This document shows, in pieces, positions 1 to 64,000 of a stretch of 64,000 bases of DNA (positions are counted from its first letter, which is position 1; the number at the start of each line of letters is the position of its first letter). Made by a program: the position numbers and the translations under genes. Origin of the DNA: Microbispora amethystogenes (GTDB lineage: Bacteria; Actinomycetota; Actinomycetes; Streptosporangiales; Streptosporangiaceae); NCBI RefSeq assembly GCF_016863015.1, contig NZ_BOOB01000013.1:62001-126000 (forward strand), written 5' to 3'. A model generated the notes under the pieces. The model did not search any database. It saw only the letters and a program-made list of their open reading frames with translations, and had not been told where the DNA came from.

Positions 1-753
1 ACCGCCGGTGAGGTGATCGCGCTCGACCTGGACGGCACGCACGAAGTGGTGGCCCGGGTGCACTCGCTCCCGCTCTGCACGGACTGGCGCGCGGGCGGAC
101 GGATGGTGATCCTCGACTCCGCGCGGGGGCTGCTGCTGCGACGGGAACCCGACGGCTCCCTGGTGACCGAGACGGACCTCACCGGTCTCGGCCGCGGCTG
201 GAACGAGATCGTCGTCGACGGCCGCGGCAACACCTATGTCAACCGGATCGGCTTCGACATGGCCGGCGGCGGGGAGTTCGCCCCGGGATCCGTCGTACAC
301 GTCGGCCCGGACGGCTCGGCCCGCCAGGTGGCCGGCGACATCGCCTTCCCCAACGGCATGGCCGTGACGCGGGACGACTCGACGCTGATCGTCGCCGACT
401 CGTACGGCAACCGGCTCACCGCCTTCGACATCGAGCCCGACGGCGGCCTGGCGGGCCGCCGGGTCTGGGCCGACACCGGCGAGGACCACCCCGACGGCAT
501 CTGCGTCGACGCCGAGGGCGCCGTCTGGTACGCCGACGTCGGCAACAGGCGCTGCGTCCGGATCCGGGAGGGCGGAGAGGTCCTGCAGGCCGTCGACGTC
601 GACCGGGGATGCTTCGCCTGCACACTCGGCGGCGCCGACGGAAGGACCCTGTTCATCCTGGCGGCCGAATGGCGCATGCCGGAGATGGTGCCACCCGGAA
701 CCGGCCAGGTGCTCTCAACCCAGGTCGAAGTCCCCGGCGCAGCCTGGCGATGA
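1..753 (+). CDS. SMP-30/gluconolactonase-like beta-propeller protein, 5' end missing
   Basis: The reading frame is open from the left edge of the window, so the start lies outside; 250 codons are visible. The sequence has the blade pattern of SMP-30/gluconolactonase/LRE proteins: 'FPNGMAVT', 'LIVADSYGNRL', 'HPDGICVDAEGAVWYADVG'. The family usually hydrolyses sugar lactones using a metal held in the propeller. The asparagine of FPNG and the aspartates of ADS and HPDG correspond to typical metal/active-site loops. There is no membrane segment in the visible part, so it is probably cytoplasmic. The substrate cannot be told. Confidence 0.85.
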   Translation, partial: TAGEVIALDLDGTHEVVARVHSLPLCTDWRAGGRMVILDSARGLLLRREPDGSLVTETDLTGLGRGWNEIVVDGRGNTYVNRIGFDMAGGGEFAPGSVVHVGPDGSARQVAGDIAFPNGMAVTRDDSTLIVADSYGNRLTAFDIEPDGGLAGRRVWADTGEDHPDGICVDAEGAVWYADVGNRRCVRIREGGEVLQAVDVDRGCFACTLGGADGRTLFILAAEWRMPEMVPPGTGQVLSTQVEVPGAAWR

Positions 754-891
754 ACACCCTCGGCAGCGCATGGTGCTCCCTTGAGGAAAGAGGCCATGCG
801 ACTCGCCGCGGTAGAGCGCAGATCACTTGGGCGCGGCGAAGACGACCTTCAGCTTGAGTCTCGAGTGGCTCGAAGGTGCAGGCTCGTCCTT

Positions 892-1803
892 GTGAGTGAC
901 GGAACGGAGCTGTACACGGTAGGCCAAATCGCTCGGCGTACCGGTCTATCGGTGCACACCATCCGATTCTGGTCCGACTGCGGCCTGATAGCGCCCACCG
1001 ATCGCTCCGCCGGCGGGTACCGCCTCTACTCCGCCACCGCCATGGGGCTATTCGACCTGGTCCGCACCCTTCGCGAACTCGGTATCGGGCTGGAGGACGT
1101 CCGGAAGATCCTCGCGCAACAGGCCACGGTGGCCGAGGTGGCCGAGGTGCACGCCCGAGCGCTGGACGCGGAGATCAGGGCCCTGAAGCTTCGCCGCGCC
1201 GTACTCCGCACGATCGCCGTGCGTGGCGGCACGACCGAGGAGACGATGATGACGCACAAACTCGCCCAGCTGTCCGCCGCGCAACGGCGGCAGGTCATCG
1301 ACGAGTTCATCGAGAACACGTTCTCGGGGATCACGCTCGACGACGACGCCAAGGTGGTCGCGGACTGGATGCGGGAGCTGCCCGACGAGCTGCCGGACGA
1401 TCCGACGCCAGGTCAGGTCGACGCCTGGATCGAGCTGGCCGACCTGGTCGCCGGCGAGGACTTCCGGCAGCGGCTCCGGCGGATCGCACTGACCGATGCC
1501 TCACCGGTGGTATCGCGTTACAGCCACGAGCTCCGGTCGCCGGCCCTTGAACACGCCGGCCTGGCGGTAGCCGAATCGATCGCGCCGGATTCGGCCGAAG
1601 GCCGGTCGGTTCTCCATCGCATCGTCGAACCCGACATGCCGGCCGGTGAACGCGGCGAACTGGTTCGGTGGCTGGAGACCGTCGCCGACGCCCAGGTCGA
1701 GCGCTATTGGCAGCTATTAGCCGTACTCAACGGCCATGAGCCCTCTCCGTCGGCCATGCCTGCTTTCACCTGGCTGATCTCCGCTCTGCGCGCTCACGGC
1801 TGA
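892..1803 (+). CDS. MerR-family transcriptional regulator
   Basis: The N-terminal MerR helix-turn-helix is clear: 'YTVGQIARRTGLSVHTIRFW' followed by 'GYRLYS'. A coiled coil follows at about residues 70-110, then a roughly 190-residue C-terminal domain of unknown ligand. I chose GTG at 892 because the motif begins about 8 residues later; the frame is open from 781, but the extra 37 residues look non-conserved. The long effector domain and lack of a cysteine cluster argue against a metal sensor of the small MerR type. Neighbouring genes give no clear target. Confidence 0.8.
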   Translation: MSDGTELYTVGQIARRTGLSVHTIRFWSDCGLIAPTDRSAGGYRLYSATAMGLFDLVRTLRELGIGLEDVRKILAQQATVAEVAEVHARALDAEIRALKLRRAVLRTIAVRGGTTEETMMTHKLAQLSAAQRRQVIDEFIENTFSGITLDDDAKVVADWMRELPDELPDDPTPGQVDAWIELADLVAGEDFRQRLRRIALTDASPVVSRYSHELRSPALEHAGLAVAESIAPDSAEGRSVLHRIVEPDMPAGERGELVRWLETVADAQVERYWQLLAVLNGHEPSPSAMPAFTWLISALRAHG

Positions 1804-1909
1804 GCCGCCCGCCCACGCCGCGGAAGACACGCGCGCTATGTAATTGATCAATTACGGTGAGTAGTGGGATGGTGCTTGCGACCCGATCAACCCTCTCAGG
1901 GAGACACCC

Positions 1910-2440
1910 ATGCTCGCTCGCCGTCTGCTGGCCGTCGCCGTCATCTCCACCGCGGTGGGCGCGGTCACCACCCTGCCCGCCATGGCCTCTGACCATCCGC
2001 ACGACGGCCGCACGGCCCGGGTCGGCACCCCGGCGTGCGTCGACGTCAGCAACAACCGTGGCAACGGTACGCAGATGTACCTCTGGCAGTGTCAGGACAA
2101 CAACTCCAACCAGAAGTTCGTCTTCCAGGACGGCCTCATCAAGGTGGAGGACACCATCGGCACGGGGCGGGAGATGTGCCTCGACGCCTCCAACAACCGC
2201 GCCAACGGAACCCGGGTGTACCAGTGGCAGTGCCTGGGGAACGCCAACCAGCTCTGGGTCGTCCAGAAGGGCCTGATCATCCTCAAGTCCACCCTCAACT
2301 CGGGCAACCGCATCTGCCTGGACGTCACCAACGGCCGCGCCAACGGCGCGCCGGTCTACCTGTGGCAGTGCGTGCCCAACGCCAACCAGACGTTCGTGAT
2401 CGACAACGGCCAGATCGCGGTCAAGGACACCCTCCTCTGA
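1910..2440 (+). CDS. Secreted ricin-type beta-trefoil lectin-like protein
   Basis: A signal peptide (Arg-rich start, hydrophobic core, 'AMA' cleavage region near residue 26) is followed by three repeats of a CLD-x2-N-x-R-x-NGT-x-VY-x-WQC pattern. This is the QxW-type repeat of the ricin B-chain trefoil, so the protein probably binds carbohydrate outside the cell. It is a stand-alone lectin with no catalytic domain. The start ATG at 1910 has a good ribosome binding site (AGGGAG at 1898-1903). The second and third repeats are closest to each other. Confidence 0.85.
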   Translation: MLARRLLAVAVISTAVGAVTTLPAMASDHPHDGRTARVGTPACVDVSNNRGNGTQMYLWQCQDNNSNQKFVFQDGLIKVEDTIGTGREMCLDASNNRANGTRVYQWQCLGNANQLWVVQKGLIILKSTLNSGNRICLDVTNGRANGAPVYLWQCVPNANQTFVIDNGQIAVKDTLL

Positions 2441-2517
2441 GCGCGAAGTCCCGGACCGCCGATTGTGACGATCCCGGGTGCCCTCCTGCCCACAGCAGGG
2501 CCTGAGCAGCGTGGCAG

Positions 2518-2548
2518 CAGTGTGGCGGCGCGCGGCGCCGCCACACTG
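2518..2548. terminator. Bidirectional terminator-like hairpin
   Basis: Perfect 13-bp arms (2518-2530 and 2536-2548) flank a 5-nt loop. It lies between the convergent lectin (plus) and AraC (minus) genes. There is no T-run, as is common in high-GC actinomycetes. Confidence 0.7.
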
Positions 2549-2592
2549 TCCGCTCCCGCGCGAATCGGAGCGCCCCGCCGGGACCGCAGGGA

Positions 2593-3420
2593 TCAGGCCT
2601 GGCTTCTGAGCCGGGCGTAGGCCGCGGGAGGCATGCCGACAGCGGCGGTGAAGTCCCGGGTCAGGTGAGCCTGATCGGTGTAGCCGAGCTCGGCGGCCAG
2701 CGTGGCGAGGTCGAGGCCCTCGTAGACACGCTCCGCGGCCTCGTGGAGCCGGAATCGGCGGATCACCCACTTGGGGCCGATGCCGACATAGTCCCGGAAC
2801 AGCCTCTGCAGCGAGCGCACCGATCGCCCCGATCTGGCGGCCAACTCGTCGACCCTGGTCACGGACACGTCGTTCTCCACCATCGCCACCAGTGCCGCCG
2901 CCTCCTCCGACAGCGGATCCCTGTTCGGTCCCAGACTCAGGAGAAACGCCTCGGCGAGCGCGATGGCGGCCTGGGCGTCAGGCTCGGCCAGGACCTGCTC
3001 GACCAGAGTCGCGCCGGCCGCGCCGTACATCTCGCCGATCTCCACGAACCGGCCGGTCAGCTGGGACACCGAACCACCGAGGAACGGCCGGAAGCCACCC
3101 GGGCGGAAGCGCGTGCCGAGCACACGGCCGCTGCCCCGCATCGTGTAGGAGAACCCGCCTCTGATCACTCCCGCGACCCGGCGGAAGTTCTGGGCGATCG
3201 TCATGTTCACCGTGGGGTGCGAGACGATGCGCTGCTCGTACGGCTCGGCGAGGTCGGTCCACGTCACGACCCAGAAGTGGTCCACATACGGCGCGATCCC
3301 GGGCGATGGCGACTGCCGGACGAAGTCGAAGGCGTCGAGCCCCGCGTACGGGTCGACCCAGCCGCGCTGTCGCGTTTCTACAAGCCGCCCTGCGGGCAGG
3401 CGGGGCAGGGTGGTCGCCAT
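2593..3420 (-). CDS. AraC-family transcriptional regulator
   Basis: The protein is about 275 aa. The C-terminal AraC/XylS double HTH is recognisable from 'ELAARSGRSVRSLQRLFRDY' and 'AAELGYTDQAHLTRDF'. The N-terminal part resembles the DUF6597 ligand-sensing type ('PYVDHFWVVTW', 'TRFRPGGFRPFL'). I chose the ATG at 3420 because upstream residues look non-conserved; this ATG overlaps the ATG of the divergent gene on the plus strand (shared CATG). The regulator may control that divergent gene, and the two starts are too close for separate conventional leaders. Confidence 0.8.
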   Translation of the reverse strand: MATTLPRLPAGRLVETRQRGWVDPYAGLDAFDFVRQSPSPGIAPYVDHFWVVTWTDLAEPYEQRIVSHPTVNMTIAQNFRRVAGVIRGGFSYTMRGSGRVLGTRFRPGGFRPFLGGSVSQLTGRFVEIGEMYGAAGATLVEQVLAEPDAQAAIALAEAFLLSLGPNRDPLSEEAAALVAMVENDVSVTRVDELAARSGRSVRSLQRLFRDYVGIGPKWVIRRFRLHEAAERVYEGLDLATLAAELGYTDQAHLTRDFTAAVGMPPAAYARLRSQA

Positions 3421-3961
3421 GGAAGACATGATGCCGCTGATGGCGCGGGCCACCGAACGGACCGCGGAGCTGGTGCGCGCGGTGCGGCAGGACCAGCTCG
3501 GGTTGCCCACGCCCTGCGCGGAGTTCGACGTCAAGGGCCTGATCACGCACCTCGAGTGGGTGGCCGCGTTGTTCGAGTCGCTAGGTCATAGCGGGCCGAG
3601 AGTGGAGCAGGGGCCCTACGCGGGCGACTTCCCCGAGAGGGCGAAGGCCACGCTGGCCGCCTGGTCGCGGCCCGAAGCGTGGGAGGGAACCAGCCCCGCC
3701 ATGGGCCTGCCGATGACCACCCTGGGCCACATGTACCTCGTCGACATGGTCGTGCACGGCTGGGACCTGGCCAGAGCGATCGACCGGGAGTACGAGCCGG
3801 ACCCCGAAGCCGTATCGCGGGCGCTGCACTTCACTGACCGGATGGCGGAGATGGGCAGGCAACGCGGTGCCTTCGGGCCGCCGGTGCCCGTGCCGGACGA
3901 CGCCCCGCCGTTCGACCGCCTGCTCGGAGTCATCGGCCGGGATCCGGCCTGGACTGCGTGA
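3419..3961 (+). CDS. TIGR03086/maleylpyruvate isomerase-N (DinB-like) metal-binding protein
   Basis: About 180 aa with the DinB/MDMPI four-helix pattern: 'DVKGLITHLEWVAALFESLG' in the first half and 'YLVDMVVHGWDLARAI' in the second. The histidines in HLEWV and VHGWDLA fit the metal triad of this family, which includes mycothiol-dependent enzymes of actinobacteria. The start may be 3419, 3428 or 3431; only 3419 has a purine-rich site in good spacing, but it overlaps the divergent AraC start. The substrate is unknown; the AraC gene may be its regulator. Confidence 0.7.
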   Translation: MEDMMPLMARATERTAELVRAVRQDQLGLPTPCAEFDVKGLITHLEWVAALFESLGHSGPRVEQGPYAGDFPERAKATLAAWSRPEAWEGTSPAMGLPMTTLGHMYLVDMVVHGWDLARAIDREYEPDPEAVSRALHFTDRMAEMGRQRGAFGPPVPVPDDAPPFDRLLGVIGRDPAWTA

Positions 3962-3991
3962 GCCGCCGGAGCCCGGTGAGCGGCGGCGTCC

Positions 3992-4834
3992 TCAGCCCTT
4001 GAAGGCGCCGTCCATGATCCCGGCCACCATGCGCCGCCCGACGAAGACGAACAGGACGAGCAGCGGGAGGGTGACGAGGAAGGAGCCGGACATGGCGAGC
4101 CCGAGGTCGATGTTGAAGCTGTTCTGCAGCGCCTTGATCGCGATCTGAACGGTGTACATCTCCGGCGACTTCAGCACCACGAACGGCCACAGGAAGTCGT
4201 TCCACGCGGTGACGAAGCCCAGCAGGCCGAGCACGAAGGCGGCGGGACGTACTAGCGGGAACGCGACGCGCCAGAAGATCTGCCAGGTCGACGCCCCGTC
4301 GATCCGAGCCGCCTGGAGGATCTCGTCGCTGATGGCGGACGATATGTGCTGGCGCATCCAGAAGATGCCGAAGGCGTTGGCCAGACCGGGGACGATCAGC
4401 GCCTGGAGCGTGTCCACCCAGCCCAGCAACGATGTGATCATGTACTGGGGGACGATGGCGAGTTGGGTCGGCACGGTCATCGTCAGGACGACGAGCAGGA
4501 ACAACGCGTCGCGGCCACGGAAACGCAGTTTGGCGAACGCGAAGCCCGCCAGCGCGCACAGCACCGCCTGGCCCACGCCGATCGTCCCGGCCACGACCAG
4601 GCTGTTGACGATCGACCGGACGAACGGCACGGTCGAGAACACCAGACCGGCGAGATGGAAGAAGTTGCCGCCCGGCACGATCTCGGGCGGCAGCGTCGTC
4701 GCCGTCGCCGTGTCGGTGGTGGCGACGATGAACATCCAGTACAGAGGGAACAGGCAGGCGAAGGCGGCGAGCGCGAGCAGCGCGTAGGTCCACCATCGGA
4801 CCCGATCGCCGGAGCGTGGTCTCGTCATGCTCAT
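3992..4834 (-). CDS. Carbohydrate ABC transporter permease (MalG/type 2)
   Basis: The 280-aa protein has about six membrane helices. It has the EAA loop of binding-protein-dependent permeases ('EILQAARIDGAS...RVAFPLVRPA'), which docks on the ATPase. It is the third gene of a minus-strand set (binding protein 5875-7152, first permease 4845-5801, this gene), separated by 10 bp from the first permease. No ATPase gene is adjacent, as is usual for actinomycete sugar importers that share an MsiK-type ATPase encoded elsewhere. Confidence 0.9.
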   Translation of the reverse strand: MSMTRPRSGDRVRWWTYALLALAAFACLFPLYWMFIVATTDTATATTLPPEIVPGGNFFHLAGLVFSTVPFVRSIVNSLVVAGTIGVGQAVLCALAGFAFAKLRFRGRDALFLLVVLTMTVPTQLAIVPQYMITSLLGWVDTLQALIVPGLANAFGIFWMRQHISSAISDEILQAARIDGASTWQIFWRVAFPLVRPAAFVLGLLGFVTAWNDFLWPFVVLKSPEMYTVQIAIKALQNSFNIDLGLAMSGSFLVTLPLLVLFVFVGRRMVAGIMDGAFKG

Positions 4835-4844
4835 GATCGCCCCC

Positions 4845-5801
4845 TCAGCCCTTGACCGGGCGGATCCGGGTGGACAGGAAGTAGTTGAGGCCGGCGAGCC
4901 CGACGACCATCACGAAGAGCGCTACGCCGATCGCCGCGGCGTAACCGAACTTGAACTGGATGAACCCCTGCTCGAACAGGAAGAGGGTGAGCGTCTGGCA
5001 CTGACGGATCGGCCCGCAGGTGTTGGCCGCGCCGCGGTTCACGAGCAGGGCCTCGGTGAAGATCTGCAACCCGCCGATCGTCGAGGTCACGATCGTGAAC
5101 ACGATGACCGGCCGCAACGCGGGGAGGGAGATGTGCAGGAACTGCCGCACATCTCCGGCCCCGTCGACGGCGGCCGCCTCGTAGATCGCCCGGGGAACGG
5201 CCTGCAGGGAAGCCAGGTAGAGGAGCGTCGTGTAGCCGAACCACCGCCAGGTCACCATGACCGCGATCAGCACATGGCTGCCCGCCACCGACTGGGTGAA
5301 GTCGATGTGCTCGACGCCCACCAGGCCGAGCAACCAGTTCAGCAGCCCGTAGTCGCGGTCGAACATCTGGACGAACACGATGGCCGTGGCGGCCACCGAG
5401 GTGATGTACGGCACGAGCATCGTCATGCGGAAGAACACCGCGAGGCGCAACCGCGCGTGGTTGAGCAGGTGCGCGAGCAGCAGCGCGACCAGCAACTGCG
5501 GCACGGTGGACAGCAGCCAGATGCTCACGGTGTTGCGGGCCGCGTTCCAGAACCGCACGTCCCCGAGCAGCCGGTCGAAGTTGTCCAGGCCGACGAACAC
5601 GTGCTCGCCGATCGGGTTCCAGTCGAACAACGCCACGTAGAAGGTGAACAGCAGCGGGATGAGGCCGAACACCGCGAAGAGCAGGAAGAACGGGGCGATG
5701 TAGGCGTAGGGGGCGATGATCTCGGTGAAACCGCGCCGCGCCGCCTCCACCGGCGGGGCGGGGGGCAGGCCCGCCTTGGTGGGGGTGATGCTCGTCGTCA
5801 C
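4845..5801 (-). CDS. Carbohydrate ABC transporter permease (MalF/type 1)
   Basis: The 318-aa protein has about six membrane helices after a cytoplasmic N-terminus. The EAA motif reads 'AIYEAAAVDGAGDVRQFLHI' followed by 'SLPALRPV'. It sits between the substrate-binding lipoprotein and the second permease on the same strand, so the three form one importer. The sugar cannot be deduced from the sequence. Confidence 0.9.
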   Translation of the reverse strand: MTTSITPTKAGLPPAPPVEAARRGFTEIIAPYAYIAPFFLLFAVFGLIPLLFTFYVALFDWNPIGEHVFVGLDNFDRLLGDVRFWNAARNTVSIWLLSTVPQLLVALLLAHLLNHARLRLAVFFRMTMLVPYITSVAATAIVFVQMFDRDYGLLNWLLGLVGVEHIDFTQSVAGSHVLIAVMVTWRWFGYTTLLYLASLQAVPRAIYEAAAVDGAGDVRQFLHISLPALRPVIVFTIVTSTIGGLQIFTEALLVNRGAANTCGPIRQCQTLTLFLFEQGFIQFKFGYAAAIGVALFVMVVGLAGLNYFLSTRIRPVKG

Positions 5802-5874
5802 GGTCTGCTCGCTTCCCCGCCGCCGGCGCCGTACCGTGAGGACGGCCCGCGCCGGCGGCGCTCGTGAAGGGTCC

Positions 5875-7152
5875 CTAGCCGCCGATCGCGTTCTTGATGT
5901 TGGTCACCGCCGCGTCCCACGCCTTCGCGGGATCACCCTTGCCCTGCTCGACGTTGGTGATGGCGTTCGTGAACTCCACACCGATCGTGGTGCTGTCCGG
6001 CCCGATGAGGAACGGCTTCAGGCCGAGCAGAGAGTCGGTGTAGATCGTGCCGATCGGCGCGCCGGAGAAGAACTCGTCCTTGGCGGAGGTGAGCTTCGGG
6101 TCCTTGTAGACCGACGGGGTCGCGGGCAGCGACCTGGCCTTCGAGAAGTGGTCGAGCTGGCCCTGCGGCGACTGTGTGGCGGCGATGTAGTCCCAGGCGG
6201 CCTTCGGGTTCTTGGCGCCCTTGGGGATGGCGAGGAAGCTGCCGCCCCAGTTGCCCGAGCCGCCGGGGATGGTGGCGATGTCCCACTCGCCCTTGGTGTC
6301 GGGGGCGTTGTCGCGAATGGAGCCGAGCATCCAGACCGGTGCGGCGATGACGGCGAAGTCCCCCTTCTTCATCGCGGCGCTCCAGCCCTCGGTGAAGGTG
6401 CTCTGCTTGGCGGTGATCCCGGCGGCCACGGCCTTGAGTGCCAGGTCGAAGGCGGACTTGACCTGAGGGCTCCGTTCGTACACCAGATTGCCTGCGGGGT
6501 CGTAGTACTTCTCCTGCCCCTGGTTGACCACCTGCGAGTAGACGCTCCCGCCGGCGTTGTCGACGAACGCCTTGCCGGTCGCCGCCGTGTATTTCTTGCC
6601 GGTCTCGATGAAGGCGTCCCAGGTGGGCCAGAGCTTGCTGACCTCCTCGCGGTCCGTCGGCAGCCCGGCCTTCTTGAACAGGTCGGCGCGGTAGGCGATG
6701 GCCATGCCGCCGACGTCGGTCGGGATGCCGATGATCGAACCGTCCTTGGCCGTGGGCTGGCTGATCACCCAGTCGAGGTAGTCACCCTTGATCTTGTCGG
6801 CGCCCATCGTGCGCAGGTCGACGAAGTTCTGCGGCTGCTGGACGAACTTGGGCAGGTCGTCGCCCTGGATCAGCACCAGGTCGGGCACCTTGCCGCCGGC
6901 CAGCGCCGTCGTGAGCGCCTGCGCCGTCTCCTGCGCGTTCCCCACCTCGGTCAGCTTGATCTGGATGTCCGGCCTCTTCGCCTTGTACTCGGCGGCGGAC
7001 CCCTTCGCGTCGATCCCGGTGAACGACCAGAACTCGAACGACGATCCGTCCGAACCGCCGGAGGAAGTCCCGGGCGACGAGCTTGAGCACGCTGCCATGC
7101 TGAGGGCCGCGGTGGCGGCGAACACGACCGCTGAGACCTTGCGGAACTTCAC
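5875..7152 (-). CDS. Extracellular sugar-binding lipoprotein of ABC transporter
   Basis: About 425 aa. The GTG start at 7152 is preceded by AGAGG at good spacing, and is followed by a lipoprotein signal: 'KFRKVSAVVFAATAALSM' then AAC (lipobox cysteine near residue 22) and a Ser/Gly linker. The rest is a family-1 solute-binding protein ('FEFWSFTG', 'GGKVPDLVLIQGDDLPKF', 'GGSGNWGGSFLAIPKGAKNP'). It would be anchored on the outer face of the membrane and deliver a sugar to the two permeases downstream on the same strand. Confidence 0.9.
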   Translation of the reverse strand: MKFRKVSAVVFAATAALSMAACSSSSPGTSSGGSDGSSFEFWSFTGIDAKGSAAEYKAKRPDIQIKLTEVGNAQETAQALTTALAGGKVPDLVLIQGDDLPKFVQQPQNFVDLRTMGADKIKGDYLDWVISQPTAKDGSIIGIPTDVGGMAIAYRADLFKKAGLPTDREEVSKLWPTWDAFIETGKKYTAATGKAFVDNAGGSVYSQVVNQGQEKYYDPAGNLVYERSPQVKSAFDLALKAVAAGITAKQSTFTEGWSAAMKKGDFAVIAAPVWMLGSIRDNAPDTKGEWDIATIPGGSGNWGGSFLAIPKGAKNPKAAWDYIAATQSPQGQLDHFSKARSLPATPSVYKDPKLTSAKDEFFSGAPIGTIYTDSLLGLKPFLIGPDSTTIGVEFTNAITNVEQGKGDPAKAWDAAVTNIKNAIGG

Positions 7153-7861
7153 GGCGACCTCTTTTCGCTTGCTGTGGTCAGGGATGTGATGTGCGGCCCG
7201 GCACGAGGGGATGAACCGCCTCGCCGGGCACCCCTCACGTTTCGGTCCCGGTGCTTTCCCGAAACACAGGACGGCGACGGTGCCGTGCTGCTCCAGCTCC
7301 GGACCGCGAGCGCCGGACAGGTTCGGCACCGTCATGCCGACCTGGTGTTTCCTCTGCAGAGCCTTCTGACCTCACTCGTTGGCGGCCTGAAACTTTCGGC
7401 GACGCTACGTCGATCGTTTCTCCGGGACAGTAGGCCCCTGCCAACCTGACCGTCAATATTCTGACGGTCAGATGTCTGAAAGTATCGGCCTGTCTGTTTT
7501 ATGTTTCGGTGACGCATCCCAGCGAGGTGCCGCCGCCGCTGTACGCGCATGGTCCGCCCTCGGGGGAGTCACGGCGGCGCTGGGCCGGTCCATCGGTTCG
7601 CCGGCGGACCCGTCGCCCACTGTGATCATCAGCCGTCTCCGGCGCCGGAGTCGACCATGCCTGGGTGGAATGAAACTCTCACCCGCCACACCGGTATTAC
7701 GGCTCTACAGGACTGATCGCCGACCTGGTGGCATGCCCGGCCCACCCTCACGAGAGCCGCAATGGCAACAGGTTAACGCCGGGCCGAATCAGTGGCTCTC
7801 AATCGTCTGTCTGGACGCCTGGAGGCCCCGACAATAACGTCCAGTGTGCTCCGCCGACATC
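7153..7861. other. Non-coding stretch upstream of the sugar transporter and a secreted-protein gene
   Basis: I see no convincing gene in these 709 bp. It contains the leader of the binding-protein gene (minus strand), a LacI-operator-like GAAA-c-TTTC element near 7390-7400, the 10-bp inverted repeat at 7446-7471, and upstream sequence of the secreted protein gene at 7862. The remainder (7550-7860) shows nothing I can assign. Confidence 0.5.
7446..7471. promoter_or_regulatory. Perfect 10-bp inverted repeat, possible operator
   Basis: CTGACCGTCA (7446-7455) and its exact complement (7462-7471) flank 6 AT-rich bases. It lies about 300 bp upstream of the sugar-binding protein start. It could be an operator for that operon or a transcription terminator; no T-run follows on either strand. 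Confidence 0.4.
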
Positions 7862-8368
7862 ATGAAGAGGGTGAAGTTGGAAGTGACACGTTCCAAAGCA
7901 CGTAATGCGGTCAGCTCTTTCGCCGTCGTCATCGCAACGCTCATGGCGATCCTGATGCCAGTCACTCCCGCGCACGCCACCTACGGCCCAGACCAGACCG
8001 TATACCTCGCGGTGACCTCAAATGCCGGCCCCTCGATCATGCTCGCCCAGGTGACCGGCACGCTGGCCTTCGACAGCGGAAACACGAAGTTCAAGTACTC
8101 CCTCCGGCTGTGCTGGGGAAGCGGGTCCTACCCCCAGCCGAACTTCTACATCGCCGTCAACGGCAGTACCTACCTCTATCCGTCCCAGACAGGCACGGCG
8201 ACCGCTCCCTCCGGCTGCCAGCTGTACCTGTTCCTCTACGACGGTGAATACACCCACTCCACCACCCTCGCGAACGTCACCTTGTACGTGACGGGCGGCT
8301 GGTTCTATCCCGGCAACACCTACAACAGCCGCACCAAGTCAGTGACCTACGACAACCCCTACAACTGA
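7862..8368 (+). CDS. Small secreted protein of unknown function
   Basis: About 168 aa from ATG 7862. An Sec signal peptide is visible: basic N-terminus, hydrophobic 'VVIATLMAILMPVTPAHA' with AHA cleavage. The mature part is rich in Tyr, Thr and Ser with two Cys ('LRLCWGSG' and 'SGCQLYLF') that may form a disulfide, suggesting a beta-sandwich. GTG codons at 7871 or 7883 are alternative starts. I do not recognise the family. It is one of several small secreted proteins between 1.9 and 9.8 kb. Confidence 0.65.
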   Translation: MKRVKLEVTRSKARNAVSSFAVVIATLMAILMPVTPAHATYGPDQTVYLAVTSNAGPSIMLAQVTGTLAFDSGNTKFKYSLRLCWGSGSYPQPNFYIAVNGSTYLYPSQTGTATAPSGCQLYLFLYDGEYTHSTTLANVTLYVTGGWFYPGNTYNSRTKSVTYDNPYN

Positions 8369-8510
8369 GCCGTCCGGAAAGCCGCGGGCACACCGCCACT
8401 CCGCGTACGCGACTGGGACACAACCCCGTCCGCGCACACGGTCCTGCACCCTGATGGCTTGCCGGACCTGTTTCGCGTAGATGCCGTGGCCGTCCTCCCT
8501 ACCGCGGAAC

Positions 8511-8564
8511 GGCCTCCGCCGCGGGCAGCCGGGCTATCCTGCCCCGGCGGCCCCGGCGGAGGCC
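8511..8564. terminator. Nested inverted repeat between convergent genes
   Basis: Outer arms of 11 bp (8511-8521 and 8554-8564) enclose a second stem (GGGCAG at 8523 with CTGCCC at 8539). It lies between the converging ends of the genes at 7862-8368 and 8582-8887, so a bidirectional terminator is likely. Confidence 0.55.
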
Positions 8565-8581
8565 GATCTGCTGAAACTTGA

Positions 8582-8887
8582 TCAGTCGACGCACATCGCC
8601 TCGTGGGTGGACCGGTAGGCCCACGTGCCGCCACCCGGGGAGATATAGATCGAATACGTGTGATACCTCCCAGCGTCGCAGTCGTGGCCGACCGCGAGGA
8701 CGGCCTGCCGGGCCCGCTGTTCGGCGGATGCGATCCCGGCTGCTTGGGTGTTGCCTGCTCCGTCGGCGGTGGCGCTGCGGGGAGTGTCATAGCCGTCGGC
8801 GTGCGCGGCCACGGACGTGGTTGCCAGGCCGACCGCCACCACCGCTGAGACGAGGCCGAACCGGCGGAGCCGAGTTGCTTTTCGCAT
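8582..8887 (-). CDS. Small secreted protein, 101 aa, unknown function
   Basis: ATG at 8887 has a strong ribosome binding site (AAGGAGA). The signal peptide is 'FGLVSAVVAVGLATTSVAA' with cleavage near AHA. The mature domain is about 70 aa with two cysteines ('GHDCDAG' and the C-terminal 'EAMCVD') and aromatic residues. A possible disulfide would link them. No family is recognised. The longer open frame upstream to 9085 lacks a ribosome binding site. Confidence 0.65.
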   Translation of the reverse strand: MRKATRLRRFGLVSAVVAVGLATTSVAAHADGYDTPRSATADGAGNTQAAGIASAEQRARQAVLAVGHDCDAGRYHTYSIYISPGGGTWAYRSTHEAMCVD

Positions 8888-9315
8888 GCTTCTCCTTACG
8901 AGGGACGGGCATTTGCTCGATCGACATACATTTATCGCAGATTGATATAGCGGCGATATTGACCTCATGGTCACAAAAATCTGGCGGTCGTTGTCCTTGG
9001 TGGAGCATATGGTCAAGGACATTCCGGGAATCGAAGAACAGCTTCGGACCCGTACACGGCCCATGACAGTACAAGCCTTTTCCAAATTGAAATTTCAGTA
9101 CGGCGATTGGCCACGATGAGGCGATCGTGAGGGCGGCTGGGGTGCAGCACGCGCCGTGCCGCCTTCGCCCCGAGGCCCGGAGACACCGCCGAGCACTCCT
9201 TGACTTGGACATGCGTAGGGGTTTGCCCGGGCTTGTCGAAGCATCGCAACCGAGTCAGAATCAGTTCAGCCTTCAACTACTTGGTCGAAGGGTCACTGCA
9301 CGGATGAGGAGAGGC

Positions 9316-9744
9316 ATGAAACGCACGATCTCCGCTCTCGCCGTCACCACCGCCGTCCTCGACGCCACGCTCACCGGCATCAGCCCCGCGTCCGCCTCCG
9401 CAATCGACTGCTCCACAGGCGGCTACACCTGGGTCCGGAACAGCTACGTCCCCACCAACGACCAGCGGCTTGGGGTGGATGGTCGTAGCTACAATCTCTC
9501 CGGTTCGACGGCATACACGTACGAGGTCTGCCTCGACATCCCGGACACTGAGACGTTCACGATCGAGGTGCGGGTCTATCACCCCGGCGGGCCCACGGAC
9601 GTGTTCGTGGACGACCGGCCCGGGGACAAGATCTTCCGCTACTCGCCCGGCGCCAACGTTTTCTGGCAGGTCTACGGCACCATGACCGGACCCGGCAGCA
9701 CCTACCTTTACTACACCTGGTACGAGAAGCAGATCCCGGCCTGA
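9316..9744 (+). CDS. Small secreted protein, 142 aa, unknown function
   Basis: ATG 9316 follows GAGGAGAGG, a strong ribosome binding site. The signal peptide is 'MKRTISALAVTTAVLD...' ending near SASA. The mature part has a pre-peptidase-C-like or beta-sandwich feel ('YTYEVCLDIPDTETFTIEV', 'PTDVFVDDRPGDKIFRY') and two cysteines. I cannot name a family with confidence. Confidence 0.65.
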   Translation: MKRTISALAVTTAVLDATLTGISPASASAIDCSTGGYTWVRNSYVPTNDQRLGVDGRSYNLSGSTAYTYEVCLDIPDTETFTIEVRVYHPGGPTDVFVDDRPGDKIFRYSPGANVFWQVYGTMTGPGSTYLYYTWYEKQIPA

Positions 9745-9752
9745 CGTGAAAC

Positions 9753-9787
9753 GGGCCGGCCGCCTCGCCCGGCGAAGCGGCCGGCCC
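9753..9787. terminator. Hairpin terminator
   Basis: Perfect 11-bp GC arms at 9753-9763 and 9777-9787 lie just after the stop of the 9316-9744 gene and before the convergent gene ending at 9856. Confidence 0.7.
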
Positions 9788-9855
9788 CACCCGCTCAAGC
9801 GCCCCACGATGACATGCCTCGGTTCCGTGGAGCCGGCCTGGTCGGGCCGTCATGC

Positions 9856-10350
9856 TCAGCGATGCCCGCCGTACAAGGAGACTCGTTCATCCTTTTCGTA
9901 AGCGATCTCTTCTCTCAAGAACAACTCGCGGTGCCACGGCCCGTGGGCGATGTTGACGGTCCATTGCTCGTAGTACCACTCGGTGCTGTAGCCGCTGAAA
10001 CGGAAGTTGGCCCGGTAACGGGCATTCTCTCCGAATTGAAGAAGGAACACCTGGCCGGGGAAGCGGTTGGTCGGGTATGCGGCGAGCGTTGGAGTTCGCA
10101 CCACTTCAACCGCTGCCCCGGACAACCTGAACCGCAGTCCACTGAGCTGCGCTGGAAGGGTGTGGCTGCTGACGGCACTGCTCGGCGCGTATCCGGTCTG
10201 TTCCTCGGCAAGGACATCGTGGATGACGAGCGGCGCGTCGGGGATTGGCGGCAACTCGAACGCCGCGGGAATCTCGCGCCGACGCGTAGCCTCCGCGGCG
10301 CCGCGCGCCTGCTTGGCCCACCGGATCACGACCCGCTGCACGATCACCAT
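9856..10350 (-). CDS. Hypothetical protein, 164 aa
   Basis: The ATG at 10350 has an excellent ribosome binding site (GGGAGGAGG), which supports a real gene. The protein has no signal peptide and no membrane helix. It ends with an aromatic-rich region ('RFSGYSTEWYYEQWTVNIAHG'). No family is recognised. It is flanked by a secreted protein gene (convergent) and the MFS gene on the same strand. Confidence 0.6.
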   Translation of the reverse strand: MVIVQRVVIRWAKQARGAAEATRRREIPAAFELPPIPDAPLVIHDVLAEEQTGYAPSSAVSSHTLPAQLSGLRFRLSGAAVEVVRTPTLAAYPTNRFPGQVFLLQFGENARYRANFRFSGYSTEWYYEQWTVNIAHGPWHRELFLREEIAYEKDERVSLYGGHR

Positions 10351-10445
10351 GCCGTCCTCCTCCCGCTGATGGCCCGACGGTCAGCCCGCCGCCTGAGTGG
10401 CGTGTGGTGGCTGACACGAGTTCGGCTCTGTTCGACACATGACTC

Positions 10446-11714
10446 TTATCGTCGCGACTGCTGGTCAGCGTCGCGCTTCACCGGCTGCGGCGCAGAGTCC
10501 TCCACGAAGCGAGGACGGCAGGCGAACCAGCCGGCGATCACCCCTGGGATGGCGGTGGCAGCGAGCACCAGGAGCGAGATCGACCATGATCCGGTCGCCT
10601 CGCGCAGAAGGCCCAAACCGATCGGGCCGAAGCACGCCAGCCCGTAGCCGATGCCTTGCACGAAGCCCGACACGGCAGAGGCTGTCTGCGGGCTCCTGGT
10701 TCGACGGTTGATGAGTGTCATGCAGAGCGGGAAGGTGCTCACCCCGATGCCCAGCGCGCACATCCAGATCAGCGTGCCGTCGAGCGGGGACAGGAGCAGG
10801 CCCAGGTATCCCGCTACCAGGGAGATCGCGCACCCGACGACCACGACGAACGGGTTCGTCATGCGCGTGGCCAGGTGGGGAACCACCAAGGCCGCGAGCA
10901 TGCCCCATGCCGAGTAGAGCGCGACCATGGAGCCGCCCAGGGCCGCGCTGCCTCCTGCGTCGGTGAGCACTGCCGGGACCCAGGTGATGATCCCGTAGTT
11001 GGACAGCGAGATCATCGCGAAGAGGATCACCAGGCCCCAGACGGTTGACGACCGGCTGATCCTCGGTCTCGCCTCGGTCGCCGTCACGGCCGCGGGCGCG
11101 TGGTGATCGGCAGGCAGCCTGACCGCCAGCACGAGCCAGACCACAGCAGCCACGGCAGCCGGTCCCGCCCAGATACCCACCGAGAACCGCCACGTCGCCG
11201 CTTCTGCTACCGGGACCGCGAGGAGCGGTGCGATGAACTGGCCCGCCTGCATGAGGATCAGGTAAAGCGAGGTCCCCAGGGCCAGCCGATCGGCGAACCA
11301 GGCCTTCACCAACGGAACGATCACGACGTTCGCGGCGCCGATTCCGGCCAGGGCCAGCACGGTCGAAAGCACCAGCAACGAGGGCGCTGGGGAGAAGGCG
11401 CGCATCAGGAGCGACAGAGCCGTCAGACCCAGCGCCACAGTGGCCGTGCGCTCAAGTCCGAACTTCCTCGTCACCGCTGGGGCCAGAAACCCGAAGATGC
11501 CGAAGGACACCGCCGGCACAGTGCCGAGCAGGCCGGACAGCGTCACCCCGAAGCCGAGATCGGATCCGATGATCTCCAGGAGAGGAGTGAACCCCGTCAC
11601 GGCCGTTCGCAGGTTGACCGCTGTCAGGGCGATGGCGATCCAGGCCCACAAGGTCAGGCGCCCACGGTTCAACGGAACACCCGATGAGGAGAGCGATGCC
11701 ACGTTATACTCCAT
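10446..11714 (-). CDS. MFS transporter, CynX/NimT-like
   Basis: About 422 aa with 12 predicted membrane helices. Features such as 'NLRTAVTGFTPLLEIIGSDLG' and 'GFVQGIGYGLACFGPIGLGLL' resemble the CynX/NimT (cyanate/2-nitroimidazole) group. The ATG at 11714 is chosen because helix 1 starts about 20 residues later; the frame is open 111 codons further but overlaps the divergent regulator. It is separated by 30 bp from the FadR-type gene on the plus strand, its likely regulator. Confidence 0.85.
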   Translation of the reverse strand: MEYNVASLSSSGVPLNRGRLTLWAWIAIALTAVNLRTAVTGFTPLLEIIGSDLGFGVTLSGLLGTVPAVSFGIFGFLAPAVTRKFGLERTATVALGLTALSLLMRAFSPAPSLLVLSTVLALAGIGAANVVIVPLVKAWFADRLALGTSLYLILMQAGQFIAPLLAVPVAEAATWRFSVGIWAGPAAVAAVVWLVLAVRLPADHHAPAAVTATEARPRISRSSTVWGLVILFAMISLSNYGIITWVPAVLTDAGGSAALGGSMVALYSAWGMLAALVVPHLATRMTNPFVVVVGCAISLVAGYLGLLLSPLDGTLIWMCALGIGVSTFPLCMTLINRRTRSPQTASAVSGFVQGIGYGLACFGPIGLGLLREATGSWSISLLVLAATAIPGVIAGWFACRPRFVEDSAPQPVKRDADQQSRR

Positions 11715-11744
11715 TGTAATGTTAACAGATGATGGGATTATGGG
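11715..11744. promoter_or_regulatory. Divergent promoter/operator between MFS and GntR genes
   Basis: Only 30 AT-rich bases separate the two start codons. They contain a perfect TGTTAACA palindrome at 11720-11727. A GntR/FadR regulator often binds a palindrome at its own divergent promoter, so this is a good candidate operator for both genes. Confidence 0.55.
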
Positions 11745-12425
11745 ATGAGTTCCAAAGAGTCTGGCATGCGACAGCCCATGCGTCGAGTGGGACTCATCGA
11801 CCAGGCCGCCGAGCGCTTCCGCGAGGAGGTGGTCTCTGGACGCTGGCCGGTCGGTGAGCAGATACCGACCGAGGCCGCACTGGTGTCGGAGTTCGGGATC
11901 GGTCGGAACACGGTGCGCGAGGCGCTGCAGTCGCTGGTGCACGCAGGTCTGCTGCGCCGTGAGCAGGGCCGCGGCACCTTCGTCATCTCCAGCTCCGAGC
12001 TGACCGGCACTCTTGAACGTCAGCTCGCCGGTGGCACTCGTCGCCACTACCTGGAATTACGCCGCGCCCTTGACAGCGCTGCAGCGTCACTGGCCGCATT
12101 GAACCGCTCAGATGCCGACGTCGAGCTGCTGCGCGAGCTGCGCGACCGTCGAGAAGCGAGCTGGTCGACCGATGATCTCGACCTACGAGCGAGCGCGGAC
12201 CTCGCCCTGCACCGCGCGATCGTGGCAGCGACGCACAACCCTCTCTACGTCAAGCTCTACTCCAGCATGCTCGACATCTTCGCTGCCCACATGCGCGACG
12301 AGAAGAGCGAGGACGAGGACGCGGCACACCGCCACCACCACGAGCTGGTCGAGGCGATCGCGGACGGGGACGCCGACCGTGCTGCCACGAAGGTGGCTTC
12401 CATCTTCGAACCCTTCATGCACTGA
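11745..12425 (+). CDS. GntR-family regulator, FadR subfamily
   Basis: The N-terminal winged HTH shows 'LIDQAAERFREEVVSGRWPV', 'IPTEAALVSEFGIGRNTVRE', 'LLRREQGRGTFV'. The C-terminal FCD helical domain has the metal-binding pattern ('DLALHRAIVAATHNPLY', 'DAAHRHHHELVEAIADGDAD'). Together these are typical for metabolite-sensing repressors. Start may be 11745 or 11766. It is divergent from the MFS permease, which is its likely target. Confidence 0.88.
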   Translation: MSSKESGMRQPMRRVGLIDQAAERFREEVVSGRWPVGEQIPTEAALVSEFGIGRNTVREALQSLVHAGLLRREQGRGTFVISSSELTGTLERQLAGGTRRHYLELRRALDSAAASLAALNRSDADVELLRELRDRREASWSTDDLDLRASADLALHRAIVAATHNPLYVKLYSSMLDIFAAHMRDEKSEDEDAAHRHHHELVEAIADGDADRAATKVASIFEPFMH

Positions 12426-12435
12426 ACCACGCAAT

Positions 12436-12458
12436 CGCCTCCCCGCTCGGGCGAGGCG
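12436..12458. terminator. Hairpin after GntR gene
   Basis: CGCCTC (12436-12441) pairs with GAGGCG (12453-12458), 11 bp after the GntR stop codon. It also marks the last clearly chromosomal sequence before integrative-element remnants begin. Confidence 0.5.
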
Positions 12459-12463
12459 TCTCT

Positions 12464-12658
12464 GCCGATGCCCCGCAACGCGAAGCGCTGCCGGTCGATG
12501 ATCGTGCCCGCGTAGCCGAGGTGGTCGGGCTTGTGCGCCGTGCCCTTGCACCGCCCAGGGGCTATCCCCGGCTTGACGCCCTTGGGCTGCACGCCGTACC
12601 GCAGCCAGTTCGGGCAGGTCGGCGAGCGCGGCTCGAACCGCAGCGCCTCCAGCAGTCG
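12464..12658 (-). pseudogene. Remnant of an AICE replication initiator (rep) gene
   Basis: On the minus strand about 55 residues match the intact Rep of the AICE (gene at 30641-32308): 'LLEALRFEPRSPTCPNWLRY', then 'GVQPKG', 'APGRCKG', 'AHKPDHLGYAG'. The intact copy has the same string with few differences. Nothing else of rep is present and no start codon or HUH motif remains. This shows that an earlier related element inserted here and was largely deleted. Confidence 0.85.
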
Positions 12659-12675
12659 GCGCTGCCGACGATCAC

Positions 12676-12785
12676 GCCCGCACCTGCCCCCGAACCTATG
12701 CCGGCCCGGCCCGTCTCCTGGTCCGCCCCCGTCCTCCTCGTAGCGCCGAGACCCAGGACGCAACCCGCTCCAACGGTCGGCTCGC
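12676..12785. repeat. Fragment of element left end
   Basis: This stretch matches the segment that lies between the arm sites and the cloverleaf in the left ends at 13720-13805, 17700-17790 and 20675-20762 (shared strings such as 'GTCCTCCTCGTAGC' and a preceding GGCGCGGCCC-like run). The core and arm sites are absent, so it is a relic. Confidence 0.65.
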
Positions 12786-12832
12786 TGTAGACCGGAACCC
12801 CCTACAGAGGTTGTGTCCGACATAATATGGGC

Positions 12833-13066
12833 ATGAAAAAGTTGCGCTTCTACCGGTCGGCGCGAAAGCACCGCATCGGACGGCGCATGCCTTGTATGTC
12901 GTCCGATCTGGGCCACCAGCAATCGTGCCGGCCACCGACAGATCGATGGGTCTGGGTCGGGCCTGATGATCGGGGCGTTGAGCTGGAGGTGATCGGCATC
13001 CTCACCGACAAAGCTCTCGTGATCACCCACGTGATGCCGACCGCGCTACGGAGAAGGACGCCATGA
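12833..13066 (+). CDS. Small toxin-like protein of a putative TA pair, middle frame disturbed
   Basis: A 77-aa protein begins 'MKKLRFYRSARKHRIGRR' and ends 'VHVMPTALRRR'-like ('VITHVMPTALRR'). Small actinobacterial proteins with ARKHRIG...VGPDDRGVELE...HVMPTAL commonly pair with a downstream RHH antitoxin, as here (4-bp ATGA overlap). The middle (about 12887-12949) does not fit; the +1-shifted frame there reads HALYVV...VPATD, which does. Two compensating indels are therefore likely, so the protein may be inactive. Family assignment is from memory. Confidence 0.55.
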   Translation: MKKLRFYRSARKHRIGRRMPCMSSDLGHQQSCRPPTDRWVWVGPDDRGVELEVIGILTDKALVITHVMPTALRRRTP

Positions 13067-13422
13067 CTGAGCACCAGGCAGCCTGGCCACCCGAAGACAT
13101 CGAACTGGCCCTGGACCACGACTCCGATATCGACAGCGACTCCGAAGAGATCCACGACGCCAAAGGCAACCTCATCACCGACGAGTACGTACGGGACGCG
13201 ATCAGCGACGTTCATCGCGCGATCGACGAGGGCCGCGTATCCGTGCCTACCGGTCGCCCGGGGCGCCCATCGCTTACGGGCGAGAGCAAGCATTCCCCGA
13301 GGGTCTCCTTCAGAGTCCCTGAGGAGTTGCGTGAACGCGCGAAGGCCCGCGCCGAGCAAGAAGGGAAGAGTGTGTCAGCGCTGGCGCGGGAAGCCTTTGA
13401 GCAATTCCTTAGGGCGGGGTGA
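13063..13422 (+). CDS. RHH-type antitoxin-like protein
   Basis: The 119-aa protein has an acidic N-terminal half ('DHDSDIDSDSEEIHD') and a C-terminal ribbon-helix-helix pattern ('SPRVSFRVPEELRERAKARA' then 'GKSVSALAREAFEQFL'). The start overlaps the stop of the toxin-like gene by 4 bp, showing translational coupling. An antitoxin that binds its own promoter through the RHH is the likely role. If the toxin is broken this gene may be an orphan. Confidence 0.65.
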   Translation: MTEHQAAWPPEDIELALDHDSDIDSDSEEIHDAKGNLITDEYVRDAISDVHRAIDEGRVSVPTGRPGRPSLTGESKHSPRVSFRVPEELRERAKARAEQEGKSVSALAREAFEQFLRAG

Positions 13423-13532
13423 GCACCCGCGACGAGCGACGGCACCAGGTTGCCAAGCAGCTCGACAGCCTCGCGAGAGGACAACTCGGGAGTGGTCAGG
13501 CAGGCAGGAGCGCGAAGGCCGATCAGCGATCA

Positions 13533-13569
13533 AAGCCCAGGTGGGGAAAAGGATTCCTGACCTGGGCTT
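13533..13569 (+). terminator. Hairpin at relic right end
   Basis: AAGCCCAGGT (13533-13542) pairs perfectly with 13560-13569. The same hairpin in varied form lies at 20466-20502, and its right half at 17519-17530, each time directly before a tRNA-Ala core copy. It is thus a conserved part of the element right end as well as a probable terminator. Confidence 0.65.
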
Positions 13570-13577
13570 CTGATTGG

Positions 13578-13620
13578 GTGGAGCCTAGGGGATTCGAACC
13601 CCTGACTTCCTGCTTGCAAA
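13578..13620. repeat. tRNA-Ala core copy 1 (att relic)
   Basis: 43 bp identical to the last 43 bases of the tRNA-Ala gene region at 33769-33811 (3' end through anticodon). Sequence after the core diverges from the tRNA (TCGG instead of GCAG), as expected for attL. It marks the boundary of a past integration. Confidence 0.9.
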
Positions 13621-13685
13621 TCGGCCTGATCACCAGGGACAACGGCCCCGACCTGGGCGAGGAGCCGCCCCCTGGTGACCGCCCT

Positions 13686-13706
13686 TGATGGCCCGCTAAT
13701 GGCCCG
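13686..13706. repeat. Integrase arm-site pair, relic left end 1
   Basis: TGATGGCCCG (13686) and TAATGGCCCG (13697) are 11 bp apart. They lie 65 bp after core copy 1; the other left ends have 85 bp, so 20 bp are missing here. Confidence 0.7.
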
Positions 13707-13809
13707 GCGATCACATTATCCACCTGCCCAGACAGGGGCCGGCGCGGCCCGGCCTCCTGGTCTGCCCCGTCCTCCTCGTAGCTGCCGACCTCCAGGACGT
13801 GACCGCCGT

Positions 13810-13860
13810 GTCAAGGGTCAGCGAAGCTGATCGCGAAGCGACGCCGCAGGCGCCCTTGAC
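13810..13860. repeat. 51-nt perfect cloverleaf, copy 1
   Basis: Outer arms of 8 bp (GTCAAGGG at 13810-13817, complement at 13853-13860) enclose three adjacent hairpins with no unpaired junction base: 13818-13830 (5-bp stem, loop GAA), 13831-13841 (4-bp stem, loop GAA) and 13842-13852 (4-bp stem, loop GCA). The first two contain GCGAAGC, known as an exceptionally stable DNA mini-hairpin. A single-strand replication origin or transfer site is a reasonable guess. Confidence 0.8.
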
Positions 13861-14068
13861 TCGGCGGTCACGCCGAGACACTCAGACAGCGAGGAGGACG
13901 AAGGGCCATCGGATTAGAAGTGGATCGCCCTTTCGTGGACCAAGGACGCGCTGACCTGCGTATGATCGCTCGGTCCCTCTCAGCCGCGGCAAGGCCATTC
14001 CGCGCATTTTCCGGATCTTGTTCTGCATGACGACCAGGATGGGTGACCGATTTGTGGTGGGCGTTGAC

Positions 14069-14869
14069 TTAGTAGCGGTGGCCAGGCCAGTGGGGGTCCT
14101 CCCAGCGGGCGGGGCCGGCAAGGCTGAGCAGTCGTATCCGGTGGAGCAGCTCTACGGGAGCGTTCCCGGCGTGGAGCCGGGCGGGGGCGTGACGAATCAG
14201 CCAGGCCGTCAGCTCGGTACGGATCTCTTCCTCGTTGTCCCAGCTTCTCCAGGGGAGCTGGTCTCCCAGCAAGTCGTATTCCCAGTGCACGACCGCTTCG
14301 GTCAGGTGCTGGTCGGCCACGCCGCACGTCTGTGCCTCCCAGACGTGCAGCCATGGGCTGAGCGTCGCGGAGGCTTCGGCACACAGAGCGAGGACTTCGT
14401 GCGCGGGCACAGCAGGATCCGCGTCGATGAGGGTGGAGGCCCACCAGCCGTTCAGGAATTCCCGTACCGCTGCGGCCTGCTCGGCAGGCCACTGCTGCCA
14501 CTGGCCGAGAGCGAATGCACGTCCGACCTCCTCCATGCCGAAGAGAGGTTCGACGAGGCCGCTGACCAGGGCCCTCGACAACTGGGGCAGAATGCGGCGC
14601 AACACCGATGCATGGTCATTCCAGTCGGTAGCCTGCCACGTGCGGCGCAGCAGATCGAGGTCCAGCTCCGCGTCTGGCAGCTTCAACTGCGCGAGCTCTT
14701 CTGCGCTGCCCCAGTGGCACTCACAGTTGTGCTCGTCAGGATGGGCGGTCATGCCCTGGAAGGTGACGGCCATGCGGTTCAACGCGGCGTCGAGACGGAA
14801 CAGTGCAGCCGTCTGGTTGAGGTTCATCGGGGGGCGTTCACCTTCGAGGACTCCGGAAGGTTGTGCCAT
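14069..14869 (-). CDS. Hypothetical protein, about 250-266 aa, cargo of relic element
   Basis: The protein is soluble, Trp-rich and mostly helical ('EEVGRAFALGQWQQWPAEQA', 'WDNEEEIRTELTAWLIRHAP'). A 'CECHWG' string near the N-terminus could bind metal. Start may be 14869 or 14827. I do not recognise the family. It lies inside the first relic segment, between the cloverleaf copy and a core-less left end, so it is likely accessory cargo. Confidence 0.6.
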   Translation of the reverse strand: MAQPSGVLEGERPPMNLNQTAALFRLDAALNRMAVTFQGMTAHPDEHNCECHWGSAEELAQLKLPDAELDLDLLRRTWQATDWNDHASVLRRILPQLSRALVSGLVEPLFGMEEVGRAFALGQWQQWPAEQAAAVREFLNGWWASTLIDADPAVPAHEVLALCAEASATLSPWLHVWEAQTCGVADQHLTEAVVHWEYDLLGDQLPWRSWDNEEEIRTELTAWLIRHAPARLHAGNAPVELLHRIRLLSLAGPARWEDPHWPGHRY

Positions 14870-14986
14870 CCGAAGGTTGCCACCTTAGCGAAATCCGTCT
14901 CCCCTGGTCGGGTGACGGAGATGGAAGCTTGGGAATTGCATGGATCACGGCCGTTAGGGGCGCTGACCTGCGAGTGGTGCCGGTCA

Positions 14987-15072
14987 TGAGTGACCGTGAT
15001 TGTCCCCTCATTACCCTGCCTAATGGCCCGCTAATGGCACGACGATCACGCTCGCGGGCTGCCGACGTAGTG
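14987..15072. repeat. Core-less element left end with arm sites
   Basis: TAATGGCCCG (15021) and TAATGGCACG (15032) are 11 bp apart. They are preceded by GAGTGACCGTGA and followed by GATCACGCTCGCG, as in the left ends at 17540 and 20511, but no tRNA core lies upstream. A deletion has removed the core, so this is a further integration relic. Confidence 0.7.
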
Positions 15073-15222
15073 ACCTGCGCCGACCCGGCCCGTCCAAAAT
15101 GTAAGCGGGTCGCCGACAAGCTGTGGCGCAGCCGTACCGTGGGTGGCTGAGCCGGCGAAGATCGCTGCGGACATGGCTGCACGGTGCGGAAACGATCAAA
15201 TTCGACACGTACACTCGGAGAC

Positions 15223-15459
15223 ATGACGGCCCCACTGGAAGAGTACGAAGATCTTCACCGGCTGATCGACCAGCTCCGGCCGGATCAGGTGCGTGAGGAG
15301 CGTGCGCGACTCCTTCAACTGGTTCACTCACGTGCGGAAGAGCCGGAACTCGGCCCTGATGGTCTACCCACGCTCTTCGGAGCCTTCCGCGCCGGCAGGG
15401 GCGACGCATCCGAGCAGGTGGAAGAGATCCTCGCCGACAGCTACGGGCGCGAGGCGTGA
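15223..15459 (+). CDS. Antitoxin-like partner of PIN toxin
   Basis: A 78-aa protein, acidic and helical ('[20 protein letters not shown]', '[17 protein letters not shown]'). The ATG at 15223 has a GGAG site. Its stop overlaps the GTG start of the PIN-domain gene by 4 bp, the usual order for VapBC modules. The DNA-binding fold is not obvious from the sequence; the role is inferred mainly from position. Confidence 0.7.
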
Positions 15460-15878
15460 TCGTCGTCGACACCGGGCCGATCGTGGCCGCTACTTTCCAG
15501 GACGACAAGAACCACGAACGCTGCATACAGGAGTTCATCCGGATCCGGAACGCCAACCGGCCACTGCTCGTCTCCAGCTTCGTCGCCGGTGAGAGCTGCT
15601 ACATGCTCGGCAAGCTCGGGGGTGCCAAGGCAGAGGCCGCCTTCCTCCGGCTACTTGAGTCCGGCTGGTTTCAACTCGTCGATCTGACCGAGTCCGACCT
15701 TTCAAGAATCGCAGTCCTCATCGAGCGCTACCACGATCTTCCGTTGGGTGCCGCCGACGCCTCAGTAGTTGCCGTGGCCGAGCGTATGCGGGTCACTGAA
15801 GTGATGACCGTGGACGTCCGCGACTTCTCCGTGGTCCGCCCCGTACACGTGCCCGCGTTCACCTTGCTTCCCAGGTAG
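15456..15878 (+). CDS. vapC: VapC-type PIN-domain ribonuclease toxin
   Basis: The 140-aa protein has the PIN acidic residues: Asp in '[12 protein letters not shown]', Glu in 'VAGESCYML', Asp in '[14 protein letters not shown]' and Asp in 'VMTVDVRDF'. Such toxins cleave RNA when the antitoxin is lost. The GTG start overlaps the upstream antitoxin stop (GTGA). The pair would stabilise the integrated element. Confidence 0.85.
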
Positions 15879-15944
15879 GACCAACTCGGAACATCTATCG
15901 CGAGATAGGCCACACCGCGATCAGGAAGACGGTCATTGAAATGA

Positions 15945-15987
15945 GTGGAGCCTAAAGGATTCGAACCCCTGACTTCCTGCTTGCAAA
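15945..15987. repeat. tRNA-Ala core copy 2, mutated
   Basis: 43 bp matching the tRNA-Ala end with two changes (CCTAAAGG for CCTAGGGG). The following sequence differs from the other left ends and no arm sites follow, so this is the most decayed core. Confidence 0.85.
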
Positions 15988-16064
15988 GACGGATACCGAT
16001 CTTGCTCGACCTGCTCGGAATTCCGGGCTACCGGCCAGTGTGGCTGAGCAGACGCAAAGAGATC

Positions 16065-16526
16065 ATGACCGCTCACGGGCTGAAACTGGCCCACCTTGCC
16101 AGCCGGCGGCTGACCCGCGCGCTGGTCGTATGGGATCTTGACGAGGACAAGTGGTTCGCCGACTGCCCGGTCCTCCTGGACTTCGAGGGCGAACAAATCG
16201 AGATCACCCATTGGAAGTTCGACGAGGTCTCCATCACCTGGAACACCATCGATCCGGCACGCGCGCTGGACTGGCCGGACTTCCGCCTGGCATGGCGAGA
16301 TGACATACCGGATGAACTCACTGCACTGATCGGGCAGCCATGTTCGGCAGTGGAACTGCTGATGTGGAGAGACAGGGATCTCGTGGAGGGGACGATCGTG
16401 TCTCTGGGGTTCGGCTTCTCGAACGGCCAGGTGACGATCTACAACGCGCTTGATGAGAACGGCATGGAGTTCGCCCCGCCTGGCGACCGTCACACGCGAT
16501 ACAGGCTCGAAACATCTAATCCGTAG
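16065..16526 (+). CDS. Hypothetical protein, 153 aa
   Basis: ATG 16065 is chosen; translation upstream runs through the tRNA core copy and is not a real N-terminus. The protein is acidic and Trp-rich ('VVWDLDEDKWFADCPVLLDF', 'ALDWPDFRLAWRDDIPDEL') with no signal peptide. It is not recognised. It directly follows core copy 2 and may be element cargo. Confidence 0.55.
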   Translation: MTAHGLKLAHLASRRLTRALVVWDLDEDKWFADCPVLLDFEGEQIEITHWKFDEVSITWNTIDPARALDWPDFRLAWRDDIPDELTALIGQPCSAVELLMWRDRDLVEGTIVSLGFGFSNGQVTIYNALDENGMEFAPPGDRHTRYRLETSNP

Positions 16527-16831
16527 GCTCCAAACGATCTTCGTGGACGTTCGCAGGCGTTCGCCACCTCGACCATCGGTATCCTTCCCGTTCATCTCCG
16601 TTCGCCACAGTCCAAGATCGTCCGTCCGGGCGGCTCCCAAGGTGGCTCCCAGAAGCCCGACAGCTCGCCTGATTGCCGCCCGGTGCGGCGGCATGCTTGA
16701 TCACAGGCTCCTCGTGTGCCACAGCAACCGACAACCTTCCGGTGCCAGTCCCCTGCACGACCCTGCCACGGTTGCAAGGCAACATGATCACGGTCCACGG
16801 CAACAATGCCAGCTTCGCTTAACGTGCGTAT
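16527..16831. other. Non-coding stretch with a GGCTCCCA repeat pair
   Basis: No gene is seen in these 305 bp. GGCTCCCA occurs at 16632 and 16644, 12 bp apart; paired repeats of this sort often serve as arm sites of other tyrosine integrases, but no core is nearby. A -10-like TATATG precedes the lipoprotein start. Confidence 0.4.
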
Positions 16832-17395
16832 ATGCGGCGCTTATGCGGGATCGTGCTGGTCATCATCGGGATCATGAGCGTTACGAGTTGCTCGCCTCCC
16901 ATAGCGGGGGTCACCGGAGTCAGCGTCGACGCAGAGGGGCATCCGATCATCGTCCTGGCATGGTGCGGGGGAGCGACTCCTGAGGGTGTGGACATCTCTC
17001 ACTACGAGGACACCTCAGGCCCGTGGGAGACCATGCCCGGCCCTTCCTCAGCAGCAACGGTCGTGGACGATGTGGACTTCATTGCCCCCTCCCTGGACGG
17101 GCAGAGCGCGTCTGTCCGGCTGGACGCTCCGGATGATGGCTGGACGGTAGAGCCGAGACCGTTCGTGCTGCGCCCAGGTGTGCTCTATCACGCGTTCGGC
17201 TACCAGGGGCGCGGCAATAACCAAGTCAACACCAACCACGTCAGCTTCTCCGCCGACAGCGTGGCAGAACTCAAGCCGGGGTCGGTGCTGGTCCAGCGGT
17301 ACGACGAGAGACAGTCACCGCCCGATTGGGGCGACGTCACGATTACGCGGGAAGAGTTCGACCGCCAAGGCCAGGATCCGGCCAACTGTCAATGA
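16832..17395 (+). CDS. Putative lipoprotein, 187 aa
   Basis: The N-terminus 'MRRLCGIVLVIIGIMSVTSC' is a lipoprotein signal with lipobox VTSC. The exported part is acidic with 'VVDDVDFIAPSLDGQ' and 'LRPGVLYHAFGYQGRGNNQ', and has two more cysteines. The family is not recognised. It is the main cargo of the second relic segment (between cores 2 and 3). Confidence 0.65.
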   Translation: MRRLCGIVLVIIGIMSVTSCSPPIAGVTGVSVDAEGHPIIVLAWCGGATPEGVDISHYEDTSGPWETMPGPSSAATVVDDVDFIAPSLDGQSASVRLDAPDDGWTVEPRPFVLRPGVLYHAFGYQGRGNNQVNTNHVSFSADSVAELKPGSVLVQRYDERQSPPDWGDVTITREEFDRQGQDPANCQ

Positions 17396-17539
17396 TCATT
17401 CGTCCACCCGAAGTAGAGCGCCTATCGCTTCATGGCTCTGTAGCGCTTGAGGAGGGCCGTGATTTGTCGTGCCGCGCCGCCGCCTTGACAGCCTCGCGAG
17501 AGGTAGGGAAAGGGATTCCTGACCTGGGCTTCTGAGTGG

Positions 17540-17582
17540 GTGGAGCCTAGGGGATTCGAACCCCTGACTTCCTGCTTGCAAA
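17540..17582. repeat. tRNA-Ala core copy 3
   Basis: 43 bp identical to the tRNA-Ala 3' region. It is preceded by the right-end remnant (ACCTGGGCTT...) and followed by a full left end. Confidence 0.9.
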
Positions 17583-17667
17583 TCGGGCTGGTCACCAGCG
17601 AAAACGGCCGCGACCTGGGTGAGAAAGCGTCCGCGAGTGACCGTGAGTACCCCCTGTTGACCGCCCT

Positions 17668-17688
17668 TAATGGCCCGCCAATGGCCCG
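17668..17688. repeat. Integrase arm-site pair, left end 3
   Basis: TAATGGCCCG (17668) and CAATGGCCCG (17679) are 11 bp apart and 85 bp after core copy 3, the same geometry as in the intact AICE left end. Confidence 0.75.
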
Positions 17689-17791
17689 GCGATCATGCCC
17701 GCGACCTGCCCGGACTGGGGCTGGCGCGGCCCGCCTCCTGGTCCGCTCCCGTCCTCCTCGTAGCTGCCGACCCCCGGGACGGGAACGCCGT

Positions 17792-17842
17792 GTCAAGGGT
17801 CAGCGAAGCTGATCGCGAAGCGACGCCGTAGGCGCCCTTGAC
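17792..17842. repeat. 51-nt perfect cloverleaf, copy 2
   Basis: Same structure as at 13810: outer 8-bp arms (17792-17799, 17835-17842) and hairpins at 17800-17812, 17813-17823 and 17824-17834. The only change is the third loop, GTA instead of GCA, which keeps a G-N-A triloop and all stems. Confidence 0.8.
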
Positions 17843-18268
17843 TCGACGGGCACGTTTTCATTGTCTCGATGCCGAGCATCACGATACGCTTTTCCCCGGC
17901 CACGTACGGCGAGAACCGAACTCAGCGATCGTGAGGGCTTAACTGGGCGACCGATCCTGGTGAGCGCGGGGGCCGGCGCATGCCCCGGAACCCCCAGGGC
18001 CCGCTTACCCTCGACCGGGATCGGGATTTCGCCACCCCGGTGGATGCGCCGCCCGCAGACCGGTGTCGTGCGAGTCAGGCGGCACGGGCGGGCCCCGCCG
18101 ATCGGTGCCGTCCGGGTCCGGCGGGCTGAAAGTTGCATCCGCGACCTGCATCTTCGCGACCCGCCCGGTCGGTTGTCGACAGGCCGCGACACTCACTTCT
18201 ACCGTCTGTGTAGCGCGTCGATCGGTATGCAGGCCACCGCCCCGCCTCCTGGCCGCCAGGGAGTCACC
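17843..18268. other. Non-coding upstream region of the FN3-CBM2 gene
   Basis: An open frame reaches back to 17861, but the residues before 18269 look random and the signal peptide begins at 18269. I see no other gene or structure here apart from a ribosome binding site (CAGGGAG, about 18257-18263). Confidence 0.5.
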
Positions 18269-19288
18269 ATGCAACGGCGAGTCATCTCCATCGTTCTCGC
18301 GGCCCTCGCCACACTGGCCGGGCTCGGGGCGACCACGCCCGCGTTCTCGGCGACGACTCCGGCGAGGATCGTGCCGCTCGCCGACACCACCCCGCCGACG
18401 GTTCCCACCGGGCTGAGCAGCACGGTCGGATGCAATCCCCTGTCGGTGACGCTGAACTGGACCGCCTCCACCGACAACGTGGGGGTCACCGGCTACGACG
18501 TCTACGGCGCGCCCTACAGCGGCGGCACGTTCGTCCCGGTCGGGACGACCTCGGCGACCTCGTACACCCAGCCCATCATGGGGCTGTACCTTTACGAGGT
18601 GCGGGCACGCGACGCGGCCGGCAACACCTCCGCCTTCACCGAGCCGGTTCGGGTCGTGCTGCCCCCCTGCCCGACGATGACGCCGGAGCCGCAGCCGCCC
18701 ACGACGCCAGGTACGCCGACCGCGACCATCACCTGCGGCTCGGTGACGCTGAACTGGACCGCCTCCACCGACAACGTGGGCGTCATCGGATACGAGATCT
18801 GGCGTGCGCCCGGCGCCACCGGCGGCACGTTCGCCCTGGTCGGCACCACGACGACCACGTCGTTCACCCAGTCCGGTGTGGGGGTCTACCGCTTCCAGGT
18901 GCGGGCGCGTGACGCGACGGGCAACTACTCCGCCTTCACCTCACCGGTCACCGTCTACGTCCCGGCCTGCCCGACCAGGGGCTGTACGGCCGTTTACAGC
19001 CCGGCCGGCGACTGGCCCGGCGCGTTCCAGGGGAAGGTGGTCGTGACCAACACCGGCACCACCGCGACCACCGGTTGGACGGTCACCCTCACCTTCCCCG
19101 GCGGCCAGCAGATCACCCGAGTCTGGAACGCCAGCCTGGATGACTTCGCCAATCCGTACACGATCACGAACGCGAGCTACAACGGAGCGCTGGCGCCCGG
19201 CGCCTCCACCACCTTCGGCTTCCAGGCCACCACCAGCGGCACCGACAACACCCCCATCACCGCCTGCATCCGCACCCCTTCCAGCTAG
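18269..19288 (+). CDS. Secreted protein with two FN3 domains and a CBM2 module
   Basis: About 339 aa. The signal peptide 'RVISIVLAALATLAGLG' is followed by two fibronectin type III domains that share an 'VTLNWTASTDNVGV' strand almost identical at DNA level (18443-18484 and 18738-18779). The C-terminus is a family-2 carbohydrate-binding module with conserved 'GWTVTLTFPGGQQI', 'NASYNGALAPGAS' and two end cysteines. It has no catalytic domain and probably binds cellulose or chitin outside the cell. It is cargo of the third relic segment. Confidence 0.88.
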   Translation: MQRRVISIVLAALATLAGLGATTPAFSATTPARIVPLADTTPPTVPTGLSSTVGCNPLSVTLNWTASTDNVGVTGYDVYGAPYSGGTFVPVGTTSATSYTQPIMGLYLYEVRARDAAGNTSAFTEPVRVVLPPCPTMTPEPQPPTTPGTPTATITCGSVTLNWTASTDNVGVIGYEIWRAPGATGGTFALVGTTTTTSFTQSGVGVYRFQVRARDATGNYSAFTSPVTVYVPACPTRGCTAVYSPAGDWPGAFQGKVVVTNTGTTATTGWTVTLTFPGGQQITRVWNASLDDFANPYTITNASYNGALAPGASTTFGFQATTSGTDNTPITACIRTPSS

Positions 19289-19316
19289 TGCGCTGTCCGG
19301 CGAAGGTTCACCGGCT

Positions 19317-19344
19317 CCGGCGCCGTAACAGGCGCCGGCGTTTT
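19317..19344 (+). terminator. Strong Rho-independent terminator
   Basis: Perfect 8-bp arms CCGGCGCC/GGCGCCGG (19317-19324, 19331-19338) are followed by TTTT at 19341-19344. It ends the FN3-CBM2 gene and sits just before core copy 4. Confidence 0.85.
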
Positions 19345-19349
19345 GGCTG

Positions 19350-19392
19350 GTGGAGCCTAGGGGATTCGAACCCCTGACTTCCTGCTTGCAAA
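19350..19392. repeat. tRNA-Ala core copy 4
   Basis: 43 bp identical to the tRNA-Ala 3' region, immediately after the terminator of the FN3-CBM2 gene. Confidence 0.9.
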
Positions 19393-19477
19393 TCGGCCTG
19401 ATCTCCAGGGACAACGCCCTCGACCTGGGCGAGAGGCAGTCCGCGAGTGACCGCGAGTACCCCCTGTTGACCGCCCT

Positions 19478-19498
19478 CAATGGCACGCTAATGGCACG
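19478..19498. repeat. Integrase arm-site pair, left end 4
   Basis: CAATGGCACG (19478) and TAATGGCACG (19489) are 11 bp apart and 85 bp after the core. Both carry the same C-to-A change also seen in one site at 15032. The left end stops soon after and has no cloverleaf. Confidence 0.7.
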
Positions 19499-19605
19499 AC
19501 GATCATGTTCTTGGGGCTGCCGTCGCCTGCCACGTGCGCGTGTCTCACTTGATCCACACCACCTGGCCCGCCTGCCTGTATCCCGTGAGCCCTTCAACGG
19601 TGCGC

Positions 19606-19974
19606 TCAACGGAGAGGCAGCGCCCGTACACGGATGCCTGTCGCGGTGAACGTCGCAATCGCTCCCGCTCGCAAGTGTGGTTCGAGGACATCGAGGTGCC
19701 CCAGGATGACGTTCGCCATGTCAGGTGGCCGAAGTTCCACGATCTCTCGCACAAGGACAACCGAGGGCTCCTTTGCGCGGGCGTAAGCCAGGAGGGCGCC
19801 GAAGTCGGTGTCAGCGGAGATGATGACCCGTGCGTCCGCTGCGGCAAGGGCCATGATCGTCGAATCTGGTGCGCTCGTCGCTTTGAGGTCACGGACGTGC
19901 ACCGCGTCATGGCCGGCTTTGGCCAACAGCTCAGCGACGCGAGGGGAGAGGTTCTCGTCAACCAGAAAGTTCAC
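19606..19974 (-). CDS. DUF5615 PIN-like toxin
   Basis: The 122-aa protein begins 'MNFLVDENLSPRVAELLA' and has 'AAADARVIISADTDFGALLA', the acidic pattern of DUF5615 (Mut7-C/PIN-like) proteins. It follows the DUF433 gene with a 4-bp ATGA overlap, the common arrangement of this type II TA pair. It would act as a ribonuclease; this is inferred from the family. Cargo of the fourth relic segment. Confidence 0.85.
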   Translation of the reverse strand: MNFLVDENLSPRVAELLAKAGHDAVHVRDLKATSAPDSTIMALAAADARVIISADTDFGALLAYARAKEPSVVLVREIVELRPPDMANVILGHLDVLEPHLRAGAIATFTATGIRVRALPLR

Positions 19975-20201
19975 GCCGTCTCGCGGAGCCGGTAGTAGTG
20001 GACGTTTGTGGAGGCAGCAGCGTACTCGAGAGCCTGCTTGATATCCGCACGTTCCAGGTCTGGGTAGTCCGACACGATGTCATCGAAGGACCATCCAGCG
20101 GCAACGAGTCGCACCACCGTCTCGACAGTGATGCGAAGCCCTCTGATTGTCGGTCTGCCTTCGAGCTTGTCCGGCTCAGCAGTGATGCGATCGAAGTCCA
20201 T
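19971..20201 (-). CDS. DUF433 antitoxin
   Basis: A 76-aa protein 'MDFDRITAEPDKLEGRPTIR' followed by 'GLRITVETVVRLVAAGWSFD' and 'DYPDLERADIKQALEYAA', the full DUF433 pattern (winged HTH related to transposase DNA-binding domains). The ATG at 20201 is preferred over 20216 because AGGGGAGA lies at correct distance. It is coupled to the DUF5615 gene. Confidence 0.87.
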   Translation of the reverse strand: MDFDRITAEPDKLEGRPTIRGLRITVETVVRLVAAGWSFDDIVSDYPDLERADIKQALEYAAASTNVHYYRLRETA

Positions 20202-20465
20202 GGTGTCTCCCCTCATCTCCGATAGTGCCAGGCAGAGCGCGGATCGGCGACCGAGAAGCTCCAGCCTCGGTCCACATGCCCGAGTCTCACCTCTGGCGTA
20301 CCCAGGACACAGGCGACGTGATCACATGTGCTCCACGAACGTCCACCAGCATGCGGTGGACGAGTGGCGGCATCAGGTGGCCAAGCAGCTCGGCAGCCTC
20401 GCGCGACGACGATCAAGATCGGGCACGCAATGGGCACGGAGAGCAGGATGGCCGATCAACGATCT

Positions 20466-20504
20466 AAGCCCAGGCGGGGAGAACGGCCCCTGGCCTGGGC
20501 TTTT
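20466..20504 (+). terminator. Hairpin with T-run at relic right end
   Basis: AAGCCCAGGC (20466-20475) pairs with 20493-20502 and TTTT follows at 20501-20504. It is homologous to the hairpin at 13533 and lies 6 bp before core copy 5. Confidence 0.75.
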
Positions 20505-20510
20505 GAGTGA

Positions 20511-20553
20511 GTGGAGCCTAGGGGATTCGAACCCCTGACTTCCTGCTTGCAAA
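20511..20553. repeat. tRNA-Ala core copy 5 (attL of the intact AICE)
   Basis: 43 bp identical to the tRNA-Ala 3' region at 33769-33811. It is the left boundary of the segment that holds all AICE genes and is followed by arm sites and a cloverleaf. Confidence 0.92.
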
Positions 20554-20638
20554 TCGGCCTGATCTCCAGGGAAAACGGCCTCGACCTGGGCGAGAGGCAG
20601 CCCGCGAGTGACCGTGAGTGCCCCCTGTTGACCGCCCT

Positions 20639-20659
20639 TAATGGCCCGCTAATGGCCCG
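20639..20659. repeat. Integrase arm-site pair, attL side
   Basis: Two TAATGGCCCG copies (20639, 20650) 11 bp apart lie 85 bp inside the core. The same pair with the same spacing occurs at 33708/33719 inside the right end, as expected for arm-type integrase sites of one attP. Confidence 0.8.
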
Positions 20660-20763
20660 GCGATCACGCTCGCGACGTGCCCAGACCGGTGCCGGCGCAG
20701 CCCCCCCTCCTGGTCTGCCCCCGTCCTCCTCGTAGCTGCCGACCCCTAGGACGGGACCGCCGT

Positions 20764-20814
20764 GTCAAGGGTCAGCGAAGCTGATCGCGAAGCGACGCCG
20801 CAGGCGCCCTTGAC
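20764..20814. repeat. 51-nt perfect cloverleaf, copy 3 (in the intact AICE)
   Basis: Outer arms 20764-20771 and 20807-20814; hairpins 20772-20784, 20785-20795 and 20796-20806 with loops GAA, GAA and GCA. It is identical to copy 1. About 60 bp further (20870-20905) a decayed version of the third hairpin appears inside a GCAAG/CTTGC stem. Function unknown; a replication or transfer origin is plausible. Confidence 0.8.
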
Positions 20815-20952
20815 TCGGCGGGCACGGACGGGACACTCGGACAGCGAGGAGGACAAAGGAAGCTGATTGCAAGCCACGCCGCAGGCGTTCTTGCGGCGGT
20901 GGGAACGACCTGGCAATTGAGTAAAAGGGAAGGCCTAGGGAGTTCACGAGGC

Positions 20953-23877
20953 TTAGGAAGTCGAGCCGAACAGTTTTTGCAAGGCTTGCGACGCGCGCAT
21001 CCCTGCATCAGAGTGGCCCGAGTTGATCGCCTGCTGATAAGCCAGCTTGGCCCCGTCAATGTCCCCTAGCTCAGATAGCAAATTTCCGAGGTTGATCATT
21101 GCCATTGCCGAGTAATCGACAGCACCTGAATCAATAACTCTCCGGTAGGCTTCTATTGCCTCAGCCATACTACCCTCGTCGCGAAGCATGTTGCCCATAT
21201 TGAATAGGGCTGCTATTGCCATATCCCCGCCATAATCGATCACTTCTTGCCAAATCTTTATAGCTTCACCAAATTCTCCCTCCTTGCGGAGCACATTTCC
21301 AAGACTAATTAGAGCCGCAGCTCTGGTTGCAGTGTGACCGTCGGCGGCTGCCCGGTAAGCAGCCTTAGCATTTTCCGTGTCACCTCGGTCTTGTAGTAGA
21401 TTGCCAAGATTCAGTAGAGCCGCGGGCCTGCTTTCATCATGACCGGATTCGATAACCCTCCGAAGCGACGTCTCAGCCTCGGACGCGTCGCCTTGTTCAA
21501 TCAGCATGGCACCCAGATTGACTAGCGCCGCTGACGAGTATTCTGCATGTCCAGACTCGATGGCTTCTTGGAAGGCCGCCTTAGCCTCGCCGAGCTTGCC
21601 CTGCTCACGGAAGAGACTCCCTAAATTTACTGCTGCTTTCGGTGCATACTCAGCATGTCCAGAGCTCATGAGCCTTTTGTAAGCGGCTTCGGCCCCTTCA
21701 ACATCCCCCTCGCCATTGAGCATATTGGCTAAGTTGTACATGGCTGCGTACGCATACTCCGGGTGATCAGACGCAATGGCTTTCTGATAAGCCGCCTTGG
21801 AAGCAGTCACCTCACCCTGCTCGTGCAGGAGGTAGCCCAAATTCACTGCCGCTATCGCCGCATATTCGGTGTGCCCAGAGTCGACTAGGTGTTGGTAGGC
21901 CGATTTGGCTCCTCGAACATCGCCCTGGTCTTTCATTAGCTTCCCTAGAGAGAACCTTGCCGACAACTCATGCTCGGCATGCCCTAGCTCAATAGCTTGC
22001 AAGTATGCAGCCTTAGCTCCCTCTACGTCTCCCTCTTCGTTAAGAATCTTCCCTAGACCGACCAGCGCCCCGGGCGCGTGAACCCCATGGTTCGATTTAA
22101 TCGCTTCTCTAAAGGCGACTGAAGCAGCGGCCGTATCCCCCTGTTGTCGAAGTAGCTCCCCGAGAAAGTATGCGGCAGCAGGCGTATATTCAGGATGGTG
22201 CGCATGTATCACTTCCCGATAGAGCGCCTTAGCTCTTTCTATGTCTCCCCGCCGAAAGAGTAGGGAGCCCAGTGCAAATGCCGCTCCGGCAAAGTATTCT
22301 GGGTGCTGGGAGGCAACAAGGGTCTCGAAGGCTGCCTCAGCCTCCTGCAGGTCTCGCTTTTTAAAGAGGGTGAAAGCCAGAATAAACGCCGCTGCTGCAG
22401 CTTGATCCGAATCCGCTGCTCTTGCCGCTATGCGTGCCGCAGTAGCAGCTAGATCCAACTGATCCCGCGTATGTGCAGCAATAGAAACGGCTAATGCCTC
22501 GGATGGAGTAATAAGCTCCAGGAGTTCGGGCCATAACTCATTCGGGATGGGTCGCGCTGCATGATCGGGCATGCTGCCCTCGTCTGCCGCGACCACATAG
22601 TCTAGAGCAACCCAACCAGCATTTCGGACCGAACTGTCCGTATTGGCAAATGTGGCCCTACTCAGGAGGGCCACTTGAGAAGCTATGGGGACCGCAGCCC
22701 ACTTGTGCAAACCGGAGCGGTAGGCGGCGGTGGTCGCCGGCATACCAGCACGAATCAACGGTAGATAGAGAGCGAATAGTTGACGCAGCTCGGAGTCGGA
22801 AATAGGCCGATGCAGACCAGCGCGCCTCCAATCTACTGCCGCTTGCACCAAGGCGTATCCCGCTGGGTTAGTATCTTGACCGGCCCGGTACTTAGCTAGT
22901 AGCTCAGGGCCACCGACCAGAGTTTCAGCGATGCTTCCGCGGAATGACTCCTTGGGATATAGTCGGATCGCTTCTTGGTATTCCGTTTCATTTGGAGGCC
23001 GGAAAAGCAGCTCATGATTGTGAGCGCTTTCTAGAGCGATGCGTGCGATACGAGTAACTTCGCCGTCAGATGCCATTACCTGACTGCGACGGCTGGCAGT
23101 CATAGTTCCAACCAGCACGGCACGACCCCTCACACCACTTAGCACAGCGGAGGGGAGCGCTTCTAGGTCTACAGCCGTTAGATCATCCAGGAACACTAAT
23201 CCCGGTGTCTCCGAGGAGAAAGGAAGACCGATCTGCACCAGTTCTGCTAGAGCTCTACCGTCAATGGGCACTAGTACTTCGGTGTCTGGTGGCAAGCTTG
23301 CGCGTAGCGCCTCAACTAGGGTACGTGATTTGCCCGCCTTCGTAGCTCCCCATACGACGACGAACGGATAGGGTGGCTGGTCAGATGCGCGCAAGGCATC
23401 GCGGATTTGCTCATCGTCAAGAGTGCGTGCAATGTACGGCGCGCTCTTGTTGCGAGAGTAGCGCGTCGGCGTTGCTCCCAGTTGCTCATCACTCAACTCG
23501 CTCAACCGTGGCAGACGGTGTGAGCTACCCTCAGCCAGTAGCTCGTCTACTCGCCGATACTGCTTCTCGAGGTCCTCAGTCAGCCGGCGCTGTTGCTCGA
23601 TACGGTATCCAATCACTGGCAGCACGATGGAGATCGCCAGGAATACCAAGACGCCCAGGATCGATAAGGTGATTATTGAGTCGCGTTGGCCAGGTAGCTG
23701 CATTAGCATGGTTACCAGGGTGATCAACGCGGCATTGGCGGCAGTTGCTCCAGCGATCCAGCCCGCCAGATGGCGGTGCGCCACCAGCGATAACGAACGT
23801 ATCAGCAAGAGCTGCGGGGTCGTGTTCGTCTTTCCTGACATCCAGCTTGGCCTTCCTGCTTCACTAGCCCTTGTCAT
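20953..23877 (-). CDS. Membrane-anchored P-loop NTPase with TPR array
   Basis: 974 aa. Residues about 35-100 hold two membrane helices. A P-loop follows ('VVVWGATKAGKSRTLVEAL', near 165) with a Walker-B-like 'GLVFLDDLTAV', then a helical region, then about 13 TPR-like units of 36 residues each with 'G(H/A)xEYAxxAxxNLGxLLxxxGD' (about 520-974). This STAND-like layout of NTPase plus repeat sensor is common in signalling and anti-phage defence proteins, but no effector domain is visible. The gene is clearly AT-richer than its neighbours and uses rare codons, so it was acquired recently. Start may instead be residue 13. Confidence 0.75.
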   Translation of the reverse strand: MTRASEAGRPSWMSGKTNTTPQLLLIRSLSLVAHRHLAGWIAGATAANAALITLVTMLMQLPGQRDSIITLSILGVLVFLAISIVLPVIGYRIEQQRRLTEDLEKQYRRVDELLAEGSSHRLPRLSELSDEQLGATPTRYSRNKSAPYIARTLDDEQIRDALRASDQPPYPFVVVWGATKAGKSRTLVEALRASLPPDTEVLVPIDGRALAELVQIGLPFSSETPGLVFLDDLTAVDLEALPSAVLSGVRGRAVLVGTMTASRRSQVMASDGEVTRIARIALESAHNHELLFRPPNETEYQEAIRLYPKESFRGSIAETLVGGPELLAKYRAGQDTNPAGYALVQAAVDWRRAGLHRPISDSELRQLFALYLPLIRAGMPATTAAYRSGLHKWAAVPIASQVALLSRATFANTDSSVRNAGWVALDYVVAADEGSMPDHAARPIPNELWPELLELITPSEALAVSIAAHTRDQLDLAATAARIAARAADSDQAAAAAFILAFTLFKKRDLQEAEAAFETLVASQHPEYFAGAAFALGSLLFRRGDIERAKALYREVIHAHHPEYTPAAAYFLGELLRQQGDTAAASVAFREAIKSNHGVHAPGALVGLGKILNEEGDVEGAKAAYLQAIELGHAEHELSARFSLGKLMKDQGDVRGAKSAYQHLVDSGHTEYAAIAAVNLGYLLHEQGEVTASKAAYQKAIASDHPEYAYAAMYNLANMLNGEGDVEGAEAAYKRLMSSGHAEYAPKAAVNLGSLFREQGKLGEAKAAFQEAIESGHAEYSSAALVNLGAMLIEQGDASEAETSLRRVIESGHDESRPAALLNLGNLLQDRGDTENAKAAYRAAADGHTATRAAALISLGNVLRKEGEFGEAIKIWQEVIDYGGDMAIAALFNMGNMLRDEGSMAEAIEAYRRVIDSGAVDYSAMAMINLGNLLSELGDIDGAKLAYQQAINSGHSDAGMRASQALQKLFGSTS

Positions 23878-23940
23878 TATGGGCCGTCGGCCACTTCAAT
23901 GGCGTAGCGTCACGAAGCCTGGTCGAAGGACCTATGGACT

Positions 23941-24038
23941 CAGCGGCCCGAGCCGCTGGCGGCCGGGACCGGCCTCCAGGCCGCATGCCCGGCCGCCGAG
24001 CGGGGGCGTAGAGCCGCGAGGCGGCGCGTAGCGCCGCC
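23941..24038. repeat. Cluster of tandem hairpins in AICE intergenic region
   Basis: At least four perfect hairpins occur in 98 bp: 23941-23958 (7-bp stem), 23961-23974 (6-bp), 24013-24022 (3-bp, GCGA loop) and 24020-24038 (8-bp stem with GTA triloop). They lie between the divergent NTPase-TPR and XRE genes. They could be a second origin-like structure, or bidirectional regulation. Confidence 0.5.
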
Positions 24039-24121
24039 GCCTTGATCCCTATGAGCACAATTCAGCAGCCTTCCGACTGACCCGGGGCCATCTGGTCGGG
24101 TGCCGGTGGTAGAACGCCAGC

Positions 24122-24964
24122 ATGGAGGAGCGGCGGGATCGGTTGCGGGAGCTGGGAGATCTGCTGCGGCGGCTGCGCAAGGATGCGGGACTGACCGGTA
24201 GGGACTTGGCGCAGCGGGCCGGGGTGGCGCAGCCCACGATCTCGCGCATGGAGACGGGGCGACTACTGCCGACACCGGAGACGGTTGAGCGGGTGACTGC
24301 GGCTCTTCACCTCGACCAGGACGCGCGGCGGGAGTTGGACACGCTGCTCGTGCGGCTGCGTGACGAGGTGTCGCGGCTCAAAGGTGGGTTGGCTGGCCGT
24401 GAGGCGGCGAATGCTGCGCGGGTGCGCTCGTCGAAGTGGATGGCGGTCTTCTCGTCGGCAATGATCCCGGCACTGTTGCAGACGGCGGAGTATGCGCGGC
24501 TGGCGGTGGCGATCGGCCGGGATGTCGATGAGGACGATGCCGCCAAGGCCGCAGCCGTACGGGTTGATTCTCAAGCAGTGCTGTTCGAGGAGGGCCGGCG
24601 GTTCGCGTTCGTGCTGACAGAGGGCGCTGTGCGTACCTGGCCCGGTTCTCCGTCGCTGATGCTGGCGCAGCTCGACCGGTTAGCCCAGGTGTCCACACTG
24701 CCGCATGTCCGGCTCGGGGTCGTGCCATGGAAGGTAGAGGCACCGGCCTTCCCGTTGCACGGGTTCACCGTCTTCGACGGGTCCGTGAGCGTGGTCGAGA
24801 GCTTGACTGGTGATCTCACGTTGACCGAGGCGGCCGAGGTCGGCGCCCATGAAGAGATGCTCGAGGCGTTCGCGGATGCGGCCGTGTACGGGGATGAGCT
24901 GCGGACGCTGCTGGGCGAGATCGCGGCGGACTTCCGGGAGCTGGCGAACCAGCTCGGTAACTGA
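24122..24964 (+). CDS. XRE-family regulator with DUF5753 domain
   Basis: 280 aa. The N-terminal HTH_31 reads 'LRRLRKDAGLTGRDLAQRAG' then 'VAQPTISRMETGRLLPTPET'. The rest is DUF5753 ('MIPALLQTAEYARL', 'LDRLAQVSTLPHVRLGVVPW', 'FDGSVSVVESLTGDLTL'). In actinomycetes such proteins (WhiJ/AbaA-like) typically act with a small HATPase or DUF397 partner; here a HATPase gene follows. It probably regulates element genes. Confidence 0.85.
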   Translation: MEERRDRLRELGDLLRRLRKDAGLTGRDLAQRAGVAQPTISRMETGRLLPTPETVERVTAALHLDQDARRELDTLLVRLRDEVSRLKGGLAGREAANAARVRSSKWMAVFSSAMIPALLQTAEYARLAVAIGRDVDEDDAAKAAAVRVDSQAVLFEEGRRFAFVLTEGAVRTWPGSPSLMLAQLDRLAQVSTLPHVRLGVVPWKVEAPAFPLHGFTVFDGSVSVVESLTGDLTLTEAAEVGAHEEMLEAFADAAVYGDELRTLLGEIAADFRELANQLGN

Positions 24965-24978
24965 CGCATTTATGCGTC
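24963..24978. promoter_or_regulatory. Palindrome overlapping the XRE stop codon
   Basis: GACGCAT (24963-24969), TT, and its complement (24972-24978) form a near-continuous 16-bp palindrome that includes the XRE stop codon. It is 84 bp ahead of the HATPase gene and could be an operator for it. Confidence 0.45.
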
Positions 24979-25061
24979 GTATTCCTTGAGGTACTTCTAG
25001 CGTTGGTCATACGCTCCTGCTCGTAGGCATGTCTAGCCCCCTATACGACGGAGCGTGTCCC

Positions 25062-25475
25062 ATGCCCGCATGGCGCCTGTCCCGGCACTTCCTCGGCCGT
25101 CCCGCCTCGGTCACCGAAGCCCGCCGCTTCATCACCACTACCCTCGGCACCTGGCCCGTCATCGAGTCGGCCGAACTCATCGTGAGCGAACTGGCGACCA
25201 ACGCCGTCCGCCACACCGCATCCGCCCGGTTCGGCGGCAAGTTCACCGTCAGCATCCAGGCCGAACCCGATCAGGTCTGGCTCGGCGTCGTCGACGAAGG
25301 CGGCCCCGAAGTTCCCCGGCTGGTGCGCCCCGGCGACGACGAAGGCGGCCGCGGCCTGCTGCTCGTCGCCAACCTGGCCGACAACTGGGGCGTGTACGGC
25401 AACCACACCGGCCGTACCGTCTGGGCCCTGCTCAAAGTCGACCCCATCGCCGCCGCGCAGGCGGCCTGCCGGTGA
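25062..25475 (+). CDS. RsbW-like ATP-binding (HATPase_c_2) protein
   Basis: About 137 aa. GHKL motifs are present: N-box 'ESAELIVSELATNAVRHTAS', G1 'GVVDEGGPEVPRL', G2 'DDEGGRGLLLVANLADNWG'. ATG 25062 with GGAG at good spacing is preferred over 25029. Such solitary HATPases act as anti-sigma-type kinases or bind partners of XRE-DUF5753 proteins. Its stop overlaps the next gene. Confidence 0.82.
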   Translation: MPAWRLSRHFLGRPASVTEARRFITTTLGTWPVIESAELIVSELATNAVRHTASARFGGKFTVSIQAEPDQVWLGVVDEGGPEVPRLVRPGDDEGGRGLLLVANLADNWGVYGNHTGRTVWALLKVDPIAAAQAACR

Positions 25476-25750
25476 TGAGCTGCCTAAGCCCGCACGTCCC
25501 CGACCGCCGGCAGCCCGGGTGCACAAAGCTGGCGTGGTTCGACCCCTGGGGCGGAGCGCGGGTGCGGGTCCTCGCCTGGACCTGCGACTGCCTCGCCATC
25601 GTCTACGAGCTGTGCCAGGCGGGCGGGCAAGGGTTCATCCGGCGCACCCTCCAGAACGAGGACGCACCCGAGATCCGCGAGACCCACCGCTGGCCCATCC
25701 CACAGGCCCGTGACGTCTGGGCCGCCCTGCTGACGGGGAGGGCACGGTGA
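25475..25750 (+). CDS. Hypothetical AICE protein, 91 aa
   Basis: ATG 25475 (or GTG 25472) overlaps the HATPase stop. The protein has three or four cysteines ('MSCLSPHVPDRRQPGCTKL', 'WTCDCLAIVYELCQAG') and a C-terminal helix. It is a compact soluble protein of unknown function, translationally coupled to its neighbour. Confidence 0.6.
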   Translation: MSCLSPHVPDRRQPGCTKLAWFDPWGGARVRVLAWTCDCLAIVYELCQAGGQGFIRRTLQNEDAPEIRETHRWPIPQARDVWAALLTGRAR

Positions 25751-25840
25751 GCCCGCGCGGTGTCCCCAACCGGCGCTCGGCGATCCGGGCCGTGGACCCA
25801 ACAACCGGCAAACCCGCCAAAACCGTACTGTCAAGAGGGA

Positions 25841-25869
25841 TAGACGACATTTCGTCTAGGGCCCTAGAC
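25841..25869. promoter_or_regulatory. Overlapping palindromes, candidate operator of HTH regulator
   Basis: GTCTAGGGCCCTAGAC (25854-25869) is a perfect 16-bp palindrome. It overlaps a second inverted repeat, TAGACGA-N4-TCGTCTA (25841-25858). They lie about 30 bp before the GTG start of the HTH gene. The half-site CCCTAGAC recurs three times before pra (27844-27949). Confidence 0.65.
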
Positions 25870-25896
25870 TCGGATGCGCGCCACCGAGGAGGAACC

Positions 25897-26736
25897 GTGC
25901 CACCGAGTGACCTGGACAAGATCGCCGCGATCGACGATCCCTATCTGCTGCTCCGGGTCGCCACTGAACGACTCAACGCCGCCCAGCAAGAGGTCACCGA
26001 ATTGGCCCGGCTCCGCCGCCGCGTAATCCAGGAACTCCACGCCCAAGGCATGTCGTATGCGCAGATCGCCGAGAAGGCCGGCCTGTCGCGCGGGCGTATC
26101 CACCAGATCCGTCACACCGGCCCTGCTCCCGAGGGCGCCTTCCTGGGCACAGGTGTGATCACGGTAGCCACGCCTCTCAAGCAAGAGGCCGACAACGCCC
26201 GCCCGGTGGTCGCGATGGAAGACGTCGCCGCCTCCAAGCGACTGGAGGACCTGGCGCGCGGCTTCGGCCTCACCGTCGAGTTGGAACATGTCCCCCTGAC
26301 CGGCCAGATCGATCTCAACCGGCCGGGGCTGATCGTGATCTGTGGCCCGCGGCTGTCGCCGATCATGGGCGCGCTGTACGAGTCCGATCCCGTTCTGGAG
26401 TGGGTGAAGGACGGCGCGTGGACACTGCGCGACAGCCGTACGGGCAACGTCTACCGGTCGGGCTCCGACTCGACCCCGTCCCGGCCAGTCGACTACGCCT
26501 ATCTCGGTCGCCTCCCCCGGCCGGACGGGCAGGGCAACGTCCTGGTGTTCACCGGCATCCACCCGCAAGGCACCCTCGGCGTCGTCCATCTGATCAGTAC
26601 CGAGATCAACACTTTGTGGGGGCAAGTGGCCGATCGCCGGTTCTCCTGTGTCGTCGGCGTTGAATACGACCCCCGCACCGGGGAACCGGTGAGAGCGGAA
26701 CTGGCAAGCCCGCTGTATCGGCACGACGAGGACTGA
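25897..26736 (+). CDS. Sigma-70 region 4-like HTH regulator with C-terminal sensor domain
   Basis: GTG 25897 has a perfect ribosome binding site (GAGGAGG), so I prefer it to the ATG 50 codons upstream. Residues about 5-70 are a coiled region plus HTH ('QGMSYAQIAEKAGLSRGRIH'). The C-terminal 190 residues form an alpha/beta domain ('RPGLIVICGPRLSPIMG', 'NVLVFTGIHPQGTLGVVHLI') of unknown ligand. The palindromes just upstream suggest autoregulation, and the same half-sites before pra suggest that it controls the replication-transfer operon. Confidence 0.7.
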   Translation: MPPSDLDKIAAIDDPYLLLRVATERLNAAQQEVTELARLRRRVIQELHAQGMSYAQIAEKAGLSRGRIHQIRHTGPAPEGAFLGTGVITVATPLKQEADNARPVVAMEDVAASKRLEDLARGFGLTVELEHVPLTGQIDLNRPGLIVICGPRLSPIMGALYESDPVLEWVKDGAWTLRDSRTGNVYRSGSDSTPSRPVDYAYLGRLPRPDGQGNVLVFTGIHPQGTLGVVHLISTEINTLWGQVADRRFSCVVGVEYDPRTGEPVRAELASPLYRHDED

Positions 26737-26754
26737 ACGACAGGAGGACCCACC

Positions 26755-27573
26755 GTGCGCGTCGCCCTCGCCACCGAACCCGCCACCCCCGGCCGCGAGA
26801 ACGAAGACTTCGTCGCCGCGACACCCGACGCGGTGGTCCTCCTCGACGGTTCGGGCACCCCGGCGGGGTCGGAGTCGGGGTGCACACATGGCGTGGCCTG
26901 GTACGCGCGCACGCTCGGTTCGACCCTCCTCGCCTCGATGGCCCAAAGCGCCGGCTCGTTGAGCGAACTGCTCGCCGAGGGCATCAAGGCCACGACATCC
27001 CTGCACGACTTCACCTGCGACGTCAGCCATCCCGGGTCCCCCTCGGCGACCGTGGTCATGCTGCGCCGCAGCGGCGACGTCCTCGACTGGCTCGTCCTGG
27101 CCGACTCCGTGCTCATCCTCGACACCGGCCAGCCAGAACCGACCGTGATCACAGATGACCGCGAAGCCCAGGTCGGCGCCCCCTACCGGGAACGGATGGA
27201 CTCCCTCGACTCCACCAGCCCCGAACACGTCGCCGCACACCGCGAGTACGTCGAGACCCTGCGCAACCACCGCAACCGCGACGGCGGCTTCTGGGTCGCC
27301 TCCGTCGATCCCCTCGCCGCCGAACACGCTCTCACCGGCAGCGTGCCGGTTCACCAGGTTCGGGCAATGGCGCTCCTCAGCGATGGCGCGTCCCGCCTCG
27401 TCGACCGCTTCCGCCTCGCCACCTGGCGCGACCTCCTCGACCTCCTCGACAAGGCCGGACCTGACGAGCTGATCCGCCAGGTCCGGGCCGCCGAGCAGTC
27501 CGACCCACACGGGCAACGCTGGCCGCGAGGCAAGACCTACGACGATGCGGCCGTCGCCTACTGCCGTCCTTGA
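26755..27573 (+). CDS. PP2C/PPM-like phosphatase
   Basis: 272 aa from GTG 26755 (AGGAGG upstream). The order of motifs matches PPM phosphatases: 'RENEDF' near residue 14, 'VVLLDGSG' near 27, 'SPSATVVML' near 97, 'ALLSDGASRLVD' near 205 and 'YDDAAVAY' near the end. The metal-binding aspartates are present. It may dephosphorylate a Ser/Thr-phosphorylated partner in the element's regulatory circuit. It starts 18 bp after the HTH gene. Confidence 0.7.
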   Translation: MRVALATEPATPGRENEDFVAATPDAVVLLDGSGTPAGSESGCTHGVAWYARTLGSTLLASMAQSAGSLSELLAEGIKATTSLHDFTCDVSHPGSPSATVVMLRRSGDVLDWLVLADSVLILDTGQPEPTVITDDREAQVGAPYRERMDSLDSTSPEHVAAHREYVETLRNHRNRDGGFWVASVDPLAAEHALTGSVPVHQVRAMALLSDGASRLVDRFRLATWRDLLDLLDKAGPDELIRQVRAAEQSDPHGQRWPRGKTYDDAAVAYCRP

Positions 27574-27788
27574 GAGAACTTGCTCACGGCGTCGTCGATG
27601 ATCCCGTGTAGAGCTCTCGCGCATGCCGAGACCCTGCCGTTGGGCGGGTAGTAGACGCTCGCGACGGGCGGCTGATCACAGTAATCCTTGCCGTGCTGGC
27701 TACAACACTCCTCGGTGGCCGCCACGCTGCTGGGGTCGTGAAAGGCCGGGTTGAACGGCATCACGATCCGGATCTCCATCGGTTCCAT
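27558..27788 (-). CDS. Small Cys-rich hypothetical protein
   Basis: About 76 aa if it starts at 27788 ('MEPMEIRIVMPFNPAF'). It has four cysteines ('ATEECCSQHGKDYCDQPP' and 'VSACARAL'). It runs against the flow of other AICE genes and its end overlaps the PP2C stop. Codon use looks plausible, but the ribosome binding site is weak, so the call is tentative. An open frame extends to 27893. Confidence 0.4.
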   Translation of the reverse strand: MEPMEIRIVMPFNPAFHDPSSVAATEECCSQHGKDYCDQPPVASVYYPPNGRVSACARALHGIIDDAVSKFSQGRQ

Positions 27789-27843
27789 TCGGCGAAGCGT
27801 AGAAGCACGGCCGCTGTCCGTCGAGACTCTTCCGGTCGGAAAC

Positions 27844-27949
27844 GTCGACCCCCCTAGACAGGAATAGAAGAGGCGCGCTATCGTCTTCCGCATAGCCCCC
27901 TAGACAGTTCCTAAGGGCAAAACGGCCGTCGCTGTCTAGGGGGGTCGAC
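27844..27949. promoter_or_regulatory. 18-bp inverted repeat with a third copy, operator region of pra operon
   Basis: GTCGACCCCCCTAGACAG (27844-27861) is repeated exactly on the other strand at 27932-27949, next to the pra ribosome binding site. A third copy (GCCCCCTAGACAG) lies at 27895-27907. All contain the CCCTAGAC half-site found as a palindrome at 25854. Binding by the HTH regulator at 25897, perhaps with looping, is the simplest reading. Confidence 0.7.
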
Positions 27950-27965
27950 AAGGAGGTGGTGAACG

Positions 27966-28379
27966 ATGGCACTGCAAGGACCCATCCCGATCAGCTTCGA
28001 GCTGCTGTTCCCGCACGGCTGCTACGTCGTGGGCGAGGTGAGCGCGGCGAAGGACTTCGACGCCAAGCGGGACACCCAGGCCAAGGACAAGCTGACGGGC
28101 CTGCCGGTGTGGCAGGTGCCGGTGATGGACGCCGACCCCTCGCTCAAGGCCGCGCAGAAGACGGTGACCGTGAAGATCCTCGCCGAGGTTCAGCCGGTCG
28201 TCCCGCCGTCGCTGCCCGGGGTGCCGCTGGCCCCGGCCGAGTTCGATGGGCTGGAGGTCAAGCCGTATGTGCATCAGGCGACGGGGCGGCTGGCCTACTC
28301 GATCTCGGCACGGGTGATGCGGGCTCCCCGCACGGGCACCGCCGGCAAGACCGGCAACACTGCGAAGGACGCGGCGTGA
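27966..28379 (+). CDS. pra: Pra-like activator of AICE replication, integration and excision
   Basis: 137 aa starting 'MALQGPIPISFELLFPHGCY' with 'DKLTGLPVWQVPVMDADPSL' and 'KTVTVKILAEVQPVVP'. This pattern matches proteins annotated as plasmid replication, integration and excision activators in pSAM2-type elements. The ribosome binding site AAGGAGG is ideal. As first gene after the operator region, it would be the switch of the element. The assignment is from family recognition. Confidence 0.75.
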   Translation: MALQGPIPISFELLFPHGCYVVGEVSAAKDFDAKRDTQAKDKLTGLPVWQVPVMDADPSLKAAQKTVTVKILAEVQPVVPPSLPGVPLAPAEFDGLEVKPYVHQATGRLAYSISARVMRAPRTGTAGKTGNTAKDAA

Positions 28380-28648
28380 TGGGGCGGCGCACCGTGCGGC
28401 CCTCGGCCGTGATCAGCCTCAACACCGGGGGCGGGGCCTCGGCCAAGACTCTGCCGTACCCGGTCCGTACCCCAGTGCTGGCGCTGGACTTCGGCGCGAC
28501 CTCGGTCCTGCTGACCACCTCTGACAGCGACCAGGTGAGCCCGGCCGATGTCGAGTTCGCGCGGCAACTCGCCCGTGAGGCGGCCTCGTTCGCCCGGTCG
28601 GTCGAGCGGCGATTTCACGGCCTGGCCAACGGTCGCGGGGTGGCCTGA
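28379..28648 (+). CDS. Small AICE protein A, paralogue of next gene
   Basis: 89 aa, coupled to pra by overlap (GTGATG at 28376-28381). It shares with the next protein a layout 'TPVLALDFGATSVLLTT...DVEFARQLAREAASFARSVE'. The C-terminal helix pair is preceded by two beta strands. Function unknown; both are probably part of the transfer or replication module. Confidence 0.65.
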   Translation: MGRRTVRPSAVISLNTGGGASAKTLPYPVRTPVLALDFGATSVLLTTSDSDQVSPADVEFARQLAREAASFARSVERRFHGLANGRGVA

Positions 28649-28977
28649 TGGCACACAGTCCCTACACCCACGTGTCGATGTCGATCGACCCCGGACGCCG
28701 TCCCCGTATCGGCGTCTCGTTCTACACACCGGTCCTGCGGGCGGGCGCTCGGGTGCTGGAGTCCGGGCGGCCGTTCCTGTCGCTGGAGTCCGACGAGGCG
28801 AACGTGACGGTCTCGACCACCGGGGCCGGACCGGTCACCGCCGAGGACGTGGAGGTCGCGCGGCAGTTCTTCACCGCCGCCGCGCGGTACCTGGCCGACT
28901 GCGAGCGCATGCACGCCGACCAGTCGGCCGACTCCGACCAGATCACCCCGTCCGTCGCAGGCGAGACGGCGGCCTGA
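28648..28977 (+). CDS. Small AICE protein B, paralogue of previous gene
   Basis: 109 aa, start overlaps the previous stop (TGATG). It has 'PFLSLESDEANVTVSTT' and 'EDVEVARQFFTAAARYLADC', aligning with protein A. Two adjacent diverged copies suggest an ancient duplication and perhaps a heterodimer. Unknown function. Confidence 0.65.
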   Translation: MAHSPYTHVSMSIDPGRRPRIGVSFYTPVLRAGARVLESGRPFLSLESDEANVTVSTTGAGPVTAEDVEVARQFFTAAARYLADCERMHADQSADSDQITPSVAGETAA

Positions 28978-28986
28978 GATGCAAGC

Positions 28987-29020
28987 GGGGCCGCAGGAAG
29001 CGGCAACTTCCGGCGGCCCC
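28987..29020 (+). terminator. Hairpin between small genes and tra
   Basis: GGGGCCGC (28987-28994) pairs with 29013-29020, and AGGAAG inside pairs with CTTCC. There is no T-run. It may attenuate or separate transcription of tra from the upstream genes. Confidence 0.5.
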
Positions 29021-29064
29021 TCAACTCTCCCTGACTGCGAAATCACGAGAGGACACGAAGTCTA

Positions 29065-30492
29065 ATGTTCCGAAAACTGCCTGGCGACGAGGCGCGTAAC
29101 CTCGTCTCCACCACCCCGGACACGGCCGTGGTCTTCCGCCCGGCCGTCGTCAAGACTCCCGCCATCGTCACCCTCGTGATCTGGCTGTCCCGACTGTTCG
29201 CGGGCCTGGTCCGCCTGGTCGTGCGGCATCCGGTCGCGGTCGCCGTACCGGTCGGCCTCGGCGTCGTCTGGGCCCTGTACGGCTGGCGCCAAGCTCTGGT
29301 CCTGGCCGGTTTCCTGCCCTCGGCCGGGCTGTCGTGGGCGCTGCTGGATCGGGCATCGTTCCTGCGCCTGGTCGGCTGGCGGCTGCTGGCCTTCTGGCGC
29401 CGGGTGTGGATCTACCGGCGGCACCGGCAACCCGTGATGATCGTGTCCGGGCTCGGCCGTCACCTCCAAGGCCGCGACTACCTGCCCCGCCTGATCCGGG
29501 TCGAGTGCGACGGCTGGGCCGACCGCGTCACCGTGCGCATGCTGTCCGGGCAGGCCGTCAAGGACTGGGCCGACCGCACCGACCACCTCGCCCACGGCTT
29601 CGGCGCCCCCTCCTGCCGCGTCGCCGTCGCCAAGGCCGGGCGGCTCGTGCTCACCTTCCCCCGGCGTGACCCGCTCACCGAACCCCTGCCCGCCGTACCC
29701 ATCCCAGATACAGCAGATGTCGGGCCGGTGGAGATCGGCCAGTGCGAAGACGGCACGCCCTACCGGCTCAAGGTCCACGGCACGCACGTCCTGATCGCGG
29801 GCGCGACCGGGGCCGGTAAGGGCTCGTGGCTGTGGTCGACCATCCGCGGCCTGCTTCCCGCGATGCGGGCGGGCCTGGTGCAGGTCTGGGCGCTCGACCC
29901 CAAGCGGATGGAACTGTCCTTCGGGCGGGCGCTGTTCGGCGCGAGATATGCCGCTGATCCGAAAGAGTGCGCCGACCTGCTCGATGACGCCGTGAGCGTG
30001 ATGCAGGAGCGTGCCGACCGGTTCGCCGGCCTCCAGCGCTCCCACACACCAACTGTCGCGGACCCGTTCGTCCTGGTGCTCGTCGACGAGGTGGCCTTCC
30101 TCACCGCCTACCAGTCCGACAAGCAACTCCGCCAGCGCATCACGGCGTCCCTCGCGACGCTCACCACGCAGGGCCGGGCGGTCGGGGTCGGGGTCATGGC
30201 CGCGCTCCAGGACCCCCGCAAGGAGGTCATGAACATCCGCAACCTGTTCCCCGACAAGATCGCCCTCCGGCTGGACGAGTCGGAACAGGTGGACATGGTG
30301 CTCGGCGATGGGGCGCGGGACCGGGGCGCACTGGCTGACCACATCTCACCGGTTCCCGAACGCGGCGCGGGAGTCGGCTACGTCCGCCTGGAAACCTCCC
30401 CCGACCCCGTGCGAGTCCGGGCCGCCTACGTCTCCGACGTCGACATTCGGCAGATGGTCGCCGAGTACAGCGGTCGAAGCGAGGCCGCATGA
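29065..30492 (+). CDS. tra: FtsK/SpoIIIE-type DNA translocase, conjugal transfer protein Tra
   Basis: 475 aa. Two or three membrane helices lie at about residues 35-95. The motor domain has Walker A 'IAGATGAGKGS' (near 250) and Walker B 'FVLVLVDEVAFL' (near 340), followed by 'TTQGRAVGVGVMAALQDPRK'. AICEs move double-stranded DNA between mycelia with a single hexameric translocase of this kind. It is coupled to the downstream zinc-ribbon gene by ATGA. Confidence 0.92.
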   Translation: MFRKLPGDEARNLVSTTPDTAVVFRPAVVKTPAIVTLVIWLSRLFAGLVRLVVRHPVAVAVPVGLGVVWALYGWRQALVLAGFLPSAGLSWALLDRASFLRLVGWRLLAFWRRVWIYRRHRQPVMIVSGLGRHLQGRDYLPRLIRVECDGWADRVTVRMLSGQAVKDWADRTDHLAHGFGAPSCRVAVAKAGRLVLTFPRRDPLTEPLPAVPIPDTADVGPVEIGQCEDGTPYRLKVHGTHVLIAGATGAGKGSWLWSTIRGLLPAMRAGLVQVWALDPKRMELSFGRALFGARYAADPKECADLLDDAVSVMQERADRFAGLQRSHTPTVADPFVLVLVDEVAFLTAYQSDKQLRQRITASLATLTTQGRAVGVGVMAALQDPRKEVMNIRNLFPDKIALRLDESEQVDMVLGDGARDRGALADHISPVPERGAGVGYVRLETSPDPVRVRAAYVSDVDIRQMVAEYSGRSEAA

Positions 30493-30644
30493 ACGGCGTG
30501 GCGCACTTCCTCGACGGGCTGCGCTGCTCGGTCTGCGGCGCGTTCAACGCCCTGTGGCTCGACCCCGTCCGCGGCCTGGTCGAGTGCAACGAATGCGGCC
30601 AGACCGCCCTCACCATCCCCGAGCCCGGAAGGGAGGACAGTTGA
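30489..30644 (+). CDS. 51-aa zinc-ribbon protein between tra and rep
   Basis: The 51-residue protein has two CxxC pairs ('LRCSVCGAFN' and 'VECNECGQTA'), a classic zinc ribbon. Its ATG overlaps the tra stop and its stop overlaps the TTG start of rep, so it is surely translated as part of the operon. A role as an accessory factor for Rep or Tra is a guess. Confidence 0.75.
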   Translation: MNGVAHFLDGLRCSVCGAFNALWLDPVRGLVECNECGQTALTIPEPGREDS

Positions 30645-32308
30645 CCGACCTCACCGACGCCCACCAGGCCGTGGGAGACCAGCTGATCTCCCCCGCTCGG
30701 GCCAACGACCGGTATACACCTCGGGCCGTCCGGATGGCTCAACCGCTGGCGCGGGACGTGGTCGAAGAGATCGCCAAGCAGTACGGCGTCTGCATCCGCC
30801 CGGTCCCGCTCAGGCGGCAGGACATCCTCACCGGACAGGTTGAGGTCATCGACGTCCCCTGCGGGGCCACGCTGGAGAGCAAGTGCCCGCCGTGTGCCAA
30901 GCGCAACCGGCAGCTTCGGCGGGCGCAGTGCCGGGAGGGCTGGCACCTCGACCACGAGCCCGTGAACCTGCCTGATGACGCCGATGAGTATCAGCGTCAC
31001 CTGGTGGAGCTGCGGGCCGACGTCCAAGCCTGGCGAGACGAGACCGAAAAGGCCGGCGGGGACACCACCGACCTGGCTGCCGCGATCGTGGAGCTGGACG
31101 AGGAGATCAACGCCGCCGGGATGCGGGGCAACGTCCTCGGCCGTACCGGTGGGAAGCGGTCGCGTTCGACGAAGCGGCGGCAGGATGCCCCGGACCTGCC
31201 CAAGCGGCAGATGACCAAGAGCACGCTCGGGCGGACCTTCACCGGCTCCGAAGGGAAGGTCTATCGGCCGTCGATGTTCGTCACGCTCACCCTGCCGTCC
31301 TACGGGCGGGTGATGGAGGGGGCGCCGCTCAACCCTGACGCCTACGACTACGGCCGGGCGGCCCGGGACGCGCTGCACTTCTCCAAGCTCGTCGACCGCT
31401 TCGTGCAGAACCTCCGCCGGGTCGCGGGGTACGACGTGCAGTACTTCGCCACCGTCGAGCCACAAAAGCGGCTCGCCCCCCACCTGCACATGGCGATCCG
31501 CGGCACCCTCCCGCGCGCGGAACTGCGGCAGATCATCGCGGCCACCTACCACCAGGTGTGGTGGCCCTCAACCGACGACGTCCGTTTCGAGGGCGAGCAC
31601 CTGCCGGTCTGGGAGGACGGGACCGGCTACCTCGACCCCGGCACGGGGGAAGTACTGCCGACCTGGGAACAGGCCCTCGACCGGCTCGACGCCGACGAGG
31701 ACGCCGAGCCCCTGCACGTGCTCCGCTTCGGTGACCAGATGGACGTCAAAGGCGTGCTCGCCGGGACCCCGGACGCCGACCAGCTCATCGGGTACCTGTC
31801 CAAGTACCTCACCAAGAGCCTCGGCGACGCCCTCGGCACCGACGACCCACGCCGCAAGACGCACGCCGAACGGCTGCTGGAGGCCCTGCGATTCGAGCCC
31901 TGCTCGCCGACCTGCCCCAACTGGCTGCGGTACGGGGTGCAGCCCAAAGGCGCCAAGCCCGGAATGGCTCCCGGCCGGTGCAAGGGCAAAGCACACAAGC
32001 CCGATCACCTCGGCTACGCGGGCCGCCGCGTCCTCGTCTCGCGGAAGTGGTCCAACAAGACCCTGACGGAGCACAAGCAGGACCGGCGCACCTGGGTCCT
32101 GGAAGCCCTCGGCGTCGAAGACGAACCGGTCGACCCCCACCGCTACATCTGGCGACCGGTCAAGCCCGGTGACCCCGAACTCGCCGCGATCGGCGTGCGA
32201 CTCCTGCGCTCGGTCCACGAACGCCAGCGCTGGCGCAACCACCTCGATCGGCTCCAAGCCGAGGCAGACGGACGAATTCTTTCGGCAACTGAAGGGAGGG
32301 CAGCATGA
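30641..32308 (+). CDS. repSA: RepSA-type rolling-circle replication initiator
   Basis: 555 aa from TTG 30641, which overlaps the upstream stop and has GGGAGG at good distance. A Cys pair 'SKCPPCAKRNR' lies near residue 85. The HUH metal motif is 'LAPHLHMAIRG' (near 290), and the Tyr candidates are in 'LIGYLSKYLTKSL' (near 385). A Cys/His-rich segment 'CSPTCPNWLRYGVQPKG' follows. This is the RepSA/RepAM type of AICE initiators, which nick one strand for rolling-circle replication of the excised circle. Part of it is copied as a relic at 12464-12658. Confidence 0.9.
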   Translation: MTDLTDAHQAVGDQLISPARANDRYTPRAVRMAQPLARDVVEEIAKQYGVCIRPVPLRRQDILTGQVEVIDVPCGATLESKCPPCAKRNRQLRRAQCREGWHLDHEPVNLPDDADEYQRHLVELRADVQAWRDETEKAGGDTTDLAAAIVELDEEINAAGMRGNVLGRTGGKRSRSTKRRQDAPDLPKRQMTKSTLGRTFTGSEGKVYRPSMFVTLTLPSYGRVMEGAPLNPDAYDYGRAARDALHFSKLVDRFVQNLRRVAGYDVQYFATVEPQKRLAPHLHMAIRGTLPRAELRQIIAATYHQVWWPSTDDVRFEGEHLPVWEDGTGYLDPGTGEVLPTWEQALDRLDADEDAEPLHVLRFGDQMDVKGVLAGTPDADQLIGYLSKYLTKSLGDALGTDDPRRKTHAERLLEALRFEPCSPTCPNWLRYGVQPKGAKPGMAPGRCKGKAHKPDHLGYAGRRVLVSRKWSNKTLTEHKQDRRTWVLEALGVEDEPVDPHRYIWRPVKPGDPELAAIGVRLLRSVHERQRWRNHLDRLQAEADGRILSATEGRAA

Positions 32309-32550
32309 CGAAACCGATTTCGCCGACCACGCCACTCCCGCCAGAGGCCCAAGGTCGACTCCTCCGCGTCGAAGAGGTGGCTGAACGGCTGAACACCTCC
32401 GTTCGCTTTCCTCGTCGGCTGATCGCCGAACGCCGTATCTTCTTCGTCCGCGTCGGCCGGGGTGTTCGCATTCCCGAAGCCGCACTCGAAGCGTTCATCG
32501 CGGCCGGACTCGTCGAGCCGATGAAGGCCCCGAAGGGACGGGCGGCCTGA
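32305..32550 (+). CDS. xis: Excisionase (MerR-like HTH, Xis)
   Basis: 81 aa with 'LLRVEEVAERLNTSVRFPRR' and 'RRIFFVRVGRGVRIPEAAL', the small winged HTH of excisionases. It overlaps rep by 4 bp and int by one base. It would bend DNA at the ends to favour excision with Int. Confidence 0.88.
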   Translation: MTKPISPTTPLPPEAQGRLLRVEEVAERLNTSVRFPRRLIAERRIFFVRVGRGVRIPEAALEAFIAAGLVEPMKAPKGRAA

Positions 32551-33710
32551 TGGCGAACAGAGACGGTCACCGGCGTTTCGGCAATATCCGCAAGCGGGAG
32601 TCCGGCCGCTACCAGATTCGCTATCCCGGCCCCGATGGGCGGATGCATAGCGGCCCCACGACCTACGCCACGCGGACCGAAGCGGATCGTGCGCTGACCC
32701 TGATCGAAGCGCAGATGATTTCAGGGGAGTGGACGGACCCCGATCGCGGGAAAGTCCTGCTCGGCGACTACGCCCGTACGTGGATCAAGGAGCGGCCTGG
32801 CCTGCGGCCCAAGACAATCGAGCTGTATACCTGGCTGCTCGACCGGCACATCGTCCCCGGCCTGGGCGGCGTCGCCGTGGGCAAGCTGACGACGCAGATG
32901 ATCCGGTCGTGGCGGGCGAAACTCATCGACAACGGCGTCTCGGTGTCCACCGCGGCCAAGGCGTACCGCCTGCTGCGGGCCGTGCTGATGACGGCCGTTG
33001 AAGAGGACAAGCTACTCAGCCGGAACCCGTGCCGGATCAAGGGCGCGGACAACGAGCAGACGCCGGAGCGGCCCATTCTCACCGTTGCCCAGGTCTTCGA
33101 GCTGGCCGACAAGATGGCCGACCGGCGCTTCCGCGCGTTGATCCTGCTGACCACGTTCGCCAGCCTGCGATGGGGTGAGGTCATCGCGCTACGGCGGTCG
33201 GACATCGACCTCAAGGCGCGGACAGTACGCGTACGGGAACAGCTCATCGAACTGGACGGCGGAGACATGGTGCTCGCACCGCCCAAGTCGCGTGCCAGCA
33301 AGCGCACCGTCAGCATCCCCTCGGCGATCGTCCCCGCGCTGACCGAGCACCTGGCCGAGTTCGTCGACCAGGCCGACGACGCTTTCGTCTTTCTCGGCAA
33401 GCGGAGCGGCTACCTGCGCGGCGGTAACTTCCGGCGGGAGGCCAAGTGGGCGGAAGCGCTCAAGGAGATGGGCGTCAAGGAACTGCACTTCCACGACCTT
33501 CGGCACACCGGCAACACGCTCGCCGCGCAGTCGGGCGCGAGCCTCGCCGACCTCAAGGCGCGGATGGGTCACGACAGCGACCGCGCGGCGCTGATCTACC
33601 AGCACGCCACGCGCGACGCCGACCAGAGGATCGCCGACGCACTGAGCGCCCGTGTCGAAGCCGACCGCAAGGCGGCCAGCGGCAAGAAGGAGAGCAGTGC
33701 TGAGGGCTAA
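32550..33710 (+). CDS. int: Tyrosine integrase of the AICE
   Basis: 386 aa. The N-terminal arm-binding domain ('GRYQIRYPGPDGRMHSGP') is followed by a SAM-like core-binding domain and the catalytic domain. Catalytic residues are visible: Arg in 'FASLRWGEVIAL', His-x-x-Arg in 'HFHDLRHTGNT', His in 'MGHDSDRAAL' and Tyr in 'ALIYQHATRD'. The stop codon TAA is the first three bases of the first arm site (33708). The gene lies 58 bp from the att core in tRNA-Ala. Confidence 0.95.
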   Translation: MANRDGHRRFGNIRKRESGRYQIRYPGPDGRMHSGPTTYATRTEADRALTLIEAQMISGEWTDPDRGKVLLGDYARTWIKERPGLRPKTIELYTWLLDRHIVPGLGGVAVGKLTTQMIRSWRAKLIDNGVSVSTAAKAYRLLRAVLMTAVEEDKLLSRNPCRIKGADNEQTPERPILTVAQVFELADKMADRRFRALILLTTFASLRWGEVIALRRSDIDLKARTVRVREQLIELDGGDMVLAPPKSRASKRTVSIPSAIVPALTEHLAEFVDQADDAFVFLGKRSGYLRGGNFRREAKWAEALKEMGVKELHFHDLRHTGNTLAAQSGASLADLKARMGHDSDRAALIYQHATRDADQRIADALSARVEADRKAASGKKESSAEG

Positions 33711-33728
33711 TGGCCCGTTAATGGCCCG
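33708..33728. repeat. Integrase arm-site pair, attR side
   Basis: Two TAATGGCCCG copies (33708, 33719) 11 bp apart lie 40 bp before the core. They match the pair at 20639/20650. The first overlaps the int stop codon. Confidence 0.8.
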
Positions 33729-33729
33729 G

Positions 33730-33764
33730 ACACCGCTTCCCAAGATCGGGGAGGCGGTGTTTTT
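33730..33764 (+). terminator. Terminator of the AICE operon
   Basis: ACACCGC (33730-33736) pairs with GCGGTGT (33754-33760), with further pairing inside, and TTTTT ends at 33764. It stops int transcription just before the tRNA gene, which reads in the opposite direction. Confidence 0.85.
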
Positions 33765-33768
33765 CGAG

Positions 33769-33811
33769 GTGGAGCCTAGGGGATTCGAACCCCTGACTTC
33801 CTGCTTGCAAA
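33769..33811. repeat. tRNA-Ala core copy 6 (attR, within the intact tRNA gene)
   Basis: The 43-bp core that is repeated at 13578, 15945, 17540, 19350 and 20511. It spans the tRNA from the 3' end to the anticodon loop, so each integration restores the tRNA. Confidence 0.92.
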
Positions 33812-33842
33812 GCAGGCGCTCTGCCAGCTGAGCTAAGGCCCC
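33770..33842 (-). tRNA. tRNA-Ala (anticodon UGC)
   Basis: Read on the minus strand from 33842. The acceptor arms GGGGCCT and AGGCTCC pair (one G-U), the D-arm is AGCTCAGCTGGCAGAGC, the anticodon stem CCTGC/GCAGG holds loop TTTGCAA (TGC), and the T-arm is GGGG-TTCGAAT-CCCC. Length 73 nt without encoded CCA. It is the integration target of the AICE. Confidence 0.97.
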
Positions 33843-33970
33843 TGGGCGGGCGCGAATCGCGAAGACAGGCAGATCTTCGAGCCCTCCGGTGCGTACACCG
33901 TAGCAACAGCGTGTGTGCGAGCGCCACTCGGCAACGCACGGGAGGCAGCTACGGGGAGCGGCCCCGCGGG

Positions 33971-34687
33971 TCAGGAGGCGGAGGTGACCACCGAGGGGGC
34001 GCCGACCTCGTTGGGCAGGACGAGGCCGGCGAAGTCGGCGACGGAGTCGAGGATGTGGGTGGCGCCGCCGCCGAGCAGGCGCTCCCTGCTGTGGACGCCG
34101 GTGAGCACCCCGGCGACGATGGAGGCGCCCGCGCGCCGGCCGCAGAGCATGTCGCTCTCGGAGTCGCCCGCCACGGCCACCTGCCGTACGTCGTCGACGC
34201 CGGAGCGCAGGACGGCGGTGAGCACCATGTCCGGGTACGGACGGCCACGTCCGGCGTCCTCCGGGCACAGCGCGAGGTCCAGCATGTCGACCCAGCTGAG
34301 GGAGCTCAGCACCCGCCCCAGGGTGGCCCGGCTGAAGCCGGTGATCAGGGCGATCTTCACGCCGGCGTCGCGCAGCCTCTCGATCGCCTCGATGGTGCCG
34401 GGGATCGGGACCAGGCCTGCCCGCTCGATGGCTCCTTCGTACGAGCGCTCGAAGGTGAGGTTGGCGGCCTGCGCCTGGGCCTCGTTGCCGGGAAAGATGC
34501 CGCGGAAGACCTCGATCTTCGGGCATCCCCGGGACCTGTGCACATGCACCATCGCGCGGGCATAGGCGCTGGTCCCGGGGACGATGCCCTGCGTGGCGAT
34601 CGCCTCGGCGAACGCCCGTTCCACCATGTCGGTGTCACCGATCGTGGTCCCGGCCAGGTCCAGACAGGCCAGCTTCACGGGAGTCAT
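33971..34687 (-). CDS. HAD-superfamily phosphonatase-like hydrolase
   Basis: 238 aa from ATG 34687. Motif I is 'LACLDLAGTTIGD' (nucleophile Asp), motif II 'IALITGFSRATLG' (Thr), motif III Lys in 'FRGIFPGNEAQA' or nearby, and motif IV 'VAVAGDSESDM'. The AGT after the nucleophile is typical of phosphonoacetaldehyde-hydrolase-like enzymes. No phn genes are nearby, so the substrate is uncertain. Confidence 0.82.
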   Translation of the reverse strand: MTPVKLACLDLAGTTIGDTDMVERAFAEAIATQGIVPGTSAYARAMVHVHRSRGCPKIEVFRGIFPGNEAQAQAANLTFERSYEGAIERAGLVPIPGTIEAIERLRDAGVKIALITGFSRATLGRVLSSLSWVDMLDLALCPEDAGRGRPYPDMVLTAVLRSGVDDVRQVAVAGDSESDMLCGRRAGASIVAGVLTGVHSRERLLGGGATHILDSVADFAGLVLPNEVGAPSVVTSAS

Positions 34688-34726
34688 TCCCGCACCTCTG
34701 CCACGATCAAGCACCATCCCTGGTGG

Positions 34727-34846
34727 TCAGTTCTCGCTGCCGGTCGCCTCGGTCCACAGATCGAGCTCGGCCCGGTCGGCCTGCACCTTGCGCCAGACAA
34801 GGAGCCCGCCGACGGCGACCAGAGCGAGAACAAGCAGCTTCTTCAC
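34727..34846 (-). CDS. DLW-39 family small protein
   Basis: The 39-aa protein starts with GTG: 'MKKLLVLALVAVGGLLVWRK' then VQADRAE, DLW, TEA. The single membrane helix and the DLW motif near the C-terminus identify the actinobacterial DLW-39 family, whose function is unknown. In other actinobacteria this gene is often near tRNA-Ile/tRNA-Ala and gyrA, which fits the tRNA-Ala here. Confidence 0.85.
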   Translation of the reverse strand: MKKLLVLALVAVGGLLVWRKVQADRAELDLWTEATGSEN

Positions 34847-35151
34847 GGTGTGACCCCACTTCTCGACGGTCTCACCTGCCGGGTGAGACAACGCCCGGTT
34901 CTACGGTTCCCTGCAGCCTAGCAAGGCTTCGGCGTCCGACTCGGATTGCCCGCAATTTCGGTGAACCTGAATACTGGTTTCGGATTTCCTGCCGAGCCTG
35001 TCGCACGATCGTCACGGCAGGACGACGAGATCAGAACTGCCCAGCTCTCACGGGCGCTAACCCTGACGACCGGGGCTACGGGCTGGCGGAGGACGCGTGG
35101 TTTCGGACAGGCGGGAGGCGCTCCGCTCTCAGCGGAAGCCACTCAAACCGC
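34847..35151. other. Non-coding stretch
   Basis: Upstream region of the DLW-39 gene and downstream of the RsbW-like gene. I see no gene, tRNA or clear hairpin here. Confidence 0.4.
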
Positions 35152-35550
35152 TCAGGGAAGGGCGACGCAGAGACGGATCGTCGTTCCGTCGATCCCGGTG
35201 CGAACGGCGAGGTCGGCCAGGCGGTTCATCAGCCACAGCCCCCGTCCGCCGAAGTCGAACCTCGTCGCGGGCTCCTCACGCTCCAGGACCTCGGCCGGGA
35301 TTCCGGGTCCCTTGTCCGTGATCTCGCACACGAGGGAGCCCGCCTCGCTCCACATGGCGATGCCGCGCGGCGGTGAGCCGTAACGGACGGCGTTGGCGAC
35401 GGCCTCGTGCACGGCGAGGACGAAGTCCTCCAGCACGATGCCGTCCAAGCCGGCCTCCTGCGCGGACACCATGACCAGATGCCGCACCCGGGTGACCGAA
35501 CTACGGTCGAACTCCAGGCTGAGCAGGCTGCCCGCCACGGTTCTCACCAC
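35152..35550 (-). CDS. RsbW-like anti-sigma regulatory ATP-binding protein
   Basis: 132 aa from a GTG start. GHKL motifs: N-box 'FVLAVHEAVANAVRYGSPP', G1 'EITDKGPGIPAE', G2 'FDFGGRGLWLMNRLADLA'. It belongs to HATPase_c_2 anti-sigma kinases. A STAS-domain protein encoded at 38618 may be an antagonist partner, though it is 3 kb away. Confidence 0.85.
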   Translation of the reverse strand: MVRTVAGSLLSLEFDRSSVTRVRHLVMVSAQEAGLDGIVLEDFVLAVHEAVANAVRYGSPPRGIAMWSEAGSLVCEITDKGPGIPAEVLEREEPATRFDFGGRGLWLMNRLADLAVRTGIDGTTIRLCVALP

Positions 35551-35683
35551 CCTTCTGCTTCCCCCGCGCTACTACACCACTTACCGCCCATACGGACCTG
35601 ACACGTATTTTCGGGTACGGCTTGCGCCACCGTTCCAGCGGGCCGTGGGCAGCGGAGGTCGCGCACGTGACGCTAGCGCATCG

Positions 35684-36589
35684 TCACAGCTCCGTCAGGT
35701 GCTGGTTCAGGATCCGCTTGGTGTCGGCAAGCGGTCTGGCCTGGATGCACAGGCGTTCCATGACCGCGAGATAGCGGTCGATGTCTTCGTGCTTCTCCAG
35801 GTAGATGGCGCTTGTCAGTTGTTCGAGATAGACGACGTCGGGCAGGCCGACCCCCGCGAAGCGCAGGATGCTGAACGGCCCGCCGGCGGCCGCGTGCCCT
35901 CCGGCGCTGAACGGGATGACCTGGAGCGTCACCCGGGGCAGGTTGACCATCTCGATGAGGTGCTCGATCTGGGCCCGCATCACCTCGGGGCCGCCGACCG
36001 GGCGGCGCAGCACGGCCTCGTCGATCACCGCCCACAGGTGCGGGGCGTCCGGCCGGGCTAGCAGTTGCTGGCGGTCCATCCGCAGCCGTACGCGGCGCTC
36101 GACCTCCTCCGGCTGGGCGTCCGGGTGCCCGAGCCGCACCACCGCCGCGGCGTACTCGGGGGTCTGCAGCAGCCCGGGGACGAACTGCACCTCGTAACAG
36201 CGGATGGTGCTCGCGGCCTGCTCCAGGCCGACGTACGCCTCGAACCAGGAGGGCAGGACGTCGTCGTACTTGTGCCACCAGCCCGGCGCGTTGGCCTGGG
36301 CGACGAGGGACAGCAACGCCTCTCGCTCCGCCTCGTCGCTGACGCCGTACAGGGTGAGGAGGTCGGCGACGTCGCGGCGGCGGAAACCGACGCGCCCGAG
36401 CTCCATCCGGCTGATCTTCGAGTGCGAGGCGCGGATGGCGTGCCCGGCCTCCTCCAGCCGGATGTGCTTGCTTTCGCGCAGGCGGCGTAACTGAGTGCCG
36501 AGGAGAAGACGCAGAACGGTGGGACTACGGCGTGACTGTGACGCCAAGTCAGGGAGTTGAGGCACACCCTCTGCAGGGGCCGCAGTCAT
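35684..36589 (-). CDS. XRE-family regulator with DUF5753 domain
   Basis: 301 aa from ATG 36589 (AAAGGA upstream). The HTH ('LLGTQLRRLRESKHIRLEEA', 'IRASHSKISRMELGRVGFR') is followed by DUF5753 ('WFEAYVGLEQAASTIRCYEV', 'FVPGLLQTPEYA', 'RVTLQVIPFSAGGHAAAGGP'). With the DUF397 gene upstream on the same strand and the HATPase across, it forms a WhiJ/AbaA-like locus of the type linked with development in Streptomyces. Confidence 0.88.
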   Translation of the reverse strand: MTAAPAEGVPQLPDLASQSRRSPTVLRLLLGTQLRRLRESKHIRLEEAGHAIRASHSKISRMELGRVGFRRRDVADLLTLYGVSDEAEREALLSLVAQANAPGWWHKYDDVLPSWFEAYVGLEQAASTIRCYEVQFVPGLLQTPEYAAAVVRLGHPDAQPEEVERRVRLRMDRQQLLARPDAPHLWAVIDEAVLRRPVGGPEVMRAQIEHLIEMVNLPRVTLQVIPFSAGGHAAAGGPFSILRFAGVGLPDVVYLEQLTSAIYLEKHEDIDRYLAVMERLCIQARPLADTKRILNQHLTEL

Positions 36590-36666
36590 ATGAGGTCCTT
36601 TGAGGTGCACCGATGTTTACGCCCTGTTAACGATACTCTCCCCGCCGTCGCGCGCAAGCGTTGTGA

Positions 36667-36906
36667 TCAGGTCTGTAGCAGATCGTCGAATTCGCCCTCT
36701 TTGACAGAGCGGACGAAAGCGGCCATGTCCTGGACGGGAAGGATGAGCGCGGGGCCGGACGGGTGCCGGGAGTTACGCAGCGCCACCCGGCCGTCGGGGA
36801 GGACGGCGACCTCGACGCAGTTTCCGCTCGGATTGCTGTGCCGGCTCTTGCGCCAGCCCACCCGGCCCAGATGAGATGAGGACATCCCGTTGTAGATCAC
36901 GGACAT
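36667..36906 (-). CDS. DUF397 protein
   Basis: 79 aa with the DUF397 signature 'GWRKSRHSNPSGNCVEVAVL', 'VALRNSRHPSGPALILP' and 'MAAFVRSVKEGEFDDL'. These small proteins are partners of XRE-DUF5753 regulators; the regulator gene follows 77 bp downstream on the same strand. Confidence 0.92.
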   Translation of the reverse strand: MSVIYNGMSSSHLGRVGWRKSRHSNPSGNCVEVAVLPDGRVALRNSRHPSGPALILPVQDMAAFVRSVKEGEFDDLLQT

Positions 36907-36948
36907 GTGGGGCCTCGTTTCGGATTCCCCCGCCCATGCAAGGACTTT

Positions 36949-36966
36949 CAAGCGCTTGCACGTGCA
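36949..36966. promoter_or_regulatory. Two overlapping palindromes in divergent promoter
   Basis: CAAGCGCTTG (36949-36958) and TGCACGTGCA (36957-36966) are perfect 10-bp palindromes. They lie between the DUF397 gene (minus) and the HATPase gene (plus), a likely binding place for the XRE regulator. Confidence 0.5.
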
Positions 36967-37055
36967 TCTGTACTTGCACAGGAGCACCAATGGGAGCAGT
37001 ATGACTTACTGAGTCATCCCGCCACACGGTCGACATCAACCTCATAAGGCTCTCA

Positions 37056-37610
37056 ATGACTGGTTATCGGACAGACCGCGCTTCACTCGCAGAAGCCGAT
37101 AGCGGTGCCCGTGATCCCTGGCTGGGCACGCTTGAGCAGGTCTTTCCGGATGGTGTGCGGTGGCCGTGGACCAACGGGACCGAGCCCGACGGCGCACCCC
37201 AGGTGGCGGTGCACGAATTCCACCGCGAGAGTCTCGCCGCGCGCACCGCGCGGCATTTCACCGCGGGCGTGCTGCGCACCTGGTCGATGGACGACGTCTC
37301 CGACGACGCCGCGCTCGCGGTCTGCGAACTGGTCACGAACGCCCTGCGGCACGGCCTGCGCCACCAGGCGATCCACCCTGTCCCGGTACGACTGCTGATG
37401 TTCCGCTCGACCCGGGCGTTGCTGTGCATGGTCACCGACCCCAGCAGTGCCGCCCCGGTGCTGCGTGAGCCCGACTACGTGTCGGAGACGGGACGCGGCC
37501 TCCAGGTCGTCGCGGGGGTCAGCCGCATGTGGGGCTGGGCGCCCCTGCGTCCCATGGGCAAGGCGGTGTGGGCCGGCTTCACGGCCGAGTGCTCCGGCTC
37601 GCTGCGCTGA
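37056..37610 (+). CDS. HATPase_c_2 ATP-binding protein
   Basis: 184 aa. N-box 'AALAVCELVTNALRHGLRHQ', G1-like 'MVTDPSSAAPVL' and G2 'SETGRGLQVVAGVSRMWGW'. The G1 box is weakened, so kinase activity is uncertain. It is divergent from DUF397/XRE and belongs to the same regulatory locus. Confidence 0.82.
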   Translation: MTGYRTDRASLAEADSGARDPWLGTLEQVFPDGVRWPWTNGTEPDGAPQVAVHEFHRESLAARTARHFTAGVLRTWSMDDVSDDAALAVCELVTNALRHGLRHQAIHPVPVRLLMFRSTRALLCMVTDPSSAAPVLREPDYVSETGRGLQVVAGVSRMWGWAPLRPMGKAVWAGFTAECSGSLR

Positions 37611-37715
37611 CCCACCCGGGCCTCCCCGCCCCCTGTCAGGTACCCGCTCGGCTCTTCCCCTCTCTTCCGCCCGATTTTCCCCGGTAGTATCGCGGTCTGG
37701 GCTGAACGGAGGATC

Positions 37716-38537
37716 ATGCCGGGTTTCCCCCCGGTCGAGCCAGTGGGTTTCGACCCGTCCATCCCGAACGAGGCCCGGGTCTACGACTACTGGCTCGGCG
37801 GGAAGAACAACTTCGCCGCGGACCGCGAAGCCGCGGAGATGGCGCTGCAGATCGCGCCCGAGCTGCCGATGATGTGCCGCGAGGGACGCAAGTTCATGCG
37901 CAGGACCGTACGGTTCCTGGCCGAGGCCGGAATACGGCAGTTCGTCGACATCGGGTGCGGCCTGCCGACCCAGGGCAACGTCCACGAGATCGCGCAGCGG
38001 TACGCCCCCGACGCCCGGGTGGTGTACGTGGACTACGACCCCGTTGTGGTGAACCACGGGCAGGCGCTGGTCGAGGACGACGAGCGCGTGGTGGTGATCC
38101 ACGGCGACGTGCGCGACCCCGACGGGCTGTTCGCGCACCCGCGGCTGCGCGGGCTCGTGGATCTCGGCGAGCCCATGGCCGTCCTGCTCGTCGGCCTCCT
38201 CTCCACCATCAACGACGACGATCTGACGCTCGCCATCACCCGGCGGTTACGCCAAGTGATCACCCCCGGCAGCTACATCGTCATCAGCCACGCGGTCTCC
38301 GACATCCGGCCGGAGGTGACGGACAAGCTGTCCCTCCTGTTCGCCAACGAGTGGGCCGCCAAGGACGACGGCCGCATGCGCCTGCCCACACGGGCGGAAA
38401 TTCCTCGGCTGTTCGGAGACCTTGAGCTGGTGGAACCCGGCCTCGTCCTGCTGCCGGACTGGCGCCCTGAGCCGGGCAGGCTGCGGCCGCCGAAGAACAC
38501 GGTGTGGTCGGTCGGCGGCGTCGGCCGCAAGCGCTGA
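37716..38537 (+). CDS. DUF574 SAM-dependent methyltransferase-like protein
   Basis: 273 aa. The N-terminal 'PSIPNEARVYDYWLGGKNNF' and 'FADREAAEM'-like region are hallmarks of the DUF574 family (PF04672), abundant in actinomycetes. The SAM-binding motif is 'FVDIGCGLPTQGNVH', followed by 'RVVYVDYDPVVVNHG'. GGAGG lies before the ATG. The substrate is unknown; it commonly sits next to WhiJ-like loci. Confidence 0.9.
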   Translation: MPGFPPVEPVGFDPSIPNEARVYDYWLGGKNNFAADREAAEMALQIAPELPMMCREGRKFMRRTVRFLAEAGIRQFVDIGCGLPTQGNVHEIAQRYAPDARVVYVDYDPVVVNHGQALVEDDERVVVIHGDVRDPDGLFAHPRLRGLVDLGEPMAVLLVGLLSTINDDDLTLAITRRLRQVITPGSYIVISHAVSDIRPEVTDKLSLLFANEWAAKDDGRMRLPTRAEIPRLFGDLELVEPGLVLLPDWRPEPGRLRPPKNTVWSVGGVGRKR

Positions 38538-38617
38538 CGCCCCACCGCTTGTTAGATCTTCGTTGAATATTAACGAGGCTAACCATTGACAGAAGTAGCG
38601 TCGGACGACGACGCTCA

Positions 38618-39058
38618 GTGAATAATCCAGCTTCCCTAGGGAGGTGGGACAGCGACGATCATCGTCATGTCCTGCTCCACGACCGCCCGTCCGTACGCGG
38701 CGAGCGGTGGATCGACCACCGGCGTTCCCAGCCGGTGCACCTCGTGACCTCCGCCGCGGATCAGTGCGGAGTTCTCTACACAGACACCTATCTCAGCGTC
38801 AGGTGGTCCCCCGCGGACTCGTCGGTGATCATCGATGGCGAGGTCGACGTCTCCAACAGCGAGGCCCTGGCGAGCGCGCTCGCCGCGGCGAGGAAGGCGC
38901 GCGGCGAGATCGTCATCGACACGGGCGACCTGCGGTTCATCGACCTCGCGGGGCTGCGGGCCCTGCTGGCTCCCGCCTCCTTCGTCACGCACGACGACGT
39001 ACGGCTGCGGAACGTGCCGCCGTACCTGCTCCGTCTGCTGAGGATGCTCGACTACTGA
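38618..39058 (+). CDS. STAS-domain (anti-sigma antagonist-like) protein
   Basis: 146 aa from GTG 38618. The C-terminal 95 residues form a STAS domain: 'SVIIDGEVDVSNSEALASAL' and 'EIVIDTGDLRFIDLAGLRAL'. The usual phospho-Ser position before the LAGLRAL helix is Asp-Leu here rather than Ser, so control by phosphorylation may be absent. The first 50 residues look unordered and the start is uncertain. Confidence 0.75.
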   Translation: MNNPASLGRWDSDDHRHVLLHDRPSVRGERWIDHRRSQPVHLVTSAADQCGVLYTDTYLSVRWSPADSSVIIDGEVDVSNSEALASALAAARKARGEIVIDTGDLRFIDLAGLRALLAPASFVTHDDVRLRNVPPYLLRLLRMLDY

Positions 39059-39090
39059 CGACGCGCGGCGCCTGACGTCCACTCCGGGGC

Positions 39091-40032
39091 TCAGCCGACG
39101 AGGTCGCGCGCCAGCGTCTCTATCCGGTCCCGCCATGCCTCCAGCACGGCCTCCAGCACGGAGCCACGGCCGGTCGCGCCGGTGTCCGTGACGACCAGCC
39201 GCGCGCCGTGCCCGGTGCCCCGGGACAGCTCCCAGCGCACCCGTCGTCCATCCCCTTCCGCGGCGTGGCCGAGTCCGCCCGGTCCCGCGTCCGGCCGCGC
39301 CGGTGCGACCGTGAACTCCACGTACGCCGGCGCCTCCGCGCCGGGCGCGCCCGGCGTACGGACGGCCGTGACGGTCCCCTCGCCGAGGCGGTCCGGCACC
39401 GGGGCGCCGATCGTCGCCTCGGCGGCCCCCGCGACTTTCCAGACCTCCTCGACCGGCCGCGTGAGCTGCCGCTCGAACCGCACCCGCCGGCCGCCCGTCC
39501 CGTCGGCTCGCCCGTCCGCTTCCTCGGCCACCCCCTCAGTGAGCCCGAGCGCCTCCACGTACGCCTGATGGAGCTCCGGGAAGTTCCCCTCCGGCCACTC
39601 GGGTGCCCGTCCGGCGACGACCGCCTCCAGGGCGTCGAGGCACACCTGCCATCCGGAGGCGTAGCTCGCGGCGGCCGGGCGGTCGTCGAAGACCTGCGTG
39701 AAGACGAGCAGGCAGCCTCCGTTTTCCTCGGGCGACAGCTCGAACCGCAGCAGGTTGTCGCCCTCGCGCGGCGCCTCCGGCGTGGAGCGCTGGACGAAGG
39801 CGAACACGCGGGGCGGGTCCAGCTCGGTGATCTCCGCGTCCAGCGTCATGCCGCCGCCGAATCTGATCTTCCCGCCCACCCGCAGGTCCATCTCGTCGAC
39901 CGTGAACGGGAACCACCGGCCGAGCCGCTCCGGCTCGGTGATCGCCCGCCAGACCTTCTCCCTCGGGTGGGACAGCCTGCGCTCCATCCGCAGCACCGGC
40001 CGTCCGTCGAGCTCGTCGAGCGTCGCTTTCAC
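39091..40032 (-). CDS. Tandem SRPBCC (AHSA1-like) protein
   Basis: 313 aa from GTG 40032, overlapping the ArsR stop by 4 bp. The first AHSA1 domain is 'MERRLSHPREKVWRAITEPE' with 'RLGRWFPF'; a second half-domain follows from about 165 ('RRVRFERQLTRPVEEVWKVA'). Such proteins bind hydrophobic ligands. ArsR-SRPBCC operons are common; the ArsR is presumably its regulator. Confidence 0.85.
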   Translation of the reverse strand: MKATLDELDGRPVLRMERRLSHPREKVWRAITEPERLGRWFPFTVDEMDLRVGGKIRFGGGMTLDAEITELDPPRVFAFVQRSTPEAPREGDNLLRFELSPEENGGCLLVFTQVFDDRPAAASYASGWQVCLDALEAVVAGRAPEWPEGNFPELHQAYVEALGLTEGVAEEADGRADGTGGRRVRFERQLTRPVEEVWKVAGAAEATIGAPVPDRLGEGTVTAVRTPGAPGAEAPAYVEFTVAPARPDAGPGGLGHAAEGDGRRVRWELSRGTGHGARLVVTDTGATGRGSVLEAVLEAWRDRIETLARDLVG

Positions 40033-40358
40033 TTCGTCTCCTCCGGGTCGTCGTCGGGCGCCTCGTCCAGGTGTCTCTCCAGCGCGTCGAAGCTCGCCGA
40101 CCACAGCCTCCGGTACGGCGCGAGCCACGCGTCGATCTCGGCGAGCGGCTCGGGGCGGAGCTCGTACCACCGGCGCTGGGCGTCCCTGCGCACGCGGACC
40201 AGCCCGGCCTCACGCAGCACCTTGAGGTGCTTGGAGGTGCCGGGCTGGGTCAGGCCGAGCCGCTCGGTGAGCTCCCCGACGAGACGGGGGCGTTCGAGCA
40301 GCAGGTCGAGGATCCGCCGCCGCACGGGTTCGGCGAGCACGTCGAAAGTCGCTGGCAC
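40029..40358 (-). CDS. ArsR-family regulator
   Basis: 109 aa. The winged HTH is 'AEPVRRRILDLLLERPRLVG' then 'RLGLTQPGTSKHLKVLREAG' and 'VRVRRDAQRRWYELRPEPL'. No metal-binding Cys pairs are seen. It starts with GTG at 40358 and is followed directly by the SRPBCC gene. Confidence 0.9.
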   Translation of the reverse strand: MPATFDVLAEPVRRRILDLLLERPRLVGELTERLGLTQPGTSKHLKVLREAGLVRVRRDAQRRWYELRPEPLAEIDAWLAPYRRLWSASFDALERHLDEAPDDDPEETK

Positions 40359-40408
40359 GCCCCGAACATACCCGCCCAGCTATATTCCCGCAAGGTTATG
40401 TAACGACC

Positions 40409-41350
40409 TCACGCCACTGAGAGGATCTCGTCGAGCTCCTTCAGCGCCGTCTCGTCCGGCCGCCATCCGGCCGCCGCCGCGTTGGCCTCGACCTGCTCCG
40501 GCCGGGTCGCGCCCGCGATCACCGACGACACGGCGGGCCGCGCGAGCAGCCCCCCGATCGCCACGTCGAGCAGGGTCACGCCCTGCCGCCCGGCGAACTC
40601 CCGCAACCGATCCACCATGTCGAACCGCTCATCGGTCAGATACTGCGGGCGCCCGGCGAGGCGGCTGCCCTCCGGCGGCTGCTCCCCCCGCCGATACTTG
40701 CCCGTCAGCAGGCCGTTGGCGAGCGGGAAGTACGGCAGCAGGCCGATGCCGTGATGGGCCAGCGCCGGGACGAGCTCCTGCTCCACCCGGCGGTCCAGCA
40801 GGCTGTACTCGTTCTGGGCGCTGACGAAGCGCTCCAGGCCCCCGGTGCGGGCGATCCAGTCGGCGTCGGTGACCTGCCAGGCCGCGAAGTTGGACGAGCC
40901 GAGATAGCGGACCTTCCCCTCCCGCACCAGGTCCGTCAGCACCGACAGGGTCTCCTCGACCGGTGTGGACGGGTCCGGGAAGTGCAATTGGTAGAGGTCG
41001 ATCCAGTCGGTCCTGAGCCGCCGCAGCGACCGTTCGACCGCCAGGCGGACGTAGCGCCGCGAGGCCCGCGCGCCCCAGTCGGGCCCGTTGGCGCCCTGGA
41101 CGTCCCCGCCGAACTTGGTCGCGAGGACGACCTGGTCGCGCCGCCCCTTCAGCACCTCGCCGAGCAGGGCCTCCGACTCGCCGTAGATGTCGGCCGTGTC
41201 GATCAGCGTGACGCCGGCGTCGAGCGCCGCGCCGACCACGGCCCGCGTGGCGTCGAGGTCGATCCTGCGGCCGAAGTTGTTGCCGCCGAGGCCGACGGCC
41301 GAGACGACGAGCCCCGAGTCCCCCAGCCGCCGATAGGTCATCTCCGTCAT
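40409..41350 (-). CDS. Aldo/keto reductase
   Basis: 313 aa. The catalytic tetrad is visible: Asp and Tyr in 'LIDTADIYGESE', Lys in 'VVLATKFGGDV' and His in 'DLYQLHFPDPST'. The NADPH-binding end has 'SSVIAGATRPEQVEANAAA'. It is a general NADPH-dependent carbonyl reductase with unknown substrate. Confidence 0.92.
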   Translation of the reverse strand: MTEMTYRRLGDSGLVVSAVGLGGNNFGRRIDLDATRAVVGAALDAGVTLIDTADIYGESEALLGEVLKGRRDQVVLATKFGGDVQGANGPDWGARASRRYVRLAVERSLRRLRTDWIDLYQLHFPDPSTPVEETLSVLTDLVREGKVRYLGSSNFAAWQVTDADWIARTGGLERFVSAQNEYSLLDRRVEQELVPALAHHGIGLLPYFPLANGLLTGKYRRGEQPPEGSRLAGRPQYLTDERFDMVDRLREFAGRQGVTLLDVAIGGLLARPAVSSVIAGATRPEQVEANAAAAGWRPDETALKELDEILSVA

Positions 41351-41458
41351 CGTTCCCTCACAGTCGTCGGCAGCGGAAGCATCACCTCACCGTATTCGGG
41401 GCCGTCAGAGAGGCCGTCCGGGGGGCGGGCGGCGGACGCCCGCGAGAGGATGCCGGGC

Positions 41459-42784
41459 ATGACCACCGTGCGGCACGCTGTCCGGGCCATCCTCTTCGAC
41501 GGCGACGACGTCGTCCTCTTCCGCCGGGTGCGCCCCGAGCGCGAGCCGTACTGGGTCACGCCTGGAGGCGGGGTCGAGCCGGGCGACGCCTCCCTGGAGG
41601 CGGCGCTGCGCCGCGAGCTCGACGAGGAGCTCGGCGCCACGGCGGGACCGGCGCTGCACGTGTTCACCCTCGCCGAGCCGGGCCGCCTGAGCACGGTCTT
41701 CGCCTGCCGGCTCGTCTCGCTCGACCTGTCGCGCCGCAGCGGCCCGGAGTTCCTCGAACCGGACATCGGCCTGCACCAGGTCCGGCGGGTCCGCCCCGCG
41801 GACGTGCGCACGCTGAACGTGGTGCCGCCGGAGCTGGGGGAGTTCATCTCGGCGAGCGCCGCCACGCTGCCCGCGCTGCTCGACGCCGCGACGTACGCCC
41901 CGGGGCGGTACCGGCCGGTCGTGGACGTGCACCTGCTGGTGACGGACGGCGACAGGGTGCTGCTCGGCCGCCGTCACGGCACCGGGTACGCCGACGGGGA
42001 GTGGCAGATCATGCCGTCCGGGCACCTGGAGGAGGGGGAGACCGCCGTGGACGCCACGGTCCGCGAGGCGCGCGAGGAGCTGGGCATCGACCCGTACGGC
42101 TGCGAGGTGGTCCACGTGATGCACCATCGCAACCCGGGCGGCACGGCCCGGGTCGGGCTGTTCCTCGTGCCCGGGGGATACACCGGCACACCGGTCAACG
42201 CCGAGCCGCACAAGTGCGCGGAGCTGGGCTGGTTCCCGATGGACCGGCTGCCCGAGCGGACGGTGCCGTACGCGCGGGCCGGCGTCGAGGCCGTGCGCAG
42301 CGCGCTCGCCCACGGCGGGACGGCCGCCCGCTCGAACGGGTCCGGCCCGCCGGTCTTCTCCCTGCACGGGTGGGAGAGGCCGGGCGCGGCGGAGGCGGCG
42401 GCCGAGGCGGCGCGGTCCGGGTTCGAGGAGGTCACGGTCTGTCTCGTCGGCTGGCTCGACGGCACGCCGCTCGTGCGGTCCGACGAGGAGACCGACCGCC
42501 TGCCGGCGACGGTCGTACGGCCGGGGGAGGACGTCGAGGCGGCGCTGGCGCGGATCGGGGCGGACGGGGTGGCCGGGGTTGCCGGGGAGACGTGGTTCGC
42601 GGGCGCGGACGACTACGTCTCGCCGGACGGGCGCCCGGGGCGGCGGCTGGCCTTCGCCGCCCGCCTGACCACCGCGCCCGACGGCCTGGTGCCGCTGCCG
42701 GCGGGCTCGCTCGGCCGTCTCCCGTACGCCGAGGGGGCGTTCGTCCGCTCTTCGGGACTTCTGTCCGGCGTGCCCGACCGATAG
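41459..42784 (+). CDS. Fused double NUDIX hydrolase with extra C-terminal domain
   Basis: 441 aa. Two complete Nudix boxes occur: 'GGGVEPGDASLEAALRREL' plus DEELG (about 35-57) and 'SGHLEEGETAVDATVREA' plus REELG (about 185-207). The last 130 residues form a third region ('AAEAARSGFEEVTVCLVGW', 'ETWFAGADDYVSPDGRPGRR') without a Nudix box. A Nudix-Nudix fusion with such a tail is unusual. Likely substrate: nucleoside diphosphate derivatives. ATG 41459 has GAGAGG at good spacing. Confidence 0.85.
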   Translation: MTTVRHAVRAILFDGDDVVLFRRVRPEREPYWVTPGGGVEPGDASLEAALRRELDEELGATAGPALHVFTLAEPGRLSTVFACRLVSLDLSRRSGPEFLEPDIGLHQVRRVRPADVRTLNVVPPELGEFISASAATLPALLDAATYAPGRYRPVVDVHLLVTDGDRVLLGRRHGTGYADGEWQIMPSGHLEEGETAVDATVREAREELGIDPYGCEVVHVMHHRNPGGTARVGLFLVPGGYTGTPVNAEPHKCAELGWFPMDRLPERTVPYARAGVEAVRSALAHGGTAARSNGSGPPVFSLHGWERPGAAEAAAEAARSGFEEVTVCLVGWLDGTPLVRSDEETDRLPATVVRPGEDVEAALARIGADGVAGVAGETWFAGADDYVSPDGRPGRRLAFAARLTTAPDGLVPLPAGSLGRLPYAEGAFVRSSGLLSGVPDR

Positions 42785-42903
42785 CCTGGTCCGGGGCGTG
42801 CCGGGAAGTCTGGTCGGCGAAGGGGTCTCCCATACCCGGGAGGCCGGACCGCCGACCGGAAGGCAGACGTGAGCACAGCCGTACGTCGTGGGCAGGTGAG
42901 ATC

Positions 42904-43341
42904 ATGCGCGCCCGGGATCTCCTAGTGCCGTTCCCCACGGTGGGGCTCGACTCCCCCGTGGCCGAGGCCGCGCGTCTCATGGCCGAACGCGAACTGCCGG
43001 GGCTGATCGTGCTGGACGAGCGCGGCACGCCGGTGTCGATCCTGCCCGGCACGCAGGTGCTGCGCCTGGCCGTGCCCCGCTACTGCCAGGACGACCCCGC
43101 GCTGGCCCGGGTGATCGACGAGGCGCACGCCGACGCGTTCGTACGCGCGCTGGGCGACCGCACGGTCCGTCAGGCGCTGCCGGAGCGCCCGCGCGAACTC
43201 CCGGTCACCGACCCGGACGCCACCCTCCTGGAGATCGGCGCGCTGATGGCCCGCACCCGCAGTCCCCTGGTCGCGGTGCTGGACGGCGGCCGCCTGCTGG
43301 GCGCGGTCACGCTCTCCGCGCTGCTCAAGCGGCTCGCATGA
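42904..43341 (+). CDS. CBS-domain protein
   Basis: 145 aa with a CBS pair: '[20 protein letters not shown]' with '[20 protein letters not shown]', and '[20 protein letters not shown]' with '[20 protein letters not shown]'. CBS pairs bind adenosine nucleotides. It overlaps the permease gene by 4 bp, suggesting that it senses energy state to gate the transporter. Confidence 0.9.
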
Positions 43342-44624
43342 CGGTGACCGCCTGGGTGGCGACGATCGTCTTCGCCGCCACGTACGTCCTCATCGCGACT
43401 GAGAAGATCCACCGGGTCAAGGCCGCCCTCGGCGGCGCCGCGATCATGCTGCTGGTCCACGCGACGGCGGCCGGCTCCGCGTTCTTCTCGCAGGAGTCGG
43501 GCGTGGACTGGAACGTCGTCTTCCTGCTGCTCGGCATGATGGTCATCGTCGGCGTGCTGCGGCAGACCGGCGTGTTCGAATATCTGGCGATCTGGGCCGC
43601 CAAACGCGCCCGGGGACGGCCGTTCCGGCTCATGGTGCTGCTCCTGGTGATCACGGCCCTCGCGTCGGCGCTGCTGGACAACGTCACGACCGTGCTGCTG
43701 ATCGCGCCGGTGACGTTCCTCGTCTGCGAGCGCCTCGCCCTGCCGGTCGCGCCGTTCCTGATCGCCGAGGCGATGGCGTCCAACATCGGCGGCACCGCGA
43801 CGCTCGTCGGCGACCCGCCGAACATCATCATCGCCTCCCGCGCCGGGCTGACCTTCAACGACTTCCTCGTCCACCTGGCGCCGCTGGTGATCGTGCTGAC
43901 GGCGGTGTTCATCGGGCTGTGCCGGGTGCTGTTCCGCAGCGCCTTCCGGTACGACCCGGAACGGGCGGCCGAGATCATGCAACTCGACGAGAAGGCGGCC
44001 ATCGAGGACCGGGTCATGCTCGTGCAGAGCCTGTCCGTGCTCGGGGTGGTCATCGCCGCGTTCGTGCTGCACCCGGTGCTGCACTACGAGCCGTCCGTCG
44101 TGGCGCTGCTCGGCGCGGGGCTGCTCGTGCTGGTCACCAAGATCACCACGGACGAGGCCCTGCGCGAGGTGGAGTGGCCGACGCTGGTGTTCTTCGCCGG
44201 GCTGTTCGTGATGGTCGGGGCGCTCGTCGAGACCGGCGTGATCGCCCAGGTGTCGCAGGCGGCGGCGGAGGCGACGGCCGGGCGGCCGGGCGTGACGGCC
44301 ATGGTCCTGCTCTGGGCCTCGGCCGGGCTGTCGGCGATCGTGGACAACATCCCCTACGTCGCCACGATGAGCCCGATCGTGGCCGATCTCGCCCAGCACG
44401 TGCCCGGCGACCACAACGTCCTGTGGTGGGCCCTCGCGCTGGGCGCGGACCTCGGCGGGAACGCCACCGCCGTCGGCGCCTCCGCCAACGTCGTCATCCT
44501 CGGCATCGCCGAGCGCAACGGCGCGCGCATCAGCTTCTGGGAGTTCACCAAGTACGGCCTGGTGGTCACCGTCGTCACCGTGGCCCTGGCCACGCCGTAC
44601 CTCTGGCTGCGCTACCTGCTCTGA
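43338..44624 (+). CDS. ArsB/NhaD-like (SLC13/ion transporter superfamily) permease
   Basis: 428 aa with about 11-12 membrane helices. Re-entrant-type motifs '[18 protein letters not shown]', '[17 protein letters not shown]' and '[17 protein letters not shown]' are typical of the IT superfamily (CitM, ArsB, NhaD). It is coupled to the upstream CBS protein. The ion or acid transported cannot be decided from the sequence. Confidence 0.88.
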
Positions 44625-44700
44625 GCCCGGCTCAGCGGAGCCGGCCTGCGGAAAGGCCATAAGGCAGCGTGTGCGTTTCGGCCTGATTGCAGAAAACCCG

Positions 44701-44727
44701 TCCCCGGTCCGCTCACCGGACCGGGGA
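44701..44727. terminator. Hairpin after the permease gene
   Basis: TCCCCGGTCCG (44701-44711) pairs exactly with 44717-44727 around a 5-nt loop. No T-run follows. It ends the CBS-permease operon. Confidence 0.65.
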
Positions 44728-44897
44728 ATTGCGCTCGGGAATATGAGTAGGGGGATACTCAGGCGAGCCGACCGCGATTCGTCATAACGCTTCTTCGAGA
44801 AGCCCGTCATTCGGGAAGCCCGCCCCCGTTGCCTTCCGACAACCCCGGGCGACCCGGACCCGTTCCTCTCGCACACCCCCGACTCGTTCCGGAGACG

Positions 44898-45962
44898 ATG
44901 ATGCCGGTACGCCTGATCGTGGCCCTCGCCGTCGCCGCCGCCACGTTCTGGGCCACGCCGGCGCAGGCCGCGAGCTGCCCGCCCCCGCCGGACGTGACCG
45001 GTCAGACGTACGAGCAGGCGTACGCGACGCTCAACGGCCGTTTCGGCTATGCGGTCGTGACCGTGCCCGATCCCGTGCCTCCCGGGACGAGCTACGTGAG
45101 CAGCGCGGAGACGCTGTCGTGCATCGAATTCAAAATCACGAGGGTCCGGGTTCATCTGGAAGGACAGGTGCCCGACCTGACCGGGATGACGCTGACCGCG
45201 GCCACCGCCGAAGCGGAGAGTGCCGGGTTCGGCGTGACCACCCGGCAGCCGGAGGCCACCGGCGAGTGGAAGGTCGCCGAGCAGACTCCCGCGCCCGGCG
45301 GGCGGCTCGCCTACGGGCAGGCCGTCGACCTGCTCCTCGACGGCTCGACCGAGGTGCCCTACGTCATCGGCCGTACGGTCGCGGAGGCGCGGCAGATGGC
45401 GGCGGACCGGGGGCTGACGCTCAGAGGGACGGACGACGCGCGCGACGACCAGATCGTCGAGGACCAGAGCCCTCCCGGCGGAGACGAGCTGACCATCGGC
45501 GACGCCATCGACGTCGTCCTGAGCGACGTGTCCCCCGTGAGCCCGTCCGTGAGCCCACCGGTAAGCCCAGCTGTGAGTCCACCGGCGAGCCCGGACGACA
45601 GTCCCGCACCGAGTCCCCCGGAGTCGCCAGGGTCGGAGGAGTCGCCCGGGGCGAGCCCCGAGGTGGTGCCGACGGTCGGGCTCTCCGGCGAGGAGACGGG
45701 CTCCGACTTCGGTGTGCCACCGGGGCTCGCCGTCGTCGTGGTCGCCGCCGCGCTCCTTGGTCTCGTCGTATGGCTGGCCCGGGGCGGCCGGCGCGCGCCT
45801 GACCGGGACCACGACCGTCGCCGGGAGGTGCGTCTCATCTCCCGCGCCGACCCGTCCCCGAACGTGCGGATCCACGAGAGCCGCGATCCCGGCCCGGCGG
45901 CCGTACGCCTCCACGCTGTCGCGGACCCGGGCCGGCAGGAGATCCGGGAGGGCTTGTCATGA
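44898..45962 (+). CDS. PASTA-domain membrane-anchored exported protein
   Basis: 354 aa. After a signal peptide ('LIVALAVAAATFWATPAQA') come three PASTA-like repeats ('PDVTGQTYEQAYATLNGRF', 'PDLTGMTLTAATAEAESAGF', 'PYVIGRTVAEARQMAADRG'). A Ser-Pro-Val repeat stalk (about 235-285), one membrane helix ('LAVVVVAAALLGLVVWLA') and a basic cytoplasmic tail follow. There is no kinase domain. It may bind cell-wall fragments. ATG 44898 or 44901 follows CGGAGA. Confidence 0.85.
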   Translation: MMPVRLIVALAVAAATFWATPAQAASCPPPPDVTGQTYEQAYATLNGRFGYAVVTVPDPVPPGTSYVSSAETLSCIEFKITRVRVHLEGQVPDLTGMTLTAATAEAESAGFGVTTRQPEATGEWKVAEQTPAPGGRLAYGQAVDLLLDGSTEVPYVIGRTVAEARQMAADRGLTLRGTDDARDDQIVEDQSPPGGDELTIGDAIDVVLSDVSPVSPSVSPPVSPAVSPPASPDDSPAPSPPESPGSEESPGASPEVVPTVGLSGEETGSDFGVPPGLAVVVVAAALLGLVVWLARGGRRAPDRDHDRRREVRLISRADPSPNVRIHESRDPGPAAVRLHAVADPGRQEIREGLS

Positions 45963-46558
45963 ACCTGACCGTCAACCCGAATCCGGGCACGGCCGCCCTC
46001 GCGCTCTATGACGGCGCGCGCGGCGCGGTGGTGGCGGCGGCGAGCGTCGTCAGTGACCCCCAGGTGATGCGCACGATCTGCCGCGACGCCCCGGACATCG
46101 CCGGGCAACTCGTCGCTCAGCTGCCCGAGGCCGGTGCCCGCTTGCTCCACGGCATCACTCTCGGGAGGGTCCTGGCGGCCGGGTGGCAGAAGTCCCGCGA
46201 GCTGCGGGCCGCCGCAGTGCGCAGTCACGAGGACGGCAGCCGGGGGAAGAGCGCGCAGGTCCGCCTGGCCGCGCACTCGATCACCTCGGAGCACCGCCCG
46301 TACGTCGAGGTCTACTCCGGCGAGCGCAAGGTGCTCACGATCACGTTCTCCGTCGACCTGACGTTCACGATCGGGCTGCTGTACGCGGGAATCCGCGACG
46401 GGCGGCTGGTGACCCTCCATCCCGGCGGGGACTGCGAGGTCGCGGTGAGCTGGGGGATGGAGGGATTCAAGATCGGCGAGAGGACGATGCCGATCCGCAT
46501 CCCAGCCGTTGCCGTTCCCCTCGGCGCCGGAATCCCGCTGGCCCGGCCACCCTTCTGA
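45959..46558 (+). CDS. Hypothetical protein coupled to PASTA protein
   Basis: 199 aa; its start overlaps the PASTA gene stop (ATGA). No signal peptide is evident and most of the chain looks soluble, with a helical N-terminal half and beta-rich C-terminal half ('PYVEVYSGERKVLTITFSVD', 'GDCEVAVSWGMEGFKIGERT'). It is probably a cytoplasmic partner of the PASTA protein tail. Confidence 0.65.
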   Translation: MNLTVNPNPGTAALALYDGARGAVVAAASVVSDPQVMRTICRDAPDIAGQLVAQLPEAGARLLHGITLGRVLAAGWQKSRELRAAAVRSHEDGSRGKSAQVRLAAHSITSEHRPYVEVYSGERKVLTITFSVDLTFTIGLLYAGIRDGRLVTLHPGGDCEVAVSWGMEGFKIGERTMPIRIPAVAVPLGAGIPLARPPF

Positions 46559-46688
46559 CCACGTCTCCGGCCGGCCCCCGGTCGCGATCGTCAGGCACTG
46601 CTCACCCGTGCGTACCGATGACGAAAGGAAACGTTCAGCCTGACGGAATTTGATCGCATCGCCTGCTGTATGCACGAAAGGTACGTCT

Positions 46689-48116
46689 GTGAGCTCCTCC
46701 CTTTCCCGCCGCGATCTCATGCGTTCGGCCGCCGCCGGCGGCCTCGGCATCGCCGTCGCGGGCAGCATCGAGGCCATCGCCGGTCCCGCGGCCGCCCAGG
46801 CCGCCCAGGCCGGGGTCGGCAAGACGACCGGGTACGGCCCCGTCGTTCCCGACCCCGCCGGTCTGCTCGCCCTGCCGAAGGGCTTCTCGTACAAGATCGT
46901 CGCCCAGGCCGGGACGACGAAGCTGGAGTCGGGCGAGCCGACTCCGAGCGACGCCGACGGCACCGGGTGCTTCGCCGGTCGCGACGGCTGGGTCCTGGTG
47001 AACAACCACGAGATCAACGGCAGCGAGCCGTACGGCGTGCCCGCCCTGCCCGGCCTGACCTACGACCCCGGCGCCAAGGGCGGCACCACGAACATCGAGG
47101 TGGACCGGAACGGCAACCGGGTCCGCGAGTACGTCAGCGTCGCGGGCACGCACAACAACTGCGCGGGCGGCATCACGCCGTGGAACACCTGGCTGACCTG
47201 TGAGGAGACCGAGCAGCGGGCCGGGGGCGTGTACCAGAAGGACCACGGCTACGTCTTCGAGGTGGACCCGTTCGACCGGGCGGCCAACCGCGACCCGGTC
47301 CCGCTGAAGTTCCTCGGCCGCTACTCGCACGAGGCCGTCGCGGTCAACCCCCGCAACTCGGAGATCTACCTGACCGAGGACGCGAGCGGCCCGAACGGGC
47401 TCTACTTCCGGTGGGTCCCGCCGAAGCACTTCCACGCCCGCAAGGGCGCGCTGCGCGCGCTCGCGCTCGGCCCCGGCGGCGACACCGCGGGGAAGCTGCA
47501 GGCCATGCGGTGCCGCAAGGGCAGCAAGCACATCGCCGACCTGTCCGAGGCGACCCAGCCGGGCACCCGCTACAAGGTCGAGTGGGTCGACGTGCCGGAC
47601 CGGGACGCCAAGACCACCTCGGTGCGCAAGCAGTTCACCGACGACCAGGTCACCCGCAGCCGCAAGCTGGAGGGCGCCTGGTGGGGTGACGGCGGCGCGT
47701 ACTTCGTCGCCAGCTACGCCCGGCACGACGACGGCAGCAAGAACGAGCACGACGGCCAGGTCTGGTTCTACGACCCAGAGTCGGAGACCGTCACGCTCAA
47801 GACGATCTTCGGTGTGAACCCCGACCCGGAGCAGGACACCCACTACGACGGGCCGGACAACATCACCGTCTCGCCGTACGGCGGGGTCATCCTGGCCGAG
47901 GACGGCGAGGGCCTGTCGCACCTGGTCGGCGTGACCGACAAGGGCACCCCCTACCCGATGGCCCGCAACGAGCTCAACGACAGCGAGTTCACCGGCCCGA
48001 CGTTCAGCGCGGACGGGCGCATCCTGTTCGCCAACATCCAGACCCCTGGCTACGTCTTCGCGATCACCGGTCCCTGGACCCAGAAGCACGACGGACCCGG
48101 CCACGGGCACCACTGA
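46689..48116 (+). CDS. phoX: PhoX-type (DUF839) alkaline phosphatase-like protein
   Basis: 475 aa from GTG 46689. The N-terminus 'SSSLSRRDLMRSAAAGGLG' is a twin-arginine signal. The body has DUF839/PhoX motifs ('WVLVNNHEINGSEPYG', 'GTHNNCAGGITPWNTWLTCE', 'GRYSHEAVAVNPRNSEIYLT', 'DGPDNITVSPYGGVILAED'). PhoX enzymes use Ca and Fe and act on phosphoesters outside the cell. Activity here is inferred from family. Confidence 0.88.
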   Translation: MSSSLSRRDLMRSAAAGGLGIAVAGSIEAIAGPAAAQAAQAGVGKTTGYGPVVPDPAGLLALPKGFSYKIVAQAGTTKLESGEPTPSDADGTGCFAGRDGWVLVNNHEINGSEPYGVPALPGLTYDPGAKGGTTNIEVDRNGNRVREYVSVAGTHNNCAGGITPWNTWLTCEETEQRAGGVYQKDHGYVFEVDPFDRAANRDPVPLKFLGRYSHEAVAVNPRNSEIYLTEDASGPNGLYFRWVPPKHFHARKGALRALALGPGGDTAGKLQAMRCRKGSKHIADLSEATQPGTRYKVEWVDVPDRDAKTTSVRKQFTDDQVTRSRKLEGAWWGDGGAYFVASYARHDDGSKNEHDGQVWFYDPESETVTLKTIFGVNPDPEQDTHYDGPDNITVSPYGGVILAEDGEGLSHLVGVTDKGTPYPMARNELNDSEFTGPTFSADGRILFANIQTPGYVFAITGPWTQKHDGPGHGHH

Positions 48117-48130
48117 CCTGCCTGATGCGC

Positions 48131-48156
48131 TCCACCCCACCCTCGGGTGGGGTGGA
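48131..48156. terminator. Terminator after phoX
   Basis: Perfect 12-bp arms (48131-48142, 48145-48156) with a 2-nt spacer, between convergent phoX and crcB. Very stable. Confidence 0.8.
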
Positions 48157-48222
48157 CGTGTCTCCGGGGCTGTTCTCCGGGCTCATTTCCGGGGCTCACC
48201 GGGCGGGGCCGAGCGGGACGGC

Positions 48223-48594
48223 TCAGGCGAGCAGATGGGCGAGGCCGAGCCCGGCGGCGGCGGCGAGGACGCCGAGGAGCAGGCTGCCCAGCGCGTTGAG
48301 TGCGGCCTGCGCGGCCGAGCCCTCCTCCAGCAGGCGCACGGTCTCGAAGCCGAACGTGCTGAACGTCGTGAGCGCCCCGCAGACACCGGTGCCGAGCAGG
48401 GCGACCGCGGGATCGGGCAGGCCGAGGCCGTCCCGCGCGCCGAGCAGCAGCCCGAGCACGAGCGACCCCACCAGGTTCACCGTCAGCGTCCCCCAGGGGA
48501 AGACGCTGTCGTGCAGGCGCTGCACCAGCCGGTCGGTCAGATAGCGGGCGGGGGCGCCGATCGCGCCGCCGAGGAAGACGAGCAGCAGGGTCAC
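48223..48594 (-). CDS. crcB: Fluoride channel CrcB/Fluc
   Basis: 123 aa with four membrane helices. Fluc motifs: '[16 protein letters not shown]', '[18 protein letters not shown]' (Asn) and '[20 protein letters not shown]' (Phe and Thr of the pore). It exports fluoride. It overlaps the DUF190 gene upstream by 4 bp. Confidence 0.93.
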
Positions 48595-48932
48595 CGCTCC
48601 GTACGCCCCACGTAGCGGTAGACCTCCACGGGATCGACGATCACGAGGCCCTCGGTGACCAGTTCGTCCAGCTCCGTCATGAACGCGGCGATCCGCTCCG
48701 GGGCGTCCACGACGACGACGGCGACGGGCAGGTCCTCGCTGAGCGACAGCAGGCGGCTGGTGTGGATGAGCGAGGAGGCGCCGAAGCCCTCGATGCCGCG
48801 GAACACGCTCGCGCCGGCGAGCCCTCTCTTGTGCGCCCGGTGCACGATCTCGCTGTACAGCGGCCGATGACGATACTGGTCGGTCTCGCCGACGAAGATC
48901 GTCAGGCGTTGCGCCGGGCCGTGCAGCCTCAT
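48591..48932 (-). CDS. DUF190 protein
   Basis: 113 aa from ATG 48932 with AAGGAGA. The PII-like DUF190 pattern is '[20 protein letters not shown]', '[19 protein letters not shown]' and '[18 protein letters not shown]'. DUF190 genes commonly lie with crcB; a regulatory role on the channel is inferred. It is between two crcB genes with overlaps on both sides. Confidence 0.92.
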
Positions 48933-49456
48933 TGCCTCGTCTCCTTGCCGTGCCGTACGGGGAGGCCGGCCACGGCGCGGGCCAGGGCGGCCCCGCACCA
49001 GACCGCGGCCAGACCGGCGACCAGGCTGCCCGCCGCGTACGCGACGGCCGTCGTCCACCCGCCGGCTGACATCCTTCCCACGCTCTCGTTGGTGAAGGTG
49101 GAGAACGTGGTGAACCCGCCGAGGAAACCGACCCCGAGGAACGGCCGCACGTAGCGGCGCGGGGGCCAGACGGACAGCACGAAGACCATCAGCGCCCCCA
49201 GCGCGAGGCAGCCGGTGACGTTGACGAGGAACGTCGCCAAGGGAAACCCGGAGGGCGGCGCGGGCAGGGCCCGGCCGGCCAGGTAGCGGGCCACGCTGCC
49301 GGCCCCGCCGCCGAGCGCGATCATCGCGAGCACGTCCCAGCCACGGCGGTGCGCGGGGGCCGCCAGGCGGAAGACGTCCCGATCGCGCCGGAGGTCGACG
49401 TCGGGGTCGATCGGCAGGCCGGCCTCTTCCCGATCGCCGCGTACGCGCCGGCTCAC
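48929..49456 (-). CDS. crcB: Second CrcB/Fluc with N-terminal extension
   Basis: 175 aa from GTG 49456 (GAGGAGG upstream). An unusual 45-55 residue charged N-terminal extension precedes four membrane helices with '[16 protein letters not shown]', '[16 protein letters not shown]' and '[20 protein letters not shown]'. Two Fluc proteins in one operon probably form a dual-subunit channel. No fluoride riboswitch motif was recognised upstream. Confidence 0.88.
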
Positions 49457-49926
49457 GCCGTCCTCCTCGTCCCGGTCACCCGGCCTTCGCACCGGGTTCG
49501 TCACCCCGCCCGTTCGTGGATCCCGCGCGCCGGTCGCGAGGGGCGACGAAGGGGGCCGGTCCGCACGAGTGGATCCCAGTGTACGCACCGGGCCGGAACG
49601 GCCACCGGCCGCCGTGCCGCCGGATCAGCGGGCCATGTCCCTAAACAGGAATTTCTCCAGACCACAAATATCATGTTACGGAGAGCCCGTGAGCGGGACA
49701 TCCGAAAGCCGTCGCTTTCCGGAAGCCGACACCGTCTGACCTGGATAAACAAAGAAATCCGACATACAGCAATTACTTAAACAATCGGCCATATATGGTT
49801 CTATTGACATTAAACCGCGGCCCCCGTTGACTGGTTGAGTGTGGGCGGGACAGCGAGAACGAGGCCGGTGGAGGCGCCACCGGGGGGATCTTACGGATCC
49901 GGGCCGCGCACGACTGCGGTCCCGCC
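49457..49926. other. Divergent intergenic region, AT-rich
   Basis: This 470-bp stretch lies between crcB (minus) and the ATP-grasp gene (plus). From 49640 to 49825 it is markedly AT-rich for this genome. A TTGACA box is at 49804-49809, but I see no good -10 box. No gene is apparent. It is likely to hold the promoter of the 49.9-57.9 kb gene set. Confidence 0.45.
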
Positions 49927-51096
49927 TTGCTGAGCGCCGCCGGAGACGCCGGCCCACCCGGCCCGGGCCGATCGTACGACCCTCCCCTCACCGTCGACCT
50001 GCGCGGAACGCCGGGATCGGTGTCGTGGCGGACAGCGGACAGCGAACTGCGCATCGAGCCGGGCACCGGGCCGGACGCGGGGGTCCTGCCCTGCGTCGTG
50101 CTGGCCGACCGCGCGGGCTGCGCCGAGTTCGCCGTCCTGCAGGACACCCTGCACCGCCTCGGCGTGCCGAGCGTGCGCGTCGACGCCGAGACCATCGCCT
50201 CGCTGCGGCTGTCCACCACGGTCACCGGTGACACGGGCGGGATGAGCGGAGTGCTCGACCTCGACGGCCGCCGCATCATGCCGACCGTCGTGTGGGCGCG
50301 CCACTTCTCGCCCCGGGCCATGCCCGCGACGGCGGACGCCGTGGAGACCCTGCTGCGGGCCGAGTCATGGCACGCGCTGGTCCGCCAGCTCTGCTCGCTG
50401 GCCCCGGCGAGCCTGCCGGGCAACCGGCCCGGCCGCCTGGAACAGCTCGCCGGTGCGGCGAGGGCCGGGGTCCGCGTCCCCCGTACGGTCGTCACCACCA
50501 GCCCGGCGGAGGCGGCGGCCCGCCTGCCGGGGTCCAGGGTGGTCGTCAAGGTCGTCGAGGAGCACTTCGTCGAGACCGAGCCCGGGCTCCTGACCGGGGT
50601 CCTCCCCGAGATCGCGGCCCGCGAGGAGGTGCTGCGCCGGCCCGCCCTCGACTACCCCGTCATCGTGCAGGAGCACGTCGAGCACGACGCCGAGCTGCGG
50701 GTCTACCACGTCGCCGGCGGCCTGCACGCGTACGCCGTCGGCAAGCGCTCCCCCGACTCGCCGTGGCGCGAGGAGGGCGAAGTGACGGTCACCCCGGTCG
50801 CCGTGCCGCCCGCGGCCGCCGACGCCGTACGGCGGCTCGCGGCCCTGTGGGGGATGACGTACGGCGCCTTCGACCTGCTGCTGAGGAAGGACGAGGTGGT
50901 GTTCCTCGAAGTGAACCCGGACGGCGACTGGCGCTGGTTCGAGGCGAAGGCCGGGGGACACGCGGTCTCCACGGCCGTCGCGCTCGCGGCACGAACGCTC
51001 CATCTGGCGGCCCTGGGCAACGCCGTGCCCCCGGCTCCGCTCGACCTCGTCGACTTCCTCCTCCTGGGCGCCCGGAGAGCCGGTTCCGTCCGGTGA
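49927..51096 (+). CDS. ATP-grasp ligase, RimK/graspetide-maturase-like
   Basis: About 389 aa; a TTG at 49927 is the first start in the frame and lacks a clear ribosome binding site, so the true N-terminus is unsure. The N-terminal part has 'MPTVVWARHFSPRAMPA', then 'SLPGNRPGRLEQLAGAARAG' and 'VRVPRTVVTTSPAEAA', as in TgmB/MvdD-type peptide ligases. ATP-grasp residues follow: 'RVVVKVVEEHF' (Lys), 'PVIVQEHVEHDAELRVYHV' and the metal site 'VVFLEVNPDGDWRWFEAK'. Such enzymes cross-link Asp/Glu side chains to Ser/Thr/Lys in peptides. It is first in a gene set with a small 70-aa protein. Confidence 0.8.
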   Translation: MLSAAGDAGPPGPGRSYDPPLTVDLRGTPGSVSWRTADSELRIEPGTGPDAGVLPCVVLADRAGCAEFAVLQDTLHRLGVPSVRVDAETIASLRLSTTVTGDTGGMSGVLDLDGRRIMPTVVWARHFSPRAMPATADAVETLLRAESWHALVRQLCSLAPASLPGNRPGRLEQLAGAARAGVRVPRTVVTTSPAEAAARLPGSRVVVKVVEEHFVETEPGLLTGVLPEIAAREEVLRRPALDYPVIVQEHVEHDAELRVYHVAGGLHAYAVGKRSPDSPWREEGEVTVTPVAVPPAAADAVRRLAALWGMTYGAFDLLLRKDEVVFLEVNPDGDWRWFEAKAGGHAVSTAVALAARTLHLAALGNAVPPAPLDLVDFLLLGARRAGSVR

Positions 51097-51134
51097 CCGG
51101 GACCGCCGCGGAGACCCGGACCAAGGACTGCACC

Positions 51135-52958
51135 ATGGGTGACGCGATCTCACCGCGACTGCACTGCTCGATTCTCGGTCCGCTGGAGGTCCGCGTGGAG
51201 GACCACAGGGCGGTCATCGGCGCTCCGAAACAACGGCTGCTCCTGGCGATACTGCTGTGCCACGCGAACGCGGTCATCCCGTCCGAGCAGCTGATCGACT
51301 CGCTGTGGGGCGAGACGCCGCCGCGTACGGCCCGCAAGAACCTGCAGGTCTACGTGTCCGCGCTACGCAAGATCGTGGGCGACCGGATCAGCTTCCAGGG
51401 GTGGGGCTACCGGATGCGCGCCGACCGCGAGGAGCTCGACCTGCTGCGGTTCCTGGAACTGAGCAGGTCGGGCCGCTCCGCCGTCCGGAGCGGCGACCTC
51501 CCCGTCGCCGCGTCGCAACTGGGCGACGCCGTCAGCATGTGGCACGAACGACCGCTTGTGGAGTTCCGCCATGTCCCGCTCGTGGCCGCCGAGGTGGGCC
51601 GCTTCACCGAGCTCTTCCTGTCGGTCTACGAGGACTGGGTGGAGCTGGAGATCGAACTGGGCCGCCACGTCGAGACTCTGGGCTCCCTCGACGTCGTCGC
51701 CGCGCGGTTCCCCGCCCGCGAGCGCATCGCCGCGGCGAGGATGACGGCGCTGTCGCGGTGCGGGCGGACCGCCGAGGCGCTGTCGCATTTCGAGGGCCTG
51801 CGGCGGCACCTCGCCGCCGAGATGGGCATCGATCCCAGCCCGCTGATCAGGCAGCTCTACCAGACCATCCTCCGTTGTGACGGGCCCCCCACGCGGAACC
51901 CGGGCCCGGCCGCCGCCCGCCCCCGGTCCGTACGGGCCCTGGCGAACCGGCTCCCCCGCGACGTCGACGACTTCGCCGGCCGGGAGGCGGAGGTGCGGCG
52001 CGTTCTCGAGGATCCCGCCCCCGTCACGGTGATCACAGGCGGGCTGGGCGCCGGCAAGACCGCCCTCGCCGTACACGTCGCGCACCTGCTCGCCTCCCGC
52101 TATCCGGACGGCGCGGTGGTGATCCCGCTGCGGCGCCACGGCGTCCCCCAGCCGGCCGCCGGCGTCCAGCGGGAGATCCTGGAGAGCGTGGGGCTGGATG
52201 TCGCCGGAGTGCGCGAGGACGACGCGCTGGCGTCCGTCTGGCGGTCGTGGCTCGCCGACCGGAAGGTCCTGCTGGTCCTCGACGACGCGCCCGACGAGGA
52301 GAGCGTCCGCACGCTGCTTCCCGGCACCACGTCGAGCAGGGTCCTGGTGACGAGCCGGAGCAGGCTCAGCGGGCTGGACTCGGTGGCCCGGATCGGGCTC
52401 GGAGACCTGTCCACGAGCGAGGGTGTCGAGTTCCTGAGCCGGATGATCGGCCGTGACCGGGTGGCCGGCGACCTGCCCGCCGTCCTGCGGATCTTCCGGA
52501 GATACGGCCTGTCGCCGCTGGTCCTGCGCCTGCTCGGGGCCCGGCTCGCCGGGCTGTGGCACCTGCCGCTCGGTCCGCTGGCCGAGCGGCTGGACCGGAC
52601 CGAGAACGTGCTGGACGAGTTCGCCGCGGGAGACGTGTCGCTGCGCCGCCGGTTCGAGGAGTCCTACGCCCACCCGTCGTGGCCGCACCGCGCCGCGTTC
52701 CTCGCCCTGGGCGCGCTCGGCGGCCCGGTCTTCGGGCACGAAGAGCTCGTCGAGGCCCTGGACGGCACCGGCGAGCCGGGCGAGCGGGTCGTCGAGTCGC
52801 TCCTGGAGGCGGGCGTCCTGTCGATCTCGCAGACCCCGGCCGACGCGGAGGTGGCCGCCCACTCCCTGTCGTACGCGATGTCACCCCTCGCCCACCGGTT
52901 CGCGGCCGAACTGCACGCCGGCCCGCACGCCGCACCGCACGGAAACCGGGAGCGCTGA
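51135..52958 (+). CDS. SARP/AfsR-like regulator with NB-ARC ATPase domain
   Basis: 607 aa from ATG 51135 (AAGGA upstream); GTG 51093 overlapping the ATP-grasp stop is an alternative. A winged-HTH (residues 10-95: 'LHCSILGPLEVRVEDHRAVI', 'WGETPPRTARKNLQVYVSAL') is followed by the BTAD domain to about 255, then an NB-ARC domain with Walker A 'VITGGLGAGKTALAV' and Walker B 'KVLLVLDDAPDE'. SARPs activate biosynthetic genes by binding direct repeats, and such repeats lie right after this gene. Confidence 0.88.
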   Translation: MGDAISPRLHCSILGPLEVRVEDHRAVIGAPKQRLLLAILLCHANAVIPSEQLIDSLWGETPPRTARKNLQVYVSALRKIVGDRISFQGWGYRMRADREELDLLRFLELSRSGRSAVRSGDLPVAASQLGDAVSMWHERPLVEFRHVPLVAAEVGRFTELFLSVYEDWVELEIELGRHVETLGSLDVVAARFPARERIAAARMTALSRCGRTAEALSHFEGLRRHLAAEMGIDPSPLIRQLYQTILRCDGPPTRNPGPAAARPRSVRALANRLPRDVDDFAGREAEVRRVLEDPAPVTVITGGLGAGKTALAVHVAHLLASRYPDGAVVIPLRRHGVPQPAAGVQREILESVGLDVAGVREDDALASVWRSWLADRKVLLVLDDAPDEESVRTLLPGTTSSRVLVTSRSRLSGLDSVARIGLGDLSTSEGVEFLSRMIGRDRVAGDLPAVLRIFRRYGLSPLVLRLLGARLAGLWHLPLGPLAERLDRTENVLDEFAAGDVSLRRRFEESYAHPSWPHRAAFLALGALGGPVFGHEELVEALDGTGEPGERVVESLLEAGVLSISQTPADAEVAAHSLSYAMSPLAHRFAAELHAGPHAAPHGNRER

Positions 52959-52973
52959 GCCCGCGTACGCGGT

Positions 52974-53005
52974 CAGTATGGCGGCGGCATGGCGTCGCCA
53001 TACTG
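52974..53005. promoter_or_regulatory. Inverted and direct repeats upstream of the 70-aa gene
   Basis: CAGTATGGCG (52974-52983) is exactly complementary to 52996-53005. Within it TATGGCG (52977) and CATGGCG (52988) form direct repeats 11 bp apart, the spacing typical of SARP binding sites. It lies 78 bp before the TTG start of the small protein gene. Confidence 0.55.
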
Positions 53006-53082
53006 GCGCTGAACCACGCGTCCCTACCGTTGGCGGCGTACCACAGTGGCCGCGAGGCCAGGCACGACCAGGAGGTGGGCCG

Positions 53083-53295
53083 TTGAACAGCCACGACGTT
53101 CAGACCGGGCCGGCGCCGTTCGACCCGCTGACGGCCCTGCGCGAGGCGGGCCACCCCGTGGACATGCTCAACGAGCGGCAGCGGCAGGTGTTCGCCGAGC
53201 TGAGCAGGCCGGAGGTCGAGCTGCTCAACTCGATCAAGACCCGCCTGGACGAGGCGGCCGGCGAGGTCGAGGGCCAGGAGCTCAAATTAGTGTGA
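53083..53295 (+). CDS. 70-aa small protein resembling the 'aroma-sacti cluster' family
   Basis: A TTG start at 53083 follows GGAGGT at ideal spacing. The protein has an N-terminal 'GPAPFDPLTALREAGHPVDM', a middle 'LNERQRQVFAELSRPEVELL' and a charged tail rich in Lys, Glu and Asp ending 'GQELKLV'. I recall a family of small proteins named for an 'aroma-sacti cluster domain' with the FDPLxALREAGxPVD...QRxVxxxLxxxEV pattern; I could not check this. It is a candidate substrate of the ATP-grasp ligase or protease nearby. Its stop overlaps the cyclase start. Confidence 0.7.
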   Translation: MNSHDVQTGPAPFDPLTALREAGHPVDMLNERQRQVFAELSRPEVELLNSIKTRLDEAAGEVEGQELKLV

Positions 53296-56200
53296 ACGCC
53301 GGGGCAGCCCGCCCTGCGCGCCGGAACGTCGTGGTCGTCTTCATCGACCTGGTGGGCTCGACGGAGCTGGCCGAACGGCTCGACCCGGAGCTCCTCCGGG
53401 ACGTCCTCGACCGGTACTACCAGGCGTGCACCTCCGGGATCAGCGAGCACGGCGGCGTCGTGGAGAAGTACATCGGGGACGCGATCATGGCGGTCTTCGG
53501 CATCCCCGCCAGCCGTGAGGACGACGCGCTCCGGGCGGTCCGCGCCGCCCACGCGGCGTTGGAGGGGGTGCGGGAGCTGAGCGACGGCCTCGCTCCCACG
53601 CACGGCATCCGGCTCGACGTGCACTGCGGCGTCAGCGCCGGGCAGGCGGTGGTCATCGCCACTCCCGGAGCCGACCTGCGCGTCATCGGCGACACCGTCA
53701 ACACGGCCGCCCGCCTGCAGTCCGCCGCGGGCGTCGGCGAGATCCTCGTCGGGGACGAGGTCGCGCGTCTGGTCCGCGCCCAGGCGCGGCTGGAGCCCGT
53801 GCCTCCGCTCACACTGAAGGGCAAGAGCAACCCCGTGCGGGCCTGGCGGGTGACCTCGCTGGAGCCGGACGCCGGGGACGCCGACGCCCAGGTCCCGCTC
53901 ATCGGCCGCGCCGCGGAGACCGCGCGGCTCCGGACGGCGTACCGCGAGGCGGTGCGGGACCACCGGTGCCGGGTGGTGACCGTGCTCGGCGTGCCGGGCA
54001 TCGGCAAGTCCCGGCTCGTGCGCGACTTCGTCCACGAACTGCCCACCGGGGTCACCGTGCTCGCCGGGAGGTGCCGCTCGTACGGCGCCGGGATCACCTA
54101 CCGGCCCATCGCGGAGATGGTCGAGTCCCTCGGTGACGACTGGCCGGACACGCTGGAGGAGGCGAGCGGCGCCGCCCTGCGCGGCCTGGTGACCGGGCAC
54201 GCCGCACGCGCTCCGCGTACGGGAGAGGACGCGGGAGTCGAGGAGATCGCGCGGGCGGTGTGCGCGCTGTTCGAGGCGCTGGCCCGGCGCGAGCCGCTGG
54301 TGGTGGTCTGGGAGGACCTGCACTGGGCCGAGCCGACCCTACTCGACCTGATCGACGACCTCACGACGTGGCTGGTCGACGTGCCGGTCCTGGTCGTACG
54401 GGTGGCCCGTCCCGAGTTGCTGGAGGCGCGGCCCTCCTGGGGGATCGACGTCGGCCGCGCCGTCGCGTTCGAGCTCGGGGCGCTGGACGCGGCGCGGATG
54501 GAGCGGCTGGTCGCCGAACTCGCCGCGCTCCGGTCGCCGGACGACGAGGTGGTCGCCCACGCCGTGGTCGCGAGCCCGGCCCTGTGCCGGCGGGTCGCGG
54601 AGAGCTCCGACGGCAACCCGCTGTTCGCCGAACTGCTGCTGGAGACGCTGGCCGAGGAGGGGGAGGACGCCCCGCTTCCGCGCACCATCCAGGCGCTGCT
54701 CGGCGCGCGGCTCGACCTGCTCGACGACGGTGAGCGCGACGTGCTCGAACGGGCCGCGGCGATCGGTCACGTCTTCACCCTCGACCAGCTCGGCGTCCTC
54801 TGCGCGGCCCAGCCGGAGGCCCGGTTCGACGTCGACGAGACTGTCGGGCTCCTGATCCGCAAACGCCTGGTCCGGCGCGGGGAGGCGGCGGGGTCGTTCC
54901 ATTTCACCCAGACGCTGACCCGCGACACGGTCTACGCCATGACCCGCAAGGACCTGCGGGCCACCTGGCATCTGGCCCTCGCCGACCGGATCTCCGAGCA
55001 GATCTCCGGCCGGCTCTCCGGGCCCGCGGAGTCCTCCGTCTGGTCCTCGTCCGGGGAGGAGTCGTCGCACGGCGACCTGACCCACCACCTGGAGACCGCC
55101 TGCCTGCTGAAACGCGAGGTGCGGCCGGACGACCCGCTGCTGCCGGCGCTGACCGAGCGGGCCGCCCGCGCACTCGTCGGCGAGGGCACCCGGGCCCTGC
55201 ACCGCAAGGACCTGCCCGCGGCCATCGCCCTGCTGGAGCGTGGGCGCGACCTGCTGCCGGCCGGGCATCCCGACCACCGGCCGCTCGCCGTACGCATCTG
55301 CGACGCCGGGCTGGCCCGCGGCGAGTCCGACCGGCCGTACGCCGCGCTGGAGGTGGCCGAGCGGATGCTGCCGGGCGACCCGCGCACCCGGCTCACCTGC
55401 GCCGTCCAGCGCGAGACGCTGGCGCTGCGCTTCGGCACCCGGCCGGCCTCGGCCGGGCCGTTCCGGGACCTGCTGGCGGCCGACCCGGGCGACGACCTCG
55501 GCTGGTGCCGGTTCCACCACCTGGAGGCGCTGCTGCGCATCGGCGAGGGCCGCTTCGGGGCGGCCGAGGACGCGCTGCGCGACGCCCTGGCCCGGGCCCG
55601 CTCCCTCGGCGACAGGTACGAGGAGAACCGACTGCTCAGCGGGTTGTGCGAGCTGGCGCAGTGGTCCCCGACGCCGCTGGCGGAGGGGTTGTCCCTGTGC
55701 GCGGGCCTGTCGGCCAGGTTCGGCGCCGACCGGGCGATGCTCCTGCCCGTCCTGGTCACCGAGGCGCGGCTGCTCGCGCTGGCCGGTGACGTCGCCGAGG
55801 CCTGGGCCGTCCTCCACGCCGCCGACCGGCACGCCCGGGACCTCCATCTGGACCTTGCGGCGGCCGCGGTGCTCCAGGTGCGCGGGCTGGTGGAGTCGCT
55901 CGTCGACCGGCACGCCGCGGCCGAGGCGCTGTTCCGCCAGGCGGCGGCGGACCTCCACCGGGTGGGGCAGTCCGAGCCGGCCCGGACGCTGGAGCTGTAC
56001 GCCGCGCGCGAGCTGATCCGGCGGGGACGTCACGCCGAGGCCGCGGGAGAGCTCGCCCGGCTGCGCGCGACGGGCGCACGGTTGCAGGCCCGCGGTGAGC
56101 TGACCCTACTCACGCTGAGCGCCCTGGTCGCGTCCCTCGACGGCGACCACGGTGCGGCGGGCGCGCTCGCCGCCCGCGCGGAGGAGCTGCTCGCCCGGAC

Positions 56201-56381
56201 CGACGACCCCTGCCTGTGCGGCGACGTGCTGGCCGACCTGGCCCGCGTCCACCACGCGGCCGGGCGCACCGGCCCGGCGGCCGAGGCCGCGGCCCGCGCG
56301 CTGCGTGGATACGCCGCCAAGGGAGCGGAGCTGCCCGCCCGGCGGGTACGCCGGTGGATCGAGGAGGAGAGGCTACCGTGA
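53292..56381 (+). CDS. Class III nucleotide cyclase-AAA ATPase-TPR protein
   Basis: 1029 aa from GTG 53292, overlapping the previous stop (GTGA). Residues about 15-190 are a class III cyclase: metal Asp in 'VVFIDLVGSTELAERL', Lys and second Asp in 'VVEKYIGDAIMAVFG', Asp/Asn/Arg in 'VIGDTVNTAARLQSA'. All needed residues are present. A P-loop ATPase follows ('VLGVPGIGKSRLVRDFV', 'LVVVWEDLHWAEPTLLDLID'), then a long helical TPR-like part. No LuxR HTH is seen at the end. It is probably a regulated cAMP-forming signalling protein. Confidence 0.9.
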   Translation: MNAGAARPARRNVVVVFIDLVGSTELAERLDPELLRDVLDRYYQACTSGISEHGGVVEKYIGDAIMAVFGIPASREDDALRAVRAAHAALEGVRELSDGLAPTHGIRLDVHCGVSAGQAVVIATPGADLRVIGDTVNTAARLQSAAGVGEILVGDEVARLVRAQARLEPVPPLTLKGKSNPVRAWRVTSLEPDAGDADAQVPLIGRAAETARLRTAYREAVRDHRCRVVTVLGVPGIGKSRLVRDFVHELPTGVTVLAGRCRSYGAGITYRPIAEMVESLGDDWPDTLEEASGAALRGLVTGHAARAPRTGEDAGVEEIARAVCALFEALARREPLVVVWEDLHWAEPTLLDLIDDLTTWLVDVPVLVVRVARPELLEARPSWGIDVGRAVAFELGALDAARMERLVAELAALRSPDDEVVAHAVVASPALCRRVAESSDGNPLFAELLLETLAEEGEDAPLPRTIQALLGARLDLLDDGERDVLERAAAIGHVFTLDQLGVLCAAQPEARFDVDETVGLLIRKRLVRRGEAAGSFHFTQTLTRDTVYAMTRKDLRATWHLALADRISEQISGRLSGPAESSVWSSSGEESSHGDLTHHLETACLLKREVRPDDPLLPALTERAARALVGEGTRALHRKDLPAAIALLERGRDLLPAGHPDHRPLAVRICDAGLARGESDRPYAALEVAERMLPGDPRTRLTCAVQRETLALRFGTRPASAGPFRDLLAADPGDDLGWCRFHHLEALLRIGEGRFGAAEDALRDALARARSLGDRYEENRLLSGLCELAQWSPTPLAEGLSLCAGLSARFGADRAMLLPVLVTEARLLALAGDVAEAWAVLHAADRHARDLHLDLAAAAVLQVRGLVESLVDRHAAAEALFRQAAADLHRVGQSEPARTLELYAARELIRRGRHAEAAGELARLRATGARLQARGELTLLTLSALVASLDGDHGAAGALAARAEELLARTDDPCLCGDVLADLARVHHAAGRTGPAAEAAARALRGYAAKGAELPARRVRRWIEEERLP

Positions 56382-57265
56382 CACAGCCCCCCTGGCGCCG
56401 GGAGCGGCGTGAGCAGTTCCCCGGCGTGCCGGCCTGGAGCCTCGCGACCTCACGGCTGGCGCCGGAGGAGTTCGGCGTGAGCCGCCTGGAGGAGGTCACC
56501 AGGGAATGGGCGTGGGGCGACGACGGCACGGGCCCCGCCGACGGGGCGGGTGTGCGCGTCTGCGTGCTCGACACCGGGGTGGACGCCTCCCATCCGCTGG
56601 TCGGCGGCCTGGAGCGGTCGCTGGTGGTCGCCGAGGACGGCGGGGACCTGACCGTCGTCGACTGCGACCCGGCCGACCCGGTGGGGCACGGGACCGCGTG
56701 CGCCGGACTGATCCGCTCGATCGCCCCGGCCGTCTCGCTGACCTCGGTGCGGGTGCTGACCGACGGGCGCTCCGGCAGCGGCGCCGCCCTCCTGGCCGGT
56801 CTGCGCTGGGCCGTCGAGGAGGGGTTCGACCTCGTCAACCTCAGCCTGTCCACGACCAGGAGCCAGTTCCTGCCCGAGCTGCACGAGCTGGCCGACCGCG
56901 CGTACTTCCGGCGCTGCCTGCTCGTCGCCGCGGCGCACAACATGCCGGTGCTCAGCTTTCCCTGGACGTTCTCCTCGGTCATCTCCGTGGCCAGCCACGA
57001 CGAACCCGACCCGATGACCTACTACTACAACCCCGCGCCGCCGGCCGAGTTCTACGCCCGGGGCGTGCGGGTCCGGGTGGCCTGGCGCGGCGGCAGGCAG
57101 ATCCGCAGCACCGGGAACAGCTTCGCCGCGCCGCACATCACCGGGATGTGCGCGCTCGCCCTGAGCAGGCACCGGTGGATGACCCCCTTCCAGCTCAAGT
57201 CGGTGCTCTACCTGGCCGCCAGCAACGTCGTCGTATCCAAGGGAGACGCACATGTCCGTGCATGA
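56378..57265 (+). CDS. Cytoplasmic subtilisin-like (S8) serine protease
   Basis: 295 aa from GTG 56378 (GAGGAGGAGAGG upstream), overlapping the cyclase stop. The catalytic triad is complete: Asp in 'VCVLDTGVDASHPLV', His in 'VGHGTACAGLI', Ser in 'STGNSFAAPHITGM'; the oxyanion Asn may be in 'VAAAHNMPVL'. There is no signal peptide or propeptide, so it acts inside the cell, perhaps trimming the 70-aa protein. Cytosolic S8 proteases occur in several peptide-maturation clusters. Confidence 0.9.
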   Translation: MTQPPWRRERREQFPGVPAWSLATSRLAPEEFGVSRLEEVTREWAWGDDGTGPADGAGVRVCVLDTGVDASHPLVGGLERSLVVAEDGGDLTVVDCDPADPVGHGTACAGLIRSIAPAVSLTSVRVLTDGRSGSGAALLAGLRWAVEEGFDLVNLSLSTTRSQFLPELHELADRAYFRRCLLVAAAHNMPVLSFPWTFSSVISVASHDEPDPMTYYYNPAPPAEFYARGVRVRVAWRGGRQIRSTGNSFAAPHITGMCALALSRHRWMTPFQLKSVLYLAASNVVVSKGDAHVRA

Positions 57266-57878
57266 ACGGCGCTCCGACAGCGAGATCACCGAGCGCAGGC
57301 TGCTGCAGTCGACCGTCGAGGTCGCCCGGCACGTGTTCGCCTCCGCCGCGGCGTCGGTCTTCCTGGTGGACCAGGAGACCGGCGAACTGGTCTTCGAGGC
57401 CGTGTCGGGCGAGGGGGAGAAGCACCTCATCGGCACGCGCTTCCCGCCCGGCACCGGCATCGCGGGCTGGGTCGCGGCGAGCGGCCAGCCGATGATCGCC
57501 GACGAGGTGACCGCCGTGCCGCAGTTCGCCCACGACGCCGCCGAGTCCACGGGGTACGTCCCGCACAGCATCATGGCGGCGCCGGTCATCCGGGAGGAGA
57601 GCTGCATCGGCGTGCTGGAGGTGCTCGACAGGTCCTCCGACCTGCGGGGGGAGCTCGCCGACGTGGACCTCCTCGGGCTGCTCGCCGCCCAGGCGGCGTA
57701 CGGCCTGGAGCTGCTGCTGCGGCTGCGGCGCTCCGAAGCGGCGGTCCCGGCCGCGGCCGGCGGGGACGACGTCCACCTCCTGCTGCAGCGGATCTCCGAC
57801 CGGGTGCCCCGGGGCGCCGGGCCCGCCGACCCCACCGCCCTGAAGCTCCTCGCCGTCGCCGAGGAACTGCTCCACTAA
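57252..57878 (+). CDS. GAF-domain protein
   Basis: 208 aa, overlapping the protease gene by 14 bp. A GAF domain spans about residues 10-160 ('AASVFLVDQETGELVFEAV', 'PGTGIAGWVAASGQPMIADE', 'SIMAAPVIREESCIGVLEVL'). The C-terminal 45 residues are helical. GAF domains bind cyclic nucleotides or other small ligands, so this protein may sense the product of the cyclase in the same operon. No output domain is visible. Confidence 0.88.
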   Translation: MSVHERRSDSEITERRLLQSTVEVARHVFASAAASVFLVDQETGELVFEAVSGEGEKHLIGTRFPPGTGIAGWVAASGQPMIADEVTAVPQFAHDAAESTGYVPHSIMAAPVIREESCIGVLEVLDRSSDLRGELADVDLLGLLAAQAAYGLELLLRLRRSEAAVPAAAGGDDVHLLLQRISDRVPRGAGPADPTALKLLAVAEELLH

Positions 57879-57983
57879 GGCCTGTCTGACAATTCACACC
57901 AAGTAGCGCAGCGGCATATCCGGGCGGGGCCGCGCGTCCAGAGCGACGAGGTCGTGCGGCCTCTCTGAGGAACACCGCGTGCT

Positions 57984-58640
57984 CTAGCGGGCCAGGCGGT
58001 CCAGCAGCTCGCCGAGCAGCGCGCGTTCGCCAGGGGTGAGGTCGCCCGGGTCGTTGCCGACCAGCGCACGCAACGTCAGTGCGGCGCTCGCACGGGTCGC
58101 GGGGGCGTCGGCGGAGGGCGTGTGCAGGACTCCGGCCAGCGCGGCCTCGCGGACGCGTCCGGACAGCCTGAAGTCCGGCTCCGGTTGGCTGATCAAGGTG
58201 AGCGTGATGCCGACGTTGGCGGCAAGCACCTGTTCGGCGGCTTCGTCTGCTGGCACCTTGAGCAGGCCCTGGGCGGCGGCGGCGGTCAACCGCTCGCGCA
58301 ACGCGGCGTGCGCGGGAGCGGTGACGGCGCAGGGCTTTCCCGGCTCGGCGCGGCCGTAAAGCAGCCCGTAGAACGACGGGTGCTCCAGCCCGAACCGCAC
58401 GTGCCTGTCCCAGCCCTCGCGCAGGTCGTCCAGCGGGTCGCCAGAGCTCTCAACCGCCGTGTACTGGGTGAAGCCGTGGTTCAGCACGGCGTCGATGAGG
58501 CCCTGCTTACTACCGAAGTGGTGGTACAGCGTCGGGGCCTGCACCCCGGCGCGTTCGCACACCGCCCTCGTGGACACCGTGCCGCCGCCCTCCAGCAGCT
58601 CCGCCGCGGCGAGCAGGAGTCGATCCCGTGCATTCTGCAT
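57984..58640 (-). CDS. TetR-family regulator
   Basis: 218 aa. The HTH is 'AAELLEGGGTVSTRAVCERA' and 'GVQAPTLYHHFGSKQGLIDA'. The C-terminal ligand domain has 'PSFYGLLYGRAEPGKP', a type seen in TetR proteins next to SDR genes. It is divergent from the SDR gene, 58 bp apart. Confidence 0.9.
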   Translation of the reverse strand: MQNARDRLLLAAAELLEGGGTVSTRAVCERAGVQAPTLYHHFGSKQGLIDAVLNHGFTQYTAVESSGDPLDDLREGWDRHVRFGLEHPSFYGLLYGRAEPGKPCAVTAPAHAALRERLTAAAAQGLLKVPADEAAEQVLAANVGITLTLISQPEPDFRLSGRVREAALAGVLHTPSADAPATRASAALTLRALVGNDPGDLTPGERALLGELLDRLAR

Positions 58641-58642
58641 GG

Positions 58643-58690
58643 TTGCTATAGTAGCCTATATAGCGCTACATTGCTTGCTATAGCGATAGG
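58643..58690. promoter_or_regulatory. TetR operator/promoter region
   Basis: GCTATA (58645) and TATAGC (58659) form an inverted repeat, and GCTATAGC (58677-58684) is a perfect 8-bp palindrome. This AT-rich 48-bp stretch between TetR and SDR starts probably holds both promoters and the operator. Confidence 0.6.
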
Positions 58691-58698
58691 AGAAGTCC

Positions 58699-59529
58699 AT
58701 GAGGACTTGGTTCGTCACTGGCGGGACACCCGGAGGGTTCGGCCTGGTCTATGCCGAGGCTGCACTGAAACAGGGCGATCAGGTGGTGGTGACAGCACGT
58801 CGACCCTCTGAACTGCAGGAATGGGCTGAACCGCACCGCGGCCGTGTGCTGGTTCTCCAGCTCGATGTCACCGATGCCGAGCAGGTGCGTGCGGCGGTCA
58901 AGACGGCAGAGGAGCGGTTTGGCGGGATCGACGTGCTCGTCAACAACGCGGGCCGTGGCTGGTTCGGCACGGTCGAGGGGGCCCCCGACGAGACGATCCG
59001 CCGCACGTTCGACCTCAACCTGTTCGCCGTGGTCGAGGTGATACGCGCGGTCCTGCCAGGTATGCGGGCCCGCGGCGACGGCTGGATCGTGAACATGTCG
59101 TCGGTGGCAGGCCTCGTCGGCACACAGGGGTTCGGCTACTACTCAGCGGCGAAGTTCGCGCTCGAAGGACTGTCGGAGACACTGCGCCATGAAGTTGAGC
59201 CGTTCGGTGTGCGCGTACTCGTCGTAGAGCCGGGAGCGTTCCGCACCAAGGCTTACGCCGGCTTCCAGAACGAGCCCGTCAACGAGACCGTCGACGCCTA
59301 CGTGCCGCTGGTCGAGGGCGTCAAGGCGGCGTTCGTGGAACATAACGGCAAGCAAGAGGGTGACCCTGAACGCGGAGTGCAGGCCGTGATCAGCGCGATG
59401 AACGCACCCGTTCCGCCGCAACGGATCGTGCTCGGCAACTCTGGCTACGACGTCGTTGTTGCGATGCACGAGAACGCACTCGCGGAGCTGCGCGCGAACG
59501 AAAAGCTCTCGCGCGGTGCGGACTTCTAA
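58699..59529 (+). CDS. Short-chain dehydrogenase/reductase
   Basis: 276 aa. Cofactor motif 'WFVTGGTPGGFGLVYAE', then 'LQLDVTDAEQVRAAV', 'VLVNNAGRGWFG', 'IVNMSSVAGLVGTQGF' and catalytic Tyr-x3-Lys in 'YYSAAKFALEGLSE'. The Arg in 'VTARRPSEL' suggests NADPH. It is controlled presumably by the divergent TetR. Confidence 0.93.
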   Translation: MRTWFVTGGTPGGFGLVYAEAALKQGDQVVVTARRPSELQEWAEPHRGRVLVLQLDVTDAEQVRAAVKTAEERFGGIDVLVNNAGRGWFGTVEGAPDETIRRTFDLNLFAVVEVIRAVLPGMRARGDGWIVNMSSVAGLVGTQGFGYYSAAKFALEGLSETLRHEVEPFGVRVLVVEPGAFRTKAYAGFQNEPVNETVDAYVPLVEGVKAAFVEHNGKQEGDPERGVQAVISAMNAPVPPQRIVLGNSGYDVVVAMHENALAELRANEKLSRGADF

Positions 59530-59645
59530 GCCTGTTGCCAGAACGTGAGGAGCCTCGTCGGGGTGGTTTGAGTTACCACACACAACCGACCCGACGAAGC
59601 CTTCATCAGCATGCGCCCCGCGCCCGAGAAGACCGGAGAGCAGAA

Positions 59646-59969
59646 ATGGACGACATCACCCTTCCCAAGGCTGTCGAGAACTTCATCGCGGCCACCAACG
59701 CGCACGACGCGAACGCGCTGGCCCCGGTCTTCGGCGACGGGGCCACCGTGCGCGATGACGGGACGACCTACGCCGGCGAGGCCGAGATCCGCGAGTGGAT
59801 CCAGGGGCACCTGATCAACCCCAAGATCGTGATCACGCCGACCTCGTTCGCGGGCGACCGTCTGGTGGCCTCCGGGGACGGTGAGTTCCCCGGCGGGCCT
59901 CTGTCCTTCGCGTTCGTGTTCGGCATCAAGGACGACCAGGTCACCGACCTCGCGATCGACCCCCTCTGA
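59646..59969 (+). CDS. SnoaL-like (NTF2 fold) protein
   Basis: 107 aa from ATG 59646. 'AVENFIAATNAHDANALAPV' and 'YAGEAEIREWIQGHLINPK' are typical of SnoaL_2 proteins. The small cone-shaped fold can be an isomerase or hydrolase; substrate unknown. It follows the SDR gene on the same strand. Confidence 0.85.
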   Translation: MDDITLPKAVENFIAATNAHDANALAPVFGDGATVRDDGTTYAGEAEIREWIQGHLINPKIVITPTSFAGDRLVASGDGEFPGGPLSFAFVFGIKDDQVTDLAIDPL

Positions 59970-59974
59970 CTCAT

Positions 59975-60095
59975 CACCGGCCGGGGCGGCGGCGTGCTGA
60001 TGCGCGCGGGCGATGGTGGAATCGACGCTGACGTCTCAGGTGATGCGCCCGGCCGCGTCCGCCTGGGCTTGCAACGCGGTCAGGATCTGCTGCAG
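59975..60095 (-). pseudogene. IS5-family transposase fragment
   Basis: On the minus strand about 40 residues read 'LTALQAQADAAGRIT', a stop codon, then 'DVSVDSTIARAHQHAA'. This matches the region around the first DDE Asp of IS5-group transposases, where a Trp normally stands at the stop position. Both sides are missing, so only a remnant of an insertion sequence is left. Confidence 0.75.
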
Positions 60096-60222
60096 CGCTG
60101 CTCCCCTGGCGCCGGCCCCTGGCGGGACTTGGCGGAGTCTAGTGGCGCCGGGGAGATTGCCGACCTGGTAAACAGCGGTATGAGCCGGGCGAAAGCCGTG
60201 ACTGCCAGGGGGGACGCCGCTC

Positions 60223-60507
60223 ATGGAGATGCCCGTTGTCAACCGTTGCGAGGCCACCTCGTGCGCGTACAACCGTGACCGCAGGTGCCACGCGACCGCC
60301 ATCACGGTCGGCGACCTGTCTCACGCGCACTGCGACACCTTCTTCACCACCGGAGGGCCGGGCGGCGATCAGCAGACCATGGGACGCGTGGGCGCGTGCA
60401 AGATGTTCGACTGCCGGCACAACGTGGCTCTGGAGTGCCAGGCGCCCGGCATCGACATCGGCCCCGTGCAGGACGAGGCCGACTGCATGACGTACGCGCC
60501 CGCCTGA
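60223..60507 (+). CDS. DUF1540 metal-binding-like protein
   Basis: 94 aa with two Cys clusters: 'NRCEATSCAYNRDRRCHATA...HCDTF' and 'GACKMFDCRHNVALECQAPG...DCMTY'. Each fits DUF1540 (CxxxxCxYxxxxxCxA...C). Function unknown, probably metal binding. ATG at 60223 or 60229. It is convergent with desD. Confidence 0.88.
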   Translation: MEMPVVNRCEATSCAYNRDRRCHATAITVGDLSHAHCDTFFTTGGPGGDQQTMGRVGACKMFDCRHNVALECQAPGIDIGPVQDEADCMTYAPA

Positions 60508-60548
60508 GCGGCCCGTCGCTCAGGCAGGCGGCGTTCAGCGGGCGGCGC

Positions 60549-62429
60549 TCAGGCTGGCGGTGCGAACCGGGCGATCGGGTTGACCAGGTCGCCGGCCGTC
60601 TGGAGGGCGGCCGACGGGTCGGCCAGGTCCACCATCTGCCGGTTGTCGCGCAGTTGCAGGCGGTTGAGGCACGAGAGCGCGAACGTCTCCGCGAACAGGT
60701 CGTAACGGCGGAAGCGCTCGGCGAGGTGGGGCGCCGACCGCCGGTAGTCCGCCGCGCATTCGGCGACCGTCCGCCAGAACGCCTCCTCGCCGAGCACGCC
60801 GCCCGTGGCCAGGATCGCGTTGAGGAAGCGCAGGAAGCAGTCGAACACGTCGGTGAAGATCGACAGAAGGCGCATCTCCTCGGGCACATCGGCGCGGATC
60901 CGCCGCACGCCGGGTGGCAGGTCCGTGTCCGGGTCCATCACCACGATCTCCTCGGCGATGTCCTTGAAGATCACCCGCTCCACCGCGCCGCCGTCGAGCA
61001 CCAGGATCACGTTCTCGCCGTGCGGCATGAACGCCAGGCCGTACGCGTAGAAGGCGTGCAGCAGCGGGGTGAGATAGGCGTCGAGGTAGCGCCGCAGCCA
61101 CACCTCGGGCGGCAGGCCCGACCGCTCGATCAGCGCCGCCGCGAACGACCGGCCCGCCTCGTCGGTGTGCAGGAGGGAGGCCATGGTGGCGAGGCGCCTG
61201 CCCGGTTCGAGGCCCGCGACCGGGCTCTCCCGCCACAGCGCCGCGAGCATCTTCCGGTATGGCGAGTGAGGGCGGGTGGCCGACTCGTACAGGCGGTCGC
61301 GGTAGCCGGCGGCGGCCCGCTCGCGGATGATCGTCAGGCGCGTCACGCGGAAGACGTCGTCGTCCCGCAGCAGTCCGGCGAGCCAGTCGTTGATCGCCGG
61401 GGTGGCCTCCATGTACGCCGCGGACAGGCCGCGCATGAAGCCCATGTTGAGCACCGACAGCGCGGTCTTCACGTAGTGCTTCGACGGCGCGCCGGCGTTG
61501 AAGAACGTGCGCACCGACTGCTGGGGGAGGTAGTCGTCGTCGCCGGGGCCCAGGCAGACCAGGCGCCGCGTGGCGACCGCCGCGGCGAAGGTGACCGACA
61601 GTTTGTTCCACCACTGCCAGGGATGCACCGGAAGCAGCACGTAGTCGGCCATGTCCAGGCCGAGGCCGGCCAGCGTGCCCGCGAAGCGGGCGAGGGTCTC
61701 CTCGCCGAGTTCGTCACGTGTCAGCCGGTCGTAGTCGATGTCGCCGGAGCAGGAGAACACGCAGTGGTCGCGGTGGGCGGCCAGCCAGATCAGGCGTACG
61801 GGGGCGGCGGCCTCGGGGGCATACCGGTGGTGGTCGTCGACGCCGTAACCGATCCGGCCGCTGTTGGCCACGAAGCACGGGTGTCCCTCGGTCATCGCGG
61901 CCTCGATCTCCTGGAAGCCGGCCTTCGCCAGTTCGTCCGCGCCGGCCGTGCGCCTGGTCAGCTTGTACGCGAGGCTCGCCAGGGTGGAGGAGATCTCCTC
62001 CAGGTAGACGGGGAGGATCTCGTCGCTCAGCCCGAGGGAGCCGCGCGTCTCCACGACCAGATCCAGTGCGTCGAGGGGCAGGGACTCGGGCGGCTCGGTC
62101 TCGCCCGTCGTGCGGCGCCGGGTGATCTCGCCGATGTGCCAGTGGTCGAGCGACAGCACCGTGGCGGTGAAGCGGTACTCCACCGCGCCGTCGTCGGACC
62201 GCACGGCGTACCGGCCGTCGCCGAGCGGGCGCGGGACGAGCAGCCGCTCGTGGGCGAACTCGGCGAGCGCCTTGCGCACCAGCCGCCGATTGGCCTTCTC
62301 CCAGGTCGCCGGGCTGAGATGGGCGACCGCCGCGACGGGATCGACGGCAGGGTCGACGGCGAGCTCCCCTGCGAGGTTTCCGGTGGGGGTTCCGGCCCGA
62401 TCGGCGGCACGGTTTCCAGGGCCGGTCAC
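60549..62429 (-). CDS. desD: Desferrioxamine synthetase DesD (IucA/IucC NIS synthetase)
   Basis: 626 aa from GTG 62429, overlapping the desC stop by 4 bp. The IucA/IucC core is clear: 'EIEAAMTEGHPCFVANSGRI', 'LLPVHPWQWWNKLSVTFA', 'SVRTFFNAGAPSKHYVKTAL' and 'YGLAFMPHGENVILVLDGG'. DesD uses ATP to join hydroxamate units into desferrioxamine. Upstream on the same strand are desC and desB; desA should lie beyond the right edge. Confidence 0.94.
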   Translation of the reverse strand: MTGPGNRAADRAGTPTGNLAGELAVDPAVDPVAAVAHLSPATWEKANRRLVRKALAEFAHERLLVPRPLGDGRYAVRSDDGAVEYRFTATVLSLDHWHIGEITRRRTTGETEPPESLPLDALDLVVETRGSLGLSDEILPVYLEEISSTLASLAYKLTRRTAGADELAKAGFQEIEAAMTEGHPCFVANSGRIGYGVDDHHRYAPEAAAPVRLIWLAAHRDHCVFSCSGDIDYDRLTRDELGEETLARFAGTLAGLGLDMADYVLLPVHPWQWWNKLSVTFAAAVATRRLVCLGPGDDDYLPQQSVRTFFNAGAPSKHYVKTALSVLNMGFMRGLSAAYMEATPAINDWLAGLLRDDDVFRVTRLTIIRERAAAGYRDRLYESATRPHSPYRKMLAALWRESPVAGLEPGRRLATMASLLHTDEAGRSFAAALIERSGLPPEVWLRRYLDAYLTPLLHAFYAYGLAFMPHGENVILVLDGGAVERVIFKDIAEEIVVMDPDTDLPPGVRRIRADVPEEMRLLSIFTDVFDCFLRFLNAILATGGVLGEEAFWRTVAECAADYRRSAPHLAERFRRYDLFAETFALSCLNRLQLRDNRQMVDLADPSAALQTAGDLVNPIARFAPPA

Positions 62430-63028
62430 GGGTGCTCCCCTCGGACGCCGGCCGCGACGGCTGCGGCGCTCGCGGTGGCGAGGTGGAACCGCTCGCGGGT
62501 GCACACGCTCAGCAGGGCCTCCTTCTCCGGTTTGGCGATCACGCCGACGACCTCGAAACCGACGGCCGCGTTCAGCGCGTGGACGGCGGTGTTGCGCACG
62601 TCGGGCTCGACGACCACCCGCCGCACCGCCGGGTCGGCGAACAGCGTCTCCATCACTGTCGTGATCACGGCCCGGGAGAAGCCGTGCACCGGGCTCCCGG
62701 TGGGCGCGCAGAGGAAGTGCATGCCCACGTCGCCGTCCCGCGCGTCGTACAGGCCCGCGAGCTCGACGCGGGCGGGGTCGTACCGCTCGGCCAGGAAGGC
62801 CGGACGCCCGTCGACCAGCCCGAGATAGGCGTCGCGGTGCGGGTGGGCCACGATCCGGCGGTACTCCTCGGCGACCCCGGCGACGTCGGCGTCCCCCATC
62901 ATCCAGAACACCGCCTTGGGGTGGGTCACCCAGGCGTGCACGATCTCCGCGTCGGCGTCGGGGTCGAGCCGGCGCACGGCCAGTTTGCCGACCCCGTCGT
63001 GGACGCGGCGGAAGACGATCCCGCTCAC
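62426..63028 (-). CDS. desC: N-acyltransferase DesC (GNAT)
   Basis: 200 aa from GTG 63028, with 4-bp overlaps at both ends. The siderophore GNAT pattern is '[20 protein letters not shown]', '[20 protein letters not shown]' and '[20 protein letters not shown]'. It acylates N-hydroxycadaverine with succinyl- or acetyl-CoA. Confidence 0.93.
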
Positions 63029-64000
63029 GCGACCACCCCTTCGGGGGCGCCGAACTCCTGGAAGGCGATCGCCTTCTCGATGGGGTAGTGCTCGCGGCCG
63101 AGGATCTGGGCGATGATCCACGAGTTGCGGTACGGGCCCATGCCCAGGTCGGGCGAGGTGACGCTGTGGGCGTGGGTCGCGCCGTTCTGCACGAAGATCC
63201 CCCGGCCGGTGACGTCGACGCTGTAGTTCCTGGCCACGTCGAACCGGCCGCGCCGGTCCCACCGGATGCGGTCCCGTACGGGATCGAGGAAGGCGGGCGG
63301 CTCGTAGCGGTAGCCGGTCGCCAGCACGAGCCCCTGGGTCACGAGCGTGAAGTCGCGCTCCTGCTCCAGGTGGCGCAGGCCGAGCGTGTACTCGCCCCGG
63401 GCCGCGTCGTGGGCCGCCTCGCGCAGTTCGGTGCAGGTCAGCAGCCGCGACGGGACCGGGCCGCCGGCGGTCTTGGCGTACAGCAGGTCGTAGATCTCGT
63501 TGATCAGCGCCGCGTCGATGCCCTTGTGCAGGCACTTCTGCTCGGCTTCGAGGCGGTATCGGGTGTCCTCCGGCAGCGCGTGGAAGTAGTCCACGTAGTC
63601 CGGGGAGGTCATCTCCAGAGTCAGCTTGGTGTATTCCAGCGGGAAGAACCGGGGTGACCGGGTCACCCAGTTCAGCCGGTAGCCGTGGGTGTCGATGCCG
63701 GCCAGCAGGTCGCGGTAGATCTCGGCGGCGCTCTGCCCGCTGCCGACGACCGTGATGCTCTCCTTGGTCAGCAGGTCGTCCTTGCGGGCGAGGTAGTCGC
63801 TGTTGTGGACGACGCCGCCGCCGAGGCCGCGGCACGGCTCGGGCACGTACGGCGGGGTGCCGGTGCCGAGCACGAGGTGCGGGGCGCGGTGCTCGGTCCG
63901 CTCGCCCGCGTCCGTCAGCGCGTGGACGACGTAACACCCGTCCGCCTCGTCGTACGTCACGGAGGTGACCCGGTGGCCGAAGCGGACGCTCCGCAGCCGC
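63025..64000 (-). CDS. desB: Cadaverine/lysine N-monooxygenase DesB, N-terminus outside window
   Basis: The frame stays open to the right edge, so the N-terminal FAD-binding part is missing; about 324 residues are visible. NADPH-binding '[20 protein letters not shown]', '[20 protein letters not shown]' and the end motif '[18 protein letters not shown]' identify the lysine/ornithine N-monooxygenase family. With desC and desD it makes the desferrioxamine pathway. Confidence 0.93.

Follow-up and report, generated by a model that had tools for sequence, protein, structure and literature searches.

Within a 64,000-nucleotide stretch of DNA from the soil actinomycete Microbispora amethystogenes (contig NZ_BOOB01000013.1, here referred to as the window) six genes on the same strand raise the following question. 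Do they form a RiPP pathway of their own, or do they serve RiPP pathways whose product genes lie elsewhere? We compared the gene sets of related loci, their co-occurrence, motif enrichment, the association of a peptide tail with a ligase, and protein context. With somewhat better than even confidence we favor the second reading, i.e. a module with regulatory and processing functions in RiPP pathways of actinomycetes instead of a self-contained pathway. A subtilisin and its GAF partner (S8-GAF) would cut precursors, a small protein (ARO70), a nucleotide cyclase and an ATP-grasp ligase would exert control, and the Microbispora module would act in trans on a Sts system.

Composition of the gene block

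All six ORFs of the original prediction were found intact on the + strand and their domains were confirmed by profile matches. The first gene (49927..51096) has a TTG start and encodes a graspetide-type ATP-grasp peptide ligase of 389 aa. It matched TIGR04187 (9.7e-30; 103.8 bits, below the model cut-off of 350) as well as the MvdC/MvdD models in profile searches, and its best solved relatives were the microviridin-type ligases AMdnB (2.3e-15) and CdnC (2.1e-12). The catalytic residues are conserved and the N-terminal segment behind the TTG start is kept in orthologues. A separate hidden precursor upstream of the ligase was considered and rejected, the sole small ORF conserved beyond the genus being the ligase's own N-terminus.

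The second gene (51093..52958, +) encodes a SARP/NB-ARC transcriptional regulator with BTAD and DNA-binding domains (Pfam BTAD 2.5e-34, Trans_reg_C 1.1e-9, NB-ARC 3.1e-5). Its conserved start is the ATG at 51135, from which the orthologues align; an overlap of 4 nt with the ligase gene exists only with a start at GTG 51093.

Four further genes follow on the + strand. These are: ARO70, a stand-alone leader-like small protein of 70 aa with the aroma-sacti domain (NF045560; 53083..53295), a class III nucleotide cyclase of 1029 aa with an AAA_16 ATPase and a C-terminal TPR-like region (53292..56381), a subtilisin of the S8 type predicted to be a cytosolic processing protease (56378..57265) and a GAF-domain protein, the obligate neighbor of the S8 gene (57252..57878). 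ARO70 and cyclase as well as cyclase and S8 overlap by 4 nt each, S8 and GAF by 14 nt. Within the genus, dN/dS values of ~0.06-0.48 for all six genes indicated purifying selection. None of the catalytic residues is missing in the window, and the 41 cyclase and 37 S8 homologues compared have them with few exceptions.

Distribution and relation to the Sts system

The prediction that the genes belong together was borne out. About 40 loci of the family share the order ARO-cyclase-S8-GAF, which other actinomycete families show as well; such recurrence goes beyond chance. In numerous actinomycete genera the block lies within RiPP loci or accompanies them, with ATP-grasp and SARP genes nearby. In total, 437 S8 relatives were found in a scan of the collection.

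Loci of the StsA/StsB/StsC sactipeptide system (NF045559, NF045574, NF045560; PMC12710340) occur together with the module and in many cases directly beside it; ARO70 shares the leader-like aroma-sacti domain with this system. Within the family the module S8 was present in 29 of 30 genomes with StsB compared to 22 of 267 without it, and in most other genera module and StsA/StsB lie side by side. Among the 15 Microbispora genomes, StsB exceeded the cut-off in 7, all of which carry the module; in the single-contig genome G119 both are 3.4 Mb apart. Unlike a Sts locus, the window contains no StsB or RRE. The genome from which it derives encodes an StsA-like peptide (141.9 bits with NF045559, cut-off 75), the neighbor type of which reached 909 bits with the StsB model NF045574; StsB is located on another contig (G000:C55) and thus does not adjoin ARO70. 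This StsA-like peptide of the unlinked StsA/StsB/StsC cluster is most likely the precursor of the Microbispora product, on which the module would act in trans. The co-occurrence in Microbispora could also reflect shared ancestry.

As originally described, the locus has no transporter, which can be understood from sister loci that carry an MFS exporter between the SARP and ARO genes. At two loci, L076 and L081, the MFS gene is all that remains there. At the same position G178 (L077) carries genes for a P450, a glycosyltransferase-like protein, a prolyl oligopeptidase, a radical SAM enzyme and a 41-aa precursor. These loci would fit a Microbispora module that is a remnant, its in-cis operon lost, its role different or fading, and with no link to Sts. 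We consider this quite improbable, since all six genes show purifying selection and intact active sites in the seven strains without the operon, and the Sts cluster is present in exactly these seven strains but absent from G178.

The small protein ARO70

ARO70 clearly exceeded the cut-off of the aroma-sacti model NF045560 (80 bits, cut-off 30; 1.1e-22; residues 14-65). However, it failed the StsA model NF045559 (30.2 bits, cut-off 75) and, unlike StsA, has no CxC core, its C-terminus QELKLV being free of Cys. A literature search found no paper on "aroma-sacti". The AF2 model showed a three-helix domain (residues 14-59) followed by a disordered tail, and Foldseek returned no PDB match for the domain at E <= 0.001.

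The tail comprises residues E66-L67-K68-L69-V70 (53278..53292, +) and barely varies over many genera. Conservation is at the protein level, with changing codons, and extends to loci in which no other gene overlaps the tail. A mere Shine-Dalgarno or start-codon overlap with the cyclase was therefore rejected as the cause of conservation, because the tail is kept, with varying codons, where the cyclase does not follow ARO. A TTA (bldA-type) codon in the tail was rejected as a regulatory element as well; besides the window, just one sister strain has it, so that it is not conserved. One conserved Lys with a Glu/Asp two residues before it occurred in 83 of 94 tails, with no repeated graspetide core. 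ARO70 itself has a single Lys and no Thr/Ser-rich graspetide core.

The gene context separates two kinds of ARO. Those with a short tail adjoined cyclase, SARP or LuxR genes in 62 of 65 cases and StsB or rSAM17 in none, whereas core-bearing AROs adjoined StsB or rSAM17 in 46 of 54. At some loci a SARP or LuxR gene, and not the cyclase, is the neighbor of ARO.

ARO70 is probably not a product precursor, because it is leader-like without a variable core, adjoins regulators and not maturases, and the product genes are found elsewhere in cis or in trans. The role assigned to it originally, as product precursor of a self-contained pathway, was thus not upheld. It would rather represent an StsA-leader paralogue without the former product core, which keeps the S8 motif described below and ends in the one-Lys tail.

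The lysine tail and the ATP-grasp ligase

Of the 51 module genomes, 39 had strong ATP-grasp matches (at least 340 bits) at their module loci, and every Lys-tail locus read falls among these 39. The 12 module genomes without a strong match had tails such as GGLLF, or none was found; loci of the GGLLF type keep ARO-cyclase-S8-GAF without any ligase. Genome G112 contains one module of each type, Lys-tail with ATP-grasp and non-Lys without, and Saccharothrix G307 has the tail DINLVRIG and no ATP-grasp in the genome. In L061/L136, which nests with the complete L078 in the tree, the short ARO, the cyclase and the ATP-grasp were lost together, and S8, GAF, MFS and the maturases were kept. Four weaker ATP-grasp relatives (230-268 bits) lie away from the module, two of them in module-less genomes. 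The association of Lys tail and ATP-grasp is not statistically independent, as it represents one main split of the S8 tree and at most two further events; a test of independent pairs on the tree yielded just one pair and carries no statistical weight.

Since the ATP-grasp is found wherever the Lys tail occurs and is absent where the tail has no Lys, ARO70 is the best candidate substrate of the ligase, based on few independent events in sequence comparisons. The enzyme would most likely join the ARO70 Lys to a nearby Glu/Asp side chain in a graspetide-type lactam (-18 Da). Lys-acid isopeptide formation is known among graspetides such as microviridin and corallotide (PMC13097080), the ligases of which are homologous. 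Unlike graspetides, the module has a single-Lys tail on a leader-like domain, no multi-residue core and a tie to a cyclase.

Ligase, small protein and protease are indeed RiPP-type parts as predicted, and ATP-grasp and small protein occur together in dozens of loci in several gene orders. The refuting case named originally, that the two never occur together, does not apply. Together with the parallel between Lys tail and ligase, and with the lack of any other modifying enzyme beside the Microbispora block, their co-occurrence would suit a graspetide-like pathway that stands alone, with ARO70 as precursor, cyclisation by the ATP-grasp, cutting by S8, release through a housekeeping exporter and the cyclase as a local regulator. 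Such a pathway appears distinctly unlikely: the tail, unlike a product core, barely varies; within the same loci short-tail AROs stand beside regulators and core-bearing AROs beside maturases; and the GGLLF-type loci dispense with the ligase.

ATP-grasps of branch 6 were reported in loci with SPASM radical SAM enzymes, adenylate cyclases, YcaO and TfuA (PMC8939145, Biology Direct 2022). For most of these no precursor could be found, and a function other than graspetide synthesis was suggested. The likeness to the present module lies in the locus contents; no substrate, protease motif or S8-GAF pair is named there. If our assignment is true, it would provide a testable substrate for this ATP-grasp group. 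The locus was originally considered undescribed. This has to be restricted, as the aroma-sacti domain is contained in NCBIfam and PMC8939145 had already pointed to complex RiPP loci that combine ATP-grasps and adenylate cyclases. For the cyclase-S8-GAF-ATP-grasp part our literature search found no description.

The S8-GAF pair and a shared motif

The subtilisin (Peptidase_S8 6.4e-25) has a conserved triad but no signal peptide and no I9 prodomain. Its nearest NCBIfam model was QhpE (NF049966; 4.3e-27, 94.9 bits, below the cut-off of 165). QhpE is likewise a cytosolic subtilisin and removes the leader from a radical-SAM-modified polypeptide in the quinohemoprotein amine dehydrogenase pathway; neither a GAF partner nor the motif reported here is described for it (PMC7876137). 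The GAF protein (Pfam GAF 1.1e-14; AF2 pLDDT 88.8) adjoins S8 in essentially all loci, even without the cyclase.

Loci of Thermoleophilia consist of S8, GAF and an MFS exporter with no adjacent cyclase. All 14 of them contain a small ORF with 1-5 motifs of the type D/E-V/I/F-E-A/G-H. In total, 30 motifs were found in 3053 aa of the small ORFs beside S8-GAF compared to 4 in 64161 aa, a 158-fold enrichment (shuffle mean 0.15). The motif is also present in StsA and in the c56, c23, c65, c71 and ARO peptides, and within the family it is enriched 31-fold among small ORFs at module loci. In ARO70 the putative recognition motif, of the form [DE]-V-x-[AG]-[HQ] common to module-locus precursors, is E61-V62-E63-G64-Q65 (53263..53277, +). 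A literature search on D/E-V-x-A/G-H/Q yielded just one unrelated plant paper.

Because the Thermoleophilia S8-GAF peptides and the precursor types of the module loci share this motif, S8-GAF is probably the processing protease of these RiPP loci, as judged from sequence. Like QhpE, S8 with its GAF partner would cut RiPP precursors in the cytosol, at or just after the motif, and would release the ARO70 tail. Cleavage at the motif is our inference; the motif might instead bind GAF, some transporter or a further protein. In StsA the conservation may partly serve the RRE, as StsC binds a WxxP motif overlapping the S8-motif region (PMC12710340). If true, many actinomycete RiPP loci with precursors and proteases that are hard to predict would share a leader-processing protease and a recognizable cleavage motif. 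The latter would then be a handle for genome mining, including the minimal Thermoleophilia loci without a known modifying enzyme.

The tail could instead be a docking or inhibitory segment, with ARO70 a stable, uncleaved regulatory subunit on the cyclase or, like a propeptide in trans, on the active site of S8, and the ligase modifying something else. The strict coupling of ARO and cyclase with translational overlap, the S8 without an I9-type prodomain and a tail that appears hydrophobic and exposed in the model are consistent with this. We regard it as rather unlikely, as ARO70 keeps the motif of cleavable-looking precursors and of the multi-repeat Thermoleophilia peptides, the cyclase is replaced by SARP or LuxR beside some AROs, and the association of tail and ligase is left unexplained.

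The cyclase and a possible second messenger

The cyclase (Pfam Guanylate_cyc 1.4e-17, AAA_16 2.9e-23) is predicted from its sequence to be a class III adenylate cyclase. The set of catalytic residues was complete as claimed: the metal-binding Asp pair, the adenine-specifying Lys/Asp and the transition-state Asn/Arg are found in FID, EKYIGD and GDTVNTAARL. These are nearly invariant in the 41 homologues, with the Asp of GDTVN replaced by E or Q in several distant ones. A few cyclases had no detectable ARO (L174).

The TOMM kinase/cyclase fusion (TIGR03903) shares the RiPP association, class III cyclase, ATPase and long C-terminal region, but the module cyclase has no kinase domain (Pfam) and reached 148.1 bits with a cut-off of 705.75. 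The cyclase domain also matched PycC models of PADLOC (best 1.7e-18). An anti-phage or other defence unit based on the cyclase (Pycsar-like) is nevertheless hardly credible, since the match concerns the class III cyclase domain in general, the cyclase has no Pycsar effector beside it and the neighbors over the genera are RiPP enzymes.

The closest solved relatives of the GAF protein bind cAMP or cGMP (Lcd1-cAMP 6.5e-24, CyaB 1.5e-23, PDE2A, PDE10A), and its fold agrees with GAFs that bind cyclic nucleotides, with GAFs for other ligands scoring close behind. NKFDE is the signature of cyclic-nucleotide-binding GAFs. Here it is altered: nearly all homologues have DR in place of NK (some DP or DA), and L in place of E. 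For the original suggestion that GAF could sense the cyclase product the signs are mixed, with cyclic-nucleotide-binding GAFs as nearest solved relatives on the one hand and, on the other, this altered signature and a pairing with the protease that persists in loci without the cyclase.

In the regulatory and processing module favored here, ARO70, cyclase and ligase would form a control unit which, together with the SARP, sets the expression or the timing of the pathway; its output would likely be cAMP. If true, nucleotide second messengers would be linked to RiPP biosynthesis. A more detailed scheme is tentative and on the whole unlikely. The ligase would cross-link the ARO70 Lys tail, S8-GAF would excise a peptide of 5-7 residues, and this peptide, or its release, would control the cyclase by way of the TPR-like region; cAMP would in turn feed back on S8 via GAF. 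RiPP maturation would then be timed by an intracellular peptide that reports leader cleavage. RRNPP signalling in Firmicutes combines a short hydrophobic C-terminal peptide with a TPR protein. The module resembles it by description only in its short hydrophobic C-terminal peptide and TPR-like protein, the candidate receptor here being a cyclase-ATPase.

Gene composition and distribution of the module

The six plus-strand genes that had been predicted were all found at 49927-57878 with the domain content assigned to them: a graspetide-type ATP-grasp ligase, a SARP/NB-ARC regulator, a 70-aa small protein (ARO70), a nucleotide cyclase-AAA_16-TPR protein (CYC), a subtilisin (S8) with its catalytic triad and a GAF-domain protein. 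The expected catalytic residues of the cyclase were present as well, with a Lys/Asp pair of the adenine type. Overlapping gene ends were seen for ARO/CYC (4 nt), CYC/S8 (4 nt) and S8/GAF (14 nt); for ATP-grasp/SARP, a 4-nt overlap requires SARP to begin at GTG 51093, but its conserved start codon is ATG 51135. Within the genus, dN/dS was well below 1 for every module gene.

Aroma-sacti domains were present in 49 of 297 genomes of a family-wide search. When 20-kb loci were read by purpose-made gene calling and clustering, about 40 of them, spread over many genera, were found to share the conserved unit ARO-CYC-S8-GAF. A scan of named genomes with S8 yielded 437 relatives and 80 loci, Microbispora triticiradicis being the nearest named strain (S8 97% identical). 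Streptomyces, Kitasatospora, Actinoplanes, Lentzea, Actinoallomurus and others usually have the form CYC-S8-GAF-ATPgrasp, with genes for radical SAM, YcaO/TfuA, flavoprotein, B12-radical SAM, MFS and other RiPP enzymes alongside. Metagenome-assembled genomes (MAGs) of Thermoleophilia and other deep Actinomycetota carried S8-GAF-MFS, with neither a cyclase nor an ARO gene adjoining.

The S8-GAF pair and a common precursor motif

Alignments revealed the motif [DE]-V-x-[AG]-[HQ] in precursors of module loci whatever their cores: PEVEAH in the sactipeptide precursor StsA, EVVAHS and DVVAHS in precursor types c56/c23, DVVAHE in c71, DVMAHS in c65, EVEGQ in NNNCLC peptides, and EVEGQ or EVEAH in short AROs. 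Thermoleophilia-type loci with S8-GAF served as a separate test, and all 14 contained a small ORF bearing one to five motifs, found by six-frame reading in L152 and L169. The small ORFs near S8 (3053 aa together) held 30 motifs, compared with 4 in other proteins (64161 aa); shuffling gave a mean of 0.15 against these 30. The exact fold enrichment is optimistic, because the motif was picked after viewing the alignments and then slightly widened; the enrichment is far too large to come from this choice.

The nearest family of S8 is QhpE, a cytosolic leader peptidase (PMC7876137). By sequence and structure, the nearest relatives of the GAF protein are cNMP-binding GAFs, but its NKFDE signature is altered. 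Most likely, S8-GAF processes RiPP precursors by cleavage, and ARO70, the ligase, the cyclase and SARP control this processing. The output of the cyclase is probably cAMP, which could possibly gate S8 through GAF.

Motif peptides without an ARO domain matched no NCBIfam model. Eight tandem 39-46-aa peptides with DVVAHS or DVIAHS and varying WCG-type cores form a precursor array beside one module (L044:8018-9680). In the Thermoleophilia-type MAGs, S8, GAF and MFS are accompanied by acidic peptides with multiple D/E-V-E-A/G-H repeats (L170:11495-11863, L166:11536-11775, L160:13201-13672 and 11 more); no modifying enzyme was recognised next to these genes, which may represent a minimal peptide system. 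An 84-aa protein shortly upstream of S8 (L170:8876-9130) recurs in several such loci and shows weak similarity to leader domains of the nitrile-hydratase type (NHLP; 29.4 bits, which is below cut-off).

The stand-alone ARO protein and its tail

ARO70 consists of an aroma-sacti domain on its own (80 bits on NF045560 against a cut-off of 30); in StsA-type precursors this domain makes up the N-terminal part. The AF2 model showed a confident three-helix domain (residues 14-59), without a match among solved structures, and a disordered tail, GEVEGQELKLV. The protein sequence of the tail is conserved while its codons vary, also where CYC is not the next gene. Of 94 Lys tails, 83 have Glu or Asp two residues ahead of the Lys. 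In the window, the ARO tail includes a TTA codon (53287-53289), rare here (0.2% of Leu codons), which is shared with the Microbispora genome G119 and otherwise not generally conserved.

Of 65 distinct short-tail AROs, 62 lay next to CYC, SARP or LuxR genes and none next to the radical SAM maturase genes StsB/rSAM17, which 46 of 54 core-bearing AROs adjoined. One short ARO, that of L142, has a radical SAM gene of the B12 type as its neighbour. In M. triticiradicis (G200; L084, L092) a 380-aa ORF, probably an insertion element, interrupts the block precisely at the junction of ARO and cyclase.

The ATP-grasp ligase (at least 340 bits) was present in 39 of 51 module genomes. Tails were read in 36 of these 39 and all contained the Lys, at which the ligase would form a lactam. 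Ten of the 12 module genomes without the ligase had Lys-less tails (GGLLF, GAALF, GLFL and similar), and in two ARO was not found. G112 carries one module of each kind. In Saccharothrix G307 both Lys and ligase are absent. In loci L061/L136, which nest with the complete L078 with full support, short ARO, CYC and ATP-grasp were lost jointly, and S8-GAF and maturases were kept. By sequence comparison, Lys tail and ligase go together; as evidence this is suggestive and not statistical, because the main split is one event in the tree and the basal position of G307 relative to the Lys clade is unresolved. Two GGLLF modules (L052:6400-9009 and L053) have class III lanthipeptide synthetase genes (in L052 with RamC_N, kinase and LanC-like parts) and short tandem precursors as neighbours.

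Association with the Sts cluster

The second aroma-sacti locus of the window's own genome (contig C55) encodes an StsA-like precursor and StsB above the curated cut-off. A PqqD/StsC-type RRE, FAD enzyme, TfuA, P450 and methyltransferase, partly read on relatives, belong to this locus type. Among 15 genomes of the genus, StsB exceeded the cut-off in seven, all with the module; the eighth module genome, G178, has a different radical SAM cluster in cis between SARP and ARO, and the remaining seven have neither. Across the family, module S8 occurred in 29 of 30 StsB genomes versus 22 of 267 without StsB; these genome counts ignore kinship. Module and Sts locus are 3.4 Mb apart on the single contig of G119 and side by side in genera other than Microbispora. 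In Microbispora the module most likely acts in trans together with the unlinked Sts cluster.

The aroma-sacti domain and Sts sactipeptides are already known (NCBIfam; PMC12710340). No account of the S8-GAF pair, the motif, a Lys-tailed stand-alone ARO or the whole module was found in literature accessible outside subscription.

Other features of the window

A DUF190 gene and the two CrcB/FluC genes on either side of it (48223-49456, minus strand) lie just upstream of ATP-grasp and are conserved in the genus. An IucA/IucC siderophore synthetase gene and neighbours (60549-63960, minus strand) follow the module in most Microbispora strains. An actinomycete ICE-type integrative element (24122-33842) comprises FtsK/SpoIIIE (29065-30492), pSAM2-type RepSA (30641-32308) and an integrase (32550-33710) adjoining tRNA-Ala (33768-33842). 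Beside it, a 974-aa protein with many TPR repeats (20953-23877, minus strand) lies in a stretch of low G+C content (58% versus ~70%).
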